A stretch of 64,000 nucleotides of DNA. Origin: Lysobacter sp. K5869. GTDB taxonomy: Bacteria; Pseudomonadota; Gammaproteobacteria; Xanthomonadales; Xanthomonadaceae. The notes beneath the pieces are model-generated. The model did no database searches, had not been told where the DNA came from, and saw nothing but the letters and a program-made list of their open reading frames with translations. This document shows, piece after piece, positions 1 through 64,000 of the stretch. Position numbers and translations under genes: made by a program. The stretch covers positions 4,999,001-5,063,000 of the forward strand of contig NZ_CP072597.1 of the NCBI RefSeq assembly GCF_018847975.1, read 5' to 3'. Each line of letters starts with the position of its first letter. Position 1 is the first letter of the stretch.

Positions 1-96
1 GGTCTCGACCCGTTGGGCGAGCTCTTCGTTGGTCACCACCTGAGCCGGCAGGTAGCTGCCGGTGCCCGCGATCCGGGCGTAAATCCGATCTGTCAT
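1..96 (-). CDS. fabH: 3-oxoacyl-ACP synthase III, N-terminal fragment
   Basis: Only the first 32 codons lie in the window; the gene continues past the left edge. The minus strand reads ATG at 96, then MTDRIYARIAGTGSYLPAQV, which is the typical FabH start (R-I-x-G-T-G-S-Y-L-P before the first thiolase-fold strand). FabH condenses acetyl-CoA with malonyl-ACP to start fatty acid synthesis in the cytoplasm. It lies downstream of rpmF in the same direction, the usual proteobacterial yceD-rpmF-(plsX)-fabH neighbourhood, although plsX is absent between them here. The 262 bases between it and rpmF hold only a short GCCAGC/GCTGGC hairpin near 183-199. Confidence 0.85.
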   Translation of the reverse strand, partial: MTDRIYARIAGTGSYLPAQVVTNEELAQRVET

Positions 97-358
97 CACC
101 GCTCCGCGGAATGGCCGGGGCGGCCTGCGCAAAGGCGGCGTCGCGAACGCGCGCGCACCCGCAGGCCATCGAGAAACAGGACCGCCAGCGCGAAGCTGGC
201 GGAAAACGAAGCCGCGGCGGCCGCAGGTCTGTTGTCGCACGGACTCGCCACGAGGGCGGTCCGACCGGTGCCGGCGCGATGTCGGGCGACATCCTCCGCC
301 GGCCCAGATCGCGGCGACGCGCGCCTAAGCCAGCGCGCGCCGCGGCGGGCCGGGAGGA

Positions 359-553
359 TTACTCCTCGTCGGCGACGCGCGACTTGGTGTCGATCACCTT
401 CTTGCCGCGGTAGTAGCCGTCGGCGGTGACGTGGTGGCGGATGTGGGTCTCGCCGGTGGTCGGGTCGGTGGCCAGCTGCTTGCTGGACAGCGCATCGTGC
501 GAACGGCGCTGGCCGCGACGGGACGGGGTGACGCGGGACTTCTGAACGGCCAT
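359..553 (-). CDS. rpmF: 50S ribosomal protein L32
   Basis: This 64-residue protein starts [20 protein letters not shown], the near-invariant L32 start, and is very rich in Arg and Lys. L32 is a small structural protein of the large ribosomal subunit. It is slightly longer than the 57-residue E. coli form because of an acidic tail (VADEE). The position between yceD (upstream, 145 bases away) and fabH (downstream) is the classical arrangement linking ribosome and fatty acid genes. The four-Cys zinc-binding pattern of some L32 proteins is absent. Confidence 0.97.
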
Positions 554-698
554 GGTCTTGCTCCGGAAAAGCGGTGGAAACCTGAGGTGGATAGCGAAAG
601 CCCGATTAGCAGGACTCGCTCGATGCCTGCAGGTCGGAGTTGGAACTGGATATTGTGAAGCAAACGCGCGGGATTTCCGAATCCGGAGGATCGCGCGC

Positions 699-1223
699 TC
701 AGTTGTTCTTCTTCAGCGACGACAACACCGCGAACGGGTTGACGGCGTCCTGCTCGGCCGCGGGGGCCGGCCAGTCGCGCTCGACCGCCTCGCTGCCGGG
801 CGCCATCGGCACCACCGGGACGGCGAGGATCAGCTCGTCCTCGACCAGCTCGGTCGGCTGCAGCATGCCGTCTTCGGGCATCAGCAGCGGCTCGTAGCCG
901 GGCGACAACGCGGCTTCGTCGGCCTCGTCGCGGATCAGCCCGAGACGCTGGACGATCTGCACCGGCAGCAGGAACCGCTCCAGCGAGCGCTGGCACAGCA
1001 ACGGCAGTTCGGCGTCGATCTTCAGCTCGGCGTAGGGCACCTGCAGCTCGTCGGTATCGAAATCCAGCGAGAACCGGACTTCGCCGTCGGTGTCGTGCAG
1101 CAAACCCGCCAGGCGGGACAGCGCCGACAACGGCAGACGGCCTTCCACGCCGCGCCGTGCCGCCACCAGGCGCCAGGCATCCAGGACTTCGGGCACCCGC
1201 CCAGGTGGCACTTCGGCTGACAT
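699..1223 (-). CDS. yceD: YceD/DUF177 family protein
   Basis: The protein has 174 residues from the ATG at 1223 ([13 protein letters not shown]). An upstream ATG at 1280 would add 19 residues with no family resemblance. The acidic middle ([16 protein letters not shown]), the segment [12 protein letters not shown] and the C-terminal [10 protein letters not shown] are recognisable DUF177 features; the family C-terminus is typically NPFAVLAxLK. DUF177 proteins are associated with 23S rRNA accumulation or processing in bacteria and plastids. Its place directly upstream of rpmF is the standard context. The usual CxRCL cysteine pair is reduced to one Cys (LLCQRSL), a common proteobacterial variation. 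Confidence 0.9.
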
Positions 1224-1380
1224 AAGCCGCGAAATGGTAGAGACCGCGCGGGGCGCTGTCAAACCATTGTCAAATCGCAAGTCCCGGGCCGGTCAGGGAT
1301 TTGCCCCTGGCCGGCCCGCACGTGCAGACTGCCCGGCCTCGACCCCCGCCATCGGCCCGGCCGTGACCCTCGTCCTATTA

Positions 1381-1719
1381 ATGTTTCTGACCACGGTGGC
1401 TGCCGCTGCCCTGATCGCCGCCCTGCTGTACCGGCCGCTGCGCCGCCAGCGCGCGGTGCGCGAGGTGCTCGACGCCGCCGACGCCCTGGAGGCGCGGCTG
1501 CGCACCGCCCGCGCCGAAATCGAGGCGGTGGCCGGCGACGAGGGCCGCGACCCGGTCGGCGAGGCCATGCGCGAGATGCTGCGCCAGCGCCTGTGGCTGC
1601 GCGACCACGGCCGCCAGGCCAGTCTGAGCCAGCTCGGCGAGGTCCGCGCCTCGATCGACGCCGCGCGCGGCCGGATCGAGCAGCAGTTGGTCCAGATCGA
1701 GCAAGCCCGGCTGAATTGA
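1381..1719 (+). CDS. Small membrane-anchored coiled-coil protein
   Basis: The protein has 112 residues from the ATG at 1381; a GTG at 1363 would add six hydrophobic residues (VTLVLL) and is a credible alternative. Residues 1-17 form one hydrophobic membrane segment ending in basic residues (RPLRRQRA). The rest is a long Ala/Glu/Arg helix that looks like a coiled coil (ALEARLRTARAEIEAV, then ARGRIEQQLVQIEQ). I do not recognise the family. It lies upstream of maf on the same strand, separated by a G/A-rich inverted-repeat element, so co-transcription is uncertain. Confidence 0.65.
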   Translation: MFLTTVAAAALIAALLYRPLRRQRAVREVLDAADALEARLRTARAEIEAVAGDEGRDPVGEAMREMLRQRLWLRDHGRQASLSQLGEVRASIDAARGRIEQQLVQIEQARLN

Positions 1720-1860
1720 GGAGCGAGGAGTGAGCAAAAGCTTGCGCTCGCCCCTGAGTCCCACGGCTCCGCCGATCCTCGCCTCCGCCTCCTTCTGATT
1801 CAGAAAGCGGCGCTAGAGAAGCGAGCACCCCGCTTTCGCTCGCTCCTCACCGCTCACTCC
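1720..1860. repeat. Intergenic GAGCGAGGAGTGAGC-type inverted repeat
   Basis: Immediately after the stop codon the plus strand reads GAGCGAGGAGTGAGC (1721-1735). Close to maf it reads CGCTCCTCACCGCTCACTCC (1841-1860), whose complement is built from the same GAGGAGCGAG and GGAGTGAGC modules. The spacer is 105 bases. The layout (purine-rich start, pyrimidine-rich end, imperfect arms) matches the better-paired element at 9602-9743, so both may belong to one dispersed family. Confidence 0.45.
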
Positions 1861-1867
1861 TGGCCCC

Positions 1868-2443
1868 ATGACCTCGCTCATCCTCGCCTCCACCTCCCGC
1901 TACCGCCGCGAACTGCTCGAACGCCTGCGCCTGCCGTTCGACGTCGCCCGCCCCGACACCGACGAGACCCCGCGCGACGGCGAGGCGCCGGCCGCGCTGG
2001 CCCAGCGGCTGGCCGAAGCCAAGGCCGCCGCGGTCGCCGCGCAGCGCCCGGACGCCTGGGTGATCGGCTCCGATCAGGTCGCCGAGTTCGACGGCCGGCC
2101 GATCGGCAAGCCGGGCGGGCGCGAGGGCGCGATCGCTCAACTCAGCGCGATGTCGGGGCGCGAAGTGCGCTTCTGCACCGGCCTGTGCGTGCTGCGCGAC
2201 GGCGGGCCGGCGCTGAGCGAGCTCGACGTCACCGTGGTGCGCTTTCGCGAATTGACCGCGGCGGAGATCGAACGCTACGTCGATGCCGAGCAACCGTTCG
2301 ACTGCGCGGGCAGCTTCAAATCCGAAGGCCTGGGCATCGCCTTGTTCGATGCGGTCGAGTCGCGCGACCCGACCGCCTTGATCGGCTTGCCGCTGATCGC
2401 GACGGCGCGGCTGCTGCGCCGCGCGGGGTATGCGTTGCCGTAA
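1868..2443 (+). CDS. maf: Maf family nucleotide pyrophosphatase (YceF type)
   Basis: The 191-residue protein starts MTSLILASTSRYRRELLERL, the Maf signature (LILASxSxxRxxLL). It has the conserved VIGSDQVAEFDGRPIGKPG block, with SDQV where other Maf subgroups have ADTVV, and the later FDCAGSFKSEGLGIALF and DPTALIGLPL motifs. The SDQV and AGSFKSE variants fit the YceF subgroup, which hydrolyses 7-methyl-GTP. Maf proteins remove modified nucleoside triphosphates in the cytoplasm. In E. coli yceF lies beside yceD-rpmF; here it is divergent from them and close by. Confidence 0.93.
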   Translation: MTSLILASTSRYRRELLERLRLPFDVARPDTDETPRDGEAPAALAQRLAEAKAAAVAAQRPDAWVIGSDQVAEFDGRPIGKPGGREGAIAQLSAMSGREVRFCTGLCVLRDGGPALSELDVTVVRFRELTAAEIERYVDAEQPFDCAGSFKSEGLGIALFDAVESRDPTALIGLPLIATARLLRRAGYALP

Positions 2444-2546
2444 CGCCGCGCGCTTCGCGACCGTCGCCCCCGCTCGAAGCGTTCGCGCCGAACGCGGACG
2501 AAATCGCGGGCGGCGGCTTCGATGAAGCCGCCCTGCCCGCGCGCCC

Positions 2547-4424
2547 TCAAGGCCGCCGCAAATCGATCGGCTGCTGCGCCCAATCCTCGACGCTGCCGTC
2601 GCGCCCGTGCAGGCGCAGGCCCAGCCAATGCCGCCCCGGCGGTTCGGCGTCGAGCTCCACGGTGGCGTTGAAGCCCACCCGCGGGTGTTGCGGATCGGTG
2701 GACTGGCGGCCGTCGCGCAGCGTCCAGAACTCGCGCACGCCGCGGCGCTCCAGGCCGTACTGCGCCTGCGCCACCACGCGTCCGTCGAGCATGATCTCGA
2801 CCTTCGACAACCCCACGCCGTCCTTGAACGCCCACCCCGAAACGGCGAACGCGCCGGGGCCGACGCGCACGCCGGCGGCGGGCACGTCGATCCAGGCCAT
2901 CGCCGGCGTCGTGCACTCGCCCTCGCGCGGCGCGCCGTCGAAGGCGAACAGGGCGAAGCGCTGGCGGCCGTGATCGACGTTGAGGATCTGCGGCGGCGGC
3001 AGCGGGCCGACCATCGCGCACAGGTCGTGATAGCGCTGCAGCAGGTTCTTGTATTCGACCTCGGTCGCGCCGACCACGAGCAGGGTCGGGCCGGCGCCCC
3101 AGTCGGCGCGGCCGTCGCGGTGCAATCCCCACAAACGCAGCTGCGGCGCGCGGCCGTGCTTGTGGTTGATCGGATGATCGAGCACGGCGATGCGCGGATC
3201 GTCGAGGGCGAAGCCCAGTTCGGCGCCGGCCTTGAAGTTGTCGGCGACCAGGCGCGTGCCCGGCGGCATCGTCTTCAATTTTGCGCGCACGGCGCGCGCC
3301 AGTTCGTCCCAGCCGGCGAAGTTGGCCGGGTACCACTTCTCGCCGGCGCTGCGCGCGCGCAGTTCCGGGCGCGAGACCGCGACGTAATAGCCCAGCATCG
3401 CCAGCAACGCCGCGCCGGCCAACCCCGCGCACAGGCCGCGCGCCCACTCCGGCCAGCGCGACAGCACCATCGGCAACAACGGCAGCAGCGCGAGGAACCC
3501 CGGCAACGGCCAGTGGAAGCTGACCCGCTCGGTGTCGGCGAAGAAACCCAGCACGAAGAAGCCCAGCACCACCAGAGCGCCGAGCAAGGCGAAATAGCGC
3601 GTCACCGGCGAGGGGTCGCGCGCGCCGCGCCAGCCGGCCACAGAGAGCGCGACGAACAGCAGCGGGGTGACCAACAGCGCCTGGATCGCGACGAACCACA
3701 GCCCGCTGGCATGGAAGGCCCAGGGATGGCGATCGACCAACTGGAAACGCAGACCGGCGTCGGCGTTGTCGAGATTCCACGCCACCAGCGGCGCCCAGGC
3801 CGAGGCGCCGATCGCCACCGCGGTCAGCACGCGCGCGTCGCGCAGCGCGCGCCGGCCCTCGGGCAGCAGCATCAGCACGGCGAAGCCGACGGCGATCACC
3901 GCGATGAAGCGGTAATGGCTGAGCGCGCCGAGCGACAGGCCGGCGGCGAGTTCGACCGCGCTGCGCGCATCGACCTGACGCAGCAATCGCGCGCCGGCGT
4001 CCAGGCACAGCAGCGTCGCCAGCGCCATCATCGCGTCGGGCAACGCGAGCAGGCCGAGCGTGCCCGACAACGGCAACAACAGCGCGTAGCAACCGGCGAC
4101 CCAGCCGTTGCGCGCGCCGAACTCGCGCGCGCTCACCCGCGCCAGCAGCCACGGCACCAGCGCGGCGATGGCCAGGAACGGCGCGCGCAACGCCAGCGCC
4201 GAATTGCCGCCCAGTTCCACGCCCAGCCGCGCCAGCCACGCGGTGAGTCCCGGCAAATCGGAATAGGCCGCGGCCGGATGCCGGCCTTCCTGCCAATAGA
4301 AGGCTTCGTCGACGAACAACGGCAGCTTGGCGGCGACGGCGAGCTTGAGCAGCAGCACCAACGTCCACAGCGCCCAGAACACATTGCGCATCGCGCTGGC
4401 TTCGTCCCTGTCCCGCATCGGCAC
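2547..4424 (-). CDS. GT39-type membrane glycosyltransferase (ArnT/PMT-like)
   Basis: The first ~350 residues contain about ten hydrophobic segments. The first periplasmic loop carries the acidic motif PLFVDEAFYWQEG, typical of GT39/GT83 enzymes that use polyprenyl-phosphate sugars (ArnT, PMT). SHYRF and DLPGL segments also fit. The C-terminal ~200 residues are soluble and include a bacterial beta-sandwich-like stretch (ISGWAF-type VSGWAFKDG...VEIMLDG). Such enzymes move a sugar from a lipid carrier to lipid A, glycan or protein at the periplasmic side. ATGs at 4424, 4418 and 4391 are all possible; MRNVFWALW at 4391 begins directly at the first membrane segment. The acceptor is unknown. Confidence 0.8.
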   Translation of the reverse strand: MPMRDRDEASAMRNVFWALWTLVLLLKLAVAAKLPLFVDEAFYWQEGRHPAAAYSDLPGLTAWLARLGVELGGNSALALRAPFLAIAALVPWLLARVSAREFGARNGWVAGCYALLLPLSGTLGLLALPDAMMALATLLCLDAGARLLRQVDARSAVELAAGLSLGALSHYRFIAVIAVGFAVLMLLPEGRRALRDARVLTAVAIGASAWAPLVAWNLDNADAGLRFQLVDRHPWAFHASGLWFVAIQALLVTPLLFVALSVAGWRGARDPSPVTRYFALLGALVVLGFFVLGFFADTERVSFHWPLPGFLALLPLLPMVLSRWPEWARGLCAGLAGAALLAMLGYYVAVSRPELRARSAGEKWYPANFAGWDELARAVRAKLKTMPPGTRLVADNFKAGAELGFALDDPRIAVLDHPINHKHGRAPQLRLWGLHRDGRADWGAGPTLLVVGATEVEYKNLLQRYHDLCAMVGPLPPPQILNVDHGRQRFALFAFDGAPREGECTTPAMAWIDVPAAGVRVGPGAFAVSGWAFKDGVGLSKVEIMLDGRVVAQAQYGLERRGVREFWTLRDGRQSTDPQHPRVGFNATVELDAEPPGRHWLGLRLHGRDGSVEDWAQQPIDLRRP

Positions 4425-4631
4425 CCGACCTCGCTACACTCTGGAACTTGGGGGAACGTCTCGGCTCAAAGCATCGTCGTCGCACTGCGTTTTATTGACA
4501 CCCATCGCAGAAGCGGGTTCCGCGCAACGACGGCGACGCTCACGAACCTGACAAAAACGACAGTTTCGACGCCTTGCGTTTCACGGCATCGAGGCTTCAT
4601 CCACATCACGCTTTCTACGACGGCAGGCCCG

Positions 4632-5600
<969 letters not shown>

Positions 5601-5608
5601 ACGCGGCG

Positions 5609-6607
5609 ATGGCCGGCACCGACGAGGCGCCCGCCTCCGCGCTGCGCGCGCTGTGGCGGCGCTGGCGCCTGCGCATGCACGCCTGGACCCGGCCGCGCCG
5701 GCCCGAAACCCTGCCCGTGCAGTTCGACCGCCGCCGCATCTACGTGCTGCCGACCGGTTTCGGTGCGTTCTACGGCGCCTTGCTCGGCGCGATGGTGCTG
5801 GGCGCGCTGAACTACAACAACAATCCCGCGTTCTTGCTGGCGCTGCTGCTCGGCGGCGCCGGCCTGGCCAGCCTGATCGCCGCGCAGTTGCAGCTCTCGG
5901 GCCTGCGCGTGATCGCGGTGGACGCCGAACCGGTGCCGGCCGGCAGCGCGATGCGCGTGCGCGTCCACGTGCGCGCCGCGCCCGACCGGCTGCGGCGCGG
6001 CTTGCAGGTCGACGACGGCATCGCGCGCGAGATCGAACCGGCGCGGCTGGACCTGGACCACGGCGTCGGCGAAGCCGAGCTGCACATCGCCACCCACCGA
6101 CGCGGCTGGCTCGACCTGCCCAAGCTGCGCGTGTCCACCACCCGTCCGCTCGGATTGGCGCGGGCCTGGTCGCACCTGTGGCCGGAAGCGCCGCTGCTGG
6201 TGTATCCGGCGCCGGAAGCGCACGGCCCGCCGCTGCCGGTCGGCGGCGGCGATCAGACCGTGACCCGGGTCCATCCCAGCGGCGACGACGTGCACCACCT
6301 GCGCGGTTATCGCCCCGGCGACGCGCGCCGGGCGATCGCCTGGAAGCATTCGGCGCGACGCGACATGCTGTTGGTGCGCGAGTACGAACAGCCGCTCGGC
6401 GCCGACGTCGAACTGGAATGGCAGCGCCTGCACGGGCTGCAGCACGAAGCGCGGATCGCGCGGCTGGCGCGCTGGATCGACGAGGCCGAGCGCGACGGTT
6501 GCCGCTATCGCCTGAGCCTGCCCGGCCATCCCGCGCTCGGCCCCGGCAACGGCGCGGCGCATCGCCACGCCTGCCTGCGCGCGCTGGCGCTGCTGCCGCA
6601 TGGCTAA
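5609..6607 (+). CDS. DUF58 domain membrane protein
   Basis: The protein has 332 residues from the ATG at 5609, eight bases past the moxR stop. Two adjacent hydrophobic segments (about residues 45-90) follow a basic cytoplasmic start. The DUF58 core is GDDVHHLRGYRPGDARRAIAWKHSARRDMLLVREYEQP: the D-x-x-x-L-R-x-Y-x-x-G-D and I-x-W-K-x-S/T motifs are clear. DUF58 proteins accompany MoxR and TgpA-type transglutaminases in the inner membrane of many proteobacteria; the molecular role is not settled. Its last eight bases overlap the start of tgpA. Confidence 0.9.
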   Translation: MAGTDEAPASALRALWRRWRLRMHAWTRPRRPETLPVQFDRRRIYVLPTGFGAFYGALLGAMVLGALNYNNNPAFLLALLLGGAGLASLIAAQLQLSGLRVIAVDAEPVPAGSAMRVRVHVRAAPDRLRRGLQVDDGIAREIEPARLDLDHGVGEAELHIATHRRGWLDLPKLRVSTTRPLGLARAWSHLWPEAPLLVYPAPEAHGPPLPVGGGDQTVTRVHPSGDDVHHLRGYRPGDARRAIAWKHSARRDMLLVREYEQPLGADVELEWQRLHGLQHEARIARLARWIDEAERDGCRYRLSLPGHPALGPGNGAAHRHACLRALALLPHG

Positions 6608-8660
6608 GTCCGCGTCCGCCGCCGTCGCGCCCGCCGCGCCGATGCCGCCGATACGCGGCGGCAAGCCCGCGGCGATCGCGCTGGAACCCGGCGTGCGCCG
6701 CTGGGCGCTGCTGGCCGGCGCCAGCTGCCTGTTGCCGCTGCTGCTGCAGTTGCCGCCGTCGATCGCCGCGGTGATCGCCGTGGTCGGCATCGGCGTCGGC
6801 GCGCTGTCGTGGCGGCGCGCGCAGCCGGCGCTGCTGCGGCTGGTGCTGGTGATCGCGCTGGTCGGCACGGTGCTGGTGCTGGCGCGCTTCTCCTTCGGCC
6901 GCGACACCGGCTGCGCGCTGCTGGCGGCGATGTTCGCGATCAAGCCGGCGGAAACCTACACCTTGCGCGATGCGCGCAGCCTGATCGGTTTCGCCTTGTT
7001 CGGACCGTTCGCGACCTTCCTGCTCGATCAGGGGCCGCTGTCGCTGGCGTTGGGCCTGGCCGCGTCGGTGTTCGCCTTGGTCTCGCTGCAGCGGCTGGCC
7101 GAACTCGACGGCGTGGCCGCGCCGGGCCAGCCGCGCGCGCCGGCGCCGCCGGCGCGGCAGCAGCTGTGGTCGGTCGCGCGCCTGATCGGCATCGGCCTGC
7201 CGCTGGCGCTGGCGGTGTTCTGGCTGTTCCCGCGTCTGGCCGCGCCGCTGTGGGGCGTGCCCGACCGCGCCCTCGCCCGTCCCGGCCTGTCGGACCGGAT
7301 GTCGCCGGGCGAAATGGTCGATCTGATGAACGACGAGACGGTGACCCTGCGCGCGCGCTTCAACGGCGACGCGCCGCCGACCTCGCAGATGTATTGGCGC
7401 GGGCCGGTGCTGTGGCACTTCGACGGCCGCAGTTGGACCCAGGCGGGCTGGTTCCGCGGGCTGCCGCCGCCGGCGTTCCAGCCTTCGGCCACGGTCTGGG
7501 ACTACGAACTGGAGGTGGAGCCCACCGACGACCGCCAGTTCGTCGCCCTCGACCTGCCGCTCAACACGCCAGACGGTTCGCGCCTGAGCCACGACTACGG
7601 CCTCTACGCGCGGCGTCCGCTGGCCGCGCTCAGCCGCTGGCATCTGCGCTCCTCGCCGCCGCGCAAGTTCGAGCTGGACCTGCCCGCGCCGCTGCGCCGC
7701 GCCGCGCTGGAACTGCCGGTCGGCTACAACCCGCGCACCCTCGCGCTGGCCGCGCAGTGGCGGCGCGAGGCCGGCGGCGACGACGCGGCCATCGTCAAGC
7801 GCGCGCTGGACATGTACCACCGCCAGTTCGCCTACACCTTGGCCACGCCGCTGCTGGGCCGGCATTCGGTCGACGAATTCCTGTTCGAGCAGAAGGCCGG
7901 CTACTGCGAGCACTTCAGCTCCTCGTTCGTGGTGCTGATGCGCGCGGCCGGCGTGCCGGCGCGGGTGGTCACCGGTTATGCCGGCGGCTACTACAACCCG
8001 GTCGGCGGTTATTGGCTGGTGCGCCGCTCCGACGCGCACGCCTGGGCCGAGGCGTGGTTGCCGGGGCGCGGCTGGACCCGGGTCGATCCGACCGCCGCGG
8101 TCGCGCCCGAACGCATCTACGACACCCTCGCCGACCGCACGCCCGGCGCCGGCGGTTTGTTCGGCGGGATCGGCGCGGTCACGCCCTTGTTCAATCTCGG
8201 CGACTGGGCGCGGCGCGGCTGGAACGACTTCGTGCTCGGCTTCGACGCCAGCCGCCAGGAACGCCTGCTGCAGCCCTTGGGCGTGGACCGGCTCGACGGG
8301 CCGCGCCTGATCGGGCTGTTCGTGCTGTTCGCCAGCCTCGCCGGCGCCTGGATGGTGTGGCTCAGCAGCCGCGGCGAACGCCAGCGCGATCCGGTCCTGC
8401 GCGCCTGGCACGCGCTCGGCCGGCGCTACCGCCGCCTGGGCCTGGAGCGCGCGCCGCACGAGCCGGCCCTGGCCTGGGCTGAACGTGTCGGAAAGGCGCG
8501 GCCGGATCTGGGCGTGGCGCTGCTGCGGCTCAGCCAAACTTTCAGCGATTGGCGGTACGCTGGCAGCCAAGCCGGGCGGCGCGAGGCCCGAGAACTGCGC
8601 AACGAACTGGTCCGGGCGCTCCGCGCGCACCGCCCCGGCCGCACAGGAGAACCCCGATGA
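6600..8660 (+). CDS. tgpA: TgpA-type transmembrane transglutaminase
   Basis: The 686-residue protein overlaps the DUF58 gene by eight bases. About six membrane segments fill residues 30-210, a periplasmic transglutaminase core follows, and one membrane segment near residue 560 precedes a cytoplasmic DUF4129-like tail. The catalytic triad is visible: Cys in KAGYCEHFSSSF, His in RRSDAHAWAEAW, Asp in GWTRVDPTAAV. TgpA of Pseudomonas aeruginosa is reported as essential with its periplasmic domain active. The MoxR-DUF58-TgpA order is the conserved one. The frame ends in an ATGA overlap with the lipoprotein gene. Confidence 0.93.
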   Translation: MAKSASAAVAPAAPMPPIRGGKPAAIALEPGVRRWALLAGASCLLPLLLQLPPSIAAVIAVVGIGVGALSWRRAQPALLRLVLVIALVGTVLVLARFSFGRDTGCALLAAMFAIKPAETYTLRDARSLIGFALFGPFATFLLDQGPLSLALGLAASVFALVSLQRLAELDGVAAPGQPRAPAPPARQQLWSVARLIGIGLPLALAVFWLFPRLAAPLWGVPDRALARPGLSDRMSPGEMVDLMNDETVTLRARFNGDAPPTSQMYWRGPVLWHFDGRSWTQAGWFRGLPPPAFQPSATVWDYELEVEPTDDRQFVALDLPLNTPDGSRLSHDYGLYARRPLAALSRWHLRSSPPRKFELDLPAPLRRAALELPVGYNPRTLALAAQWRREAGGDDAAIVKRALDMYHRQFAYTLATPLLGRHSVDEFLFEQKAGYCEHFSSSFVVLMRAAGVPARVVTGYAGGYYNPVGGYWLVRRSDAHAWAEAWLPGRGWTRVDPTAAVAPERIYDTLADRTPGAGGLFGGIGAVTPLFNLGDWARRGWNDFVLGFDASRQERLLQPLGVDRLDGPRLIGLFVLFASLAGAWMVWLSSRGERQRDPVLRAWHALGRRYRRLGLERAPHEPALAWAERVGKARPDLGVALLRLSQTFSDWRYAGSQAGRREARELRNELVRALRAHRPGRTGEPR

Positions 8661-9142
8661 AGCTCCGACTTGCCTTGTTAGCCGCCGGCGTGGCGTTGCT
8701 CAGCGCCTGCGTCTCGGCGCCCCAGCCTTTGCAGGGCGCATTCACCGCGATCACCCCGTCCGACGCGGCGGCCCGCGATTCCACCGGCGCGACGGTGCGC
8801 TGGGGCGGCCGCATCGTCAGCGTCGAACCGCAGGCCAACCGCACCTGCTTCGAAATGATCTCGACCCGCCTGGGCGACAGCGCCCGGCCGTACTGGGCCA
8901 CCGACGACACCGGCGGCCGCTTCCTCGCCTGCCGCACCGGCTTCTACGATCCGGCGCTGTTCGAGAAGAACCGCGAAGTGACCTTCACCGGCCGCATCGC
9001 CGGTTACGAGTCGCGCCGCATCGGCGAATACGACTACCGCTTCCCCAAGCTCGACGCCGACGTCGTGTACCTGTGGCCGGTGCGCCAGCAGGTCGACGTG
9101 ATCGAACGCCCGGCGCCGTGGCCGTGGTGGGGTTGGTGGTGA
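8657..9142 (+). CDS. Slp family outer-membrane lipoprotein
   Basis: The ATG at 8657 overlaps the tgpA stop (ATGA), giving 161 residues. A lipoprotein signal peptide ends in the lipobox LSAC with Cys18. The body matches Slp proteins: LQGAFTAITP near the start, VRWGGRIVSVEPQANRTCFE in the middle (the family G-G-x-I), then GRFLACRTGFYDP and a GRIAGYESRRIGEYDYRFP block. Slp was described as a starvation-inducible outer-membrane lipoprotein in E. coli. The Trp-rich tail (WPWWGWW) is unusual. It is the last gene of the moxR operon and is followed by a terminator. Confidence 0.88.
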   Translation: MKLRLALLAAGVALLSACVSAPQPLQGAFTAITPSDAAARDSTGATVRWGGRIVSVEPQANRTCFEMISTRLGDSARPYWATDDTGGRFLACRTGFYDPALFEKNREVTFTGRIAGYESRRIGEYDYRFPKLDADVVYLWPVRQQVDVIERPAPWPWWGWW

Positions 9143-9179
9143 CGCCGGCGCGGAGCTGAGGCTCCGCCGCCCGGATGCG

Positions 9180-9212
9180 ACGAAGGCGCCTTACGGCGCC
9201 TTCGTGCGTTTT
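9180..9212 (+). terminator. Rho-independent terminator after the slp gene
   Basis: CGAAGGCGCC (9181-9190) pairs perfectly with GGCGCCTTCG (9195-9204) around a TTAC loop and is followed by TGCGTTTTG. It sits between the rightward slp gene and the leftward HIT gene. The complementary strand has only a weak T-rich tail, so it mainly serves the plus-strand operon. Confidence 0.75.
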
Positions 9213-9235
9213 GCGGCCGCGGAAATTTCGCGAAC

Positions 9236-9589
9236 TCAGCGCGGCGTGCCGAAGCGGCCCAGGTGATCGCCGGCGAGCAGGTGCAGATGCAGTTGGAACA
9301 CGGTCTGGCCGCCGTGCGCGTTGCAGTTCATCACCACGCGGTAGCCGTCGTCGGCGAAGCCTTCGCGCTTGGCGTACTGCGCGGCGGCATAGGCCAGCTT
9401 GCCGACCACGGCTTCCTGCTCGGGCTTGAGCTCGTTGAGCGTGGCGATCGGCGTCTTCGGCACGAACAGCACGTGCACCGGCGCCTGCGGGGCGATGTCG
9501 CGGAACGCGATCAGGTCGTCGTCTTCGTAGACGATGTCGGCCGGGAGTTCGCGGCGGATGATCTTGCCGAAGATGGTCGGGTCGGTCAT
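9236..9589 (-). CDS. Histidine triad (HIT) family nucleotide hydrolase
   Basis: The protein has 117 residues from the ATG at 9589 (MTDPTIFGKIIRRELPAD). This is the HinT/PKCI-like start: IFxKIIxxExPA, then VYEDDDLIAFRDIAPQAPVHVLFVPK. HinT enzymes hydrolyse purine nucleoside phosphoramidates. The triad region reads GGQTVFQLHLHLLAGD: the second and third histidines are present, but the first, usually H-x-H-x-H, is Gln. The central nucleophilic His is kept, so activity is plausible. A longer reading from 9712 would run through a repeat element and is rejected. Confidence 0.9.
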   Translation of the reverse strand: MTDPTIFGKIIRRELPADIVYEDDDLIAFRDIAPQAPVHVLFVPKTPIATLNELKPEQEAVVGKLAYAAAQYAKREGFADDGYRVVMNCNAHGGQTVFQLHLHLLAGDHLGRFGTPR

Positions 9590-9601
9590 GGGTCGAGGGC
9601 C

Positions 9602-9743
9602 AGGGGAATGAGGGGAATGAAGGGAACCGGGAATGGTTGGATCGTAGCAGCGTGATGCGGCTTGCAGGCTTCGGGTTCGCCGAACGGCCACTGAAGTCGC
9701 GAAACCCGCCATTCCCCGTTCCCCTCTTTCCCCTTACTCCCCT
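9602..9743. repeat. 142-bp intergenic element with 35-bp inverted arms
   Basis: The left arm (9602-9636, AGGGGAATGAGGGGAATGAA...) and the complement of the right arm (9709-9743) match at 30 of 35 positions. The 72-base centre contains CTTCGGGTTCGCCGAACGG, itself a small hairpin. It lies between recR and the HIT gene. The strong purine/pyrimidine strand bias and long imperfect arms suggest a non-autonomous palindromic repeat (MITE- or REP-like), and a transcript would fold into one long stem. Confidence 0.7.
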
Positions 9744-9748
9744 CGCCC

Positions 9749-10345
9749 TCAACCCACTTCCGTGCGGCTGCCGAACGCATGCGACAGCGTGCCGCGATCC
9801 ACGTACTCCAGCTCGCCGCCCAGCGGCACGCCGTGGGCCAGCCGGCTCGGCTTGACCCCGTGCTGGCGCGCCAACTGCGCCAGATAGTGCGCAGTGGCCT
9901 CGCCTTCGACCGTGGGATTGGTGGCGATGATGAGCTCCTGCACCTCGCCCTCGCCCAGGCGCGCGGCCAGGGTGTCCAGGCCGAGTTCGCGCGGGCCGAT
10001 GCCGTCGAGCGGGCTGAGCCGGCCCTGCAGCACGAAGTACAGGCCGCGGTAGCCGGTGGCCTGTTCGATCGCCAGCCGGTCGGCCGGCGATTCCACCGCG
10101 CACAGCAGGTGCGCGTCGCGCGCGGCGCTGGCGCAGGTCGGGCAGACCGGCGTTTCGCTGAAGTCGCGGCAGCGCGCGCAATGGCCGATCTTCTCGATCG
10201 CCTCGCTCAGCGCCTGCGACAAACGCTGGCCGCCGGCGCGCTCGCGTTCGAGCAGGTGGTAGGCCATGCGCTGGGCCGATTTCTGGCCCACGCCCGGCAG
10301 CACCCGCAGCGCGTCGATGAGTTGTTCGAGCAGGGCGCTGCTCAT
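9749..10345 (-). CDS. recR: Recombination mediator RecR
   Basis: The protein is 198 residues long, the family length. It has the helix-hairpin-helix [21 protein letters not shown], the four-Cys zinc finger [17 protein letters not shown], and the toprim domain with VVEx-type [15 protein letters not shown], and [20 protein letters not shown]. RecR with RecF and RecO loads RecA onto gaps during recombinational repair. It is downstream of ybaB and dnaX on the same strand, the widely conserved dnaX-ybaB-recR order, here interrupted by one small membrane protein gene. Confidence 0.98.
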
Positions 10346-10379
10346 GCGCGCGCCCCGCCCGCGACCGCGGCGCCGGCGT

Positions 10380-10613
10380 TCACTCGGAGGTGGTGAAGGT
10401 GCTGCGCGCGGCCGGCTCGCGGTTCATCGAGCGCACCACGTTGAGCACGACGATCGCGCCGAGCAGCGGCAGCAGCCAGACCATCGCCGACTGGAAGCCC
10501 TTCTGCGCGCCGGTGAGGTCGGGCTCGCGCCAAACCGCCCAGGTGGCGTAGAGGTCCAAGCCGAACAGGCCGGCCGCGACCAAGAGCGCGGTGATACCAA
10601 AATGGAGTCCCAT
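10380..10613 (-). CDS. Small two-helix membrane protein
   Basis: The protein has 77 residues from the ATG at 10613 ([17 protein letters not shown]). Two hydrophobic helices (about 3-26 and 41-62) flank a short loop ([12 protein letters not shown]), and the tail is polar ([14 protein letters not shown]). The loop-then-helix [15 protein letters not shown] resembles the PLDc_N membrane hairpin found in many small envelope proteins, but no enzyme domain follows. It lies between ybaB and recR in the same direction, 17 bases after ybaB. The function is unknown; it is not part of the usual dnaX-recR group. Confidence 0.7.
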
Positions 10614-10630
10614 GATTCGGCCCGTCGCGA

Positions 10631-10951
10631 TCAGAACGGCAGCTTCATGCCGGGCGGCATCGGCATGCCGGCGGTGGCCGCCGACATCTTCGCCTGCGAC
10701 TCGGCGTTGATCTTGTTGACCGCGTCGTTGAACGCCGCGGCGATCAGGTCCTCGGCCATTTCCTGGTCGCTCAGCACGCTCGGGTCGATGCGCACCTTGC
10801 GGCACTCCATGCGGCCGGTGACGGTGACGTTGACCATGCCGCCGCCGGCGCTGCCGGTGACTTCGATCTTGGCCAGTTCTTCCTGGGCGCGCTGCACGTT
10901 TTCCTGCATCCGCTGCGCCTGTTGCATGAGTTGGGCGATGTTGCCGCGCAT
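10631..10951 (-). CDS. ybaB: YbaB/EbfC nucleoid-associated protein
   Basis: The protein has 106 residues from the ATG at 10951 ([20 protein letters not shown]). The N-terminal helix with repeated Gln-Met, the strand [29 protein letters not shown] and the C-terminal [19 protein letters not shown] are diagnostic of YbaB. YbaB forms a tweezer-shaped dimer that binds DNA and affects nucleoid organisation. It is directly downstream of dnaX, the conserved order. An in-frame extension to 11062 covers the dnaX-ybaB gap and is unlikely to be translated. Confidence 0.96.
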
Positions 10952-11082
10952 GGTGGTGGTCCTGCTGTGTCGTGAAAGGGTCGGTGGGCCGAGGGATACG
11001 GCGCCCAGTGAAGCACGGCGCGATGTCGGTCTAGGTGTTGGGCCGGCGGCGGCCGCGCGCAAGGGCGCGCGGCGCCGGCGGC

Positions 11083-13533
11083 TCAGGGTTCGTCGAAGGG
11101 GCGGATCGAATCGGGTACGACCTTGGCGCCGTATTGCTCGATCAAGCGGCGCACGTCGGGATCGTTCATGAACATGTCCTCGGCCCGCGCCTGACGCTCG
11201 TCGCGCGCGCGCAGGTTGCGCTCGTGGACCGATTCGCCGTTGCCGGCGGCGGCGCCGTCCGGCGCGGTCTCGAAGCGGATCTGCGGCGCCGCGCCGAGGC
11301 GCTGCGCCAGCGCGTCGGCGACCAGCTTGACCAGCGCCGGCGCCTTCAGGTGCTCGTCGTTGGGCCCCAGCGCCAGGGTCAGCACGCCGTGGGCGTAGCC
11401 GAGGAAGGCGGCGTGCTCGGCCAGGATCCGGGCCGGGCCGCGCAGGCCGCTGCCGTCGATCAGGGCGTGCCAGGCTCGGTCGTCGGCGATGCCGGCGCCG
11501 GCCGCCGGCGCGGCGGCGCGCGCGGGCATGGTGATCGGCTCGGCCGGGGCGAGGATCGCCTCGCGCGCGGCGGGCGCCGCAGCGACAGGCACCGGACGCG
11601 CGGGCGCGGCCTCGCGCGGCGGCGGCGCGTCGCGCGGGTCGTCTTGCGGCAGCGGGCCGGGCGACGACGCGGGCGCGGCGAGGCTGTCGGCGTCGCGCGG
11701 GTCGTCTTCGAACGGGTTGGCGCGAACCGGCGCGACGGGCTTCGCTGCGGCCGGCGCCGCCGCCTCGCTCTGGGCTTCGTCGAAAGGATTGGCGCGGGCC
11801 GACGCGGCGGGCTTCGACGCGACCGGCGCCGCCGCTTCGCGCGGATCGTCTTCGAACGGATTGACGCGGGCCGGCGCGACGGGCTTCGCTGCGACCGGCG
11901 CCGCCGCTTCGCGCGGATCGTCCTCGAACGGATTGGTGCGAGCCGGCGCGGCAGACTTCGCCGCGACCGGCGCCGCCGCTTCGCGCGGAACGTCCTCGAA
12001 CGGATTGACGCGAGCCGGCGCGACCGGCTTCGGCGCGGCCGGCGCCGCCGCTTCACGCAGATCGTCTTCGAACGGATTGACGCGAGCCGGCGCGGCCGGC
12101 GCCGCCGCTTCGCGCGGATCGTCTTCGAACGGATGGGCGCGGGCCGGCGCGGCAGGCTTCGGCGCGGCGACCGCTTCGCGCACCGGCGCCGCCGGCTGGG
12201 CCGGTTCCGGCGCCCACGGCGGTGCGTCGTTGCGGTCCGCTTGCGCCGGCGCATCGGTGCGATACGCCGCCGGCGCCTCGCGCACCATCAGCGGCGCGCG
12301 CGCTTCGGCCGCGGGCTGGGCCTGAGCCGCCGACGCCCCGCCCATCTCGCGCATCGCCGCGGCCGCCTGGGCGGCGGCGTTGGCGTGACGCGCCGGTTCG
12401 GCGCGTCCGCCCGAACCCGGCGGCGGGGTCGCGTCGCCGCCCGCGCTGGGGCGGAAGGCCAACATGCGCAATACGCTCATCTCGAAGCCGGCGCGCGGGC
12501 TCGGCGCCAGCGGCAGGTCGCGGCGGCCGCTCAGGCACATCTGGTACCACAGCTGGATCAGCTCCGGCCGCAGTTGCGCGGCCAAGCCGTCGACGTCGAC
12601 GCCGTCGGCTTCCACCGCCGCCTCCGGCACCAGCTGGCGCACCTGGATACGGTGCAGCGCATCGCCGAGCGACTCGAGCACGTTGCCCCAATCGGGCGAA
12701 AACTCGGCCAACGTCGCCACCTCGTCGAGCAGGCGGCGGCCGTCGCCGTCGGCCAGCGCCGACAGCACCGCGCCGACCCGGGTGCGGTCGACCGAACCGA
12801 GCATCGCCGCGACCGCGGCGCCCTGCAGCGCCTGTTCGCCGCCGGCGCCGCCGTAGGCGATGGCCTGATCGAGCAGCGACAACCCGTCGCGCAGGCTGCC
12901 GTCGGCGGCCTTGGCGAGTTGGCGGATCGCCGATTCCTCGGCCGGAATCTCTTCCGCCGCGAGGATGCGGGTCATCTGCCCGGCGATCTGCTGCTCGTCC
13001 AGGCGCTTGAGGTTGAACTGCAGGCAGCGCGACAGCACCGTCACCGGCAGTTTCTGCGGGTCGGTGGTGGCGAGCAGGAATTTCACGTGCCCCGGCGGCT
13101 CTTCCAGCGTCTTGAGCAAGGCGTTGAAGGCCGACTTGGACAGCATGTGGACTTCGTCGATCAGATAGACCTTGACCCGTCCGCGGCTGGGCATGTACTG
13201 CGCGTTGTCGATCACCTCGCGCACGTCGTCCACGCCGGTGTTGCTGGCGGCGTCGATTTCCAGCAGGTCGATGAAGCGGCCGGCGTCGATGTCGCGGCAA
13301 GCGTTGCACTCGCCGCACGGATCGGCCGAGGTGCCCTGCTCGCAGTTGAGCGACTTGGCGAAGATGCGCGCGATCGTGGTCTTGCCCACGCCGCGGGTGC
13401 CGGTGAACAAGAACGCGTGGTGCACGCGTCCGGTGCCGAGCGCATTGGTCAGCGCGCGCACCACGTGCTCCTGCCCGACCAGTTCGGCGAAACGCTTGGG
13501 GCGCCATTTACGGGCGAGGACGAGATAGGACAT
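11083..13533 (-). CDS. dnaX: DNA polymerase III tau subunit with an NPFEDD repeat linker
   Basis: The protein has 816 residues from the ATG at 13533 ([15 protein letters not shown]). Walker A is GTRGVGKTT (45-53), a zinc module uses Cys64, 73, 76 and 79, and a DEVHML Walker B and an SRC sensor are present. Tau is the clamp-loader ATPase that also links polymerase and helicase. Between the clamp-loader core and the C-terminal polymerase-binding domain lies a long Pro/Ala linker. It holds seven imperfect copies of an A-R[14 protein letters not shown] unit (DNA about 11690-12165). I see no obvious A-rich slippery site for a short gamma product. Confidence 0.96.
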
Positions 13534-13822
13534 CGGATCCTTAAGACACGTTGGGCGGGGACACGGTGGACGGAGGCACGGTGGACATGACGCGTGGGCG
13601 GTCCGCGCGGCCGTCGAGGCGCCGCGGGGGCCGGCGACGGCGCCGCGAGCGGCGCGCGCCGGCCGGCGGCGCGATGCGCGCGGACCGGCCCCGCATTGTG
13701 CCACGCCCCACCCCCGCTCCCCAGATCGGCGGCGTCCGCCGGCACGGCAACTTGTCCATCGGCGCCGCGCCGGCTAGAATCCCTGGCCCTGCACGGCCCG
13801 CCGCTGGCGGCCGGACAGTTCC

Positions 13823-13915
13823 GGAGAGGTGTCCGAGTGGTTGAAGGAGCACGCCTGGAAAGTGTGTAAGCGTCTAAACCGCGCTTCGGGGGTTCGAATC
13901 CCCCTCTCTCCGCCA
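13823..13915 (+). tRNA. tRNA-Ser, anticodon GGA
   Basis: The acceptor stem GGAGAGG (13823-13829) pairs with TCTCTCC, followed by discriminator G and an encoded CCA at 13913-13915. The anticodon stem-loop CACGC-CTGGAAA-GTGTG gives anticodon GGA, read as serine. A long variable arm (AAGCGTCTAAACCGCGCTT) and the T arm GGGGGTTCGAATCCCCC confirm a class II tRNA-Ser. Its 3' end from 13901 is the prophage attachment core, so the mature gene is completed by phage-derived sequence. The original downstream DNA is now at 53915. Confidence 0.97.
13901..13914 (+). other. attL core in tRNA-Ser (13901-13915)
   Basis: The 15-bp sequence CCCCTCTCTCCGCCA at 13901-13915 (3' half of the T stem, acceptor strand and CCA) is repeated exactly at 53900-53914. 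Crossing over at these copies explains an intact tRNA on the left and a displaced 3' tail on the right. The copies are 40.0 kb apart. Confidence 0.93.
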
Positions 13916-13923
13916 AACCAATG

Positions 13924-13952
13924 AAAAAGCCCCTAGAAATAGGGGCTTTTTT
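13924..13952 (+). terminator. Phage-borne terminator for tRNA-Ser
   Basis: AAAAAGCCCCTA (13924-13935) pairs with TAGGGGCTTTTT around a GAAA tetraloop and ends in a T run, nine bases after the tRNA CCA. It lies on the prophage side of attL, so the phage supplies a replacement for the native terminator, which integration moved to 53924-53951. Confidence 0.9.
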
Positions 13953-13966
13953 GTTGCCTACGTTTT

Positions 13967-13977
13967 CCTACCCATGT
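13967..13977 (+). repeat. CCTACCCATGT repeat, left copy (possible integrase arm site)
   Basis: The 11-mer CCTACCCATGT occurs here, 52 bases inside attL, and twice more just inside attR, at 53759-53769 and 53771-53781, all in the same orientation. In the circular phage they would flank the attachment core. A related TTTCTACCCACC follows at once. Arm-type integrase binding sites have this layout; the assignment is inference. Confidence 0.5.
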
Positions 13978-13979
13978 TT

Positions 13980-14201
13980 CTACCCACCGCCGCGAGCACG
14001 CTTTCTGCCCGCGATGTAGGCCCGAATTTCGGAGTCCAGCCAACGCACAGTTGTTCCGTCTTCGTCGGGAACTGGGACGGGGAACACGCCCTTTGCGATG
14101 CGCTGATAGATCGCCGTTTTCTTGAGGCCCACTTTCTCCTCAACCTCTTTGCGCCGCAGCAGACGTTCATTTGCCGGCACTCGACCTTGCGCTGTTCGCA
14201 T
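13980..14201 (-). CDS. AlpA family phage transcriptional regulator
   Basis: The protein has 73 residues from the ATG at 14201. The sequence ERLLRRKEVEEKVGLKKTAIYQRIAKGVFPVPV...VRWLDSEIRAYIAGR is the AlpA/excisionase winged-helix pattern: RxxEVxxxxGLxxxxIYxxI, then FP and W-x-x-x-E-I-x-x-W/Y-I. AlpA-type proteins act as excisionases or early-gene regulators of P4-like and P2-like elements. It is the gene nearest attL and the last of the leftward early operon. Its start shares one base with the stop of the gene upstream (TGATG), indicating coupling. Confidence 0.88.
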   Translation of the reverse strand: MRTAQGRVPANERLLRRKEVEEKVGLKKTAIYQRIAKGVFPVPVPDEDGTTVRWLDSEIRAYIAGRKRARGGG

Positions 14202-14440
14202 CACGCCTCCCGCCAGCTCGCCGCCAGTTCGCGGCGGCGCCGTGGATCGGTGCGGACGGCGTTGTACCGCCGCAGCCAGATAAGGAAGGCCCGCAAACGG
14301 CACCAGCGATTCACGTCGCCGCCTGCGCTGTAGCAAATTCGGCCATTCAGGCAGGCCACCACGCGGCGGGAAGGGGTGCGGGTGCGCCGCTTACGCGCCA
14401 CCCACACCTGCCCCGCCCCGATATCGGGGGATCGGCTCAC
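14201..14440 (-). CDS. Small basic prophage protein, unknown
   Basis: The protein has 79 residues from a GTG at 14440, whose first bases overlap the stop of the upstream gene. Its own stop overlaps the AlpA start (TGATG). It is highly basic and ends in an Arg-rich helix (CRLRAFLIWLRRYNAVRTDPRRRRE). I do not recognise the family. Coupling on both sides is the main reason to believe it is translated. Confidence 0.55.
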   Translation of the reverse strand: MSRSPDIGAGQVWVARKRRTRTPSRRVVACLNGRICYSAGGDVNRWCRLRAFLIWLRRYNAVRTDPRRRRELAASWREA

Positions 14441-14658
14441 TTGCAGCACTCCGCGCAGGTGAATTCGTTGACCCGGTGGCCGCGCCGCAGAACGATCCGC
14501 ACCCGCCCGCCGCCGACGCCCTTGGCGGCGTTGCAGCGATGGCAACGCCGGGCGATGACCGTCAGCGGCGACGGCACAGCGGGGGTGAGCCTGCCGGGAA
14601 CAGCAACGTCCTGGCGGGGCGTCTGCCGCCCGCCAAAGCGGTTCATGGTCCTGGCCAT
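14437..14658 (-). CDS. Small zinc-ribbon-like prophage protein
   Basis: The protein has 73 residues from the ATG at 14658 (MARTMNRFGGRQTPRQD). Two Cys pairs, RRCHRCNAAK near residue 40 and FTCAECCK at the C-terminus, are spaced as in a zinc ribbon, with a basic strand-rich stretch (GRVRIVLRRGHRV) between. It could bind nucleic acid or a partner protein; the family is not recognised. It is translationally coupled to the next gene (GTGA overlap at 14437-14440) inside the early operon. Confidence 0.6.
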   Translation of the reverse strand: MARTMNRFGGRQTPRQDVAVPGRLTPAVPSPLTVIARRCHRCNAAKGVGGGRVRIVLRRGHRVNEFTCAECCK

Positions 14659-14660
14659 CC

Positions 14661-14960
14661 TCAAGCCCCCCTCGCGAACGCCAAAGGGAACTGAACGACC
14701 CCGGCGACGACCTGGGGCGCGGCCGGGGTGACCGCGGTCGGCTCCGGCCGCCGGACGGGCGCCCGCCGCTTGGTGTTGAGCCGGCGCCACTGCGCGAGCG
14801 CGTCGCCCACGCTCGGGTGCTTGGCGGTCTGCCGGCACTCGCATTCCAGAAGATGCCCGCCGCCCGCCTGGGGACGGCGCAGGTCGTGCATGTGGCGCAC
14901 TGCATGACCCTCGGCGCAGGGCGGCAAGGTGACTTGGTGGGCAATCTGCCGTTGCGTCAT
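14661..14960 (-). CDS. Prophage hypothetical protein
   Basis: The protein has 99 residues from the ATG at 14960, overlapping the previous gene by four bases. The N-terminal part has LPPCAEGHAVRHMHDLRRPQAGGGHLLECECRQTAKH, a Cys/His arrangement (C-x3-H, C-x-C) that suggests a small metal-binding fold. The second half is Pro/Arg-rich. Similar short Cys-containing genes are common between the primase and attachment site of xanthomonad P2-like prophages, but I cannot name a family. Confidence 0.55.
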   Translation of the reverse strand: MTQRQIAHQVTLPPCAEGHAVRHMHDLRRPQAGGGHLLECECRQTAKHPSVGDALAQWRRLNTKRRAPVRRPEPTAVTPAAPQVVAGVVQFPLAFARGA

Positions 14961-15157
14961 ACGGCCTCCCGGACGCGGCGCACGGCCTGTGCCTGGGCCG
15001 GGGCACGCAAGCCGATGGCGGACGCGGCGCAGGCGTCCAGGGCGAGCCGCAGTTCGCGCCCGGCCTGAGCCTGGGCGCGCCGACGCGCCCAGGCACGCCC
15101 AACCCCACAAACCCCGCTCACGCACCCGCGAACGGCTTGGGAAAGGCGCTCAAGCAT
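14957..15157 (-). CDS. Prophage hypothetical protein, Ala/Arg-rich helix
   Basis: The protein has 66 residues from the ATG at 15157 (MLERLSQAVRGCVSGV). It is almost entirely helical and rich in Ala and Arg (ARRRAQAQAGRELRLALDA). It overlaps the genes on both sides by 4-8 bases in the leftward early operon. No family is recognised and the composition alone proves little; the tight packing is the evidence for translation. Confidence 0.5.
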   Translation of the reverse strand: MLERLSQAVRGCVSGVCGVGRAWARRRAQAQAGRELRLALDACAASAIGLRAPAQAQAVRRVREAV

Positions 15158-15806
15158 GGGCGCCCCCTTCGGCCGGCAGCAGGTCGGCGAGCGGCGCCGG
15201 AAGCGGCCAAGCGTCGAGCGCGGTTTGCAGCGCCGCCGCGATGCCTTCCAGCGAAGCGGACTTGAACTCATAGCGTCCGAAGGGGCCAAGGTCACGAACC
15301 TCGTTCGCGACGCCGCCGTGACGGACGATCAGCAGCCAACCGTTCTCATCGCGGCTCCAAATCTCATTGAAACCGACACTTCTCGCGCCGCCTTCGTAGA
15401 TCGCTGTTCGGTGGATGCAATCGTTATGGACTTCCGCCGTCAAGCGAATGCACGGTTCGGCGCGCAATTCGGGATTGAACTTGCGCATCCGTTCCGCCCT
15501 GGCGGCGTAGCCTGCCGCTGCCTTGTCCGCGATTCGCGCCCTGGCCTCATAGTCCGCCGCCGACACATGCCGCTTCCGCAGCGACAAGAGCGGGTGCAAC
15601 AGCGCAGCGGCCGCCGCTGCGCGGCGTTGTTTGGCCTCGGCCAAATAGCGTTCGTGGGCCGCATCCAGATAAAGCACGCAGGCGCGGGCGTGCGTGGTCA
15701 AAACGCTGTCGAGATTCCCGGCCGTGATAGCCTGAGCCCCGGTCCCGGTGCCGTGATCCGCGTGGCGTGCGTCCGCTGCCGGCTGCATGTCGGTCGTGTG
15801 TTGCAT
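15150..15806 (-). CDS. Prophage hypothetical protein, 218 residues
   Basis: The ATG at 15806 (MQHTTDMQPAADARH) is preferred over one at 15854. The N-terminal half is a long helix with YLDAAHERYLAEAKQRRAAA. The C-terminal half looks like a small alpha/beta domain (IYEGGARSVGFNEIWSRDENGWLLIVRHGGVANEVRDLGPFGRYEFKS). It lies downstream of the primase-helicase gene. I do not recognise the family; proteins of this type accompany the toprim primase in xanthomonad prophages, so a replication-linked role is possible. Confidence 0.65.
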   Translation of the reverse strand: MQHTTDMQPAADARHADHGTGTGAQAITAGNLDSVLTTHARACVLYLDAAHERYLAEAKQRRAAAAAALLHPLLSLRKRHVSAADYEARARIADKAAAGYAARAERMRKFNPELRAEPCIRLTAEVHNDCIHRTAIYEGGARSVGFNEIWSRDENGWLLIVRHGGVANEVRDLGPFGRYEFKSASLEGIAAALQTALDAWPLPAPLADLLPAEGGAHA

Positions 15807-15872
15807 AGGTTTCTCTCCGTTGCTTCGTGGTGATGGCCTTGGGGAGAGCGGCAACTCTCCCGCCGGGACCGC

Positions 15873-18524
15873 TTAGGATTCGCGCTGGAACACCCAGCAC
15901 TTTTTCGCCCCGTTGTTGATACGGGAATTGATCGTCTTGTGATCGACGAACTTGCGCGCACGCGATGTGCGCAAAATGGATTTGAGTTCGGACAGGTCGC
16001 AGGGCATCCGACTGCCGGCGCGCATGACCCGCGCCTCAAACTCGACCAAGCTGATAGCGATGAGGTTCGGGTCGCGCGAGTGATTCAGCGTCGTGCCGTC
16101 GTGGTCTCCGCCCAGGAAGTCGTAAAGCTCCCAGAACGTTTGCACGTGGGCGTGATCGATATCGAGCGCTACTTGTCGCGCTAGGGCCATCTCGATCAAA
16201 GCCGCGTGCGTGGCGCGGTGCTGTTCGTCCGTCAACGGCGCCACCAGCTTCAAGGCGTCGACCAATGCCATCATTTGCGCATGGTTGTGCGCGAGGCGCA
16301 CGTTCTTCATATCGCCCAGGCCCAACAGTTGGTTAGCGTAGTCCTTGGCTGCATCGTTGACGATGCGCAACACCTCGGCCTCACGCTGGGTCGCCATCAG
16401 CACGAAGGCCGACACCTCCGATACGTCGATAGCGGCCAACTGCTCGGCAATGGCCTTGTTCTCGCGACTGTGCAACGACTTGTCGAACGTCATATGCACG
16501 ATGCGCTCCAACACGGCGCGGCTCGCGGATACCGGCGCGTTCTGTTCGATCAAGAGCGCGCCGCGAAACGGCGGGTCGTGGGTGTCGGTGCCGGTGTTCT
16601 TGACACCGATCGCGCGGCCAATGTGCCCATTGAACATGGGCTTAATTTCTTCCCAATCGAACTTCTTTTGCTTCAAGTCGTCCTCTTTGCCGCGATCCGC
16701 TTCGATCAGGACGACCGGCAAATTGCCGACCTGGGTATAGGTGCGAATGCGCCCCGCGAGCGAGGATTTCGACGGGTCGATGCCTTCGTGCCCGACCCGG
16801 CCAACCAGCTTCCACAAAAAATCGATCAGCGTCGATTTGCCGGTGCCGGGCTCGCCGGACATTTCAAGAAACGGATAGCTCTGTTGCTTGGCGCGGATTT
16901 GCTCCACGAACAGCGAGCCGAACCAAAACGCGGTTGCCACCATGCCTTTGACGCCGTAGCAGGCCCAAATCATGTTCAGCCAATCGCTTCGGTAGTCCTC
17001 GCGCTTGCGGTTGATGGTCAGGGTCGTGCTAAGGCTCAGGCTCTTTATCGAGAGCTTGTTCATATCAAAATAGTCCTCGTCGTTGCGTTTGTAGACGGCG
17101 CCGTCTTTGACGGCCACGTCGCCGAACACGTAGCAGCCGTGTTCGCGGGCGTAGCCAATGAAAGGGATGGTTTCGACCGTTTTCAGGCCGTACAAGGTCG
17201 CTTTCGCGATGCGGATAACCTGCGCGGTGGTGCCGTCCCAGAACGCGCCGGACGCCAAGTCCAACAGGCGATTGCGGAACTCGGTCGCCGACGTAAGTTG
17301 ATTGGACTTGAACGTGCCTTTGATTTCGGTTCCGTGATACGGGCCGGGCGGGAACGTCACGCGGTAGTAGTACCAACTTTCGCCGGTTAGCCGATTGGCT
17401 TGGTAGTACAGCGGTTGCGGATAGCAGTTGCAGATTTCGGACACGCACAGCGCCTCGGTCAACGCCGCGTCGCGCACTTCATCGTCGGACATGTCGTCGG
17501 AGTCGCTTTTCAACTTTTCGCGTGCTTCGTCGTAGGCTTTTACGTCGAAGCTCGACCAATACAGGCGGCGACCGTGTTCAAAGTAGAACGTGGCGCGCCC
17601 GACGCGCTTGTGCATGAGCCGGGCTTTCTCGCTCGGCGTCGTGGCTACCAGCAACGCGCCGTGGTACAGGAACGTTTCCAGATCGACCGGACCCAGCGTG
17701 TTGCGCAGGTGCAAATCGTTCCAATCGATTTTTTGCGATCCAGACTGCGGAATCTGCGCCGCCTTGGATTTCCAGCCATCGGCCAGTGCCCGCGCATGCC
17801 ACTTGGCGGTGTAGTCGCGCCCCGCCTTGTCGCCGTCCAGCGCCCACACCAGCACCGGAAGCGGTCGGCCGGCGGCTTCATAAGCGGCGCGCAGTCGCGC
17901 TAGCGCAACATCCGGGTAGTTGTTGCACGACAACAACGCGCGGGCGGCGACGCCGTGGTGTTCCAGCGCGATTGCATCAAAGATGCCCTCGACCAGCCAC
18001 AGTTCCGCAGGCCATTGCGCGCTGTCCAGCATCTGCCACCATTCGCCCGCGCGGTCTTTTCCGTAGGCGAATTTCGCTTTTTGCTTGCCGAACCGTTCGG
18101 CGCGGTCAATGAAGCGTTCCCACCAACTGCCGCCGGGCAGCGGGAAACGGACGGTCGCCGTCGTGATCTTGAGTTCGGCGTCGCGGTGCCATTCCTGGGT
18201 ATACAGGCCGCGCAGCCGCGACAGATCGAAGCCCCGCGACTCGGACAGGTAGGCATCGGCGGCGGCGTGCGGCTTGTCGGCCGTCTGCGGGTTGCGGTCG
18301 GAGTACGCCTCGAACAGATCGGGGTACAACTGGCGCACCGACACCCAGGCCCCGCAGTTGTTCGCACGGCCGCATTTGAGCGTGTTCGGCTTCGCCTCAC
18401 TGGTGAACAGTTCCTTGTGGCCGCACTCGGGGCATTTGCCCTCCTGCAAATAGCCGCTGCGCGACTTAAACCCAAAGTCGTTGCGCAGGCGCTTCACAAT
18501 GTCGTTTACAAGTGCTTCGTTCAT
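15873..18524 (-). CDS. Phage toprim primase-helicase
   Basis: The protein has 883 residues from the ATG at 18524 (MNEALVNDIVKRL). An N-terminal CHC2-like zinc finger uses Cys31, 34, 51 and 57. The toprim core has Glu179 (LWLVEGIFDAIAL) and Asp230/232 (ALDGDKAGRD). A C-terminal helicase-type ATPase has Walker A GEPGTGKST at 557-565 and a Walker B-like VVLIEADRG. The protein should prime and unwind phage DNA, replacing the P2 rolling-circle initiator A, which is absent. P4-type primase-helicases bind iterons; a candidate array lies at 52145-52441. It is the largest gene of the early operon. Confidence 0.9.
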   Translation of the reverse strand: MNEALVNDIVKRLRNDFGFKSRSGYLQEGKCPECGHKELFTSEAKPNTLKCGRANNCGAWVSVRQLYPDLFEAYSDRNPQTADKPHAAADAYLSESRGFDLSRLRGLYTQEWHRDAELKITTATVRFPLPGGSWWERFIDRAERFGKQKAKFAYGKDRAGEWWQMLDSAQWPAELWLVEGIFDAIALEHHGVAARALLSCNNYPDVALARLRAAYEAAGRPLPVLVWALDGDKAGRDYTAKWHARALADGWKSKAAQIPQSGSQKIDWNDLHLRNTLGPVDLETFLYHGALLVATTPSEKARLMHKRVGRATFYFEHGRRLYWSSFDVKAYDEAREKLKSDSDDMSDDEVRDAALTEALCVSEICNCYPQPLYYQANRLTGESWYYYRVTFPPGPYHGTEIKGTFKSNQLTSATEFRNRLLDLASGAFWDGTTAQVIRIAKATLYGLKTVETIPFIGYAREHGCYVFGDVAVKDGAVYKRNDEDYFDMNKLSIKSLSLSTTLTINRKREDYRSDWLNMIWACYGVKGMVATAFWFGSLFVEQIRAKQQSYPFLEMSGEPGTGKSTLIDFLWKLVGRVGHEGIDPSKSSLAGRIRTYTQVGNLPVVLIEADRGKEDDLKQKKFDWEEIKPMFNGHIGRAIGVKNTGTDTHDPPFRGALLIEQNAPVSASRAVLERIVHMTFDKSLHSRENKAIAEQLAAIDVSEVSAFVLMATQREAEVLRIVNDAAKDYANQLLGLGDMKNVRLAHNHAQMMALVDALKLVAPLTDEQHRATHAALIEMALARQVALDIDHAHVQTFWELYDFLGGDHDGTTLNHSRDPNLIAISLVEFEARVMRAGSRMPCDLSELKSILRTSRARKFVDHKTINSRINNGAKKCWVFQRES

Positions 18525-18600
18525 TTCTTCAGGCAACAAGGGGCCGTGCCCGGCCAAAGTGCCGCGCAAAGGCAAGAGCTAGGGAGAGCCGCCGAAGCGG

Positions 18601-18882
18601 TTACGCGGGGTCGTTCGCGGCGTCGCGGAACGCCAGTTCCAATTGCAGACTCAGATTGCGCAGCTTCACGGTCTTAGCGAAGGGCAACGTAATTTCGGGG
18701 TTGGGGCAAGCGGACGGCGAGACGGTGCGAACGGCCACAAGGTCCGCGACAAACACATGCCCGCACAGATCGTTACTGCACCGGAACACAAGTTGACGAT
18801 AAAGCGCCGTCATGGGTTGGCTGGAGCGCACATAGGCGATGACTTCGCAGTGCGGGCACAGCATCGTGACGATGCGGCTCAC
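18601..18882 (-). CDS. ogr: Ogr/Delta-type late gene activator
   Basis: The 93-residue protein contains CPHCEVIAYVRSSQPMT...YRQLVFRCSNDLCGHVFVADL. This is the Ogr/Delta zinc finger, with Cys9, Cys12, Cys35 and Cys40, the R-T/S-S segment and the aromatic F-V-A strand. Ogr of P2 and Delta of P4 bind dyad sites upstream of late promoters and recruit RNA polymerase. In P2 ogr follows gene D; here it sits among the early genes between the HTH protein and primase. Candidate target palindromes are at 27781, 31760 and 41683. Confidence 0.9.
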   Translation of the reverse strand: MSRIVTMLCPHCEVIAYVRSSQPMTALYRQLVFRCSNDLCGHVFVADLVAVRTVSPSACPNPEITLPFAKTVKLRNLSLQLELAFRDAANDPA

Positions 18883-19097
18883 TCGTCCCCCTGATCGATG
18901 ACCCCGCGCTTGATGCCCAGTAGTACGGCCGCGCGGTGCGCCTCGCCCCGAACGGCAGGGCTCACGCCGCTGAGGACGTGATAGACGGTTCCCGCTGAAA
19001 GGCCGTGCTTACGTGCGAACTGAGCGACGCTAACGCCGCGTCGGTGTAGATCGGCCTTGGCCTGTTTCTTGGTGCGGATGCGTGCCGGATTTGACAT
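18879..19097 (-). CDS. Small HTH protein, BcepMu gp16-like
   Basis: The protein has 72 residues from the ATG at 19097 (MSNPARIRTKKQAKADL). The helix-turn-helix GVSVAQFARKHGLSAGTVYHVLSG, followed by VRGEAHRAAVLLGIKRG, matches the phage-associated BcepMu gp16-type family. It is the first leftward gene after the control region, so it occupies the place of P2 cox, the excisionase and antirepressor. A Cox-like role is inferred from position only. Its stop overlaps the ogr start by four bases. Confidence 0.8.
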   Translation of the reverse strand: MSNPARIRTKKQAKADLHRRGVSVAQFARKHGLSAGTVYHVLSGVSPAVRGEAHRAAVLLGIKRGVIDQGDE

Positions 19098-19187
19098 TGG
19101 TGTGAACAAAGATAAGTTCGTACAAGTTCCGAGACATGATTGTCTCGTTTTGTTTACATGTCAATAGCTGGAGTTCGTTTTGTTTAC
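19098..19187. promoter_or_regulatory. Lysogeny control region: divergent promoters and operators
   Basis: The 82 bases between the leftward early operon and the rightward repressor gene are AT-rich. They hold a perfect palindrome CGAGACA-TGAT-TGTCTCG (19130-19147) and a 13-bp direct repeat TCGTTTTGTTTAC at 19145-19157 and 19175-19187, exactly 30 bases apart. The second copy overlaps the repressor start codon, which would allow autoregulation. AACAAAG on the left side (19106-19112) is related to the complement of the repeat. Promoter hexamers are not clear enough to assign. Confidence 0.7.
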
Positions 19188-19650
19188 TATCGCAAGTCGC
19201 CTCAAGGAAGAACGTGAACGCCTGGGGCTCAAGCAGGCCCCGATGGCGGACGCGTGCGGCGTATCCCGTCCTACTCAGGTCGCATACGAAAGCGGCAACC
19301 GCGTTCCCGACGCGGCCTATCTCGCGCTTGCCGCGTCGCTGGGTGTGGACGTGGGTTACATCATCACGGGCATGGCAACCGCGATGCCGCGTCCCGAGGA
19401 AGTCGAGTTGTTGCGACGCTACCGCAGCGCGTCAGCGGAATATCGCAATGCAGCGATGGCCGTCCTTGGCGCCGCGCTGCAACCGATGATGGCGGCGCAG
19501 GCTCCGAACGATCAGCAAACGCGAGGCGGCGCAGTCGTTGGCGGCGACGTTCACGGACAAGTTTTGTCGGGCAATCAGACCATCGGAAGCCAAACTTTGC
19601 ACATCGGCGGCGCCGGCCAGAAGGCCAAAAAAAAGGGCGCGACGAAGTGA
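19180..19650 (+). CDS. XRE family phage repressor
   Basis: The protein has 156 residues from a TTG at 19180, chosen because GGAG lies seven bases upstream and no ATG precedes the domain. The N-terminal HTH is typical XRE: ASRLKEERERLGLKQ, then ADACGVSRPTQVAYESGNRVPDAAYLALAASLGVDVGYIITG. There is no peptidase S24 domain. The C-terminus is Gly/Gln-rich (GGAVVGGDVHGQVLSGNQ, then QTLHIGGAG), perhaps for oligomerisation. It is transcribed away from the early operon and is the likely CI/C-type lysogeny repressor. Confidence 0.85.
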   Translation: MFTIASRLKEERERLGLKQAPMADACGVSRPTQVAYESGNRVPDAAYLALAASLGVDVGYIITGMATAMPRPEEVELLRRYRSASAEYRNAAMAVLGAALQPMMAAQAPNDQQTRGGAVVGGDVHGQVLSGNQTIGSQTLHIGGAGQKAKKKGATK

Positions 19651-20189
19651 CGCACGGCGTCAACGTCAATCACTACATTGGCGGTGACGTACACATCGGG
19701 TCATTCGTCATGTATGCGGATTTGCCGCATGCGCTGCATGGCTTTGCGCGAGCAGCTTTGACGGGTTCGCCGGAATGGTCGCAATGCGCGCTCATGCAGC
19801 GAGCCGCGAACGAACCTGCACGCGGTCGGCGCAGCGGCAAAGGGCGGCGCCAACCGTGCGACCGACCGTGCGCAGTTCGCGCAAAACAGCCCAGCCCGCG
19901 CCCGGTGTTCGGGTACGAACAGCGCGACACCGCGTCGGGAAACAGCGCGCCGACGTGTAGGAAAAATCCTAGTCCGCAAATCACGGTGTGGCGTCAGGAA
20001 AAAACGCCCCTGCTGCACATGCTGCCGGGGCGGGTTGTTGACCAGGGAAGAGAGAGGACGCCGGCGCTTGGGGTCCATGCGGTCGATTCGTCGCGATCCA
20101 TCGCAACGCGAAGTGGCCGAGGCGTCCGCGCACAGTATCGCGGCGGACGGGGTGCGCTGCCTAGCGGGCTCGTGCCCGCCTACGGGTAA
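19647..20189 (+). CDS. Hypothetical protein coupled to the repressor
   Basis: The GTG at 19647 overlaps the repressor stop (GTGA), giving 180 residues. The start VTHGVNVNHYIGGDVHIGSF echoes the GGDVHG motif of the repressor tail. The rest is Arg/Gly/Ser-rich and looks weakly structured, with the segments EKTPLLHMLPGRVVDQGRERTPALG and LPSGLVPAYG. I do not recognise the family. Coupling supports translation of at least the first part. An opposite-strand frame over the same region (19701-20210) lacks a start context and is less likely. Confidence 0.5.
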   Translation: MTHGVNVNHYIGGDVHIGSFVMYADLPHALHGFARAALTGSPEWSQCALMQRAANEPARGRRSGKGRRQPCDRPCAVRAKQPSPRPVFGYEQRDTASGNSAPTCRKNPSPQITVWRQEKTPLLHMLPGRVVDQGRERTPALGVHAVDSSRSIATRSGRGVRAQYRGGRGALPSGLVPAYG

Positions 20190-20209
20190 GAAAACACCCT
20201 CGCCCGGCA

Positions 20210-21199
20210 TCAGCCCCCGCCGGCTTCCAGGTCCAGGCTAGTGCGCAATCCCTCCGATGGATTCATGGTGTGCGTAGCTTTGGCGATCAGCCACGACACG
20301 CCGTCGATTTCCGGTTTGAACCCGCGCACGCGCACGCGCTGTTCGGGATAGAGTTCCGGCCGGCCGACCGCCAGGGTTAGGCCGAACGTCGCCGCGCCGC
20401 GCTGCACGCGCGCCCATTCGGCTTGCGCATGTTCGCGGGCCTGCGTTTCGTTCGGGAACGTTTCGCCCAAGCGCTTCGCGTTCCCACTCTCGCCGACCAG
20501 GACGGATTTGCGGTTCGCCCCCTCGCGGTCGGACCAGTACGCGCGCACGCCGCTGTAGCGGTCGCGGTCGGCGTAGGCGAAGCGGTGCCGCTCGCAGTCC
20601 TTGCGCTGCACGGTGGCTTCCGGGATCGCGGCGCCGCTTGCGGTGCGCCCGCTGCCGACCGGCGCGAACAGCAGGCACCCGGCTTTGACCGTCGCCACGG
20701 CGTCATAGCGCTTGCCCAGGCGAGCCAACAGCGCCACGTCGCTTTCGGTTTGGTCTAGGTGCGCGACGGCGACGCCGGCCAGCGCGGGCGCGATACGGGG
20801 CTGCAAGCCATGTTCGCCCGCAATCTCCCGCAGCACCGTGCCCAGCGTGGCGCCGTGCCACGAACGCTCACGGCGGATGCGCAGCGGCTTGGTCAGGTCC
20901 GCGCTACGGCCGCGAATCGCGATCACGCTCGGCGGCCCCGAATGCTCCACCTCGTCAACCGTAAACGTCCCCTTGTCCACCAGCCCGCCATCGCGCCAGC
21001 CCAGCGCGACCGAAAGCGCGACGCCGCGACGCGGCAGCGCCATCGCGTTATCCGGGTCCAGCACGGTCAGGTCCAGTTGGTCGGCTTCGCCGTCGCGGGA
21101 TTCGATCAGCGTCAGGTCGAGCAAGTGCGGGTCGATGCGGTCGGTCAAATCCTTGCCGTCGAGCGTGACCCGCCACGCCGGGATCGCATGCGCGATCAT
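20210..21199 (-). CDS. D: P2 gpD-like tail protein
   Basis: The protein has 329 residues from the ATG at 21199 (MIAHAIPAWRVTLDGKDLT). It matches the gpD/late control D family: WRVTLDGKDLTDRIDPHLLDLTLIESRDGEADQLDLTVLD, then GWRDGGLVDKGTFTVDEVEHSGPP and a long DRYSGVRAYWSDREG C-terminal region. gpD is a baseplate hub/tail protein homologous to Mu gp44 and T4 gp27. P2 gpD has 387 residues. It overlaps gene U by four bases and is the last gene of the V-to-D operon. Confidence 0.93.
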   Translation of the reverse strand: MIAHAIPAWRVTLDGKDLTDRIDPHLLDLTLIESRDGEADQLDLTVLDPDNAMALPRRGVALSVALGWRDGGLVDKGTFTVDEVEHSGPPSVIAIRGRSADLTKPLRIRRERSWHGATLGTVLREIAGEHGLQPRIAPALAGVAVAHLDQTESDVALLARLGKRYDAVATVKAGCLLFAPVGSGRTASGAAIPEATVQRKDCERHRFAYADRDRYSGVRAYWSDREGANRKSVLVGESGNAKRLGETFPNETQAREHAQAEWARVQRGAATFGLTLAVGRPELYPEQRVRVRGFKPEIDGVSWLIAKATHTMNPSEGLRTSLDLEAGGG

Positions 21200-21597
21200 G
21201 CGCGCCGCTCCGCGTCGCGGTTGTCGTCCACGCGGGTCAACGTCATGGTGAACTCGATGCGCCACGCCGCGCCATCCGCAAAGAACTGTGTTTTGACTTC
21301 GTTGACCTCGCCCACCGTGAACGCGCCGTAGACCACGCCCGTACCTTCCACCAATGCATACGCGTTGCCGTCGTCGGCCATCGCCCGCAGTACGTCGAGC
21401 GAGGCCGCCATGCCGGTCAACTCCGGTGCGATCAAGCCCGATAAGCGGATGGTGTCATCGCCGGGACCGACGAACTGTCGCGACGGGCGGGCGCCGAGGC
21501 GGTCGGCCGCGACGTGTCGCCATGTGGTGCTGCGTTCCAGACGGTCATAGGCGAGCGTCGGCAGGGAGAAAACGAACGTATCCAGGGCCATCAACAT
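21196..21597 (-). CDS. U: P2 gpU-like tail protein
   Basis: The 133-residue protein has FVFSLPTLAYDRLERSTTWRHVAADRLGARPSRQFVGPGDDTIRLSGLIAPELTG, the gpU signature (F...T..Y..L.R...WRW, then R...F.GPGDD.I.L.G...PE..G). gpU is a tail terminator/tube-capping protein. P2 gpU has about 159 residues. ATGs at 21597 and 21591 are both usable. It lies two bases after gene T and overlaps D. Confidence 0.93.
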   Translation of the reverse strand: MLMALDTFVFSLPTLAYDRLERSTTWRHVAADRLGARPSRQFVGPGDDTIRLSGLIAPELTGMAASLDVLRAMADDGNAYALVEGTGVVYGAFTVGEVNEVKTQFFADGAAWRIEFTMTLTRVDDNRDAERRA

Positions 21598-21599
21598 CG

Positions 21600-24569
21600 T
21601 TAGTCGTAATCGGCGTAAGTCGAGCGTTGGCGAGCGGCGCGCTCGCGTTCGATGCGTTCCAGTTCCGCGCGGACGGCGGCGGCGATGGCCTGTCCGGTGT
21701 CGGTGTCGCGCACATGAATGTGAATCTCAATCGGTGCCGGCGGCGGCGCGGCCGATACGGCGGCTGCACGCGGCGCCAGCGGCGGGCGTTGATCGATCGC
21801 CACGGCCGGCGCGGTCGCCGCGGTCGTTAGCGCCAGCGCCGCGCCGGCTCGCTGCATGCCGCCGGTCACGCGCGTCAACGCCGCCAGCGGCGCCGACTGG
21901 CTGCGGTCCAGGCCGACCGCAAGGCCGGTCATGGTGTGATCGCCGAACCGCGCGAACACCCGCGACGGGCTGCGAATGTCCAGGCGCTTAGCGAACCATC
22001 CGGCGACGTTGCCGGCGACGTTGGTCACCGTGGACTTGAGCGCATCCAGACGGCCCAACACGCCGTTGATGAGCCCTTGCACCATGTCCGCGCCGAACTG
22101 CACGAAGCGCGCCGGCCAGCCCAGAAACACGCCGTTGATGCCGTTCCAGAGCATACCCAGCGCATCGCGCAGCCGCGCCCCGTCGCCTGTGAACACGCCG
22201 ACCAGCACATTCCATCCGCCGCGCACGATGTTCTGCAGGGCGGCCCACAGGCCGACGAAGTAGCCGCGCAGCGCGTCCCAGTTCGCCGCGATGAGCCCCA
22301 GCGGCGAATAGGCGAACAAGGTTTTGAACCATCCGGCCAGCGTGGTCACCACAGCGATAACCGCGCGGACCTGCCCGGCGACGAACGAACCCAGCACCGC
22401 GCCGAACGCGCGGCCGTTGGCGGTCGCCCCGGCGAGTTGGTCGGCGGTGGCCTGGAACGGCGTAAACAGATCCCGCACCCAGCCGCCGACGACGGCCAGC
22501 GCGGCGCCGACCGCTTCCCACAGCGGGCGCAGCGGCGACAGCGCATCGGCCAGGATGGCGCCCAGCGGCGCCAGCTCGGCCAGGACCGGCCGCAGCGCAT
22601 CGGAGAAGCCCGCCCACAGGCCGATGAAAAACGCCTTGATCGGCGCCCAATACTTCCAGACCGCCAGGGCTACGGCCGCCAGCACCGCCAGCAGCGCCAG
22701 GACGGGCGCGGAGAGCCCGCCCAGGACCGGCAGCAAGGCGCGAGCCCCGTTCATCAGCAACGGCAGCACGCGCCCGCCCAGGCCGCTTAGCGCGGTCTGT
22801 GCCTGGGTCAGCGCCGGACCCAGCGACGCGAGGCCATAGCGGATCACGGCCAGCGGTCCGAGCAGGCCGGCCAGGACCAGGGCCAGACCGCCGACGACGG
22901 ACAGCAGCACCGCCCCGGCCGCCGCCGCTTTGACCAGGCCGGCGGCCATCGCCGGATTGGCCGCGATCCAGGCGCGGGCGGCCTGGGTCGCGCCCTTGAG
23001 TTGGTCGCCCAGGCCGCGCAGTTCCGGGGCCAGCAGCGCGCCGGCATCGCTGGCGAAATTGCGGCCGGTATCGCGGGCGTTGGCCCAGATCGCCGACAGG
23101 TTGTTTGCGCGGGCCGACGCCTCGCGCTGCGCCGACCCGCGCGCCTTGGCGCTCTCGGTCAGCGCGATTTGCTTTTCGTACTCCTTGAGGTTGTTTGCGA
23201 GCTTCGCCGCGTCGTCGCCGAACTCCTTTCCGAAAAGCTGGGTCGTGACGGTCAGTTGATCTTTGCCCGGAAGCGACTTGATCGCCTTCAACACCGACAG
23301 AATCGTGCCCTGCGCATCGTTCACCATGCGCTGTTGCACCGCGTCCGCGTCCAGGCCCAAGGCGCGCAAGCCCTGTTGAAAGCGCTTGCCCTGCATCGTC
23401 GCCACGGCGAGTTCGCGCACCATCGCGTTCGCGGCGCTGGCGGCGACCTCGGGCGCGCTGCCCAGCGACAGGAACGTGCTACCCAGCGCCGCCGCCTGCT
23501 TGTAATTGAGCTTGTCGGCCACGCCGCCCAGGCGCTGCATGACCTCGATAATGTCGCGGCCCTGCGACTGCGCGTTGTCGTCCAGATAGTTGATCGCGTC
23601 GCCGAGGTCGTCGATGTTCGCAATCGGAATCTTGTAGAGATTCGCGATTTTGCCCATGCTCTCGCCGATTTCATCGGTCGGCAGATTGAACGCGTCGGCC
23701 AGGATGGAAACGGACTTGGTGAAGGCAAGAATGTTGTCCTTGCCCTGGACGCCCATGCGTGCCGCGCCCTCGGCAATCGCCGCCAATTCTTCGGCGGTGC
23801 CCGGCAGGCGTTCGGACAGCGCTTGCAGCTCGCGGCCCATTTCGTAATACAGCGGCGTCAGCTTGCCGAACTCGTCGCGCGTGCCTGCAACCTGCCGCGC
23901 AACGCCGGTCATCGCATCTTCAAACGACGAATAGGAGCGCACCGCGAACGCGACCGGCGCGGCCAGCGTCGCACCGGCCGCGCCAATGCCGGCGCCAGCC
24001 CCGGCCAGCGCGCCGGCTCGCTGCTGCGAGCGGGCCATGCGCTGCTGCGCGGCCTGGGCTTGGCGGGCCTGCTGCGACAGCCGGCCGAGTTCGGCCCGCT
24101 GCGCGGCGACGCGCTGGGTCGTTTGCGCCACATCGTGCGCTAGGCGGCGCTCATGCTCGCCCAGGCGCTTGACCTCCACGCCCGACGCGGCCAGCCCTTC
24201 GCGTGCGCTCTTGAGCGCTTGCAGCTTGCGAATGTGCGCGGAGCGCAGCCGTTCGGTCGCCCGCTCGGCCTTCGCGTAGTCGCGCGACATGCGTTCGCTG
24301 GCGACGCCGACGCGCTGCATCTCGCCGCGCATCGCGTTCAATTTCTGCTGCGCGGCCTTGAGCGCAAGGCCGCTGGCATCGGTTTCGTTCTTGAGCCGGC
24401 GGAAGCCGGCAATCTGCTGTTGTGCGCGCTCCAAGCCCTTGAGCTTGTCTTGCGTCTCGCGCAAGGCGCGGGAAGCCGCTTGCGCGGCGGCGGCGACCTG
24501 CTGCATCGGCTTCGTGGTGCGGTCAAGCACGTCAAGCCGCAGTTTCAACGCCAGATCGCCGCCGCTCAT
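21600..24569 (-). CDS. T: P2 gpT-like tape measure protein
   Basis: The protein has 989 residues. The first ~190 residues are long coiled-coil helices (ASRALRETQDKLKGLERAQQ, then QRMARSQQ). A TP901-type tape measure core follows (SSFEDAMTGVARQVAGTRDEF, then IAEGAARMGVQGKDNI). The middle has several hydrophobic segments (around 545-660), as in proteins that help DNA cross membranes. Length determines tail length; P2 gpT has 815 residues. The ATG at 24569 overlaps the stop of the frameshifted E' reading frame (ATGA), as in P2. Confidence 0.95.
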   Translation of the reverse strand: MSGGDLALKLRLDVLDRTTKPMQQVAAAAQAASRALRETQDKLKGLERAQQQIAGFRRLKNETDASGLALKAAQQKLNAMRGEMQRVGVASERMSRDYAKAERATERLRSAHIRKLQALKSAREGLAASGVEVKRLGEHERRLAHDVAQTTQRVAAQRAELGRLSQQARQAQAAQQRMARSQQRAGALAGAGAGIGAAGATLAAPVAFAVRSYSSFEDAMTGVARQVAGTRDEFGKLTPLYYEMGRELQALSERLPGTAEELAAIAEGAARMGVQGKDNILAFTKSVSILADAFNLPTDEIGESMGKIANLYKIPIANIDDLGDAINYLDDNAQSQGRDIIEVMQRLGGVADKLNYKQAAALGSTFLSLGSAPEVAASAANAMVRELAVATMQGKRFQQGLRALGLDADAVQQRMVNDAQGTILSVLKAIKSLPGKDQLTVTTQLFGKEFGDDAAKLANNLKEYEKQIALTESAKARGSAQREASARANNLSAIWANARDTGRNFASDAGALLAPELRGLGDQLKGATQAARAWIAANPAMAAGLVKAAAAGAVLLSVVGGLALVLAGLLGPLAVIRYGLASLGPALTQAQTALSGLGGRVLPLLMNGARALLPVLGGLSAPVLALLAVLAAVALAVWKYWAPIKAFFIGLWAGFSDALRPVLAELAPLGAILADALSPLRPLWEAVGAALAVVGGWVRDLFTPFQATADQLAGATANGRAFGAVLGSFVAGQVRAVIAVVTTLAGWFKTLFAYSPLGLIAANWDALRGYFVGLWAALQNIVRGGWNVLVGVFTGDGARLRDALGMLWNGINGVFLGWPARFVQFGADMVQGLINGVLGRLDALKSTVTNVAGNVAGWFAKRLDIRSPSRVFARFGDHTMTGLAVGLDRSQSAPLAALTRVTGGMQRAGAALALTTAATAPAVAIDQRPPLAPRAAAVSAAPPPAPIEIHIHVRDTDTGQAIAAAVRAELERIERERAARQRSTYADYD

Positions 24570-25044
24570 TCCTCAACACCGCTCCGCACACGGGCGCGCT
24601 CGCGCCATGCGACTAACTCACTTAGGGAGAAGTCCCCCATGACGGCGGGGGACCAGCCGAACACGGCGGCAATGTCCGCCATCGCGTTTTCTACGCAGTC
24701 AGGGAGCCCGCCCGCTGCGCCCTCGTCAGAAAAAAATCCGCAATCGCCATCGCGAACTGCGCGGTATCGGCGGGGTCGAGCTGGGCCACGTCGAACGCGG
24801 TCAGGGTCGGCAGGGTGACGCGCGGCAGCACCTTATGCACGGCGTCGACCTCCATGCGCATCAGGTCGAGCATGGACAGGCCGCGCAGCTCGCCCGAGGC
24901 CGGGCGGCGCACGGTGACGGCGGTGATTTCGCTGTCGCCGCGCTTGAGCGGCTGTTCCAGGGTGATGACGGCGGAGCCGACCGCCGTGGCGTGCGCAGCG
25001 GCGGCGCTGGCGGCGGCCACGGCCGCCGGGGAAGACTTGGACAT
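24566..25044 (-). CDS. E': gpE+E' tail assembly chaperone by -1 frameshift
   Basis: The slippery heptamer T TTT TTT occupies 24736-24730 on the minus strand, read in frame as GAT TTT TTT CTG near the end of E. A -1 slip there opens a 54-residue extension that ends at 24566, overlapping the T start by ATGA. The extension contains ENAMADIAAVFGWSPAVMGD then SLSELVAWRERA. This is the P2 E' pattern: D-I-A-x-x-F-x-W-P/S, then M-S-L-x-E-L-x-x-W-R-E-x-A. Tail assembly chaperones made by this slip fold around the tape measure protein. Coding and motif were checked by reading the minus strand by eye. Confidence 0.9.
24691..25044 (-). CDS. E: P2 gpE-like tail assembly protein
   Basis: The unshifted product has 117 residues from the ATG at 25044 (MSKSSPAAVAAASAAAAH). 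It has an Ala-rich start, ITLEQPLKRGDSEITAVTVRRPASGELRGLSMLDLMRMEVDAV and LPRVTLPTLTAFDVAQLDPADTAQFAMAIADFFL. This is the phage_TAC gpE pattern of P2/Mu-type tails. P2 gpE has about 91 residues. It shares most of its sequence with the E+E' fusion made by frameshifting at 24736-24730. Confidence 0.92.
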   Translation of the reverse strand: MSKSSPAAVAAASAAAAHATAVGSAVITLEQPLKRGDSEITAVTVRRPASGELRGLSMLDLMRMEVDAVHKVLPRVTLPTLTAFDVAQLDPADTAQFAMAIADFFLTRAQRAGSLTA

Positions 25045-25097
25045 TCGGGGAATTCCTTGCAGGGAGAGAGAAGGCCCGGCACGACGCCGGGCAGAAC

Positions 25098-25610
25098 TTA
25101 CAGGCCGAGCGCGGCGCGGCGCTGCGCGAGCCGATCCACGCCGCCGACGATTTCGATCATCGAAAGGCGGTCGCACTCGATCTCGGTCGCACCGTTGACG
25201 GTGAGGCGGTAGTAACTGCACGTGGTCTTGATGGCGAATTCGGTTTGTTCGCCAACCTTCGCCGTGCCCAGCGCGATTTCCTTGTGCCGGCCGCGCACGA
25301 CGATTTCCACCGCAAGCACTTCGCCGGTATCGGCGCGCTGGTAGGCGCCCGCGAACCGAATCTGCACCGCGTCGTGGCGAACGGCGCCGTACTGGCGCAG
25401 CACGTCCACGACCAAGCCGCCGCACTTCCATCCGAACTCAATCGGGCCATCGGGGCCGTTGTCCAGATCGACGGGGCCGGACATGCCACCGGCCAAATAC
25501 GGCGTCATGCTGCGCACCAGCGGCGGCAATTCGACCTCGGTCACCAAGCCGGCGTAGCTGGTGCCGTTGTGGAACACATGAAAATTACTCAGTACAGCAG
25601 GCAGTGCCAT
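25098..25610 (-). CDS. FII: P2 FII-like major tail tube protein
   Basis: The 170-residue protein starts MALPAVLSNFHVFHNG, with EVELPPLVRSMTPYLAGGMSGPVDLDNGPDGPIEFGWKCGG. This is the FII pattern: L-P-x-x-L-K-x-x-N-x-F-x-x-G followed by G-G-M-x-G-x-x. P2 FII has 172 residues. It polymerises into the inner tube of the contractile tail. It lies 15 bases downstream of the sheath gene FI. Confidence 0.95.
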   Translation of the reverse strand: MALPAVLSNFHVFHNGTSYAGLVTEVELPPLVRSMTPYLAGGMSGPVDLDNGPDGPIEFGWKCGGLVVDVLRQYGAVRHDAVQIRFAGAYQRADTGEVLAVEIVVRGRHKEIALGTAKVGEQTEFAIKTTCSYYRLTVNGATEIECDRLSMIEIVGGVDRLAQRRAALGL

Positions 25611-25625
25611 GCATTCTCCAAAGGA

Positions 25626-26792
25626 TCAGGCGACAAGACGGTTTGCGAAGTCTTGGAAATACGTATCGGTGATGGACTGATAAAGCGTGATGTCTTCGGC
25701 GGGCGGCACGGGCGTGAAGTTGTGTGCCAACGAGAGCTTTCCGCTGAACAATCGCTCTTTGGAGTTCAACTCATCGTCGAACCAGCACTGGCCGCCGATC
25801 AGGTATTGCCGGCGCGTCCAGTCGCGAAAGCGCGCATTGCCCTCATCGAGAATGTCGCGAACGAGCATCGTCGTAAGCGGGCCGTCCACCATTCGCCCGC
25901 TGATTTCGGCGAGCGTGTCCGCGACCACGTGCGCGGTTCGCACGAACGGCTCAAACGCGAACTGCGGATCGTCGCTGCACGTGCGCGAGCCCCAAAAGCG
26001 ATAGCCGTTGCTGTTGATGAGCGTCGTCACGTCGCCCGCGTTGAGATAGCCCGCGTCCGTGCTGGGGTCTTGCAAGTCCCAAAACACGTCGCGCGACAGG
26101 CCCGTGACGCCCGCGACCGCGACGTTCGACAGCGATTTGTGCCAGCCCTGTTCCTGATCGATCATGGCGCGCAGGCCGAGGGCGCGAGCCGTCGCGTAGG
26201 CGTTGTGCGCGGTGCTGGTCGTGGTGTCGAACGACACGAAGTCCGGCCAGATGACCATCAGCTCACGCTGCGCGAAGTTCTTGCGGTACAACACCGCGTC
26301 TTCCTTCGTCGCGCTCGCTGCCGCGCTCACATAGGCCATTGCGCGCAGGCGCTTGGCGATCACGGCCAGGGCCACCGCGACCGGCTGGGTATCCAGACCG
26401 GGCGCGCCGAGGATGCGCGGGCGCACGCCGAGCTGCGCCTGAGCCGCCAGCAGCGCATAGAGGCCGGTGAAGCTGGCGCCCTCGGCGCTGCCGATAACGG
26501 CGCTGGTCGTCGCGGCGTCGTCGCTGCCGGTCGGCACGCGAACCACGATGGTCGGCGTATTGCATTGGTCGGAAATGGCTTGCAGCGTCGGCCGCAGCGT
26601 GCCGGTCTTGCCCGCCTTGGCGAGCGCGCGGCGAACGTCGGTCAGGACGACCGGCCGATCAATCGGGAACGTCGCGGCGTCGGCGTCGGTCGAGGTGCAG
26701 ACCACGCCGATAACGGACGTGGCGACGGCGCGGACGGTGCGGGCACCGCCCTTGACCTCGATGACGCGAACGCCGTGGTGAAAATCATCCAA
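25626..26792 (-). CDS. FI: P2 FI-like tail sheath protein
   Basis: The 388-residue protein starts MDDFHHGVRVIEVKGGARTVRAVATSVIGVV. It carries sheath motifs PIDRPVVLTDVRRALAKAGKTGTL, AGFRGWWG-equivalent DPQFAFEPFVRTAHVVADTL and the C-terminal ITLYQSITDTYFQDF. P2 FI has 396 residues. It forms the contractile sheath around the FII tube. A complete sheath and tube pair indicates myovirus morphology. Confidence 0.96.
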   Translation of the reverse strand: MDDFHHGVRVIEVKGGARTVRAVATSVIGVVCTSTDADAATFPIDRPVVLTDVRRALAKAGKTGTLRPTLQAISDQCNTPTIVVRVPTGSDDAATTSAVIGSAEGASFTGLYALLAAQAQLGVRPRILGAPGLDTQPVAVALAVIAKRLRAMAYVSAAASATKEDAVLYRKNFAQRELMVIWPDFVSFDTTTSTAHNAYATARALGLRAMIDQEQGWHKSLSNVAVAGVTGLSRDVFWDLQDPSTDAGYLNAGDVTTLINSNGYRFWGSRTCSDDPQFAFEPFVRTAHVVADTLAEISGRMVDGPLTTMLVRDILDEGNARFRDWTRRQYLIGGQCWFDDELNSKERLFSGKLSLAHNFTPVPPAEDITLYQSITDTYFQDFANRLVA

Positions 26793-26802
26793 AGGGAAAC
26801 TC

Positions 26803-27165
26803 CTAGGGGAACAAGCGCAGGGGGAGCGGGACGGAAAGGGACGCGGGCACGCGCCGGCCGCCGGGGTCGATGCGTTCGACGGTCAGGGTCAGTTCGGCGG
26901 CGCCGGGCCGTGCGCCCGGTTCCAGTTGGATGCGGCGCACACGCACGCGCGGTTCCCAACGCTGCAACGCCGTCGCGGTCGCGCCGTAAATGCGCGTGCG
27001 CGTGGCCTCGTTGAGCGCTTGGTCAATCAGTTCCGGCAGGCGCGACCCGTAGTCGCGGCGCATCACGCGCGAGCCCAGCGGCGTACACAGAATGTCCGCG
27101 ATGGATTGGCGCAGGTGCGCGTCGCTGTCGAGCGCGCGGCCGGTAGCACGATCCATGCCCGTCAT
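26803..27165 (-). CDS. W: P2 gpW-like baseplate protein (gp25 family)
   Basis: The 120-residue protein has LRQSIADILCTPLGSRVMRRDYGSRLPELIDQALNEATRTRIYGATATALQRWEPRVRV, the T4 gp25/P2 gpW fold signature (I..IL.TP.GSR.MRR.YGS.L..LID, W.PR). P2 gpW has 115 residues. It is a baseplate wedge component needed for sheath polymerisation. Its start overlaps the V stop by four bases. Confidence 0.96.
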   Translation of the reverse strand: MTGMDRATGRALDSDAHLRQSIADILCTPLGSRVMRRDYGSRLPELIDQALNEATRTRIYGATATALQRWEPRVRVRRIQLEPGARPGAAELTLTVERIDPGGRRVPASLSVPLPLRLFP

Positions 27166-27734
27166 ACCGGCCGCCCGGACTTTCCGCCGCCCGGCTGCAC
27201 GCCGCCGTGCGGGTGCGTTTCCAGGCTCACGCCCGCGCCGACCACATCGCCCGACGCGGTGACCTTGCCGTCAATCGACGCATCGCCCTTGATCGTGGTC
27301 GCCCCAAAGATCGTCACCGGGCCGTTGATGGTCAGCCCGCCATCGGCGGTCAGCGTGGCCGTGCCGCCGCCGGGCAGCGTCGCGGATAGCGCATGCGCCT
27401 CGTCGTCGTAGGCGATGACGGCGCCGTCGCTGTAGCGCGTTACATGCCGGCTAGGCGCATCGTCGGGCGACGGGTTCGCGTCGCTGTACTCGGAACACAA
27501 GATGAAACCGCCGGTCGTCTCGCCCTGCGGGCAAACGAGAATGACTTGCTCGCCGATGCTGGGTGGCGACCACACCGCCCGGCGACCGGCGCGGGCAGTG
27601 CCCCACTTGAGAAAGTCGGTCAGCAGATCGCCCGAGGCGACGCGGGCGCGTTTCCTTTTGTAATCAATTTCGGCAATGGTGCCGACGCGAATCATGTTCG
27701 CGAGTCGGCGAAGAAGGTCGGCGTTGCGTTGCAT
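27162..27734 (-). CDS. V: P2 gpV-like baseplate spike protein
   Basis: The protein has 190 residues from the ATG at 27734 (MQRNADLLRRLANMIRVGTIAEID), the P2-like start; a GTG at 27770 would add 12 residues and lies only 11 bases from a palindrome. It has the OB-fold (ARVASGDLLTDFLKWGTARAGRRAVWSPPSIGEQVIL), the repeated-strand beta helix (ADGGLTINGPVTIFGATTIKG) and a tip motif THPHGG, like the H-x-H metal site of P2 gpV. The spike punctures the outer membrane. It is the first gene of the tail operon V-W-FI-FII-E-T-U-D. Confidence 0.93.
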   Translation of the reverse strand: MQRNADLLRRLANMIRVGTIAEIDYKRKRARVASGDLLTDFLKWGTARAGRRAVWSPPSIGEQVILVCPQGETTGGFILCSEYSDANPSPDDAPSRHVTRYSDGAVIAYDDEAHALSATLPGGGTATLTADGGLTINGPVTIFGATTIKGDASIDGKVTASGDVVGAGVSLETHPHGGVQPGGGKSGRPV

Positions 27735-27780
27735 ACCGACAAGGATCGGGCGCACGTCCCGTGCGCTCACGAAAGCGCGA

Positions 27781-27801
27781 GGGTGTAAGCGGCTTACACC
27801 C
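27781..27801. promoter_or_regulatory. Palindrome upstream of V, candidate Ogr site
   Basis: GGGTGTAAGC (27781-27790) and GCTTACACCC (27792-27801) form a perfect 10-bp inverted repeat around one base, centred 57 bases upstream of the preferred V start. Related palindromes precede J and O/P. Ogr-type activators bind dyads upstream of late promoters, so this is a candidate activator site. If so, the V transcript would start very near the V start codon. The short spacer could also make it a terminator stem for the fibre genes, but no T run follows. Confidence 0.55.
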
Positions 27802-27818
27802 TGCGCTGTGCCGATGCG

Positions 27819-28442
27819 TTAGCCGTCCGAGGCGACGGTGCAAAAGAACTGCATTTGCTTGTCCATCCAAACGCGCCCGTCCTGCCGGCGGCGGATTTGG
27901 CCGCGCAGCGTCCGAGAGGCGGAGGCCGAACGCCCGCCGGACGCACTGACCGTCAAAGACACAAATCGCTCCTGAGTCAACGGCAACCATTGGTCGAGCG
28001 TGGCGTTTAGATAACCGCTGCTGCCGTTCTGAATCAGCGTAAACAGAATGTCGTAATCACCGGGCTTGGATCGCGTCCAAATGTTGGTGCCGCTGCCGCC
28101 GCCGGTTTCCGAACTCCAAAACGTCGTGCCGTCCGGTCGGAACGAGAATGCCGCGGTTGCCTTCGCGCTGTTCTTGCCCACGTCCGACGCGTTCAACCGG
28201 CCGCCCCATCCGCCGTCGCTCACATAGGACGCGGTGCCCTTGGCGGCCCACAGCCGCGCAACGTCTACGCCGCCGGTCCGCCGGCCCACGTCGGCGCGGA
28301 TGGTGCCGTACTGCGCGTGTGCATAGCGCAGCGGCGTCCCATCCGCACGGCGCAGAAACCCGGCGGTGGGCCCGTCGCCGATCACGTCGGGCTCGAACAG
28401 GTCATCAAAATCCACACCGCCGCTACGGTGGCCGCTCGCCAT
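27819..28442 (-). CDS. Phage tail-fibre-associated protein, unknown
   Basis: The 207-residue protein's ATG overlaps the H stop (TAATG). It is Gly/Ser/Thr-rich and strand-forming (GRRTGGVDVARLWAAKGTASYV, FWSSETGGGSGTNIWTRSKPGDYDILFTLIQNGSSG, then ERFVSLTVSASGG). This looks like a virion surface protein rather than a cytoplasmic assembly chaperone. It occupies the position of P2 gene G downstream of fibre gene H but shows no gpG-like motif. It could be a receptor-binding or fibre-decorating protein. Confidence 0.7.
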   Translation of the reverse strand: MASGHRSGGVDFDDLFEPDVIGDGPTAGFLRRADGTPLRYAHAQYGTIRADVGRRTGGVDVARLWAAKGTASYVSDGGWGGRLNASDVGKNSAKATAAFSFRPDGTTFWSSETGGGSGTNIWTRSKPGDYDILFTLIQNGSSGYLNATLDQWLPLTQERFVSLTVSASGGRSASASRTLRGQIRRRQDGRVWMDKQMQFFCTVASDG

Positions 28443-30247
28443 TAAGCGGCCTCCGCGTCAGGCGCGATGCGTTCGCGCAGCGCGTCCAGTTCGCGCGCGA
28501 GCGCGTCCAGGCGGTCCCGCACGCTCGCAAGCTCCGCGCGGTCGGCGCGGGCGTTCGCGGCGAGTTGCTGCACGCTTACGATGACCGGCGGCAGCAGTTG
28601 CGAATACTGCACCGTTCCATACGACTGACCGTCGATGACCACGCCGTCATCGTTGACCGCTTCGGGGATCACGCCGCGCAACTGCTCGGACAGCACGAAC
28701 AGGCGCAGACGGCCGTCGCGGTTGTAGAAGTCGCGATAGCGGCCGATCCGGGTCACGATCCGTTCGACCTCGGGCAAGCCGTAAGGCAGCGGCTTCAAAT
28801 CCCGCTTGAGCCGATACGACGATCCGTCGTCAAAACCGCCGTTGGCGATGATCGCGCCCCACGGCGTGATCGTCGCAATGTCGCCGGCGCCGTTGTGGAA
28901 TGCGATCCGATCCGACCGGCCGTAGATCGCCCAACTACGTCCGGAATCGCGGTCGGTTAGGTAATAGGCCGCGCTACCGCCGGTCATGTGCAGAAAGCCC
29001 GGCGTCGGAGTGTTAAGGCTCGGCTTCGTATTCGGGTTGAAGTTGCCGCCGTGCCACATATCGAAGCGGTTGCCGGTGTTGGCCCACAGCGCGAGCGTGG
29101 TTCCGCCTTCGTAGACCAGGGCGACGGCATCGGCGCCGGAACGATGGAATCCCAGCCGGGGGAAGCTGGTGTTCATCGTCTTCAGTTCGATATGGCCGGT
29201 GTTGTACGCGCTGCCGTCCGGCGGCGGATTGTCGCGGGTCAGCAACAGGCGGCCATAGATTTCGCCGCCGCTGGTGCTGACCTTTGCGGCCAAGGTCGAT
29301 TCCAAACCGCTGACGCGGGCAATCGGCAGCGACGGCACGCGCTCCACCGCCAACACGCCGGACGTGATGGCGCTGGCCGAGTGTTCGTGCGGATCGGGCT
29401 TGTAGCTGGGCGGCTTGTTTCGCACCTCATCGAAGGTCGGATGCTGGCTCGCGGTGTCGGGCACGCCGTCCAGATCGGCCCAGGCGTGGCGATGCTTCTT
29501 CGCCGTGAACTCGCCGGGGACGTTGGTCAGGTTGCCGAAGTCGCGGTAATACGCGCCGTGTTCGCCGTCGAGCTTGTCCGCGTCCAGCCCCTTTCCGGCG
29601 CCTTCGTCGCGTACCGCGGCATTGCCCAGGCCCAAGGCCGCACGCAGCAGCAGCGCGCTAGCGGCGCTCAGGATCGACTTCACGAACGGCGACGGCGCCG
29701 ACTCGCCCAGGCGCGCATCCATCGCCACGCGCACGCCGTCCGGGGTCACGGCGCGGGTGCGGTCGGTGCCGGCGGCCGCTTCGATGCGGTCGGCCAGCTC
29801 CACCACGCCTTGCACCGTCTCGGTGGCCGGCGGGTTCAACCATACGGTATCGCCGAACACCAGTTGCGACACGTCGATGCGCTGAAACCGAACGTCGGCG
29901 GTCAGCAGCAGCGACACGGCCGCATCCTTGTTCATCAGCACGTCGGGATGACTGTAGACAGCGAACAGCGTGCCGTCGTCCAGGTACAGGCCGAACGCGC
30001 GGATGCTGTAGGACTCGGGGCCGTCGTCGCGGATCGACAGGTGCAACGTGTCCTTGGCGACCGCCGCGCCGCCGAACGTGGTCAGGCGCTTGAACTCGCC
30101 CGGCAGGGTCACCAGGCCGGGCGCAGCGGCGAACGTCGCCGCCGACAGGCCGATATGGGTCAGGCTTACGGCGCGGGTGCCGGTGTTGGCCGGGTTCACC
30201 AGGGCGCGAAAGCCGGCATCGGTGACGGTGATGAAAAGGCCGCTCAC
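28442..30247 (-). CDS. H: P2 gpH-like tail fibre with S74 chaperone end
   Basis: The protein has 601 residues from a GTG at 30247 that overlaps the I stop (GTGA). The N-terminal part is the P2 gpH collar domain (VTDAGFRALVNPANTGTRAVSLTHIGLSAATF). A repetitive fibre follows (KLDGEHGAYYRDFGNLTNVP, then HRHAWADLDGVPD). The C-terminus has the peptidase S74 signature: SSYRLK, with Ser476 and Lys481, then LRLFVLSEQLRGVIPEAV. In phages that have it, the S74 domain trimerises the fibre and is then cleaved off. P2 gpH has no S74 domain, so receptor specificity here is probably different. Confidence 0.9.
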   Translation of the reverse strand: MSGLFITVTDAGFRALVNPANTGTRAVSLTHIGLSAATFAAAPGLVTLPGEFKRLTTFGGAAVAKDTLHLSIRDDGPESYSIRAFGLYLDDGTLFAVYSHPDVLMNKDAAVSLLLTADVRFQRIDVSQLVFGDTVWLNPPATETVQGVVELADRIEAAAGTDRTRAVTPDGVRVAMDARLGESAPSPFVKSILSAASALLLRAALGLGNAAVRDEGAGKGLDADKLDGEHGAYYRDFGNLTNVPGEFTAKKHRHAWADLDGVPDTASQHPTFDEVRNKPPSYKPDPHEHSASAITSGVLAVERVPSLPIARVSGLESTLAAKVSTSGGEIYGRLLLTRDNPPPDGSAYNTGHIELKTMNTSFPRLGFHRSGADAVALVYEGGTTLALWANTGNRFDMWHGGNFNPNTKPSLNTPTPGFLHMTGGSAAYYLTDRDSGRSWAIYGRSDRIAFHNGAGDIATITPWGAIIANGGFDDGSSYRLKRDLKPLPYGLPEVERIVTRIGRYRDFYNRDGRLRLFVLSEQLRGVIPEAVNDDGVVIDGQSYGTVQYSQLLPPVIVSVQQLAANARADRAELASVRDRLDALARELDALRERIAPDAEAA

Positions 30248-30810
30248 GGGCTGGGGATCTCCTGGGGTTCGATGGCAGTCAACTGGATGCGGCGGTACGC
30301 GGCGGCGCGGCCGGCGGCAACGACGCCGACGCCGCCCGACGCGTAAGCGCCTTGGGTGAACGTGAAGTGGCTTCGCACGGGCTTGGTGCGCTCGATTTCC
30401 GCAATCACGTCGGCGATGAATTCCGAAGTCGGCGGCGCGCCGCCGTCGCCGGCTACGGTGAGGTTTACGTCGAAGGTGTGCGGGCGCCCCTTGGGCTCCA
30501 TCTGCCACCACTCGCGCAGCACCACGGCGCCGCCAAACGCGGCGACGACCTCGCGCACGCTTTGCGCCGTGCCCTTGCGCCGCTGAATCTGGGTCGCGGC
30601 CTGCACGCGCGCACGCTTGACGTGTTCGGGCCAGTACGGTTTCCATGAATCAATCGAGCGTTCCCAGGCCAGCCACGGCAGCGTTTTGAGCGGGCAGCGC
30701 ATCGGGTCGCGCAGCTCGCGCAACGGGATCGGCACGGACGCAATGGCGGCGTTCGTGGTCGCCAAGGCGCGCATCAGCTTTGATGCGTTCGGCGGCAATA
30801 GCTCACTCAT
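30244..30810 (-). CDS. I: P2 gpI-like baseplate protein
   Basis: The protein has 188 residues from the ATG at 30810 (MSELLPPNASKLMRALATTN), overlapping J by eight bases. ELLPPNAS..ERALA, followed by IPLRELRDPMRCPLKTLPWLAWERSIDSW, is the gpI signature (P..LP.LAW..SVD.W). P2 gpI has 176 residues. It belongs to the baseplate wedge with J and W. Confidence 0.94.
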   Translation of the reverse strand: MSELLPPNASKLMRALATTNAAIASVPIPLRELRDPMRCPLKTLPWLAWERSIDSWKPYWPEHVKRARVQAATQIQRRKGTAQSVREVVAAFGGAVVLREWWQMEPKGRPHTFDVNLTVAGDGGAPPTSEFIADVIAEIERTKPVRSHFTFTQGAYASGGVGVVAAGRAAAYRRIQLTAIEPQEIPSP

Positions 30811-31693
30811 CGATGCCGCCCACGCGAACATCAACGAGCGTGCAGTGCGCGGCCTGGGTCCGATCGATCACAACGTCTGCGCTCGGTGCGTGCAGTTCCA
30901 CGCGCTGCACGCCCTCGGAGTGCAACACCGAATAGAGACCCGATTGCGGTACGTCACGGCCGAGACGGTGAGATTCCTCAACGTAGCGGCGCAGGCGGCG
31001 CAACGATTCCTCAATGACCAGCGAGGAATCTGGCCCAGCGTAGGTGTAGACCGTCGCGCGAACCTCGAACGGCACGATGCGCGCCGACTGCACTATCACG
31101 TAGTCGGTGAGCGGACGGATGCGGTCATCGGTTAGCACGCGCTCAACCGCTCGCACCAGTGCGGGCGACGCGGTGCCGTCGCCTTGACGCGCGAGGACCG
31201 TCACCAGCACTTCGCCCGGCGCAGGACTAGTCGCACTGGCGTCCAACACGTCGGGGTCCGCGCTCAGTGCGTGGAAGATATAGGCGCCTTCGGGGCCGGC
31301 CACCGAGAAACCTTCCGGCGCAAGTTGGATGCGACGGCGAAAATCCGCATCGCTCTCCATCGTCGGCGGCACGCCGCGCTGCGGGTCGCCGGGCTCGATG
31401 ACGTAGCGCAGCAGATTGTCGCGGGCGGCGATGTGGTCCAGATCGGCGCCGACCGCGTACGCGAGCATGCCGGCCTTTGCCGCGTCGTTGACGCGCTGGC
31501 GCCAGCCGATTTCACGATAGGCGTTTTCCTGCAGCAAGATCATTGCAGGATCGGAGTCGGTCAGTTCGGTGTGCGCAGGGAATCGCTTGCGGAACTCCGC
31601 GACGCGTTCGGCCAGGATGGTTTCGTATTCCAGCGGCTCAACCACCAACGGCGGCGGCAGGCGGGACAAATCAACAGCGGTAAACGTGGACAC
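30803..31693 (-). CDS. J: P2 gpJ-like baseplate protein
   Basis: The protein has 296 residues from a GTG at 31693 (VSTFTAVDLSRLPPPLVVEPLEYETIL). The segments AVDLSRLPPP, DSDPAMILLQENAYREIGWRQRVNDAAKA and DLDHIAA are the gpJ/Mu gp47 baseplate signature. P2 gpJ has 302 residues. It is the first gene of a leftward J-I-H-fibre operon. A 75-bp leader separates it from the centre of the palindrome at 31760. Confidence 0.93.
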   Translation of the reverse strand: MSTFTAVDLSRLPPPLVVEPLEYETILAERVAEFRKRFPAHTELTDSDPAMILLQENAYREIGWRQRVNDAAKAGMLAYAVGADLDHIAARDNLLRYVIEPGDPQRGVPPTMESDADFRRRIQLAPEGFSVAGPEGAYIFHALSADPDVLDASATSPAPGEVLVTVLARQGDGTASPALVRAVERVLTDDRIRPLTDYVIVQSARIVPFEVRATVYTYAGPDSSLVIEESLRRLRRYVEESHRLGRDVPQSGLYSVLHSEGVQRVELHAPSADVVIDRTQAAHCTLVDVRVGGIDE

Positions 31694-31759
31694 GCGCAGT
31701 TCCGTTTGAACTGCGGTCAGGCTCGCGCGCGCACGACAATTCACGCAGGGATTGCAAGC

Positions 31760-31776
31760 GTGTAAGCGCGTTTCAC
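31760..31776. promoter_or_regulatory. Palindrome upstream of J, candidate Ogr site
   Basis: GTGTAAGCGCGTTTCAC is an imperfect dyad (five of six arm positions) closely related to those before V and between O and P. Its centre is 75 bases upstream of the J start. A second perfect dyad, GTCTCA-TTACG-TGAGAC (31779-31795), lies right beside it, between J and the rightward unknown gene at 31837, and may serve that gene or terminate transcription. Confidence 0.55.
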
Positions 31777-31836
31777 GGTCTCATTACGTGAGACGGCAGA
31801 GCGTAGACTCCCGCCGTAGTGCCCGAGCGGTGACCT

Positions 31837-32304
31837 ATGCGCCAAGAGCCGCGCAACCCCTATCTAGAATCCGACCTGCTCGACCTTCACGACCTGTTGA
31901 TGAAGCGTGCGAGGGAGCTAGGCGAGCGCGTAAAGCGGACACCGCAGCAACGCGAGGAATTGGTGCGCGATACGACGTGGTTGCTGTGCGCAGCCGCCAA
32001 TGCGATTGACGCGAGCGAATACATGCCGGGCCACCCTGAGCATTCCTCGGCGCACGACCGTAAAGCATTGCCCAGCGCTTTCATGGAATGGCATCTGGCC
32101 CACGTCCGCAATTCGCGATGGCGCACCTATCTGCGCGCGGCGGATTTCATGCTGGGCAAGAACCGCAACGCGTGGCGCGAGGACGTGCGGATTGAGGGAA
32201 TGAAGCCCGACGACCTTGCGGCCCGAGACGACGACGGATTAGCGGCCGTCCTGGCTGAACTGGCGAAGCTGCCGTATTGGGGATACCGGCGCCGGGTGAA
32301 ATGA
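31837..32304 (+). CDS. Accessory prophage protein, unknown
   Basis: The 155-residue protein is encoded against the direction of the surrounding late genes. It is helical and charged (YLESDLLDLHDLLMKRARELGERVKRTPQQREELVRDTTWLL, then DDGLAAVLAELAKLPYWGYRRRVK), with no signal peptide or membrane segment. I do not recognise the family. Its opposite orientation, its location at the S/J junction and its own upstream dyad fit a moron expressed from the prophage. Confidence 0.65.
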   Translation: MRQEPRNPYLESDLLDLHDLLMKRARELGERVKRTPQQREELVRDTTWLLCAAANAIDASEYMPGHPEHSSAHDRKALPSAFMEWHLAHVRNSRWRTYLRAADFMLGKNRNAWREDVRIEGMKPDDLAARDDDGLAAVLAELAKLPYWGYRRRVK

Positions 32305-32433
32305 CCGCCCCGCCGCGAGGCGGCAAAAAACTTTGGTCAAAAACAGGTAATTCCCAAGCGGGTCGCCGCCGCGCACGATGGCCCCGCCAGTGAGGCAACC
32401 CCGCCCGCAAGGGCATTAACCGGAACCGACAAC

Positions 32434-33240
32434 ATGAACGATGTGACCCGCGAATCGTATGTCATAGAAGACGCCCCCAAACTCGCCGATCTCATGCGGC
32501 GCGTAGACATGCCCAAAAGCGGCGGGGGTTTCAAGCCGCCCGCAAGCCTCCGCGCGGCAAACGTGTTGCTCGGCGCCTTGATCGTTCTGCACTTCCTGAT
32601 GGTCTTGTGCGGTCTGGCGGTCGTTGTCGTCGGCGGCGCACTGATTGAACCCGCCCGCCACGTGGGCCTCGCGTTGTTTGGGCTGGTCGTGGTCGTAATT
32701 GTCGCTTTGGGGCTGATCGGCCTCGTCGCATTCGTGCGTGTCTCGGCCGACTTCGTCGCTAGAGGGCTCGGTCCCGGCTATGCGGCTCGCGTTGATCGCG
32801 CTTGGGCCGTTGAGTCGGCGTTGATCGCCTATCTCGCGGATCGCTATCCCCTGGCGACGCTCGAGCGCTTGCGCCGCCGGATCAAAACGGAACTCGATGC
32901 GGTGACGCAACGCATGACGCTGGCGGTCGTGGTCGCAGGCGTGGCGGCAGCGTTGGAAAAGCTCGGGCCGGGAACCGTTGCATTCAGCGATACGTGGTCC
33001 TTCGTGACCGCAGGCTATGCCGCTGCGGCAGGCGCTGGGCTCGGCGCGTTGCTGCTCGCCTCGGTGCGCGAAACGCTGCAACGGTTGGAGTACGTCGTGG
33101 GTGAAGCGGTGGAACGCGCAAAGGCGCCGCCGCCGGTCGTCAATGCTGGCGCCAATTCCGCCGCGTCGGTGGAAGGCTCGCAACAGCCGACGAACGTCGT
33201 TCCGCTGCGCGCACACGATGCCGGCCAGTCGGCCAAATGA
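32434..33240 (+). CDS. Accessory prophage membrane protein, unknown
   Basis: The protein has 268 residues from the ATG at 32434. Two strong membrane helices (about 43-70 and 75-105) follow a soluble start, and two weaker ones lie around 165-180 and 190-212. The C-terminal tail is polar (VVNAGANSAASVEGSQQPTN). It has the same orientation as the unknown gene upstream, 129 bases away. A superinfection-exclusion or other envelope role is conceivable from topology and context, but no motif supports it. Confidence 0.65.
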   Translation: MNDVTRESYVIEDAPKLADLMRRVDMPKSGGGFKPPASLRAANVLLGALIVLHFLMVLCGLAVVVVGGALIEPARHVGLALFGLVVVVIVALGLIGLVAFVRVSADFVARGLGPGYAARVDRAWAVESALIAYLADRYPLATLERLRRRIKTELDAVTQRMTLAVVVAGVAAALEKLGPGTVAFSDTWSFVTAGYAAAAGAGLGALLLASVRETLQRLEYVVGEAVERAKAPPPVVNAGANSAASVEGSQQPTNVVPLRAHDAGQSAK

Positions 33241-33265
33241 ACAGCGTTGGATTGCAAAAACAAAA

Positions 33266-33299
33266 GAGGCGAACCCGGCACTAGGGCCGGGTTCGCCTC
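33266..33299 (-). terminator. Rho-independent terminator of the small lipoprotein gene
   Basis: GAGGCGAACCCGGC (33266-33279) pairs perfectly with GCCGGGTTCGCCTC (33286-33299) around a six-base loop. Reading leftward, the stem is followed by TTTTGTTTTTG, a good minus-strand terminator tail. It also marks the end of the rightward membrane protein gene, 25 bases away. Confidence 0.88.
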
Positions 33300-33312
33300 G
33301 GGGGCATTCGGT

Positions 33313-33474
33313 TCAAAGGTTGAAATGCGACGTAGGCGCGGGAGCGGATTGCACATGTCCGCCACTCGCACCCGACTGCCCCCGGAGCGGCAGCAATTCA
33401 GTCGGCTGCGTGCAGGCGGTGAGCGACAGGACGGCAGCGAAGATGACAGCGGTCAGCATGCGACGGTATTTCAT
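33313..33474 (-). CDS. Small prophage lipoprotein (53 residues)
   Basis: The minus strand reads ATG at 33474, then MKYRRMLTAVIFAAVLSLTA followed by Cys-Thr-Gln-Pro. This is a basic start, a hydrophobic stretch and an L-T-A-C lipobox with Cys21, giving a mature chain of about 33 residues ending SHFNL. GGAG (complement of CTCC at 33484-33487) lies nine bases upstream of the ATG. The gene is followed directly by a strong terminator, so it is a compact stand-alone unit. Small phage lipoproteins often alter the host surface or exclude other phages; the function here is unknown. Confidence 0.75.
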   Translation of the reverse strand: MKYRRMLTAVIFAAVLSLTACTQPTELLPLRGQSGASGGHVQSAPAPTSHFNL

Positions 33475-33553
33475 GGCGCGATTCTCCGTTGTGGTGATCG
33501 AGACTGATTGAGAATCGCCGATGTGTATGCGACTTGCGTTGCATTACACACGC

Positions 33554-35233
33554 TCAGGGCATGGCTTCGGCGTGCTCTCCATGCCCCGTGACCCGGCCGC
33601 GCCCCTCTCGCTTGCTAGCATAGAGCGCGCTATCGGCGCGTTCCAGCAGTTCGGAAACGGGCTCGTAGTTCTTCAATTGGGCGACACCTACGCTTAAATT
33701 CGCGGCAATTCGCTTGTCCTCGATGGCGATGGGACTGTCGGCGATGGCGCGTCGCAACTGCTCGGCCTGCCTGACGGCTTCGGCCAAGGTGGCGTTGGGG
33801 AGGACCACCACCATTTCATCGCCGCCGTACCGACCTAGTACGTCCTGGGAGCGCAGTCGGTTACGCAATCGCTTCGCGACGATCCGCAAGACCTCATCGC
33901 CTGTCGCGTGACCGTATTCGTCGTTTATGGATTTGAATCGATCAACGTCGATGAATGCAACGCACAACGGGTCGCCGCTGCCATGCGATTGCGCCACGCT
34001 AAGCGCTATGGCTTCTTCCAACGCCGGCCGGGTCAGCACGCCGGTCAACCCGTCGTAAGTGGCCCGTTGGCGCGCGGCGTCCCGGTCGTCACGAAGCTGG
34101 TGCAGCTTGTAATTGAGACCGACGAACAGCCCCATCCCACCGAACGTTATCGCCGCCGGATACCCGTATTGAATCCACTCGTAGGGCGGCCACCAATGTT
34201 GCAGGCCGCCAATCTTGACGAATAGCACGACCATGAGCGGCGCCCATGACCCCAACAGAATGAACGCTTCACGCTGCCGGCGGTAAACCGCTTTGGTGCC
34301 GGCGGCGATGACCGTCGCCATCACGCACAGCAAAACCAGATTGCCGACCGTGGCGGTATGTCGCCACACCTTGAACAGCGAGACCGCGACGACGGCGCCG
34401 AGGATGTAGCTGCATACGTTCAATATCCGCGCGGCGCGGACCTGGGTCATCGGCAGGTTCAAATAGAACATCAGAAACCGCACGCTCGCCAGCACGGCAA
34501 CGGTGTTCAATAGGATGTTCGTTCGCCGATCTGTCGCGAATGCGGCGAGCCAATCATTGGAACGAAAGTCGCCGCCTTCAATCGCGAGGCTGATCGTTTG
34601 CGCCAGGAGCGTCGCCGCCAAGTAGGCGTAGCCGCGTTGCCGTAGCGAAAAGGCATGACCGAGCGCCAGCGCCGCAACCAGCCCAAGCGCGGTCAACACC
34701 GACGTGCGGATGCGGTTATAGCTGTCGTCCTGGCGGTAAACCTCGCGCAGCGGCAGAACGGAAAATTCCGAAGGGATGCGGCCTAATGACGTAATACGAA
34801 CAAAGATCGAATCGCCGCGCCGCAGCCCATTAGGCAACGGCACCACATGCAACAGCGCGGAATGGGTCAAGTCGCTATCGGGTCCGTACATGGACCGGCG
34901 CACGGCAACGGCATCGCCCGGCCGCCACACTTCAAGCTGTTTGAAATACGGCTGGGTCATGACCAACTGCGGCGAGTCGTCCGACGCTATGTCGCGCGTC
35001 GCCGTCAAGCGCCACCATCGCGGATCACGGTCATCTAAGAGGACGGACGTTGATCGCGTGCGCTTGAATTTCACGCTCGCTTGCGCTGACTTCACAAACT
35101 CGGGCGATTGGTCGCGCGCTTCTTCGGGATACTCGGCCAGCACGAACGGTGGCGATGGCATAGCCCATGCGGTCACCAGCGTGACCAGCAATAGCGCAGC
35201 GATATGGAAAGCCCAGCGCGTGTAACGGTCCAT
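33554..35233 (-). CDS. Membrane diguanylate cyclase (7TM-DISM-like sensor, GGDEF)
   Basis: The protein has 559 residues from the ATG at 35233 (MDRYTRWAFHIAALLLV). A signal-anchor is followed by a ~150-residue periplasmic domain (DDRDPRWWRLTATRDIASDDSPQLV), then about seven membrane helices and a GGDEF domain (YDGLTGVLTRPALEEAI, then FIDVDRFKSINDEYGHATGDEVL). The active motif is GGDEM (470-474), with Met for Phe, and the product-inhibition site RSQD (461-464) is correctly spaced. The enzyme should make cyclic di-GMP, so the prophage may alter host motility or biofilm. It lies between S and the lipoprotein in the late-gene direction. Confidence 0.92.
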   Translation of the reverse strand: MDRYTRWAFHIAALLLVTLVTAWAMPSPPFVLAEYPEEARDQSPEFVKSAQASVKFKRTRSTSVLLDDRDPRWWRLTATRDIASDDSPQLVMTQPYFKQLEVWRPGDAVAVRRSMYGPDSDLTHSALLHVVPLPNGLRRGDSIFVRITSLGRIPSEFSVLPLREVYRQDDSYNRIRTSVLTALGLVAALALGHAFSLRQRGYAYLAATLLAQTISLAIEGGDFRSNDWLAAFATDRRTNILLNTVAVLASVRFLMFYLNLPMTQVRAARILNVCSYILGAVVAVSLFKVWRHTATVGNLVLLCVMATVIAAGTKAVYRRQREAFILLGSWAPLMVVLFVKIGGLQHWWPPYEWIQYGYPAAITFGGMGLFVGLNYKLHQLRDDRDAARQRATYDGLTGVLTRPALEEAIALSVAQSHGSGDPLCVAFIDVDRFKSINDEYGHATGDEVLRIVAKRLRNRLRSQDVLGRYGGDEMVVVLPNATLAEAVRQAEQLRRAIADSPIAIEDKRIAANLSVGVAQLKNYEPVSELLERADSALYASKREGRGRVTGHGEHAEAMP

Positions 35234-35330
35234 GTTGTGCCCCTGTCTCACCTCGCGAGAATACCGCCGGGCCTGGGGCGGCGTCGGCGGTCGGGGTGAT
35301 GCCCTTCCGGGGGAACTGTGCGGGGCGTCG

Positions 35331-35795
35331 CTAAAATGCGTCGGCGCCGCCGGCCAGATGCGCCACCAGCCGTTCGCGCAGCCGGTCGCGGTCGGCGGGG
35401 CTGAATCCCAGCAATTGTCGGCGGGCGTAGCGCACCAGGGCGCCGCCAGGGCGCACGGCGTCGATGCCGCCGTCTTGGTGGACGCGGGCGATGCGCGCCA
35501 CGCGCCCAGCGAAGCCGACGCGCACGCCGTCGCCCTGCACCGTGGCTTTCAGGTGCCGCGCCTGTCGGATGCGTTGGAACATGGCGCGGCGACGAATGCG
35601 CCCGCCGCGTTCATCGCGCATGCGCCTGCGCGGCGCGTAGGCGCTGCCGTCCGGGTTTTGCTGTCGGGCGATGCGCTCTTGTTGCGAGCGGCGCAGATCG
35701 AGCGCCAGGGCGCGCAGCAGGCCGCGCCGCGCGGCCGGCGACAACGCCGCGACCAGCGGCCCGGCCCACTGTTCCAACGCCTCAAGATCGCTCAC
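35331..35795 (-). CDS. S: P2 gpS-like tail completion protein
   Basis: The 154-residue protein has LEQWAGPLVAALSPAARRGLLRALALDLRRSQQERIARQQNPDGSAYAPRR, the gpS pattern (L..L...LR.SQ..RI..Q..PDG..Y..R). P2 gpS has 150 residues. It acts with R in tail completion. It overlaps R by four bases and ends the O-to-S operon before the diguanylate cyclase gene. Confidence 0.93.
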   Translation of the reverse strand: MSDLEALEQWAGPLVAALSPAARRGLLRALALDLRRSQQERIARQQNPDGSAYAPRRRMRDERGGRIRRRAMFQRIRQARHLKATVQGDGVRVGFAGRVARIARVHQDGGIDAVRPGGALVRYARRQLLGFSPADRDRLRERLVAHLAGGADAF

Positions 35796-36208
35796 GGCTC
35801 GTCCAGGGGCATGCGCGGCTCGGGCCAGGGCTCGACGCGCTCCACGCCGTTTGCGTCGGTCGTAACGCCGATGCGCTCGCGCAGCGGCAGGCGGATTTGC
35901 ACGTCGGCGCGTTCGTGGTCGATTACGTCCACCTCAAACGCCAGTTCGCCCCAGCGGTCGGGATGCGCGAGCAAATCCCACTGATTCGCCTGCACCCAAC
36001 GCAGCACCGCCAGGAACAGCCGCGCGGCGTCGCCGACAAAATCGACCAACACCAACGAGAGCCGGTAGCGCAGTTCAAACGACGCATTGGGCTGCGCCGT
36101 GCTGATTACGCTGCCTTCCTCCACGAACACCAGCATGCGTTCGGGATCGGTCGACAGTTCCGGCAGCGCTGCCGCCAGATGCGCCCGCAGGCTCGCCGGC
36201 TTGTTCAT
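35792..36208 (-). CDS. R: P2 gpR-like tail completion protein
   Basis: The 138-residue protein starts MNKPASLRAHLAAALPELSTDPERMLVFVEEGSV. It contains SFELRYRLSLVLVDFVGDAARLFLAVLRWVQANQWDLL, the gpR pattern (KP..LR..L....P.L...P..L..F...G, then W....Q). P2 gpR has 155 residues. Its start overlaps the Rz stop and its stop overlaps S, so the group is translationally coupled. Confidence 0.93.
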   Translation of the reverse strand: MNKPASLRAHLAAALPELSTDPERMLVFVEEGSVISTAQPNASFELRYRLSLVLVDFVGDAARLFLAVLRWVQANQWDLLAHPDRWGELAFEVDVIDHERADVQIRLPLRERIGVTTDANGVERVEPWPEPRMPLDEP

Positions 36209-36750
36209 CGGGCGCAGTGCTCGACCAGGGCGCGCACGTAGTCCTGCAAGCCGGTCACCTGCTCGGCGTTTTCGTGGGCGGTGGCGTAGTTGTCGGCGAC
36301 GACGGCGGCAACATCAGAGAGCGCAACGCCTTCGGCGGGCGCATCAGGGTTTCCGGTGGCTGGGCCGGCGGGTTCGTTCGCGGCGGCGGCGTCGTGCAAG
36401 CGCACAAAGCCGACAGGCACAACGCAAGCAGCATCGGCGTTCGGGGTGACATAGACGGGAACCTCACGGGTGATGATTTGGGCTTTCTCGCGCACGACCT
36501 GCACGCGGTCCACGTAGCGCACTTCAATGCGCGCCTCGGCGCGGGCCAGATCGCGGGCGGCCTCGGCGTCGATCCGGGCGCGCTCGGCGCGCTCCGCGCG
36601 GCCCTGCGCGTCGCTGGCGCGTCGGTCGGCGTCGCGCAGGCGGCCGACCTGCAAAGCGCCGTAGACGCCGACCAGGGCGACCAGGACCAGCACCAGGCCA
36701 AAGAGCCGCGCGACCGGCCGGACCAGCTCCCAGGCAAGCGCGGGGCTCAC
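36205..36750 (-). CDS. Rz: Rz-like spanin inner-membrane subunit
   Basis: The protein has 181 residues from a GTG at 36750 that overlaps the endolysin stop. One membrane anchor (about 13-33) is followed by a long Ala/Arg/Glu coiled coil (RASDAQGRAERAERARIDAEAARDLARAEARIEV) in the periplasm. This is the i-spanin layout; it fuses inner and outer membranes in the last step of lysis with its partner Rz1. The partner gene is embedded in the +1 frame at 36255-36452. It corresponds to P2 LysB. Confidence 0.88.
   Translation of the reverse strand: MSPALAWELVRPVARLFGLVLVLVALVGVYGALQVGRLRDADRRASDAQGRAERAERARIDAEAARDLARAEARIEVRYVDRVQVVREKAQIITREVPVYVTPNADAACVVPVGFVRLHDAAAANEPAGPATGNPDAPAEGVALSDVAAVVADNYATAHENAEQVTGLQDYVRALVEHCAR
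36255..36452 (-). CDS. Rz1: Rz1-like outer-membrane spanin lipoprotein nested in Rz
   Basis: The protein has 65 residues from the ATG at 36452 (MSPRTPMLLALCLSALCACT), wholly inside the Rz gene in another frame. The signal peptide ends in a lipobox-like L-C-A-C with Cys19. The mature chain is short and very Pro-rich (TTPPPRTNPPAQPPETL), as in Rz1 and P2 LysC. Lipid-anchored Rz1 spans the periplasm with Rz. Nested spanin pairs are well known. Confidence 0.88.
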   Translation of the reverse strand: MSPRTPMLLALCLSALCACTTPPPRTNPPAQPPETLMRPPKALRSLMLPPSSPTTTPPPTKTPSR

Positions 36751-37388
36751 GGGCCGATCCCGAACACGCGCAGGGCGGTTTTGGTGCGGGCGGCGCGGTC
36801 GGTCCAGCCGTTCGGAATCCGCGTGGTGTTGGTGCGGCCCAGGTTGAGTTTGCGGCTCACGGCCAAGGCGTCGTTGCCGTCCGCCAGCAGGTTCAAGCCG
36901 CGCCCGGCCCAGTACGCCGCCGCGATTTCCGCGCCGACCTCGACGGTTGCGGCGCGGTCGGGCTCGGCTTCAAGCGGCACGCCGATCAATCCGCCAATCC
37001 ATCCGTAATTGGCGCGGCCGGTCAGTTGGACGGGGCTGCGGCCCCGGTAGCGGTAGCCGTCGCCGCTGGCTTCGTCGCCGTTGCCGAGGCGCAGCGCATA
37101 GGCGCGGCTGCCGATGCGCTCGGGCTGGCCGGCGTACTGCGCTGCGGTCGCCGGGCTGAAATAGTCCTCGAACACCTCCACCAGTCGCGACGCGGAGTAG
37201 TTCAGATTTTCCTCCAGGCGCAGCAATCCGCCGCTTTCGTGGCCGACTTGGGCGAGAAAGTGCGCGATGCGGCGCGGCGTGGTGATCGCGCGGCGGTGCA
37301 TCGCGGCCATGAGCGGTTCGTGCCAGCGCACGGCGCGAGCGTGCGGGCACTGCACGGCGGCGGCCAATTGGGTTTCAGTGAACAGCAT
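36747..37388 (-). CDS. GH19-type phage endolysin
   Basis: The protein has 213 residues from the ATG at 37388 (MLFTETQLAAAVQCPHARA). The GH19 chitinase-like lysozyme core is clear: RIAHFLAQVGHESGGLLRLEENLNYSASRL with catalytic Glu in GHESG, then FSPATAAQYAGQPERIGSRAYALRLGNGDEASGDGYRYRGRSPVQLTGRANY. It degrades peptidoglycan during lysis. No signal peptide is visible, so a holin is needed. The neighbours are two holin-like genes upstream and the spanin pair downstream. Confidence 0.95.
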   Translation of the reverse strand: MLFTETQLAAAVQCPHARAVRWHEPLMAAMHRRAITTPRRIAHFLAQVGHESGGLLRLEENLNYSASRLVEVFEDYFSPATAAQYAGQPERIGSRAYALRLGNGDEASGDGYRYRGRSPVQLTGRANYGWIGGLIGVPLEAEPDRAATVEVGAEIAAAYWAGRGLNLLADGNDALAVSRKLNLGRTNTTRIPNGWTDRAARTKTALRVFGIGP

Positions 37389-37794
37389 TGCGGCGACGGC
37401 TCCGAAGCGATGAGCGGGACAGGCGGGGGTGGCCGTGGGCGACGTAGCGCCACCACGGGCAAGGGACTTGCAGCGCCAGCAGGACGCACAGCGCGGCCCG
37501 CAGCACGCGTTCGTGGTCCGGCGCGGGTGCGACGCCAAGGACGGGTTGCAGGACGATCACGCCCGCGCCTGCGACGACGCCGACCAGGGCCAGCAGACGC
37601 GCGGCGTAGCGCGCCAGGGCTCCCAGCGCAGCGCCATCGATCGCGCGCACGCCCGCCGCGCGAAACGCGGTCCAGGCGCCGCGCAGGATGGCGCGGGCGG
37701 TCACGCGCACGTCGTCGTGCGCCGGGGCGTCCTTGAGCATCGCTAGGGCCGTGACCAGGGCGACCAGGGCGGTCAGCCAATCCGCGACGGTCAT
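37375..37794 (-). CDS. Holin-cassette membrane protein
   Basis: The 139-residue protein has an N-terminal membrane helix (MTVADWLTALVALVTALAML), a soluble Arg-rich middle and two hydrophobic helices around 58-86 and 97-112. It overlaps the endolysin start by 14 bases and the class II-like holin upstream by four. It corresponds in position to the second membrane gene of P2-like lysis cassettes (holin or antiholin). The exact role cannot be read from sequence. Confidence 0.7.
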   Translation of the reverse strand: MTVADWLTALVALVTALAMLKDAPAHDDVRVTARAILRGAWTAFRAAGVRAIDGAALGALARYAARLLALVGVVAGAGVIVLQPVLGVAPAPDHERVLRAALCVLLALQVPCPWWRYVAHGHPRLSRSSLRSRRRNAVH

Positions 37795-38189
37795 TCGGAC
37801 TTGCCTCCCAGCTCGCGCCTAATCCGCTCGGCCAAGGCGTCGCCGACGACGGGAATCAGCGATTGGGAGAAGAACGCCACCAGCAGCGCCAGGGCGGGCG
37901 CCACGGGTTGCAGGAAGCCCAGACCAGGCACACTGGGCAGGACGATGGCGACGCAGGCGGAAACCGCCGCATACGCGAGCGCCAGCGCGTACAGGCGCCA
38001 GCGGGTGCCGCCGGGGCGGTTGACCAGCAGGCCGCAGGCGACCCCGGCAAAGGCCATGAACAGCACCGCCGCCGGCACACCGACGTGGGTCAGCGGCGAG
38101 GCCCAGGCGACCACACCGGCCGACGTGGACGCGGCGGCGGTGCCGCTTAGAACGGGAATGGACAGCAGCGGTTCGGTCGGTGTGGTCAC
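37791..38189 (-). CDS. Putative phage holin
   Basis: The protein has 132 residues from a GTG at 38189 (VTTPTEPLLSIPVLSGTAAA). Three or four hydrophobic helices (about 30-55, 62-80, 85-110) precede a charged C-terminus (AERIRRELGGKSE). The layout fits the P2 holin Y/Mu-type holin family in which holin lies between X and the endolysin. Holins permeabilise the inner membrane so that endolysin can escape. No family motif is certain. Confidence 0.75.
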   Translation of the reverse strand: MTTPTEPLLSIPVLSGTAAASTSAGVVAWASPLTHVGVPAAVLFMAFAGVACGLLVNRPGGTRWRLYALALAYAAVSACVAIVLPSVPGLGFLQPVAPALALLVAFFSQSLIPVVGDALAERIRRELGGKSE

Positions 38190-38197
38190 AGGGCGAA

Positions 38198-38407
38198 TCA
38201 GTCCCAAAGCTGGATGAGGGGGCGGGCATCGGGCGTGCGCGTTGCCGGGTCGGGAAGATCCACCCAGGTTCCATGCGGCAGCACCGGACCCAGATCGGCT
38301 AAGCCGGGATTGGCGATCAAGGCGGCTTCCACGACGCCAGCCGTGCGGCCCAGCACGCGCCAGCACAACGCGTCCAAGGTCTCTCCCTGCAACGCGTAGA
38401 CGCGCAC
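38198..38407 (-). CDS. X: P2 gpX-like tail protein (LysM-like)
   Basis: The 69-residue protein MRVYALQGETLDALCWRVLGRTAGVVEAALIANPGL...LPHGTWVDLP is the gpX pattern: G-x-T-L-D-x-L-C-W-R-x-x-G, N-P-G-L-A-x-x-G-x-x-L-P-x-G-x-x-V-x-L-P. P2 gpX has 67 residues. It overlaps gene L by one base and belongs to the head/tail operon. Confidence 0.95.
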   Translation of the reverse strand: MRVYALQGETLDALCWRVLGRTAGVVEAALIANPGLADLGPVLPHGTWVDLPDPATRTPDARPLIQLWD

Positions 38408-38880
38408 TAGATCAGTTCAACGACGGTGCGCGTTTGGCCGGTGATATCGCTCACGGCCCACGTCGCGTTGCGCCGCCACGTATCGGCGGCGGGGTCTTGA
38501 TCGTCGGCGCGACGCTGGCCGCTGTCGGTGCTGTCGAAGTCGCGATAGCGCTCGATCACGTCGGCTTTTAGCAGGCAGGCCACGGCGCGGCGGTACAGCA
38601 CCAACAGCCGCGATTCGCCGCCGATGCGCGAGGCCGGCACCGCCGCCAGCGAGGCATAGCCGGCGCCTTCATGGCCGGCGCGGAACTCGCGCAGGCGCGC
38701 ATTGACCGCCAGGGCGGCGGCCATCGCCAGTTCGCGCAGGCGGTCGGCGGGCACGGTGCCGTCGATGCGGCCAGCAAGGCGCAGCGACGACAGCGACAGG
38801 TTGGGGAACCAGCCATCGTTTTGCAGGGTGTCGGCGTCCGGCGCTGTCTTGGCGGGCGCGGCGGCAATGAAAGCGCTCAT
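38407..38880 (-). CDS. L: P2 gpL-like head completion protein
   Basis: The 157-residue protein has NDGWFPNLSLSSLRLAGRIDGTVPADRLRELAMAAALAVNARL and a C-terminal WRRNATWAVSDITGQTRTVVELI. This is the gpL pattern (DGFWP......R...R.DG.V...RL, ending W.RD...A...I.G..R..VELI). P2 gpL has 169 residues. It closes the filled head before tail joining. Confidence 0.94.
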   Translation of the reverse strand: MSAFIAAAPAKTAPDADTLQNDGWFPNLSLSSLRLAGRIDGTVPADRLRELAMAAALAVNARLREFRAGHEGAGYASLAAVPASRIGGESRLLVLYRRAVACLLKADVIERYRDFDSTDSGQRRADDQDPAADTWRRNATWAVSDITGQTRTVVELI

Positions 38881-38996
38881 GCAGGGATCCAGGTAAAAAC
38901 GGCGGTGGGGGGCGGAAGCGGTAGGGGGAGAGAGGCCCGCGCTTCCGCCCCGCCGCCGTGGCGCGGGTGGGCGACTCGGGGTGACCGGGGCCGGCG

Positions 38997-39731
38997 TTAC
39001 GAACGGCGCTTTCTGCGCTTCGCAACGCCCGGCGCCCCGGACGTGGTAAGGGGTTGTTTCAATGCACGGTCCAGCCGCTCGATTTCCTTTTTAACGCCAA
39101 CGCGGTCGTGTAACTGCAAGGCGCGGCGCAGGTGTTCGCGGGCCGACTCGGCCCAGGGCCGCAAGGCGCCCGAATACGGCGCCTCGCCAGCCCGGCCCAT
39201 GTGTTCGATGCCGATGGCCTTGTGCAGCTTGGCCCGCACTTCGTCCGGCATATCCGCCTCGCGGGTCATCGCCTCGGCCTGGGTCAACACGTCCAGATCG
39301 AACGCGGCGCCTGCGGCCTGGGCGAGCAACGCCGCGTCGGCGATTTCATCGCCGATGACGGTCGCGGTCGTGCGCTGGTAGTCGTCGGGCATCGCCAGAT
39401 CGAAACGCAGCGCGTAGTCGGCGATGCGCAGCCCTTCAGCGAAGTTGCCGGCGTCCATGTGCCAGACCATGACCGTCATCAGCACCTTGTCCTGTCCGCC
39501 GCGCCCGCCCTGCAACACGCCGTCAACCCACGGCGCGTATTCGGGCAGGATGCGGCGCTTCATCTCCACCTTGCGTTCGACCGACTGCACCGTCTTGAGC
39601 CGTCGCCGATGCTCGCCCAACTGCATGAGCATCAGCTCATACGCGCTCGCGTCGATGGGTTCGCCGTGCGCCGCCGAAGCCGAAGCCTCGGCGGCGCGAA
39701 CGCGCAGGTAGTGGGCTTTTGCCAGCGACAT
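38997..39731 (-). CDS. M: P2 gpM-like terminase endonuclease subunit
   Basis: The protein has 244 residues. The features YELMLMQLGEHRRRLKTVQSVERKVEMKRRILPEYAPWVDGVLQGGRGGQDKVLMTVMVWHMDAGNFAEGLRIADYAL are the gpM signature. P2 gpM (247 residues) is the small terminase subunit that cuts cos. The stretch of 116 bases downstream, before L, shows no coding signal. M lies three bases after N. Confidence 0.94.
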   Translation of the reverse strand: MSLAKAHYLRVRAAEASASAAHGEPIDASAYELMLMQLGEHRRRLKTVQSVERKVEMKRRILPEYAPWVDGVLQGGRGGQDKVLMTVMVWHMDAGNFAEGLRIADYALRFDLAMPDDYQRTTATVIGDEIADAALLAQAAGAAFDLDVLTQAEAMTREADMPDEVRAKLHKAIGIEHMGRAGEAPYSGALRPWAESAREHLRRALQLHDRVGVKKEIERLDRALKQPLTTSGAPGVAKRRKRRS

Positions 39732-39734
39732 CGG

Positions 39735-40742
39735 TCAGCGCAGCAGTTCGATGTTTTCGACCAAGCAGCCGGCGCCGAAGTCCTCGACCACATACGCCTC
39801 GTTCGACGATTCGTAGTTCTCGATACAGTCGGTTTCCGGGCAGTCCTTGAAATAGCGTCGGCGGGCGCCCTCTTGGTAGTAGATCGAAAGGTTCTTCAGC
39901 GGCGTGATGAAGATCGCGTTATCGAGCATGAACGGAACTTGCGCCGCCGGCTTGCCGCCGACTTCCTGATTGCTGATGACGATGTTCGCCGACAGTTGTT
40001 CGCTGGGCGGAAGGTTCCCGTTGACCATCGGGAAATACTTGCGGTGCAGCAAGTCGGAACCCAGGATCGCAACGAGTGCGCCGCTCTTCTTGTGCCACGG
40101 GTCGATCAGACCATGCACCGCGTCCATGACCAGCGCATCCAGGTTCGCGAAGTCGCCGCCGGTGCCGACCGTGATCTTGCCGGCGGTCTTGCCGTCCTTG
40201 AGGACGCGGGCCGGCGCCTGCTCGCGGTAGTGCTGCAACCACCCCTTGTTCACGTCGTCCAGAAACGGGAACTTGGCCAGATCGGTATTCGGCGCCGCGT
40301 GCGTACCGTTGAAGCCGATGGAAATGCGGTCGAGCGCGCAGCGATCCAGCACCGCATTGCGGCACATCGCCTGAAAGTTCGGAAACTTCGCCCAGGCGTC
40401 CAGCTTCCAATACTTCAGGTGGGTGTCGAAGTTGGTCTTCTGGCACTCGTAGCCGGTCGAGTCCAGCGAAGTCGGATCGCGGGTCGTGCGCTTGCCGACA
40501 TTGGTATCGGTGCGGCTGGCGATGGGGGCGCCGATGCCCAGGCCGATTTTCTGGCCCTTGATCTCGGTCACCGGCATGATGTTGATGGACTTGAGGAACG
40601 AGGAACTTTCCTGCATGCGCGCTTCCATCGTCTGCTGCACGCTGGGCGTTACGTTGAAGCTCTTGTAAGGGTCGGCGGTGCCGTTGAGGTTCGCCACTTG
40701 GGCGACGTAGCTGTCGAATCGCTGTCGGGTAATGCCTTGCAT
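39735..40742 (-). CDS. N: P2 gpN-like major capsid protein
   Basis: The 335-residue protein starts MQGITRQRFDSYVAQVANLNG and has SVQQTMEARMQESSSFLKSINIMPVTEIKGQKIGLGIGAPIASRTDT, a clear gpN match. The C-terminus NYESSNEAYVVEDFGAGCLVENIELL fits too. P2 gpN has 357 residues and is trimmed by gpO during head maturation. It forms a T=7 shell in P2. Confidence 0.96.
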   Translation of the reverse strand: MQGITRQRFDSYVAQVANLNGTADPYKSFNVTPSVQQTMEARMQESSSFLKSINIMPVTEIKGQKIGLGIGAPIASRTDTNVGKRTTRDPTSLDSTGYECQKTNFDTHLKYWKLDAWAKFPNFQAMCRNAVLDRCALDRISIGFNGTHAAPNTDLAKFPFLDDVNKGWLQHYREQAPARVLKDGKTAGKITVGTGGDFANLDALVMDAVHGLIDPWHKKSGALVAILGSDLLHRKYFPMVNGNLPPSEQLSANIVISNQEVGGKPAAQVPFMLDNAIFITPLKNLSIYYQEGARRRYFKDCPETDCIENYESSNEAYVVEDFGAGCLVENIELLR

Positions 40743-40793
40743 GGTGTCCGCTTGTGTGGGGTGACGGTAGGGCGTGCGGTCGGTCGGCGCGGA

Positions 40794-41606
40794 TCAGCAG
40801 TCGGTCAGGTCGTCGCCGCCGCCGCCAATCGCGGACGGCCGCGCAGGAACGCCGTTCGGCGTGCTGTCCAGCAGGCCGCGCAGCTCGGCGAGTTGGGTTG
40901 CGGTATCGGTCTTGAACTGCGCCAGCGCGTCGCGGGTGGCGACAGCAATGCGGTCAGCTTCGGCGGCGGCGGTGGCGACGGTTTCGACGGCGCGGGTCAC
41001 GTCGGTGAAACGCGAATCGTCGCTGGCCGCGCGGCGGCTCAGGAGCGAACGCACCTTGTTGAACAGCGATTCGCCCTGCGGCGCCGGCTCGGCTTCGTCC
41101 TCAAACGACAGTTCGACCGGCTCGGCGACGGTGAAGACATTGGCGGGGCTGTGCTTGCGGCGGCCTAGGGTGGATTCGGGATTGGACGCGCAGAACGACA
41201 ACGCTTCGGTGCCCAGGCTCGCGGGGCTGTCGGTGACGGCCAAGCCGACGAGATAGGCGCGGCCGGAATCGGCGAAGTCGGGATCGATCTCAATCGACGA
41301 ATACAGCTTCTGGCTGTTCTTGTTCAGCGCGATCAGCGACGGCAACGGCGCGACCTGGGCGAACAGCGCCAGCCGTTCCGCGCCGTCGATGACGACGGTC
41401 TCCGTCTTGAGCGACAGCACGTCGCCGTAGGCGCCGAACTGCGAATCGGCGGACACGCCCCGGATATGTTCCAGCCACACACGCGCCGGGTATTTCTCAC
41501 GGTTGTAGGTCGCCGCGGCGTCCAGCAGCCACGACCGTTCGATGGTGCGCTTATCGCAGGTCTTACCCTCGACCGCGACCCGGAAAAACCTGCTCTTGCT
41601 TGCCAC
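40794..41606 (-). CDS. O: P2 gpO-like capsid scaffold and protease
   Basis: The 270-residue protein starts SKSRFFRVAVEGKTCDKRTIERSWLLDAAATYNREKYPARVWLEHIRG. The N-terminal protease has Asp18, His47 and Ser103/104 in places matching the P2 triad (D19, H48, S107). The C-terminal half is a scaffold-type helix (RFTDVTRAVETVATAAAEADR) ending in DDLTDC. P2 gpO has 284 residues. It is the first gene of the long leftward O-to-S operon, divergent from P. Confidence 0.94.
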   Translation of the reverse strand: MASKSRFFRVAVEGKTCDKRTIERSWLLDAAATYNREKYPARVWLEHIRGVSADSQFGAYGDVLSLKTETVVIDGAERLALFAQVAPLPSLIALNKNSQKLYSSIEIDPDFADSGRAYLVGLAVTDSPASLGTEALSFCASNPESTLGRRKHSPANVFTVAEPVELSFEDEAEPAPQGESLFNKVRSLLSRRAASDDSRFTDVTRAVETVATAAAEADRIAVATRDALAQFKTDTATQLAELRGLLDSTPNGVPARPSAIGGGGDDLTDC

Positions 41607-41682
41607 GAATAACCCCGAACGTGTGTGCTTTCGATGGATTCATGGTCGGCGGCGGACGCGGTTTGTCCAACGGATACGCCGC

Positions 41683-41699
41683 GTGTAACGCGCTTACAC
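41683..41699. promoter_or_regulatory. Palindrome between O and P, candidate Ogr site
   Basis: GTGTAA-CGCGC-TTACAC is a perfect 6-bp dyad. Its centre lies 85 bases from the leftward O start and 57 bases from the rightward P start. The same GTGTAA/TTACAC half-sites occur before J and V. In P2 both O and P are served by Ogr-dependent late promoters in this interval. The rest of the 141-base gap shows no gene. Confidence 0.6.
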
Positions 41700-41747
41700 C
41701 GACGCAAGCAATGCAGGCCACACGCGCGCGCGACTTAGCTTTTGCGG

Positions 41748-43508
41748 ATGCTTTCTCTCGCACCCGCTCCGCACATCGATCAACGCCGCAGCGCCCGTGC
41801 GCTCTATTGGCAGGGCTGGCGCGTGACCGACATTGCGCAAAGCCTCGGCCTCAAGCGGACCACGGTCGAAAGCTGGAAAACGCGCGACGCCTGGGACGAC
41901 GCACCGCCGATTGCTCGCGTTGAAGCCTCGATAGAGGCGCGCTTGACGCAATTGGTCCTGAAGGAAGTCAAGACCGGCGGCGACTACAAGGAAATTGACC
42001 TGCTTGGCCGGCAGATCGAGCGGCTAGCGCGCGTGCGGCGCTACGGCGAGCCCGGCGGCCACGAAGGCGACTTGAATCCGAACATCGAGCGGCGCAACGC
42101 CAAGCCCAAGCGCAAGCCGGTGCGCAACGTGTTCAGCGACGATCAGAAGGCGCATCTTCTGCGCACGTTCGATCAGCAGCTATTCGGCTATCAACGCACG
42201 TGGCGCAAGGCCGGGTTGACCGAGCGAATCCGAAATATTCTGAAGTCGCGACAGATCGGCGCAACGTTCTACTTCGCCCGCGAAGCGTTGGTAGACGCGT
42301 TAGAGACCGGGCGAAACCAAATCTTCCTGTCGGCGAGCAAGAAGCAGGCGCACGTTTTCCGCCAGTACATCATCGAGTTTGCGCAAACGGCCGACGTTGA
42401 CCTGTCGGGCGATCCGATCGTGCTGCCCAACGGCGCAACGCTGTACTTCCTCGGCACGAACATGCGCACCGCGCAGAGCTATCACGGCAATCTGTACTTT
42501 GACGAATACTTTTGGACGTTCCAGTTCGCAGCGTTGCAGAAGGTCGCCGCCGGCATGGCCTTGCATAAGCAATGGCGGCAAACGTATTTCTCCACCCCGT
42601 CCAGCGTCACGCACGAAGCCTATGCGTTCTGGACTGGCGAGCAGTTCAACAAGGGCCGCCCGCGCGACCAGCGCATCAAGCTCGATGTGTCGCACGACGC
42701 CTTGCAGCACGGCCTGCGCTGCGCGGACGGACATTGGCGCCAGATTGTTACTGTCATGGACGCGGCGCGGTTGGGCTGCGACCTGTTCGACCTGGAGGCG
42801 TTGCGCAAGGAAAAGAGCCCCGAGGAATGGGCGAACCTGCTTATGTGCGAGTTCGCCGACGACACGGCGTCGGTGTTCCCGCTCGCCGAATTGCAGCGGT
42901 GCTTTGTCGATTCCTGGGAAGCCTGGGAGGACTACAAGCCGTTCGCGATGCGCCCGTTCGGCTATCGCGAAGTCTGGATCGGCTACGACCCCGCGTTGAG
43001 CAGCGACAGCGCCGGCCTAGTGGTCGTAGCGCCGCCCGCCGTGCCCGGCGGCAAGTTCCGCGTGCTGGAAAAGCACCAGTGGCGCGGCATGGACTTCAAG
43101 GTTCAGGCCGAGCGCATCCGTAAGATTACGCAACAGTACAACGTGACGTATATCGGCATCGACGCAACCGGCGTCGGCGCGGGCGTGTACCCGCTGGTGC
43201 GCGACTTCTTCCCGGCCGCGCGAAATATTACGTACTCGGTCGAAACCAAAACCCGCATGGTCCTGAAAGCCAAGGACGTGATCGGGAGCGGTCGCCTGGA
43301 GTTCGATGCGTCGTGGTCCGACTTGGCGCAGGCGTTCATGGCGATTCGCAAGACCATGACCGCGAGCGGCCGGCAGGCCACGTTTGAAGCGAGCCGCAGC
43401 GACGACATTGGGCACGCCGACCTCGCGTGGGCGGTGATGCACGCACTTGACCATGAACCGCTCAGCGGCGACAGCCCGCGCGGAAAATCCATTGTGGAGA
43501 TGTTTTGA
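41748..43508 (+). CDS. P: P2 gpP-like terminase ATPase subunit
   Basis: The protein has 586 residues from the ATG at 41748; a TTG at 41742 would add two residues. It begins with an HTH (ARALYWQGWRVTDIAQSLGLKRTTVESWKTRDAWDD). The ATPase core has LKSRQIGATFYFAREALVDAL (Walker A variant), LYFDEYFWTF (Walker B) and a C-terminal nuclease-fold part with IGYDPALSSDSAGLVV. P2 gpP has 590 residues. It drives DNA packaging and is the first gene of the rightward P-Q operon. Confidence 0.96.
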   Translation: MLSLAPAPHIDQRRSARALYWQGWRVTDIAQSLGLKRTTVESWKTRDAWDDAPPIARVEASIEARLTQLVLKEVKTGGDYKEIDLLGRQIERLARVRRYGEPGGHEGDLNPNIERRNAKPKRKPVRNVFSDDQKAHLLRTFDQQLFGYQRTWRKAGLTERIRNILKSRQIGATFYFAREALVDALETGRNQIFLSASKKQAHVFRQYIIEFAQTADVDLSGDPIVLPNGATLYFLGTNMRTAQSYHGNLYFDEYFWTFQFAALQKVAAGMALHKQWRQTYFSTPSSVTHEAYAFWTGEQFNKGRPRDQRIKLDVSHDALQHGLRCADGHWRQIVTVMDAARLGCDLFDLEALRKEKSPEEWANLLMCEFADDTASVFPLAELQRCFVDSWEAWEDYKPFAMRPFGYREVWIGYDPALSSDSAGLVVVAPPAVPGGKFRVLEKHQWRGMDFKVQAERIRKITQQYNVTYIGIDATGVGAGVYPLVRDFFPAARNITYSVETKTRMVLKAKDVIGSGRLEFDASWSDLAQAFMAIRKTMTASGRQATFEASRSDDIGHADLAWAVMHALDHEPLSGDSPRGKSIVEMF

Positions 43509-44512
43509 TGACTGCTGCACCCCAAGCCGCCGACACAACGCCGAAGGCGGCGAAGGCGCAGGCGTTTACCTTCGGCGATCCGGTGCCAGTGCTGGACAAA
43601 CGCGGCGTACTGGATCATGGCGAATGCGTGCGCGTCGGCCGCTGGTACGAACCGCCCGTATCCATGAGCGGCCTTGCAAGTGCGTTCCGATCCAGCCCGC
43701 ACCACGCGTCGGCGATCTATACGAAGTGCAATATCCTGTCCTCGACGTTCGTTCCGCACCGACTGCTCAGCGGCGATCAGTTCGAGCGCTTGGCGCTGGA
43801 TATGATCGCGCTGGGCAATGCCTACTTGGAACGGCGCAACGCCCGCAGTGGCAAGGCAATTGCGCTTAAGCACTCGCTTGCGGTCTACACGCGACGCGGC
43901 ATTGAGGACGGCGCCTACTACTTCACCCAGGGCGGCGAGGAACACGAATTCGCGCGCGACTCGGTATTCCAGTTCATCGAACCGGACTTGACCCAAGAGC
44001 TTTACGGCGTGCCGCAGTACGTCGGCGCGTTGCAGTCGGCGTTCCTCAACGAGTCGGCGACGCTGTTCCGGCGCCGCTACTACCTCAACGGCAGCCATGC
44101 CGGTTTCATCATGTACGTAAACGACGCCGCGCAGGATCAAGCCGACATTGACGCCATGCGCCAAGCGCTGCGCGACTCCAAGGGCGTCGGCAACTTCCGC
44201 AATCTGTTCCTGTACTCGCCGAACGGGAAAAAGGACGGCGTGCAGGTGATTCCGATCAGCGAGGTTGCGGCGAAGGATGAATTCCTGGGCATCAAGGGCG
44301 CGACGCGGGATGACATTCTGGCCGCGCATCGCGTGCCGCCGCAGTTGCTAGGCATGCCGCCGAACAACACGGGCGGGTTTGGCGACGTGGAGAAGGCCGC
44401 CCGCGTGTTCGCTCGCAATGAGTTGATCCCTTTACAAGCGCGATTTCGACGCATCAATGAATGGGTGGGCGAGGAAGTTGTCCGTTTCATTCCATACGCA
44501 CTCGGGGAGTAG
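43508..44512 (+). CDS. Q: P2 gpQ-like portal protein
   Basis: The protein has 334 residues from the ATG at 43508, sharing one base with the P stop (TGATG). It has AFTFGDPVPVLDKRGVLDHGECVRVGRWYEPPVSMSGLASAFRSSPHHASAIYTKCNIL, then FIEPDLTQELYGVPQYVGALQSAFLNESATLFRRRYYLNGSHAGFIMY, both diagnostic of gpQ. P2 gpQ has 344 residues. It forms the dodecameric portal. Its 3' end meets the leftward cargo cluster 19 bases away. Confidence 0.96.
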   Translation: MTAAPQAADTTPKAAKAQAFTFGDPVPVLDKRGVLDHGECVRVGRWYEPPVSMSGLASAFRSSPHHASAIYTKCNILSSTFVPHRLLSGDQFERLALDMIALGNAYLERRNARSGKAIALKHSLAVYTRRGIEDGAYYFTQGGEEHEFARDSVFQFIEPDLTQELYGVPQYVGALQSAFLNESATLFRRRYYLNGSHAGFIMYVNDAAQDQADIDAMRQALRDSKGVGNFRNLFLYSPNGKKDGVQVIPISEVAAKDEFLGIKGATRDDILAAHRVPPQLLGMPPNNTGGFGDVEKAARVFARNELIPLQARFRRINEWVGEEVVRFIPYALGE

Positions 44513-44531
44513 ACCCCGAGGCGCTGAAACT

Positions 44532-45401
44532 TCATCTTTGGCCGGTGACGCCAGCCGACAGCAAGCTTTGATGTTCGGCCAGGAAGAACTGGATATAGCT
44601 TCTTGTCAGGTTGCAGAACAGACGCGCTTGCTGCGGATCTATCGCCACATTTGAACTAAGGTCCATGCCGTGACGCACGCCGCCGCCAGTTGGCGAGGAT
44701 AGATAACCGTGCATGGTCGTTACCCAGTTCAAAATCTGATCTAGCGTCGTGCCCGGGCGTTTGTTGCGCAAGTCCCGGATGATCGTATTGAAATACTTTC
44801 CTTCAATTTTTCCGGATTCGGTTTCTACCCCACGTAATGCTGTCGAAACAGTCTCCAGCAGCCACACAACTTCCTGCACAGCTTCACGCCCGCGCCCTTC
44901 TAGTAGCAGCACCTCAGACCTAGCCAAGGAAGCCTCGATAGTGCTTTTAGCCTGCTCAGCCATCGTAGGCGCTTCGACCTTTACTGGAATCGCGATAGTA
45001 GTGAGGTCGCGGGGAAGTAGGTCAGGCGGACGAATTTCGTAGCCGATGTTGTGCTTGGCTAATACAACGTTTATGCCCGAGGCGTCAGGAGCGAACAAAC
45101 CCTGCGCCTGAATCTCCTGGCAAGCGTTAAAAAACCTCTCGATGAATAGTGGTGCGGTATTGGAGCCCAGTGTCATCGCGTGGCGTAAGTCACTTTCGGC
45201 CCAGCCTTCGTTTGAACTACGGCTATCAATGCCGAAATGCGTTTTGAAATGCTCCAGCATTTCCCACCGATCACCTTGCCCGCTGATTCGGTCAATGATG
45301 TCAACGAACTCCAGCACGGCCTCGGGAGGGATCGCGGAATAGATGTACTGGCCGTCTGCGGGAGGCTGGAACCGCCACGAACCCGGGAAGCGAAGCCCCA
45401 C
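44532..45401 (-). CDS. Abi_C-like protein, possible abortive-infection function
   Basis: The protein has 289 residues from a GTG at 45401 with GGGGAG eight bases upstream. The C-terminal ~110 residues (KYFNTIIRDLRNKRPGTTLDQILNW, then GGGVRHGMDLSSNVAIDPQQARLFCNLTRSYIQFFL) resemble the Abi_C domain of abortive-infection proteins: a helical bundle with an R-N-x-x-G-x-x-H-G-like turn. The N-terminal half is unrecognised. It is the last gene of the cargo cluster, next to portal gene Q, the P2 region where anti-phage genes such as old and tin sit. GC content is visibly lower than in the flanks. The Abi call is moderate. Confidence 0.6.
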   Translation of the reverse strand: MGLRFPGSWRFQPPADGQYIYSAIPPEAVLEFVDIIDRISGQGDRWEMLEHFKTHFGIDSRSSNEGWAESDLRHAMTLGSNTAPLFIERFFNACQEIQAQGLFAPDASGINVVLAKHNIGYEIRPPDLLPRDLTTIAIPVKVEAPTMAEQAKSTIEASLARSEVLLLEGRGREAVQEVVWLLETVSTALRGVETESGKIEGKYFNTIIRDLRNKRPGTTLDQILNWVTTMHGYLSSPTGGGVRHGMDLSSNVAIDPQQARLFCNLTRSYIQFFLAEHQSLLSAGVTGQR

Positions 45402-45402
45402 T

Positions 45403-45771
45403 TTATGCTCCCCGGCCGATTCGCTTTAGCACTTCTTGATGCTCCTGCAGCACGGAACTGGAACTTGACTTTGACCTATCCGCAACGCGGCCGAACCTTG
45501 CGATTTCTTCCCGAGCCCGGTCGTAATGATGAAGCCCAACCAGTGACGCAACGAGGCCGGATGAAGCTAGCGCATCAGATGGGCGCAACCGAGTCAACGC
45601 AGTGAAGGCCGTTTCTCCCAGCGTCCAATCTTGAGTGCGCGTCGAGATGCCGGCGAGCAATAGCCACGCGCGCGCTTCGTCTGGGTCGCTGTCCGTTAAA
45701 GCGATCAGCAAGGCCCTAGCTCTATCGATCTCGCCGGCCTCAAGCAGCCCCTTAATTTCCTCAATGCTCAT
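45403..45771 (-). CDS. Small TPR-type protein
   Basis: The protein has 122 residues from the ATG at 45771 (MSIEEIKGLLEAGEIDRARAL), with AGGA eight bases upstream; an ATG at 45786 overlaps the previous stop (ATGA) and is the alternative. Repeated helix pairs (GEIDRARALLIALTDSDPDEARAWLLLAGI, then GETAFTALTRLRPSDALASSGLVASLVGLHHYDRAREEI) fit about two and a half TPR units. It probably mediates protein contacts. It lies tightly between the Rhs-tip gene and the Abi_C-like gene, suggesting co-function. Confidence 0.7.
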   Translation of the reverse strand: MSIEEIKGLLEAGEIDRARALLIALTDSDPDEARAWLLLAGISTRTQDWTLGETAFTALTRLRPSDALASSGLVASLVGLHHYDRAREEIARFGRVADRSKSSSSSVLQEHQEVLKRIGRGA

Positions 45772-45782
45772 GTTCTTTCCTG

Positions 45783-46382
45783 TCAAAGTTCGTCCATGCA
45801 GCGCCAGCTAACGCACCCTAGCATGCAGCGTGCCCGGCTACCGCCCCAAACATTGGGCATATCAGGATCGGTTTGCGCGCGGTCGCATAGCTTTTCGCAT
45901 GCGGCAATTTCTTTCGCGCAACTGTTCTCTTCTTCCTCATCGGGACACACCGCCTGACCAATCAGATTACCGGCAGCACCGCCAACCGCCGCGCCGAGTA
46001 GGCCACCGGCTTTGCTTCCGGCGACAGCACCGCCGGTGCCTGTCGCAGCTGCGCACGCTAGCGCACCGGGACCGGACGGGCTGCACACCAAGCCGCCCGC
46101 CGCGCCGCCGGCCGCAGCTCCCGCCAGCCCGCCACCATAGTAGCCCGCTGCCCCCACGCACACCGCGCCACCTGTCGTGTACGCGGCGACGCAAGCCGCA
46201 TTCTTCGCCAGCCCCAAGGGGTCGTAGTACATGAGCGGGCTATTGGACACGTAGGCGTAGGTGCTAGGTCCGTCATGCAATCCGAGGGGGTCGGATTGGA
46301 GGAAGCGCGCGAACGCCGAATTGCTGGTGATAGCGAGTGCGCAAAGCAATGCCGTGCACGCGATAAGTTTTGAACGGTTCAT
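45783..46382 (-). CDS. Secreted orphan Rhs-tip protein with Cys-rich tail
   Basis: The protein has 199 residues. A signal peptide (about 1-25, ending SAFA) runs directly into FLQSDPLGLHDGPSTYAYVSNSPLMYYDPLGLA. This is the end of the Rhs repeat-associated core, which normally precedes a toxin, but here the whole Rhs shell is missing. Next come a Gly/Ala-rich glycine-zipper stretch ([14 protein letters not shown]) and a Cys-rich C-terminus with about eight Cys (CAKEIAACEKLC, then ARCMLGCVSWRC). The start overlaps the upstream transglutaminase-like gene (ATGA). A small toxin or envelope protein is possible; the function is unknown. Confidence 0.72.
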   Translation of the reverse strand: MNRSKLIACTALLCALAITSNSAFARFLQSDPLGLHDGPSTYAYVSNSPLMYYDPLGLAKNAACVAAYTTGGAVCVGAAGYYGGGLAGAAAGGAAGGLVCSPSGPGALACAAATGTGGAVAGSKAGGLLGAAVGGAAGNLIGQAVCPDEEEENSCAKEIAACEKLCDRAQTDPDMPNVWGGSRARCMLGCVSWRCMDEL

Positions 46383-47392
46383 GGGTTTCGTCCTTGATTG
46401 AGTTTCGCTTGATTGACGCCGCGCCGATACTTCGCTTTTTCTTTCTGTTGCTCGGCCCGCCAGCCTAACGCCTCAGCCTTGGCGAAGGCAGCGCTATTAC
46501 AGCTCGCCAATGCTGCAAGGTCTTGTTGTTGCGCCGGGGTTAGCGCCTGCTGCGGTTGGCCGTCATAGCGCTTTCGAGCCAGCCGGCCGCACGCGCTGCC
46601 CCTGTGCAAGATGGCTGATACATTGCGCGGATCGCTTTTCAGTACCATGTCCGCTACCGCTAGGCGCTGTTCATTCGCGCCGCTCTTGCTGTAGTGCTCC
46701 AATAGCGTTTCCAGCGTGACGCCTAACGACTCTTTCGGCGACAAGGTGCGTAGATAGATGCCGCTTTTGATCGCCGTCGCGGTGATGTTCAGTTCCTTGC
46801 GATAGCTGTCGTCGGTTTTTGTGCCGAAGCTCGTGGCCTCGATGTTGACCCATTGGCCGCCGTCAACCTTCGCCCGTGCAAACAGATGGTGCGGCGCGAC
46901 CGCTAGCGAAGCGTCCAGCCCGATGCGTTGCGCGAGAATCGCAAACAGGATCGGCATCGAGACGCAATTGCCCTTGCGGGTGGCGAGATACGTTGCGAGT
47001 AGTTTGTTTCGTATGTCCTCGCCGAACGGGTCATCCAGGTCATAGCGAAAGGGTCGTGCATCGTTCCAAGGCCCAGGCTGCGCCAGCGAGTCCACGAGGA
47101 TTCGCAATTTTTCGCGCCGGCTTGCCCCGACGGGTATACGGGCCTGGATTGCACGCGTAAGGGAGTCCAACTGACGCAACGTCACGGCTTCATCGGTGCG
47201 CGGATCAATCAGTCGGTCAATCGCGATCTTGGCGCGGGCCAAGTCCAGTTGCGCATCCGGTGTCGCCAAGACGCGGCGCACCTGGGCGAGCGGATCGGAC
47301 GGACTTGCGATTGCAGAAGGAACAGCGAAAGCAAGCGCAAGGCCGCATGCCGCGAAGAATTGCGGGGCGCGCCAACGTCTTCGTTTTCTCAT
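46379..47392 (-). CDS. Periplasmic transglutaminase-like protein
   Basis: The protein has 337 residues from the ATG at 47392. A signal peptide (MRKRRRWRAPQFFAACGLAL, cleavage near AIA-SP) is followed by a transglutaminase_core2/SirB1-like domain. Its Cys is in TRKGNCVSMPILFAILAQRIGL and its His in VAPHHLFARAKV, with Glu in WVNIEAT where most relatives have Asp. The C-terminal third (VADMVLKSDPRNVSAILHRGSACGRL) is TPR-like, as in SirB1 relatives. It lies 38 bases downstream of the effector gene, suggesting a linked role. Confidence 0.78.
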   Translation of the reverse strand: MRKRRRWRAPQFFAACGLALAFAVPSAIASPSDPLAQVRRVLATPDAQLDLARAKIAIDRLIDPRTDEAVTLRQLDSLTRAIQARIPVGASRREKLRILVDSLAQPGPWNDARPFRYDLDDPFGEDIRNKLLATYLATRKGNCVSMPILFAILAQRIGLDASLAVAPHHLFARAKVDGGQWVNIEATSFGTKTDDSYRKELNITATAIKSGIYLRTLSPKESLGVTLETLLEHYSKSGANEQRLAVADMVLKSDPRNVSAILHRGSACGRLARKRYDGQPQQALTPAQQQDLAALASCNSAAFAKAEALGWRAEQQKEKAKYRRGVNQAKLNQGRNP

Positions 47393-47430
47393 GCCATCCT
47401 CCATGATGGGCTAAGTTGCGAACAGGTCGG

Positions 47431-50400
47431 TTACATCAGTGACATTTTCAGCGCTTTGTCTGTTTGCTCTTGGTTCTGTTGCTGTTGTTGCTGCTGCGCC
47501 TGTTCCTGCGCTTGCTTTTGCGTCTGCTCGTAGTTGAATTGTTCCGTTTCGCGAACGGTGTCCTGCAAGGGGGGCGCCTGCTGGGAAACATCAATGGCGG
47601 TATGGAAGCCCTCGACCTTTCCGCCCATCCAAAGCGTATCGCCGACGAGGGCGACCGGGCCGAGGCGGTCAACGTCTTGGATGCCGTTGCACTTCGCCGC
47701 CAGCATCGCCGCTGCCGCGTGTTCGTCCGATAGCCCTCCGGGCACGTTCGCGCGAATCTTCGCGATCATCGCTTGATCGCTTCGCGAGAAGTGCGACAGG
47801 TCAATGGCCGGCTCAGGCTCGGGCGCTGCCGGCTGCGGTGTCGGCGCAGGGGCCATGCGGTCGGCCAACTCGGCCGCGTGGCGGGGAGTCGTCGCCGGTT
47901 CGATAGGCGTCGGAGCCCCGGCCATCGCGGGCGGTATCGACGGGACCGGGCTAGGCTCAGGCGACGAAGGCCGGGCATCGGGCGTCGCTCGCTCGGGGTC
48001 GGCGCGGGGGGCTTCTGGAATGCTCGCCGATTCGTCGGAACGGTCCTGGCGGCGTGCGCGGTCCTGTTCGGCGCGCTCGCCCGGTTGGGTCGGCGCGGAT
48101 GGCTCCGGCTCTGAGCGGCGCGCCTCGCGTGAATTCTGCGGGGCTGCGCGGTCGTCGCGGTCTGCGGGTGGGGGTGTCGGTGCGACGGATGCAGGGGCCT
48201 CGTCGTAGGCGCGTGCGGGCGTTTCCCGCTCGGTTTTCGGTTCGTCCGGTTCGCGTTGGACGCCGGACGCTGGGCGAACTGCGCGGGTCTGCTGGGCGAC
48301 GGCGAGCGCTTGCACGGTATCGGGGTCGACCACGCCCGTTGACGGCAGTCGATTTGCCTCCTGGAACTGGCGCACGCCGTGTTCCGTTGCCGCGTCGAAC
48401 TGCCCATGTTGCGGCAGCGGGGATTCCCCCGGCCCTCGATAGCCCATGCGATCCAGGCGGTATTGCAGCAACGCCACGTCCTGGCCCTCGCTTCCGCGCC
48501 GCAGGGCATCGTCCTGGCCGCTCGGCGGCGCTGGCGTGGCCTGCGCGTCGTTTTGCGCCGGCAGTGACCGCGGCGACGCCTGGGCTTCGGCTGCGGGCTG
48601 CTCGGGCTCTACGGGTTTGCGCGCTTCGTCTGCGCGGGCCTGGACCTGGGCGGCATCCGCTGACGGTTCCGCCTTTGGCGGCAGGGGCGCGGCTGGTTGG
48701 CTAGGGGCCGGCGACGATGGCGCGGGGGTTGGTTGCGCGTCCTGCCGTGGCGCGGCCTGGGCGCGGTCGGCGTCAATGGGGCGGGTAACGATTTCCGGTT
48801 CGCGATCCGCCGCAATCGCCGCTGCGGCGGCCGCCTGCTGGGCGGTCAACTGCACGTCATCGCGCGACAGGCCGAGCCGGTTTGCCTCGCGCAGCGCTTG
48901 TTCCTGCGCCTCGCGCTGCTGCGGCGACAACGCCTCAATGCGCAACTCGGGTGTGTCCGGGACCGGAGCCGGGCGCGCCTGGACTTCCGTCAGCGCTTGC
49001 GCGATCTCTGGCGCCGTCGTCACGGCCGCGACGCGCCGGACGCCATCGGCGTACCCGTAAACGTGAGCGATCGGACTGCGCACGTCGTAACCACGATCAG
49101 CGTTCGGCTCAAGCTGAAACGTCGTCATGCCCGGCGCGATGCCATTGGCGTCGCGGGTGCGGCTGATGGCGAGCATGGACGCGTCCATCTGCTCGGGCGT
49201 CGGGTTCACGCCGCGTTGCTGATACGTGTCTAGCAGAATTGCGCGGTCGCGGTCCTGCTCTGCCGGCGCCGGCATGGGAGACAGCGCGGCCACATACTGC
49301 CGGTGCTGGGCCAACTGCGGAGCGAGTTCGGCGTTGGTGCGCTCTAACTCCACCGGCAGGTTTCCGGGTGCGGGAGCGCCGTTCGGGCTCAGCCATTGGC
49401 CGGCGTCGTCGCGGCGGTACAACTCGCCGTTGCTGGCGGTGACATAGCCCTGCGCCAGCGCGGTTGTTGCGGCGGGCAGCTTATCGCCATCAAAGCCGCT
49501 GGCACGGAAGGCGATTTCGTAACGCGACGCGATAGGCGCGGGGCCATTGGCGATATTTTCGCGGATGACCTGGTTAGCGGCTTGTTCCAACGCGGCAGCA
49601 CGTTGCGGCGACGCGATTTCCGGGCGAATGTCATTCGCGCCGTGATCGACCCGGCCGACCACCACATTACGTTCCCACTGCCCGGTGCGGCTATTACGCT
49701 CCCACGGCGCGGGATCTAGGCTCGGCGCATCCCCCGGCGATTGCGGTTGAATGAATGGGCTGCGCGGCGGCGGCACGTCCTTGAGTTCCAGCGCCGTCGC
49801 CGCATTGAGCGCGGCCAGATTCAGTTCCCGCGCTTTCTCTGGCGGCGCGGCGAATGTGGTAACGGTTGGATTGTCGATACCGTCGCGGCTTAGGTCCGCA
49901 GTGCGCTCGCGCACCCATTGCCGGCCGGTGAATTCCCACGACACGTTGTCGCGGTCGGTTTGGTGATAGACCTGCCGGTTATCCCACCATTTCGCGACTT
50001 TCTCGCCGGCTTCGCTGCCGGCGTACGCGCCAACCGCGACCGTAATGAGCGCGCCGGGACCGGTCCACGAACCCGCGATGAGTCCAGCGGCGGCGCCACC
50101 GGCAACGCCGCCGACACCGCGCCCGCCGTAGTGCATAGCGTGCGACTGCGCGGCGAGCGGGTTATCTCGGTCGAGCGCCGACGATATGCGCTCACCGGCT
50201 TCTGCCGCCTCTGCAAGGCTGACCGCCCCCGCAGCGGCTACGATGCCTTTGATCGCGATAGCACGCCCGCCGGGCTTGGGCGCTAAGTGTTCGGCTTGCA
50301 CCGAATTCAAACTACTGTTCGCGAGAGAGTCGCGCGCGCTCGCCAATCCTTCCGCCGAAAACGTTAGGCGCCCGCCGTTGTGTGCTTGCTCTATCGCTTC

Positions 50401-51021
50401 CAACAAAGAGGCTCGGCCGTCAGCGGCCGTGCCGAGACTTGGCTTGAATCCCGGCCTATTTACCAACTGAACTGCGTCGAGCGCCTGCTGTTCTGTGCGA
50501 AGAACGCTGACCCATTGTGATTGTGGCGGGCCAAGCTGCGCAACTTCAGCAATTTGTGCGGCGTGCGTTTCTTGATACGTGTAGAACTTTGAATGGAAGT
50601 CCTGATTAATTGCCCGAACCTGACTATTCGATAGTCCATGAGTGTTGTTCGTGTAAAGATCGCCATTCACCAGGGCGGTTTTTATCGTGCTTTCGACGTG
50701 ATGCACTCGCTGCACCACTCTTTGCACTGCCGCTTGGTCTCCGCTTTCTAGATACGACTGCCAGTCCGCGCTGTCCTCAATGTCCTTCAACGCGCTAACG
50801 ACTACATTCGTATAGGACTTCAAATGCCCGCCAACGTGCGGGGACACTTCCAGTTGGGCGCCGAGTGGCTTTCCGTCGGGCAAGTAGACTAAATTGCCGG
50901 GATTATCGATGTTGTATAGCTTGTCTCGGCCTAGCGTCTGCAATAGCTCGCTGTTCTCGAAAACGTTGTTCTGCTCGATGCAATGATGCAGCTCAAAAGT
51001 ATGCTGAAGCTTGTCATTCAT
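47431..51021 (-). CDS. XVIPCD-type T4SS effector with AHH-like nuclease domain
   Basis: The protein has 1196 residues. Residues 8-80 resemble an AHH/HNH nuclease: His12-His13 (ELHHCIEQ), Asn43 (GNLVYLP), His62 and His66 (SPHVGGHLKSY). A Gly/Ala-rich zipper follows near 300-345. After Pro/Ala linkers comes a peptidoglycan-binding domain (840-908: LRRGSEGQDVALLQYRLDRM, FDAATEHGVRQFQ). The last ~125 residues match the XVIPCD layout: SDQAMIAKIRANV, NGIQDVDRLGPVAL, GKVEGFHTAIDVSQQAPPLQDTV and a Gln-rich tail. Such proteins are injected into rival bacteria by the Xanthomonadales type IV system. An Imm11-like gene lies 47 bases upstream. Domain calls are by motif. Confidence 0.82.
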   Translation of the reverse strand: MNDKLQHTFELHHCIEQNNVFENSELLQTLGRDKLYNIDNPGNLVYLPDGKPLGAQLEVSPHVGGHLKSYTNVVVSALKDIEDSADWQSYLESGDQAAVQRVVQRVHHVESTIKTALVNGDLYTNNTHGLSNSQVRAINQDFHSKFYTYQETHAAQIAEVAQLGPPQSQWVSVLRTEQQALDAVQLVNRPGFKPSLGTAADGRASLLEAIEQAHNGGRLTFSAEGLASARDSLANSSLNSVQAEHLAPKPGGRAIAIKGIVAAAGAVSLAEAAEAGERISSALDRDNPLAAQSHAMHYGGRGVGGVAGGAAAGLIAGSWTGPGALITVAVGAYAGSEAGEKVAKWWDNRQVYHQTDRDNVSWEFTGRQWVRERTADLSRDGIDNPTVTTFAAPPEKARELNLAALNAATALELKDVPPPRSPFIQPQSPGDAPSLDPAPWERNSRTGQWERNVVVGRVDHGANDIRPEIASPQRAAALEQAANQVIRENIANGPAPIASRYEIAFRASGFDGDKLPAATTALAQGYVTASNGELYRRDDAGQWLSPNGAPAPGNLPVELERTNAELAPQLAQHRQYVAALSPMPAPAEQDRDRAILLDTYQQRGVNPTPEQMDASMLAISRTRDANGIAPGMTTFQLEPNADRGYDVRSPIAHVYGYADGVRRVAAVTTAPEIAQALTEVQARPAPVPDTPELRIEALSPQQREAQEQALREANRLGLSRDDVQLTAQQAAAAAAIAADREPEIVTRPIDADRAQAAPRQDAQPTPAPSSPAPSQPAAPLPPKAEPSADAAQVQARADEARKPVEPEQPAAEAQASPRSLPAQNDAQATPAPPSGQDDALRRGSEGQDVALLQYRLDRMGYRGPGESPLPQHGQFDAATEHGVRQFQEANRLPSTGVVDPDTVQALAVAQQTRAVRPASGVQREPDEPKTERETPARAYDEAPASVAPTPPPADRDDRAAPQNSREARRSEPEPSAPTQPGERAEQDRARRQDRSDESASIPEAPRADPERATPDARPSSPEPSPVPSIPPAMAGAPTPIEPATTPRHAAELADRMAPAPTPQPAAPEPEPAIDLSHFSRSDQAMIAKIRANVPGGLSDEHAAAAMLAAKCNGIQDVDRLGPVALVGDTLWMGGKVEGFHTAIDVSQQAPPLQDTVRETEQFNYEQTQKQAQEQAQQQQQQQNQEQTDKALKMSLM

Positions 51022-51068
51022 TTTGGCAGTTCCGTTGCTCTCTCACTCATCCATTTCCACGGATGACC

Positions 51069-51707
51069 TCAGAAGTCCGCAGCATCTTCTAGCGAAATGC
51101 CGACGCAACCGCTGTCGATGATCGCGCCCCTTAGCTCTCTGTCGCAAAAGACATAGCTAGAAAAAGGCGTTCTGAACACATGAGCCTCGGAAATTTCACG
51201 CTCCCTGAAAGCTAGGCTCGCGCCGGGTCCAATGCGGTAGTGTTTCCCCTTCGCATATTCCTCGCCAATTCTTATATCGAGCTTCGACCGGCTTTCGTCC
51301 AGAACATCGATAACTCTCAAAACGTCGCACAGATGATAGTCGCCAAGCGAAGCTCCATCCGCCGACACTACACTGCACGGCGTAAACGCGAATCCTTCAG
51401 CGTCGTGGCGCTCAAATACCTGCTTGAGTTCATCAGACACAAGCCAATAGCCGCTAAATACGCCTTCCAAGTCTTTCAACGGACGCCCCTGCGCGCTCTG
51501 AATGAGGACGGGAAGTTCGGAAAGGACGGGGAAACCGCCTTCGGCTGGCCGAAGAATGCGCCGGGGGGGCGTCAGCAGCCGCTCTAGGTTTGAAAATGTC
51601 AAACCGTGACCGGAACCGCCACTGTAAATATCAGGTTGAAGGACATAGAAACGGCCTGTCGGCGCGTCGGATGGTTGCGCGGTGACAGAGTGTGATTCGA
51701 TGTTCAT
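51069..51707 (-). CDS. Imm11-like (DUF1629) immunity protein
   Basis: The protein has 212 residues from the ATG at 51707 (MNIESHSVTAQPSDAPTGRF). FYVLQPDIYSGGSGHGLTF at the start, LPVLIQSAQGRPLKDLEGVFSGYWLVSDELKQVFERHDAEGFAF in the middle and a DVLRVIDVLDESRSKLDI block are the DUF1629/Imm11 pattern. This family contains immunity proteins encoded beside polymorphic toxins. It is cytoplasmic, the correct place to neutralise a nuclease. It is the first gene of the leftward cargo operon, directly before the effector. Confidence 0.8.
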   Translation of the reverse strand: MNIESHSVTAQPSDAPTGRFYVLQPDIYSGGSGHGLTFSNLERLLTPPRRILRPAEGGFPVLSELPVLIQSAQGRPLKDLEGVFSGYWLVSDELKQVFERHDAEGFAFTPCSVVSADGASLGDYHLCDVLRVIDVLDESRSKLDIRIGEEYAKGKHYRIGPGASLAFREREISEAHVFRTPFSSYVFCDRELRGAIIDSGCVGISLEDAADF

Positions 51708-52144
51708 CAGATGAACTCTTCCTTGTCGGCAGTTGCAGAACGCGAGCAGGCGGGGCCGCGAACCGTGGCCTGAGTATCGCCCAGAAGGCGCCCTAGGCGC
51801 GTCAGATTTTTCCGACGCCGGGGTCAGGGAAGTCCATCGGGCGACGGGAGCAGCTTCGGACAGGCATATCTCGCGCCTATCTGCGAACGCGCCGGGGGCG
51901 CCCCGGCGACCGGCGTTCGGCGCGCTGGCGCGCGGTCGAGACCCCGCCACGCCTTCCCGCTAGTTGTGCGTCTTTCGACTCAAACGCGGGAGCCCCTTCA
52001 AGCCCTGCGCGGCCAGTTCGCCGCGCGGGTGAACCCGCCCCCTTGCCGCGACGCATTTCGACGCACGCGAGCCCCAATTTCGCCCCACTCGCCGACCGTC
52101 GCCAAGGACAGGCGTCGTGATCGCACAAGCCCGCAGGGAGGGGC
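51708..52144. other. Non-coding leader of the cargo operon
   Basis: Together with the repeat array that follows, about 880 bases between the immunity gene and the integrase lack a credible gene. This left part is GC-rich and holds only frames without family resemblance or start context. It should contain the cargo promoter, but I cannot pick out convincing hexamers. Confidence 0.6.
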
Positions 52145-52441
52145 CTTCGGAAAACGGTAACTTCGGTAATCCACCCCGAAAATAGCTATCAACTGACTGA
52201 TTTATAAGGCTTTTCGTGGTTACCGCTGCACGGTAATTTTGGGTAACCTCTCCGGTAATCATCTGCTAAGCCATTGATTTATATGAGAGCAATTCATCAT
52301 CTTAGTTACTTAGAAGATCGGTAACCAATTACCTCTTAGTTACCGCAAAGGTTACCGCAGCCTAGGCGCTCTAACTCGATGATTCTTATGCATTTGTTGA
52401 TCGATTTTCGTACAGGTTACCGAAATTACCGTTTTCCGAAG
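52145..52441. repeat. Iteron-like GGTAA/TTACC array framed by a 27-bp inverted repeat
   Basis: GGTAA occurs at 52156, 52165, 52232, 52242, 52254 and 52320, and TTACC at 52220, 52329, 52340, 52352, 52417 and 52426: twelve copies, six each way, in 275 bases, many extended to CGGTAAC or GGTTACCG. The array is framed by arms at 52145-52171 and 52415-52441 that match at 25 of 27 positions in inverted orientation (CTTCGGAAAACGGTAA...). The interior is strikingly AT-rich. The features fit a replication origin (P4-type iterons) or a dense operator. Confidence 0.75.
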
Positions 52442-52559
52442 CTCTCCCAAATCCTCAGCCACAATTGGGCTACGGCCAAAGTCGGCACAATCTCGCGTCA
52501 CTGTCGGCAGCCGACCGTCGTACCCTCGGGAGCGGTTGGGCTCCGCCACGACAAACGAA

Positions 52560-52582
52560 AAGGCCGCCCAGCGGGCGGCCTT
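52560..52582 (-). terminator. Terminator after the integrase gene
   Basis: AAGGCCGCCC (52560-52569) pairs perfectly with GGGCGGCCTT (52573-52582) around an AGC loop. Read leftward, the stem is followed by TTCGTTTGT, giving a T-rich tail. It lies five bases beyond the integrase stop. Confidence 0.85.
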
Positions 52583-52587
52583 GGGAA

Positions 52588-53751
52588 CTATTCCGGCTTG
52601 GGCTTGGGGATAACGCGGAGGAAAGCATCCCACGCAGTCATAAGCACCTTTCGCTTGGCGATCAGTTGCCCGCGTCGGTAAGCCGCTTCGGTCTTATCCT
52701 TGATGACGTGCGCTAATGCCATTTCAACAATGAAATTCTCCGTCTCGGTTTCCTCGGCCGCCCAATCTCGGAACGAAGACCGGAAGCCGTGGACCGTGTA
52801 CTGAGAAAACCCGAGCTTGTCCGGTTTCTGCAATAAGTAGAGCATCGTGTTTTCGGATAAGCGGAACGGCGGCTTGTCCTTCGGCAAAGATTTGAGAATT
52901 TCCAACGCCTCCGCACACAACGGCACCACATGCTCTTTCCCGCCCTTGATTCGTTCTGGCGGAATGGTCCATCTCGCTTTATCTAGGTCGAACTCGTGCC
53001 AGTCGGAGCCGGTAGTTTCTTCGGTGCGCACCGCAGTCAGAATCGTAAATCGCAATGCCTTCGCTGAGCGGCCAGTACGCGTTCGTAGCTTCGCCATCAG
53101 CGCAGGCACTTCCGCGTAGGGCATCGCCGCGTGGTGCTTGACCTTTTTGACCTTGGACGCCTTCGGGAGTGCGTGTTCTAGGTGGCCTTTCATCCGCGCA
53201 GGGTTTTCACCCGTCACCAGCTTTTCATAATGGGCGTAGCCCCATATGCGCTCGATTCGTCCGCGCAACCTTGTTGCTGTCTCGGTCTTGTCCATCCAAA
53301 TCTTGCGCAGACAGGCCAACACAACGCCGTCGGTCACATGCTCAAGCGGCAAGTCGGCTTTAGGCCCGTGATCCTTCAACGACTGACGCCATTGGGCAGC
53401 CTGGGCGTCGTTCTTCCATTCCTCCGACGCCTTGGTGATGTAGGCGTCGCAGACCTCACCCCAGGTGTACCGTTTGGCGGCTTTGCGGGCGATCCTGGCC
53501 GCCATCGGATCATCGCCCCTGGCGAGGGCTTTGCGATGCTCGGCGGCCCGCTCCCGCGCTTCCTGCACGTCCACGGCCGTCAGCGAACCTAGTCCCATCT
53601 CCCGGCGCCGCCGGTTCCGCTCGTAGCGAAATACCCAACTGCGGGCGTTGGTCTTGGTCACCTGTAAGTAGAGCCCGCCCCCGTCCGCGTGATGTCCCGT
53701 CCTGGCCGTGGCAATCTGCCGGGCCGACAATCGATGAACCCCTTTCGCCAT
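52588..53751 (-). CDS. int: Tyrosine-type phage integrase (P4-like)
   Basis: The protein has 387 residues from the ATG at 53751, with GGAGGTGGC immediately upstream. The N-terminal DUF4102 arm-binding domain (LSARQIATARTGHHADGGGLYLQVTKTNARSWVFRYERN, then MGLGSLTAVDVQEAR) is followed by a core-binding domain and a catalytic domain. Catalytic residues are Arg242 (LTAVRTEE), Lys269 (RIKGGKEH), His321 and Arg324 (HGFRSSFRDW), His348 (ALAHVI) and Tyr358 (AAYRRG). It recombines attP with tRNA-Ser. It lies next to attR, at the opposite end from the repressor and early genes. Confidence 0.96.
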   Translation of the reverse strand: MAKGVHRLSARQIATARTGHHADGGGLYLQVTKTNARSWVFRYERNRRRREMGLGSLTAVDVQEARERAAEHRKALARGDDPMAARIARKAAKRYTWGEVCDAYITKASEEWKNDAQAAQWRQSLKDHGPKADLPLEHVTDGVVLACLRKIWMDKTETATRLRGRIERIWGYAHYEKLVTGENPARMKGHLEHALPKASKVKKVKHHAAMPYAEVPALMAKLRTRTGRSAKALRFTILTAVRTEETTGSDWHEFDLDKARWTIPPERIKGGKEHVVPLCAEALEILKSLPKDKPPFRLSENTMLYLLQKPDKLGFSQYTVHGFRSSFRDWAAEETETENFIVEMALAHVIKDKTEAAYRRGQLIAKRKVLMTAWDAFLRVIPKPKPE

Positions 53752-53899
53752 GCCACCTCCTACCCATGTCCCTACCCATGTTTGGGCGGCGGATCATAGC
53801 GGAACGATACGGACATGTGCGGAACATCTTTTGTTGCTGGACAACCACTTACAACCGAAACGCGGACCGATACGGACCGATACGGAACGGTTATGGCGG
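53752..53899. repeat. Integrase-side att arm with two repeat families
   Basis: CCTACCCATGT occurs at 53759-53769 and 53771-53781, matching the copy at 13967 near attL. CGATACGGA occurs at 53805-53813, 53868-53876 and 53878-53886, two of them within the tandem GACCGATACGGA. No gene fits here. The two families could be integrase arm sites and excisionase or host-factor sites. Confidence 0.6.
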
Positions 53900-53914
53900 C
53901 CCCTCTCTCCGCCA
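53900..53914 (+). other. attR core
   Basis: CCCCTCTCTCCGCCA is identical to 13901-13915. Upstream sequence does not form a tRNA, so this is the displaced 3' tail of tRNA-Ser, followed by the original chromosomal terminator. Confidence 0.93.
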
Positions 53915-53923
53915 GATTCAAAC

Positions 53924-53951
53924 AAAAGCCCCCGAGCGATCGGGGGCTTTT
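53924..53951 (+). terminator. Native tRNA-Ser terminator, separated by the prophage
   Basis: AAAAGCCCCCGA pairs with TCGGGGGCTTTT and is followed by CGTTTTT. It lies ten bases after the attR core and would have followed tRNA-Ser directly before integration. Confidence 0.9.
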
Positions 53952-53974
53952 CGTTTTTCCGGTCTCGGCGTTTT

Positions 53975-54085
53975 CGCGATGGCGCCCTGTAGGAGCGGCG
54001 CGAGCCGCGACCGCGACATCGCGCTTACGACGCCACCGAGAGGTCGCGGTCGCGGCTCGCGCCGCTCCTACAGGGCGCCATCGCG
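53975..54085. repeat. REP-type palindrome with perfect 42-bp arms
   Basis: The arms at 53975-54016 and 54044-54085 are exact inverted copies, each containing CTGTAGGAGCGGCGCGAGCC, with a 27-base spacer. GTAGGAGCGGC...GAGCCGCGACCGC is a familiar dispersed REP-type motif of xanthomonads and pseudomonads. From here to 54386 (about 300 bases) I see no further gene or signal except the ribosome site of the next gene. Confidence 0.9.
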
Positions 54086-54386
54086 CCGCGCAGTCCGCTG
54101 GACGAAACAAACGCTAACCCCACACGCAAGCATCGCTCGCGCGCCGCGATCCGAACCCCGACGCCCAAGCGCGACTGCGGACGCATTCGCACGAATCATT
54201 ACAAACGCCACCTGTCATACGCGTCGCGAACTGAGCCGCCGTTCGCGTTCGCGCGCTCGCGCCGCCTTCTAGATTGCGCGCGCCTCGCGGCATGCAGGGG
54301 ATGCAAGGACACGCCGCGCGGATCACGCGCGCGCCGCGCGATGCGGCGACGCGATCACTTAAGGGTTGTCCACGCAAGGAATCCTC

Positions 54387-55712
54387 ATGAGCAAGCACTC
54401 TTCCAACGGCCCGGCCGGGGACGCCGCGCCGGCGTCGCGCGCGCGCCGCAAATTGATCGGCGCGGCCGGCATGGTCGCCGGCGCCGGCGTCGCCGCAGCG
54501 GCCACGACGGTGGCGCAGATCGGCGCCTCGGGCGCGCAGGCGCCCATCGGCGGCGCGCCTTCGCCGCGCCGGTCGGGCGCGGCGACGGCGGCCGACCCCG
54601 CGCCGTCCGGCCGCATCAACGTCAAGGACTACGGCGCGCTCGGCAACGGCAGCGCCGACGACACCGCGGCGATCGAGAACGCCCGCAACGCGGTGTTCGC
54701 CTCGCGCAACGGCAACGGCTTCCTGACCCATCACCTGTACTTCCCCGCCGGCATCTACCGCGTCACCCGCGCCGACGCGCTGCTGCCCAAGGGCGCGCCG
54801 AGCGACAAGATCAACGGCTACACCATCGAAGGCCAGGGCAAGCGCTGTTCGGAGATCCTGTTCGACGCGCCCGCCGGCAGCGCCGATCCCTACAGCGGCA
54901 ATCTGCTGACCGCGCACGGCCGGGTGCGCCAGTTGCGCGTGCGCGAACTCACCTTCCGCAGCGCGCGCGCCGGGCTCAACTGGATGTACTGCTGGTCCTC
55001 GGTCAACGGCGGCCAGAGCAATCAGGACTTCGCCTTCGACGATGTGGAATGGCGCGGCCCGTGGAACCGCATCATCGGCCTGGACGGCGACGACAAGTCC
55101 AACCTCAACTCGGAGTGGTCGTTCAACCGCTGCCATCTGGCCAACGACGTGGCGCTGGGCGACGCCTTCCTGCATTCGGGCATGTCGCCGACGATCAGCC
55201 AGCAGGACCAGTTCCTCAACTTCTGGTTCCGCGACTGCAAGTTCGAATACCGCAGCGGCACCTTGCTGCGCTTCGCCCGCGGCGGCTACATCAACGTCTA
55301 CGGCGGCTCGTGGATCCAGTGCAACACCGACCCGGCGGTGCGTTCGGTGTTCTTCGACCTGCCGCCCGGCCCGCACAACAACACGGTCAAGACCTTGCTG
55401 GTGTGCGGCGTGCGCTTCGAGCTGCGCTCGCGCGCGAGCAAGCTGATGGACTGCGGCTGGGACGCCAAGAACGCCAACCTCACCTTCATCGCCTGCACCG
55501 ACGCGGCGCTGGCGCACAGCGCCGAGGTCAGCACCGAGTGCTATCCGGTGACCTACCGCCCGCGCAACGGCGACATGCCGTTCGTGAAGTGGCAGTCGTG
55601 CCAGTTGATGGGGCATCACGAGTCCTACGCGACGGCCAATCGCGAGCGGCTGGTGTTCGAGCAGTGCAACACCTTGAACTCGGCGATGGAGCAGTTCGTG
55701 GTGCAGCGCTGA
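54387..55712 (+). CDS. Exported pectate-lyase-superfamily beta-helix protein
   Basis: The protein has 441 residues from the ATG at 54387 (MSKHSSNGPAGDAAPAS), with AAGGA eight bases upstream. A Tat-like signal (RARRKLIGAAG, then an Ala/Gly-rich hydrophobic stretch to about 50) precedes a Pro/Ser linker. The mature part starts with INVKDYGALGNGSADDTAAIENA, the Pectate_lyase_3/GH28-like motif. Strands with HLYFPAGIYRV and YTIEGQGKR fit a right-handed beta helix. It may degrade or bind polysaccharide outside the cell; the catalytic residues are not certain. Confidence 0.82.
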   Translation: MSKHSSNGPAGDAAPASRARRKLIGAAGMVAGAGVAAAATTVAQIGASGAQAPIGGAPSPRRSGAATAADPAPSGRINVKDYGALGNGSADDTAAIENARNAVFASRNGNGFLTHHLYFPAGIYRVTRADALLPKGAPSDKINGYTIEGQGKRCSEILFDAPAGSADPYSGNLLTAHGRVRQLRVRELTFRSARAGLNWMYCWSSVNGGQSNQDFAFDDVEWRGPWNRIIGLDGDDKSNLNSEWSFNRCHLANDVALGDAFLHSGMSPTISQQDQFLNFWFRDCKFEYRSGTLLRFARGGYINVYGGSWIQCNTDPAVRSVFFDLPPGPHNNTVKTLLVCGVRFELRSRASKLMDCGWDAKNANLTFIACTDAALAHSAEVSTECYPVTYRPRNGDMPFVKWQSCQLMGHHESYATANRERLVFEQCNTLNSAMEQFVVQR

Positions 55713-55720
55713 GCGGCGGC

Positions 55721-55745
55721 CCGCGGCGCGTTCGGCGCGCCGCGG
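55721..55745. terminator. Strong hairpin between convergent genes
   Basis: CCGCGGCGCG (55721-55730) pairs perfectly with CGCGCCGCGG (55736-55745) around TTCGG. No T run follows on either strand, so intrinsic termination is doubtful. Its place nine bases after the beta-helix gene, convergent with the phosphoesterase gene, suggests a 3'-end stem. Confidence 0.4.
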
Positions 55746-55862
55746 GGTTCGCGGCGAAAGAAACCGGAAGCGTCGGGCTGGCTGACCTTCGCCCGGGAGC
55801 CGCATCGCGGCGCGCGCGGAACCTGCAGCGCCCGCGCTGTTCGCCGGGATCGCGGCGCGCGT

Positions 55863-56597
55863 TCACATGTAGCCGGTCGCCAACGCCTTGGCCCAATCCG
55901 GCCGGCCGTTGCGCTGCGCCAAGGCCGCCGCCGAGGTCCAGTCGTAATCGACTTGCAGCGACTGCGCGCTCCACTCGCCGTCGTCGCCGCGTTCGACGAT
56001 GGCGTAACGCGCGTGCGGGCTGCCGTTCTCGACCTGATGCGGATGCGGCAACCCGCTCGCGTACGCCTGCAAGCCGACGCTGCCCGGATTGACGATCAAT
56101 CGCCCATCGGCGAGCCGCGCGACGCGCGGCGTGTGGGTGTGCCCGCACAGGATCAGCCGCGCATCCGCGGCGCCGGCGCGCGCGGCGACTTCGGCCGGCG
56201 TGGCGGCGCGGATGCCGCCGGCGTCGATGGTTTCCAGGAATGCTTCCAGATCGCTGGCCGGCGTGCCGTGGACCATCAGCACCTCGTCCAGGCGCAGGCT
56301 CGGCGGCAGCGAACGCAGCCACGCGCGCTGGTCGGGACGCAAGCGGACCGCGGCGTGGCGGTCGGATTCGCCCATGCGTTCGGGCGGGTCGTCGAGCACT
56401 TGCCGTTCGTGGTTGCCGGCAATGGTCGGCCAGCCCAGTTCGATCAGGCGGTCGCAGGTTTCGCTCGGCAACAGCGGGCCGGACAGCAGGTCGCCCAGGT
56501 CGAGCACGCGCTCGACGCCGCGGCCGCGCAGGTCGGCGACGACCGCGTCGAGCGCGGCGAGGTTGCCGTGGATATCGGAGACGACGGCGATGCGCAT
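55863..56597 (-). CDS. YfcE-like metallophosphoesterase
   Basis: The protein has 244 residues from the ATG at 56597 (MRIAVVSDIHGNLAALDAVV). The two-metal site is complete: D-x-H in SDIHGN, GDLL, GNHE, then H in MVHGTP and GHTHTPR. NPGSVG follows, as in YfcE/MJ0936 phosphodiesterases. Single-domain enzymes of this type hydrolyse phosphodiesters in the cytoplasm; the natural substrate is unknown. It is a stand-alone leftward gene between the beta-helix gene and ffs. Confidence 0.92.
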   Translation of the reverse strand: MRIAVVSDIHGNLAALDAVVADLRGRGVERVLDLGDLLSGPLLPSETCDRLIELGWPTIAGNHERQVLDDPPERMGESDRHAAVRLRPDQRAWLRSLPPSLRLDEVLMVHGTPASDLEAFLETIDAGGIRAATPAEVAARAGAADARLILCGHTHTPRVARLADGRLIVNPGSVGLQAYASGLPHPHQVENGSPHARYAIVERGDDGEWSAQSLQVDYDWTSAAALAQRNGRPDWAKALATGYM

Positions 56598-56841
56598 GCG
56601 CCGATCATAAGTCTTCGCGGGCCGGCGATTCGCGGCGCGCGGGTGCGGCGCGAGGTGCGGCGCAAGATTCGGCGCGGACCGAGCCGGCCGCATCGGCCCG
56701 AACGGCCCTTCCGGCCGGCCGCGCGGCCCGGTACGGCCCGGGTTTGCGCCGCGCCCCTGCTTTCAGGCAGAATGCCGGCCCTCCGGCAGCGATCCCCGCG
56801 TCTCGCGCGAATCGGTCGCCGCCGTTGCAAGAGTCCATGGT

Positions 56842-56945
56842 GGCCCCGTTGGCGCCTCCGCGACGATAGATCGAAAACCCCGCCAGGGCCGGAAGGCAGC
56901 AACGGTATCGGTCGATTCGGGCGCCGGAGTCACGCTTGCGGGGCC
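56842..56945 (+). ncRNA. ffs: 4.5S RNA of the signal recognition particle
   Basis: GGCCCCG (56842-56848) pairs with CGGGGCC (56939-56945). The apical domain carries the conserved GCCAGGGCCGGAAGGCAGCA (SRP helix 8, with the GGAA tetraloop and the AGCA asymmetric loop), the binding site for Ffh M domain. The length of about 104 bases is normal for a gammaproteobacterial 4.5S RNA. CTTTTC follows as a weak termination signal. No other gene is visible in 56598-57061. The promoter is not obvious. Confidence 0.92.
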
Positions 56946-57061
56946 GCCGCCTTTTCGGCGCCCCGTTCGCGCGTCCGGCCGTTCCGCGGCCGCCCTGCCC
57001 CGTCCTCGCGACCGCCGGCGCGCAGCTCGCGCACGATGATGGCGATCGCCGGCCGCCGCGC

Positions 57062-57961
57062 TCACATCGCCCGATACGCCTGCGCCAATTCCTCGGCGAA
57101 GGCCTCGAAACTCGTCGCCGTGGTGTTGCCCGCGTTGCGCCCTTCCAGCGACCGCACCCGCCCGGCGCTGATGGTGTGCGCGAGTTCGACGTACTGCGCC
57201 GCCAGATCCGGCGCGAAGCCGCCTTGCACCAGCGCATCGAGCGCGTCGCCGCCTTCCAGCCGCACGTACGCCAGCTCCGGCAGACCGATGCGCTCGCCGA
57301 GGATGCGGGTGGCCTGCGCATAGCTCAGATCGCGCTCACCGAGCAGTTCGCGCACGCTCAGGCCGCGCCAGTCGCGGCGCAGCAGCGCGCCGGCGGCCGC
57401 GTCGGCGATGTCGCGCGCGGCGATCATCGGCAACGGGTAATCCGCGTCGAAGGCGTCGCCGTTGAAGCCGAAGGCCTTGATCACCTCCAGCGAGCCGTAG
57501 AAGTTCTCCATGAAGGCGCCGGCGCGCAGCGCCAGCGCGTTGCGCCCGGCGTCCTCGTCGGCCCAGGCGCGCAGGCGCTGTTCCTGCCGGCGCATGCTCA
57601 TGATCGGGCCGGTGCCCTGGGCCAGATCGGCGCCCAGGCTGCTCAGCGCGACGACCTCGCGCAGGCCGCTGCGGCGCAGCGCTTCGACGATGGCCTCGCC
57701 CTGCCGGTCCTGCTGCGCGTCGTAGCCCGGCGCGGACAACTCGTACGGCAGCAAGGTGTAGGCGGCGGTCGCGCCGCGGAAGGCCTCGGCGAGAAACGCC
57801 GGATCGGTCTGCTCGCCCGCGCGCACCTGCGCGCCGGCCGCGGCCAGCGGCGCCAGCCGCGATTCGCTGCGGCCCAGCGCGAGCACGCGCTCGCCGGCTT
57901 GCAGCAGGTGATGAACGATGCGATGGCCAGTGCGGCCGGTGGCGCCCATGACGACGTACAT
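57062..57961 (-). CDS. NmrA-type NAD(P)-binding oxidoreductase
   Basis: The 299-residue protein starts YVVMGATGRTGHRIVHHLLQAGERVLALGRSESRL. The Rossmann motif GATGRTG and the R of the second strand indicate NADPH binding, as in NmrA and azoreductase-like atypical SDRs. Later motifs LSSLGADLAQGTGPI, RAGAFMENF and AARDIADAAAGALL fit. The usual SDR Tyr-x-x-x-Lys is absent, so it may be a redox sensor or quinone reductase. It is divergent from an AraC regulator 198 bases away, which probably controls it. Confidence 0.88.
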   Translation of the reverse strand: MYVVMGATGRTGHRIVHHLLQAGERVLALGRSESRLAPLAAAGAQVRAGEQTDPAFLAEAFRGATAAYTLLPYELSAPGYDAQQDRQGEAIVEALRRSGLREVVALSSLGADLAQGTGPIMSMRRQEQRLRAWADEDAGRNALALRAGAFMENFYGSLEVIKAFGFNGDAFDADYPLPMIAARDIADAAAGALLRRDWRGLSVRELLGERDLSYAQATRILGERIGLPELAYVRLEGGDALDALVQGGFAPDLAAQYVELAHTISAGRVRSLEGRNAGNTTATSFEAFAEELAQAYRAM

Positions 57962-58159
57962 GACGGAACTCCTGAAGGTCGGAAGAGACGGCCCCGCGGC
58001 GCCGCGCGTTCCGCGCCGGCCGCCGCGGCCGTGGCGTCAATGTCCCGCGGACCGCCGGCGCGGCCCATGCCGGCGCGTCGCCATCGCTTGATCGCGCGTC
58101 CAGGCGTGCGCCGCGGCCGCGCCTGGACCGTCTTGCGGGCGCGGCGCACACTGCGCGCC

Positions 58160-59134
58160 ATGAACGCCGCCCCCGACGTCTGGCTGCCGGTCGATCCGCT
58201 CGGCGAAGCCCTGCATTCGCTGCGCATGAGCGGCGCGTTCTATTGCCGTTCCGAATTCACCGCGCCGTGGGGCCTGGCCCTGCCGGCGATGCCGCAGTGC
58301 CTGATGCTGCACGTGGTCACCGCCGGCGAGCCGTGGCTGGAAATGGACGGCCGCGCGCCGCTGCAATTGCGCGAGTTCGATCTGTTGCTGGTGCCGCACG
58401 GCCACGGCCACAGCCTGTCCAGCCGCCCCGGCGTGCTGGCCGCGCCGCTGTTCGATTTGCCGCGCGAGTACGCCGCCGAGCGCTTCGAGCTGATCCGCCA
58501 CGGCGGCGGCGGCGCGGCGACCGGGCTGGTGTGCGCGGCGGTGCGCTTCGACCATCCGGCCGCGCAGCGGCTGGTCGCACTGCTGCCGCCGGTGCTGCAC
58601 GTGCGCGACGCCGATTCGCCGGGCATGCAGTGGGTGCGCGGCACCTTGCAGTTCATCGCCCAGGAAGCGCGCGACCTGCGCCCCGGCGGCGAAACGGTGA
58701 TCACCCGGCTGGCCGACATTCTGGTGATCCAGGCGATCCGCCACTGGATCGCGCGCGACCCGGCCGCGCGCGACGGCTGGCTCGGCGCGCTGCAGGACAA
58801 GCAGATCGGCCGCGCGATCGCGCAGATCCACCGCGATCCGGCGCGCGATTGGACCCTGGCGGAGATGGCCCAGGCCGCGGCGATGTCGCGCTCGGCCTTC
58901 GCCGCGCGCTTCAACGAACTCGTCGGCGAACCGGCGATGCACTATCTGGCGCGCTGGCGCATGCACGTCGGCCTGACCTGGCTGCGCGAGGGCGACCGCA
59001 GCATCGCCGAGATCGCCGAAAAACTCGGCTACCAGTCCGAAGCCGCGTTCAACCGCGCGTTCAAGCGGGTGATGGGGGTGACGCCGGGCGCGGCGCGGCA
59101 AGGCGCCGCGGTGCTGGAACCCGCGCAGGGCTGA
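58160..59134 (+). CDS. AraC family regulator with cupin_6 sensor
   Basis: The protein has 324 residues from the ATG at 58160 (MNAAPDVWLPVDPLGEALHS). The N-terminal cupin_6 domain has LHVVTAGEPWLEMDGRAPLQLREFDLLLVPHGHGHSL. The C-terminal double HTH has RDWTLAEMAQAAAMSRSAFAARFNELVGEPAMHYLARWRMHVGLTWLREGDRSIAEIAEKLGYQSEAAFNRAFKRVMG. It is divergent from the NmrA-type gene. An open extension upstream to 56936 crosses ffs and is not real. Confidence 0.94.
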   Translation: MNAAPDVWLPVDPLGEALHSLRMSGAFYCRSEFTAPWGLALPAMPQCLMLHVVTAGEPWLEMDGRAPLQLREFDLLLVPHGHGHSLSSRPGVLAAPLFDLPREYAAERFELIRHGGGGAATGLVCAAVRFDHPAAQRLVALLPPVLHVRDADSPGMQWVRGTLQFIAQEARDLRPGGETVITRLADILVIQAIRHWIARDPAARDGWLGALQDKQIGRAIAQIHRDPARDWTLAEMAQAAAMSRSAFAARFNELVGEPAMHYLARWRMHVGLTWLREGDRSIAEIAEKLGYQSEAAFNRAFKRVMGVTPGAARQGAAVLEPAQG

Positions 59135-59146
59135 CGCGCGCGCCGC

Positions 59147-60154
59147 TCACTCGGCCGCCACCGCCACCGCGTCGGGTTCGCGCCCGGTCTTCCAATACGC
59201 GACCGGCTTCCAGGTCTTGCGGTCGATCACCGCGATTTCGTCGCCGCCGCTGATCGCCACGAACACGCGCGGCTTGGCCGGATCGGCGACCACGCCGATC
59301 GGCAGCGCCGCGCGTCCGAGCATGGTGTCGCGGTACTGCGCGCCGTCGCGGCTCAGCGCCACCGTCGCCACAGGCCGCTTGCGCCGCGCGTCGAACACCG
59401 ACAGCGTCGCCGCGCGCGCGTTGCTGACCAAGGCCCAACGGCCGTCGGGCGTGAACGCGACGCGGATCGGGAAGCCCGGGCTCGGCAACGTGCGCAGGAT
59501 CGCCAAGGTCTTCGGCTGGTGTACCGTCACCGTGCCGGCCTCGCGGTTGCTCACCCACACCTCGCCGCTGCCCGGCCGCACCGCGACGCCTTCGGCGCCC
59601 TTACCGGCCTCGACTTCCTCGAGCTTGCGGTTGCTCGTCAGATCGATGCGGCTGACGGTGCCGCGATCGACCTTGGTCACGAACGCGCTCTTGCCGTCGG
59701 CGGCGACCGCGACCATGTGGCCCTTGCCTTCGCCGAGCGGAATGTCCGCGACGATCTTGCCGCTGGCCACGTCGATGCGCAGCAGATGCTGCGAGGCCTC
59801 GGTGGTCGCCAGCGCCTCGCGGCCGCCGGGCAGGAAGCGCAGCCCGTGCGGGCGGCCGTGGCGGCCGAGGTCGACGATGCGCGGCGGCGCGTCGCCGCGC
59901 AGGTCGAGCACGCTGAGGGTGGTGCCGGCGGCGTCGCGGTCGCCGTAGTTGGCGACCAGCGCGGTCTTGCCGTCGGGCGCGACGACGATTTCGTGCGGGG
60001 CTTTATGGGTGGGGAATTCGCCGAGCTTGCGGCCGTCGTCGAGCGACAGGCGCCAGACGGTGTCGGCGGCTTTGTTGCCGACCAAAAGCTCGCCGGACAC
60101 CGCGGGACGCGCCGCGCACAACAGCAGCGGCAGACACAAGACACTCAGGCGCAT
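59147..60154 (-). CDS. Periplasmic YncE-like beta-propeller protein
   Basis: The protein has 335 residues from the ATG at 60154. A signal peptide (MRLSVLCLPLLLCAARPAVS) precedes six or seven YVTN-type repeats (ADTVWRLSLDDGRKLGEFPT, LLRIDVASGKIVADIPLGEG, VSRIDLTSNRKLEEVEAGKG, TLSVFDARRKRPVATVALS, IAVIDRKTWKPVAYWKTGR). Such propellers bind ligands or partners in the periplasm; no enzyme motif is present. It is convergent with the AraC gene, 12 bases away. Confidence 0.88.
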   Translation of the reverse strand: MRLSVLCLPLLLCAARPAVSGELLVGNKAADTVWRLSLDDGRKLGEFPTHKAPHEIVVAPDGKTALVANYGDRDAAGTTLSVLDLRGDAPPRIVDLGRHGRPHGLRFLPGGREALATTEASQHLLRIDVASGKIVADIPLGEGKGHMVAVAADGKSAFVTKVDRGTVSRIDLTSNRKLEEVEAGKGAEGVAVRPGSGEVWVSNREAGTVTVHQPKTLAILRTLPSPGFPIRVAFTPDGRWALVSNARAATLSVFDARRKRPVATVALSRDGAQYRDTMLGRAALPIGVVADPAKPRVFVAISGGDEIAVIDRKTWKPVAYWKTGREPDAVAVAAE

Positions 60155-60353
60155 GGCGTTCTCGCTTTCGATCCGATCGCCCGACGCTAGCGCATCGCGG
60201 CGGCGCGGACATGTGCCGGGCGCTCGCGCCGGTGCGAGCCGCGGCGCGGACGCGGCGAAAACCTCGACACGCTCGCCGCGCGGAGGCGTGCGATGCGCTT
60301 GCGCCGCTGCTCGGCGGAAACTCGCGCGCCGACGCCCGCCGCTGCGACGCGGC

Positions 60354-60785
60354 TCACCCCGCCGCCGGCGGCTCCGGGTGCAGCCAATCCGCATCGCCAT
60401 CGGCGTAGCGCTCGCGCTTCCAGATCGGCACCCGCGCCTTGGTCTCGTCGATGATGTAGCGGCAGGCCGCGAACGCCGCGTCGCGGTGCGCCGCGCTCAC
60501 GCCCACCCACACCGCCAACTCGCCGATGGCCAGATCGCCGACCCGGTGCACGCAGCGCGCGTCCACGATCGCGAAACGCTCCAGCGCCTCGGCCAGCACC
60601 TTCTCGCCCTCGTTGAGCGCGAGTTCGGCGTAGCTTTCGTAACGCAACCCCAGCACCGCGCGGCCGCCGTGGTGGTCGCGCACCCAGCCCTCGAAACTGG
60701 CGTAGGCGCCGGCCTGCGCGCTCAGCAACGCCTGGCGCAGCGGGGCGATCTCGAATCCGACCTCGGACAAAGCGAATCGCGCCAT
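60354..60785 (-). CDS. moaE: Molybdopterin synthase large subunit
   Basis: The 143-residue protein has the MoaE motifs GAYASFEGWVRDHHGGRAVLGLRYESYAELA, HRVGDLAIGELAVWVGVSAAHRDAAFAACRYIIDETKARVPIWKRE. MoaE with two MoaD subunits converts cyclic pyranopterin monophosphate to molybdopterin; the catalytic Lys lies in KARVPIWKRE. It is the last gene of the leftward molybdenum cofactor operon, three bases after moaD. Confidence 0.96.
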   Translation of the reverse strand: MARFALSEVGFEIAPLRQALLSAQAGAYASFEGWVRDHHGGRAVLGLRYESYAELALNEGEKVLAEALERFAIVDARCVHRVGDLAIGELAVWVGVSAAHRDAAFAACRYIIDETKARVPIWKRERYADGDADWLHPEPPAAG

Positions 60786-60788
60786 CGC

Positions 60789-61031
60789 TCAGCCTCCCGA
60801 GACCGGCGGAATGAAGGCGACCTCGCTGCCCGCGCGCGGCGCCTCGTCCCAGCGCGCGAACGCGCCGTCCACGGCCACGCGCAGGCGCTCGACCGGCAAG
60901 GCGAAGCCGTGGCGTTCGCGCAAGGTTTCGTACAGCGCGCGCAAATCGCGCGCATCGGCCTCGACCGACTCGCTGGCGGTGCCGGCGGCGTCGCGCAGGC
61001 TGGCGAAATACAGCACGGTCAGCCGGCTCAT
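60789..61031 (-). CDS. moaD: Molybdopterin synthase small subunit
   Basis: The protein has 80 residues from the ATG at 61031 ([20 protein letters not shown]). It has the MoaD/ubiquitin-like fold and ends in [10 protein letters not shown], the Gly-Gly tail that carries the thiocarboxylate sulfur. The start overlaps the moaC stop (ATGA), and moaE follows three bases later. Confidence 0.95.
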
Positions 61032-61564
61032 GCGCGCTGCCCCACGACGCCGAAATCGCGCTTGCCGCCGCGTTTGCCCGCCAACTGCGCCGGGCCGATG
61101 ACGATGGCGTGCGACAGCGCCTTGCACATGTCGTAGACGGTCAACGCGGCGACGGTGGCGCCGGTCAGCGCCTCCATCTCCACGCCGGTGCGGTGGGTGG
61201 TGCGCACCTCGCATTCGATCGACAGCGCGGTGTCGGTCGCCCACTCCACGGCGAAGCGGCAGCCGTCGATGGGCAGCGGGTGGCAGAACGGGATCAGCTC
61301 GTGGGTGCGCTTGACCGCCATCGTGCCGGCGACGATCGCGGTGTCGATCACCGCGCCCTTCTTGCTCTTCATGCCGCCGGCGCGCAGCTGCGCGGCCACC
61401 GCGGCGGGAAAGCGCACCCGGCAGCGCGCCAGCGCGGCGCGCGCGGTGACCGGCTTGGCGCTCACGTCGACCATGGCCGGACGGCCGTCGCGATCCACGT
61501 GGGTCAGGGCCGCGCGCGCTTGGGCCGCGCCGGTTTTCTTCGTGCTCGCTTTTGCGGATTTCAA
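61028..61564 (-). CDS. moaC: Cyclic pyranopterin monophosphate synthase
   Basis: The core [85 protein letters not shown] is unmistakable MoaC. It follows MoaA in the first step of molybdopterin synthesis. No ATG lies in a suitable place. The TTG at 61564 overlaps the stop of the upstream gene (TTGA) and gives 178 residues; an internal GTG in the THVDR segment is a shorter alternative. The start is therefore uncertain. Confidence 0.92.
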
Positions 61565-62247
61565 ATCGCCAGACTCCAATGCAGCGCGTACCCGGGTTCG
61601 CGCGGGCCGTACAGGAAATGCAGGACGCGCCGCCGCCCCTCGGGCCGGGTCGCCTTGGACGAGGCGTGCAGCAGCAACGGCCGCATGATAAGCAGATCGC
61701 CGCGGCGCGCGGTGCACGCGGTCTCGCCTTGCGCCGCGCGCAGGGCCGCGGCGGCGTCCGCGTCCAGGCGTCCGTGACGGTGCGAGCCCGGTACCACGCG
61801 CAGCGGGCCGTCGCCGGCGCCGCAGTCGTCCAGGTGCAGGCGCACCGCCAGCAGCCGCTCCAGCAGTTCCGGCGGCGGCTGCACGAACGCCCCGCCCTGC
61901 TTGCGCGACCACGCGCTCAGGCGGGCGTCGTCCACGCGCGCGGCGACCGGGATCGACAGGTCCTGATGCAAGGTCACTTTCCAATTGCGGCCCGCGCTCT
62001 TGCGGAACAGCGTGCATTGCACCGCGACCGCATCGGCCGCGAGCAGCCCGGCGCCGCTCAGGCGCTCGCGCAAGGCCGCCGCCAATTCGCCGCACCACGG
62101 TTCGCGCAGCAGGTCGCGGTCGCCGGCGTCGTCTTCGGTCGAGTCGTTCACGGCGGGCCGCGAGGCCAGCGTTTCGACTTCGGCGGGACCGAGCGCATCC
62201 GGCCACAGCGCGAACCCGCGCTCGTTCAAGGAGTCACGCATCGCCAT
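61561..62247 (-). CDS. PhyH-type Fe(II)/2-oxoglutarate dioxygenase
   Basis: The 228-residue protein carries the metal triad H-x-D in [11 protein letters not shown] and His in LLLHASSK, and a following Arg block ([12 protein letters not shown]) for 2-oxoglutarate. [15 protein letters not shown] and [11 protein letters not shown] are typical PhyH segments. The substrate is unknown. It is embedded between moaA and moaC with an overlap to moaC, unusual for a molybdenum cofactor operon. ATGs at 62247 and 62241 are both possible. Confidence 0.88.
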
Positions 62248-62274
62248 CGCCGCCGCGCGCCCGAACCGACGGCC

Positions 62275-63315
62275 TCAACCGCCGATCAGAAACATCTCCA
62301 CGTGCCGCTTCGCCCGCGGCGCATCGGCCGCGCGCAGTTCGCTGTAGCGGTCGTTGCGGCCGCTCCACAGCGCGCCGACCCGCTCGACCAGGGCGTCTTC
62401 GCCCTGCGCCAGCGCCGGGCGCAAGTCGCTGCCTTCCGAAGCGAACAAGCAGGTGTACAAGCGGCCGTCGGCCGACACCCGCGCGCGGTGGCAGTCGCCG
62501 CAGAACGGTTCGCTGATCGAGGACACGAAGCCGACTTCGCCGGCGCCGTCGCGGTAGGCGTAGCGCGAGGCGACTTCGCCGCGGTACTGCGCGTCCAGCG
62601 CGCGCAGCGGCCAACGCGCGTCGATGGCGTCGCGCAGTTCCTGCGAACCGACCACGCCGCGCGGATCCCAGCCGTTGCAGTTGCCGACGTCCATGTATTC
62701 GATGAAGCGCAGCACGTCGCCGCTGGCGCGGAAATGCTCGGCCAGCGGCAGGATCTGATCTTCGTTGACGCCGCGCTGGATCACCGTATTGATCTTCAGC
62801 GGGCCGAACCCGGCCGCGCGCGCGGCCTCAATCCCGGCCAGCACCTGGGCGATCTCGCCGCGGCCGCCGGACAGGCGCCGGAACAGGTCCGGATCCAGCG
62901 CGTCCAGGCTCACCGTCAACCGGCGCAACCCGGCCTCGCGCAGCGCGCGCGCCTGCCGCGCCAGCAGCGCGCCGTTGGTGGTCAGGGCCAGATCGTCCAG
63001 GCCGTCGATCCGGGTCAGCCGCGCGATCAGCTCGGGCAACCCTTTGCGCAGCAGCGGCTCGCCGCCGGTCAGGCGCAGCTTGCGCACGCCGACGCGGACG
63101 AAGCCGCGCACCAGGGTCTCGATCTCGTCGAAGCTCAGCCGCGAGGCCGCGTCCAGGCCGTAGTCGTCCGGCACGCGCTCGGCCGGCATGCAGTAGGGGC
63201 AGCGGAAGTTGCAGGCCTCGATCAGCGACAAGCGCAAGTCCCGCAACGGCCGGCCGCGGCGGTCGAGCGGACCGGGCGCGGCGAGCGGGACGAGGCGGTC
63301 GAGGGCGGCATTCAC
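62275..63315 (-). CDS. moaA: GTP 3',8-cyclase
   Basis: The protein has 346 residues from a GTG at 63315 that overlaps the upstream stop (GTGA). The radical SAM cluster is EACNFRCPYCMP (C-x3-C-x2-C), followed by KLRLTGGEPLLRKGLPELI. The second cluster uses EPFCGDCHRARVSADGRLYTCLF. The C-terminal Gly-Gly (FLIGG) needed for activity is present. MoaA converts GTP to 3',8-cH2GTP, the substrate of MoaC. Confidence 0.97.
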   Translation of the reverse strand: MNAALDRLVPLAAPGPLDRRGRPLRDLRLSLIEACNFRCPYCMPAERVPDDYGLDAASRLSFDEIETLVRGFVRVGVRKLRLTGGEPLLRKGLPELIARLTRIDGLDDLALTTNGALLARQARALREAGLRRLTVSLDALDPDLFRRLSGGRGEIAQVLAGIEAARAAGFGPLKINTVIQRGVNEDQILPLAEHFRASGDVLRFIEYMDVGNCNGWDPRGVVGSQELRDAIDARWPLRALDAQYRGEVASRYAYRDGAGEVGFVSSISEPFCGDCHRARVSADGRLYTCLFASEGSDLRPALAQGEDALVERVGALWSGRNDRYSELRAADAPRAKRHVEMFLIGG

Positions 63316-64000
63316 GAAGGCGGCACCTGTGCGGCAGTGGGGTCGGCCAGGTCGATGGCCTCGCCGGGCCTGCCGACACGATACCCCCGCGCGGCCAGCG
63401 CGTCGCCCTCTTCGCGGCTGGCGTAGTGATACAGGACACAGCGGTTCAGCAGCGCCGGCGGGTATTCGCGCTCCAGGTCCTCGATCCCGCTGTGCGAGGG
63501 GTTGCCGTGCAGGGCGCAGTCGTGCGCGATCAGTTCGCCGTCGCCGGCGAACCGGGCCAGCATTTCCGGGATCGGCCGGGTGTCGCCGGTCCACACCGCG
63601 CTGCCGCGCAGGCGCAGGCCGAACGCGCTGTCGGGCCAGTGATGCCGGACCGGGAACACTTCCATGCGCACGCCGCGGTGCCAGAAATGGCCGCTGACCG
63701 GAATCAGCTGGAACGCGTCCCAGAAATTCACCCCGCCCTCGGCCAGCACGTTGGGGTAATCGGCCACGCGCTGCTGCAGCAGCGGCACCAGCGGCGCGGG
63801 GATGTACAGCCGCGGCCGCTGGCCGCCGCGGTTCTCATCGAAATAGTGGGCGACGAACAAGCGCTCGAAGCCGGCGATGTGATCCATGTGGGCATGGGTC
63901 AGGAACACCGCCTCGGGCATGCGCCCGTAGTGCGCCAGGAACGCGGTCAGGCCCTCGCCGCCGCAATCGATGGTGAGCCAGGGCTCGCCGTCGCGCTCCA
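63312..64000 (-). CDS. Metallo-beta-lactamase-fold hydrolase, N-terminus outside the window
   Basis: At least 228 residues are visible; the frame runs off the right edge. The metal motif FLTHAHMDHIAGFE (H-x-H-x-D-H), VSGHFWHRG, VWTGDTRPIPEML and the C-terminal VLYHYASREEGDAL are those of the RNase Z/MBL superfamily of soluble hydrolases. Upstream codons in the window read EPWLTIDCGGEGLTAFLAHYG, the usual first strands. It is translationally coupled to moaA. The substrate is unknown. Confidence 0.88.
   Translation of the reverse strand, partial: ERDGEPWLTIDCGGEGLTAFLAHYGRMPEAVFLTHAHMDHIAGFERLFVAHYFDENRGGQRPRLYIPAPLVPLLQQRVADYPNVLAEGGVNFWDAFQLIPVSGHFWHRGVRMEVFPVRHHWPDSAFGLRLRGSAVWTGDTRPIPEMLARFAGDGELIAHDCALHGNPSHSGIEDLEREYPPALLNRCVLYHYASREEGDALAARGYRVGRPGEAIDLADPTAAQVPPS

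What the first reader, a model, noticed from the sequence alone, without database searches (positions are those of the whole stretch)
47431..51707. P2-like prophage carries an XVIPCD-type killing effector with its immunity gene
Seen: a 1196-residue protein has an AHH/HNH-like nuclease start (His12-His13, Asn43, His62, His66), a peptidoglycan-binding domain, and a C-terminal ~125-residue region with NGIQDVDRLG, VEGFHTAIDVSQQ and a Gln-rich tail. A DUF1629/Imm11-like gene precedes it by 47 bases. Known: XVIPCD proteins are substrates of the Xanthomonadales bacteria-killing type IV secretion system, normally paired with immunity genes. Inference: the phage supplies its host with a contact-dependent weapon, and the immunity gene would protect lysogens and punish loss of the prophage.
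Basis: partly seen in the sequence, partly recalled or inferred. Interest (0 to 1): 0.85.

Follow-up and report, generated by a model that had tools for sequence, protein, structure and literature searches.

The report
Prophage-carried antibacterial DNase with its antidote
A virus dormant in a Lysobacter chromosome carries a gene for a likely DNA-cutting toxin, its antidote gene and an export tag that looks suited to the bacterium's own cell-to-cell injection machine, so infection may arm the bacterium against its rivals.

Summary
The window contains a 40.0-kb P2-like prophage bounded by 15-bp att repeats at a tRNA-Ser gene. Between gpQ (portal) and the integrase lie an Imm11 gene and, 47 bp after it, a 1196-aa protein: AHH nuclease, conserved middle region, peptidoglycan-binding domain, Gln-rich C-terminus. 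Pfam's XVIPCD model does not recognise that C-terminus. Profile-profile comparison, one-way cross-HMM scoring, predicted helix/strand order, co-occurrence with classical XVIPCDs and replacement by a classical XVIPCD on the same AHH chassis suggest a divergent XVIPCD; Foldseek listed no solved XVIPCD among its 50 best. The host has a VirB/VirD4 cluster and 20 classical XVIPCD loci. The closest characterised protein is TfdA, a Stenotrophomonas T4SS DNase. Imm11 lies directly upstream of the AHH effector at 27 of 27 loci examined. Beside gpQ, 5 of 11 Lysobacter sites carry an XVIPCD-type effector and 3 carry RHS proteins; prophages of a Xanthomonas-like genus acquired AHH-Imm11 at the same spot separately. 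The effector looks mosaic: its front is 87% identical (DNA) to another prophage's copy, its export tag closest to chromosomal effectors. The papers searched hold no report of a prophage-borne X-T4SS effector. Toxicity, secretion, immunity and benefit to the phage are inferred.

The parts
13901..53914 (.). P2-like prophage between 15-bp att repeats at the 3' end of tRNA-Ser(GGA)
   Evidence: repeat at 13901-13915 and 53900-53914; tRNA-Ser 13823-13915; integrase beside the right repeat; phage genes
47431..51021 (-). TfdA-like effector, 1196 aa
50716..51003 (-). AHH (HNH/Endo VII) nuclease domain, aa 7-102; H12 H13 N43 H62 H66
   Evidence: PF14412 E 3.1e-7, above cut-off; residues
48742..50484 (-). 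conserved middle region (aa 180-760) shared with effectors that carry other N-terminal toxins
   Evidence: tblastn in relatives; Zeta_toxin and Tle1-like N-termini, SLT-like below cut-off
48304..48486 (-). PG_binding_1 domain, aa 846-906
   Evidence: E 1.4e-15
47437..47784 (-). divergent XVIPCD-like export domain with Gln-rich C-terminal helix, aa 1080-1195
   Evidence: hhalign to host XVIPCDs, 0 of 150 shuffles as good; cross-HMM, strong one way and weak the other; predicted helix-helix-three strands-long helix; no PF20410 hit; no XVIPCD in Foldseek's 50 listed matches
51069..51707 (-). Imm11 (DUF1629) immunity gene, 212 aa from ATG at 51707
   Evidence: PF07791 E 5.2e-50; directly upstream of the AHH effector at 27 of 27 loci examined
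52588..53751 (-). tyrosine integrase, Arm-DNA-bind_3 type
43505..44512 (+). portal gpQ, flanking the cargo site
   Evidence: PF04860 and phrog_68
41742..43508 (+). terminase large subunit gpP
46379..47404 (-). transglutaminase-like protein in the same gene string
   Evidence: PF13369 E 3.8e-9; also in the G019 prophage
45783..46382 (-). RHS-core tail fragment of 199 aa with an apparent signal peptide (by eye); full-length RHS proteins stand at this site in three relatives
   Evidence: TIGR03696 E 7.5e-9
45403..45786 (-). TPR protein
44532..45401 (-). protein of unknown function, 289 aa, end of the cargo block
   Evidence: no family in Pfam, NCBIfam or PHROGs beyond chance-level E-values

Best explanation
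A P2-like temperate phage of Lysobacter carries, in a cargo slot between gpQ and the integrase, a two-gene antibacterial unit. The Imm11 protein neutralises the AHH nuclease inside the producer. The effector's divergent XVIPCD-like C-terminus and Gln-rich tail dock on the host's VirD4, and the host X-T4SS delivers it by contact into rival Gram-negative bacteria, where the AHH domain degrades DNA as TfdA does. Lysogeny would thus add a round of ammunition to the host's existing gun. Shown by sequence: the gene pair, prophage boundaries, domain content, host T4SS cluster, recurrence of the cargo, mosaic pattern at the export domain. Inferred: DNase activity, neutralisation, VirD4 docking, delivery, benefit to phage and host.
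For: AHH and Imm11 above curated cut-offs. Imm11 directly upstream of the AHH effector at 27 of 27 loci examined and at 0 of 39 other loci that share the C-terminal domain. AHH-Imm11 pairs act as toxin and immunity in Myxococcus (PMC12077181, passages). TfdA, with an N-terminal H10/H11 nuclease, a central region related to zeta-toxin proteins, a C-terminal XVIPCD and an immunity partner, is an X-T4SS DNase toxic to E. coli (PMC11253643, passages and section 8). Host genes for VirB8, 9, 10, 11, 1, 2, 3, 4 (C-terminal part), 6 and VirD4 in one cluster with XVIPCD effectors. C-terminal domain related to XVIPCD: hhalign score 25.8 against at most 17.7 in 150 column shuffles; its HMM scores 14 of 22 classical XVIPCDs at or above the 1% shuffle level. 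22 of 23 genomes with the domain also have classical XVIPCDs, against 16 of 97 without it (kinship not corrected). On the same AHH chassis 10 of 20 fetched stretches hold an effector that ends in a classical XVIPCD by an HMM of host XVIPCDs.
Against: PF20410 does not hit the window protein; only 1 of 29 members of its C-terminal family hits. The hhalign probability is only 26%. The reverse cross-HMM test is weak: the XVIPCD HMM puts 4 of 29 C-terminal rows at the 1% shuffle level, and the window's row is not among the 14 best printed. The nine best rows of the forward test carried 25 extra residues of Gln-rich tail, which the 12 host rows did not. Foldseek of the predicted C-terminal model lists no solved XVIPCD among its 50 shown matches (of 555), best E 0.2. 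The residue before HH is Leu, not Ala or Gly. Only part of VirB4 was scanned; VirB5 and VirB7 were not searched by profile. Lysobacter also has effector-like proteins without XVIPCD that serve defence rather than T4SS killing (PMC10989847, passages). No toxicity, secretion or binding data exist for this protein.
Confidence: 0.78

Rival explanations
1. The pair is mainly a selfish toxin-antidote module that stabilises the prophage or blocks competing phages, and export by the T4SS is incidental or lost.
For: X. citri immunity proteins mainly prevent self-poisoning (PMC10933484 abstract), so an unstable antidote could punish prophage loss. The gene lies on a mobile element. A Lysobacter effector relative without XVIPCD serves defence, not T4SS killing (PMC10989847 passages).
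Against: The 1196-aa export-type architecture is kept, with a conserved C-terminal domain. The same chassis with other toxins (zeta, Tle1-like, SLT-like; G005, a 5.77-Mb contig) stands without matches to this prophage's phage proteins in the 20-kb stretches read. A peptidoglycan-binding domain has no obvious role inside the cell.
Confidence: 0.13
2. The protein serves the phage itself: a virion-carried or lysis-related cell-wall protein.
For: PHROGs hits are mostly endolysins, nearly all through the peptidoglycan-binding region.
Against: No relative in 50,697 phage records at E<=1e-3. It sits outside the morphogenesis genes. The prophage already has an endolysin at 36747-37538. Relatives occur on bacterial chromosomes, mostly without this phage's genes nearby, and on plasmids.
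Confidence: 0.04
3. The pair is exported, but by another machine (for example a T6SS), and the C-terminus is not an X-T4SS tag.
For: PF20410 and Foldseek fail on the C-terminus. AHH-Imm11 pairs use the T6SS and outer-membrane exchange in Myxococcus (PMC12077181 passages). The host was not searched for a T6SS.
Against: Collinear profile match to XVIPCD, swap with classical XVIPCD on the same chassis, and 22 of 23 co-occurrence with XVIPCD genomes.
Confidence: 0.08
4. The cargo is a passenger of a separate island beside a dead prophage and has nothing to do with the phage.
For: In G017 a relative survives next to only a portal and a gpS-like fragment, that is, in a decayed prophage.
Against: In the window, in G019 and in G007 the pair lies inside tRNA-derived repeats with near-complete sets of the same phage genes.
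Confidence: 0.04

Closest known systems
TfdA (20845) and its immunity protein 20840 of Stenotrophomonas maltophilia (PMC11253643)
   Same: N-terminal HH nuclease, large central region related to zeta-toxin proteins, C-terminal export domain, partner immunity gene, X-T4SS host
   Different: chromosomal; 899 aa; classical XVIPCD. The window protein has 1196 aa, an added peptidoglycan-binding domain and a divergent export domain, and sits in a prophage. TfdA's own sequence was not held, so no direct alignment was made
XVIPCD effectors (X-Tfes) of Xanthomonas and Lysobacter (PMC6536674)
   Same: variable N-terminal toxin, Gln-rich C-terminus, immunity neighbour, host X-T4SS; AHH, PGB and zeta-toxin domains are listed for X-Tfes
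   Different: C-terminus not recognised by PF20410; mobile on a temperate phage
AHH-Imm11 polymorphic toxin-immunity pairs (PMC3482391, PMC12077181)
   Same: the same two domain families as neighbours
   Different: delivered there by T6SS or outer-membrane exchange, with Imm11 downstream in Myxococcus; here Imm11 is upstream
Bxa, prophage-encoded polymorphic toxin of Bacteroides (PMC11699363, abstract)
   Same: antibacterial toxin with immunity genes on a prophage
   Different: ADP-ribosyltransferase, other phylum, no X-T4SS tag reported in the abstract
Plasmid-borne DUF1629 / XVIPCD pair of Xanthomonas hortorum, NZ_LR828258.1
   Same: Imm11-type gene followed after 35 bp by an AHH-chassis protein annotated as XVIPCD
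   Different: on a mobilizable plasmid; annotated XVIPCD; about 36% identical over 56% of the query

Membership tests
X-Tfe (XVIPCD effector of an X-T4SS) | C-terminal XVIPCD by the curated Pfam model PF20410 | tested here: not met
   no hit at E<=1; 1 of 29 family members hits, E 2.4e-4
X-Tfe (XVIPCD effector of an X-T4SS) | C-terminus homologous to XVIPCD by profile methods | tested here: met
   hhalign E 7e-4 (probability 26%), 0 of 150 shuffles as good; 14 of 22 XVIPCDs reach the 1% level of the C-terminal HMM, but only 4 of 29 in reverse
X-Tfe (XVIPCD effector of an X-T4SS) | fold match to solved XVIPCD (7mu9, 7r6s, 9p3h) | tested here: inconclusive
   predicted helix, helix, three strands, long helix, the order described for TfcB and XAC2609 (passage); no XVIPCD among the 50 Foldseek matches shown
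X-Tfe (XVIPCD effector of an X-T4SS) | Gln-rich tail | tested here: met
   37% Gln in the last 41 residues
X-Tfe (XVIPCD effector of an X-T4SS) | host encodes an X-T4SS | tested here: met
   Pfam families of VirB8-11, 1-3, 4 (part), 6 and VirD4; 20 PF20410 loci above cut-off; VirB5 and VirB7 not searched
X-Tfe (XVIPCD effector of an X-T4SS) | VirD4 binding and T4SS-dependent secretion | not testable with these tools
   needs experiment
AHH nuclease (PF14412) | HMM above the curated cut-off | tested here: met
   30.8 against 22.3 bits
AHH nuclease (PF14412) | [AG]HH, N, H, H, Y residues (motif from PMC3482391 passages) | tested here: inconclusive
   HH, N43, H62, H66 and a following Tyr are present; the residue before HH is Leu, not Ala or Gly
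Imm11 (PF07791) | HMM above the curated cut-off and adjacent AHH toxin | tested here: met
   169.9 bits; 27 of 27 loci
P2-like prophage | P2-type head, tail and control genes with integrase and att sites | tested here: met
TfdA family | direct homology to TfdA over nuclease and central region | not tested
   architecture agrees with the paper and XVIPCD-bearing relatives of 858-1141 aa exist; the TfdA sequence itself was not compared

The most novel reading that the evidence does not exclude
P2-like phages of the Xanthomonadaceae keep a plug-in slot beside gpQ for antibacterial toxins that the host's own secretion machines fire. The slot has been filled several times independently (AHH effector with divergent XVIPCD, protease-like protein with true XVIPCD, RHS proteins, AHH effector with a poly-Gly end). 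The export tag is exchanged with the resident chromosomal effectors, so the phage keeps its ammunition matched to the host's gun.
Probability: 0.5. Interest if true: 0.76.

Novelty: new variant of a known kind. Interest (0 to 1): 0.62.

Why it matters
Phages are known to bring toxins that act on animal hosts (general knowledge, recalled) and, in Bacteroides, an antibacterial toxin (PMC11699363, abstract). A temperate phage that supplies ammunition for the host's bactericidal type IV secretion system would be a new form of lysogenic conversion, and it makes 'do prophages arm their hosts against competitors?' directly testable by deleting two genes. It also points to a group of export domains that the current Pfam XVIPCD model misses, so X-T4SS effector inventories in Lysobacter may be too short.

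Tried and rejected
Considered and rejected: a lysis or virion role for the protein (endolysin hits come almost only from the peptidoglycan-binding region); a chance ORF (relatives across genera); a passenger island unrelated to the phage (repeat-bounded prophages).

Led nowhere: C-terminal profile against solved structures gave three chance-level hits, while the host XVIPCD profile found 7mu9, 7r6s and 9p3h. Foldseek of the C-terminal model gave nothing significant. Phage collection: no match for effector or Imm11. Viral contigs: no relative of Imm11 or of the N-terminus, two relatives of the C-terminus. Promoter scan upstream of Imm11: none found. First tree had one row (L201) on an extreme branch, apparently a wrong reading frame; it was rebuilt with that frame fixed and the truncated L202 left out; truncated L197 was in neither tree. 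Alignment A1 read minus-strand rows in the wrong orientation and was replaced by A3. One search failed on a command option and was rerun.

Not done: complex prediction of effector with Imm11 or with VirD4; second structure job; direct alignment with TfdA; search of the host for a T6SS; 27 of the 57 AHH places were not looked at in their surroundings.
Full report
WHAT IS THERE. The effector ORF is 47431-51021(-), 1196 aa. Pfam gives AHH over aa 7-102 (E 3.1e-7, above cut-off) and PG_binding_1 over aa 846-906 (E 1.4e-15). The named residues H12, H13, N43, H62 and H66 are right. The neighbour is Imm11 (E 5.2e-50). Its likely start is the ATG at 51707, because relatives begin only a short way before the Imm11 domain, so the gap to the effector is 47 bases. 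The two genes head a same-strand string that continues with a transglutaminase-like gene, an RHS-core tail, a TPR protein and an unknown protein.

THE PROPHAGE. A 15-bp repeat occurs at the 3' end of tRNA-Ser(GGA) (13901-13915) and beside the integrase (53900-53914), 40.0 kb apart. Between them lie portal, gpP-type terminase and GPO scaffold; primase, tail protein, tape measure, sheath and tail fibre; endolysin and spanin-like proteins; Ogr and a repressor-like HTH protein. Names such as gpD, gpN, gpM, gpL, gpS are mine, by gene order. The effector block lies between gpQ and the integrase.

THE HOST. The window is part of a single-contig 5.97-Mb genome. A cluster at about 3.613-3.638 Mb holds Pfam families of VirB8, VirB9 (CagX), VirB10 (TrbI), VirB11 (T2SSE), VirB1 (SLT), VirB2, VirB3, the VirB4 C-terminal part, VirB6 and VirD4 (some names by family plus gene order), with XVIPCD effectors among them. 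PF20410 finds 20 loci above its cut-off in the genome, none in the window (at E<=1 the same search also gave below-cut-off hits in 5 of 14 control genomes).

IS THE C-TERMINUS AN XVIPCD? Pfam says no: PF20410 gives no hit at E<=1 on the whole protein, in the genome search, or on the C-terminal piece; 1 of 29 relatives hits. Other tests suggest a divergent relative. (a) hhalign of 29 C-termini against 12 host XVIPCDs aligns 77 columns collinearly, E 7e-4, probability 26%; the score of 25.8 was not reached in 150 column shuffles (maximum 17.7), and the reversed profile scored 10.1. (b) An HMM of the 29 C-termini scores 14 of 22 classical XVIPCDs at or above the 1% level of 1076 scored shuffled sequences, nine of them above every shuffle. 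Those nine come from AHH effectors and include 25 extra residues of Gln-rich tail; the shuffles keep composition. Of the 12 host XVIPCDs five reach the level. The reverse test is weaker, 4 of 29, and the window's row is not among the best 14 printed. (c) In one relative, G015:C1, the window C-terminus matches (E 7e-4) the stretch that PF20410 matches at 1.8e-34. (d) The AlphaFold model (pLDDT 83.6) is helix, helix, three strands, long helix, the order described for TfcB and XAC2609 (passage). Against: Foldseek shows no XVIPCD among its 50 best (of 555), best E 0.2. (e) Of 120 relatives, 23 have the window-type domain and 38 have PF20410; 22 of the 23 are among the 38 (Fisher p 7e-13; outside the genus 7 of 8 against 11 of 92, p 1.4e-5; shared ancestry not corrected). 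(f) A host protein of 534 aa carries a PF20410 domain followed by the window-type domain.

THE FAMILY. The middle region (aa 180-760), the peptidoglycan-binding domain and the C-terminus recur in Lysobacter with other N-termini. Of 58 fetched stretches, 42 have a hit to the C-terminal piece (40 were chosen for that reason; L089 is a short fragment), and 3 of the 42 have AHH and Imm11. Pfam identifies zeta toxin and Tle1-like lipase N-termini; an SLT-like match is below cut-off; a PIN-like N-terminus was judged by eye and has no Pfam hit. Imm11 occurs at 0 of the 39 non-AHH loci, and these show no match to the ten phage proteins of this prophage that were used as queries (stretches of up to 20 kb; one of them, L066, lies on a contig with a portal fragment 28 kb away).

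AHH WITH IMM11. The AHH N-terminus occurs at 57 places in 29 of 297 family genomes. I fetched 20 stretches covering 22 of these places. With four Lysobacter prophage-type loci (window, L058, L059, L074) and three found beside portals (L146, L150, L153), Imm11 lies directly upstream of the AHH effector at 27 of 27 loci. AHH fragments without their own Imm11 exist: one in L207 and the inactive-looking paralogues in L058 and L059. Of the 20 fetched stretches, 10 hold an effector ending in a classical XVIPCD by an HMM of the host's XVIPCDs, one weakly so (L204), one (L206) has the window-type domain in an overlapping frame, four end in a poly-Gly module, two have a Gln-rich end without a profile hit (L198, L199) and two hold truncated frames (L197, L202). 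Thus the same nuclease chassis is joined to either type of tag.

CLOSEST KNOWN. TfdA of S. maltophilia (PMC11253643; passages and section 8 read) is an 899-aa X-T4SS DNase whose N-terminal H10 and H11 are needed for toxicity, whose central region resembles zeta-toxin proteins, and which has an immunity partner. The review PMC6536674 (passages and the X-Tfe section read) lists AHH, PGB and zeta toxin among X-Tfe domains. AHH-Imm11 pairs are tested toxin-immunity systems in Myxococcus (PMC12077181 passages). A plasmid of X. hortorum has a DUF1629 gene followed by an 'XVIPCD domain-containing protein'; 19 plasmid records, all Xanthomonas, have a relative. Not every effector relative in Lysobacter is a T4SS weapon: Le1637 lacks XVIPCD and serves defence (PMC10989847 passages).

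A CARGO SLOT. In 20 Lysobacter genomes the portal search gives 12 matches in 7 genomes, which are 11 sites because one gene is in two pieces. Beside gpQ, 5 of 11 sites carry an XVIPCD-type effector: the window, G019, one of three in G007 and both in G017. The second G017 site has a 479-aa protein with a true PF20410 domain (31 bits against 24.9) and a below-cut-off M48 protease match; the ends of that element were not determined. Three sites carry RHS proteins of 1416-1554 aa. At the other three nothing better than a chance-level hit (E 0.28, a 55-aa frame) was found. Outside the genus, 26 portal loci were fetched, nine of them shorter than 10 kb because of contig ends; 3 of 26 carry Imm11 with the AHH chassis, ending in the poly-Gly module, and none gave an XVIPCD-type hit. 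In G019 (18-bp repeat, tRNA-Ser) and G007 (repeat of at least 40 bp, tRNA-Asn) the element is bounded by tRNA-derived repeats; the G017 copy with AHH is a remnant.

ORIGIN. A tree of 25 AHH-type effectors (front region, about aa 1-760) places the four Lysobacter prophage copies in one clade (100/98) and the three Xanthomonas-like ones in another (100/100) nested among copies not found beside a portal; at least two changes are forced. The window copy is 87% identical in DNA to the G019 prophage copy from 51995 to 48268. The homology stops just after the peptidoglycan-binding domain, and the export domain is 65% identical to that of G019's prophage copy but 75-77% to effectors elsewhere in G010, G008 and G019; at protein level the difference lies mainly in its first half (60% against 79-81%). 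This is what exchange of the export tag between phage-borne and resident effectors would leave; uneven divergence is not excluded.

HOW IT LIKELY WORKS. Imm11 holds the nuclease in check inside the lysogen; VirD4 recognises the C-terminus; the X-T4SS delivers the protein on contact; the AHH domain cuts the prey's DNA. Only the anatomy is shown. Work on X. citri found immunity proteins mainly guard against self-poisoning (PMC10933484 abstract), so the suggested protection against sister lysogens is less secure, while a cost on prophage loss is possible but untested.

NOVELTY. In the held library, 'XVIPCD' with 'prophage' and 'X-Tfe' with 'prophage' return no paper, nor does 'T4SS effector' with 'prophage' and 'Lysobacter'. 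'XVIPCD' with 'bacteriophage' gives seven papers, none about phage-borne effectors by title (listing). Searches list three and four papers, none about that by title. A prophage-borne antibacterial toxin with immunity is known in Bacteroides (PMC11699363 abstract). Work outside this library was not searched. I rate it a new variant of a known kind.

Noticed in passing
window 45783-46382 (-), with 46379-47404, 45403-45786 and 44532-45401: A 199-aa protein with an apparent signal peptide (by eye) fused directly to an RHS-core tail, within a four-gene string behind the effector; full-length RHS proteins occupy the same phage site in L134, L136 and L140.
   Followed up: partly
L058 9294-9704 (-); L059 10235-10645 (+): A 136-aa paralogue of the AHH domain with the HH pair and both later His lost stands right behind the effector in two relatives but not in the window; perhaps a decoy or a decayed toxin tip (no Pfam hit).
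   Followed up: partly
window 33554-35251 (-): A membrane diguanylate cyclase (7TMR-DISM plus GGDEF) sits among the phage morphogenesis genes, an odd-looking phage cargo.
   Followed up: no
L146 2648-6532 (-), L150, L153, L201, L208, L212, L216: AHH effectors in an unnamed Xanthomonas-like genus end in a shared LPQFANGP-like segment and a long poly-Gly run instead of an XVIPCD; in L146, L150 and L153 a coiled-coil, apparently membrane-anchored gene follows. Possibly another export tag.
   Followed up: partly
L095 9412-11013 (-): A 534-aa host protein carries a classical XVIPCD and the window-type C-terminal domain in tandem.
   Followed up: partly
L089 near 9945-10094 (G008): An isolated 153-bp stretch is 82% identical in DNA to the window effector's tail, a likely gene remnant.
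   Followed up: no
L122, L123 (IMG/VR contigs): Two viral-labelled contigs carry effectors with the window-type C-terminus; none of this prophage's phage proteins used as queries matched in the stretches read. May be misbinned host DNA.
   Followed up: partly
window 11618-12193: A 72-bp tandem repeat array of about seven copies in host DNA left of the prophage.
   Followed up: no
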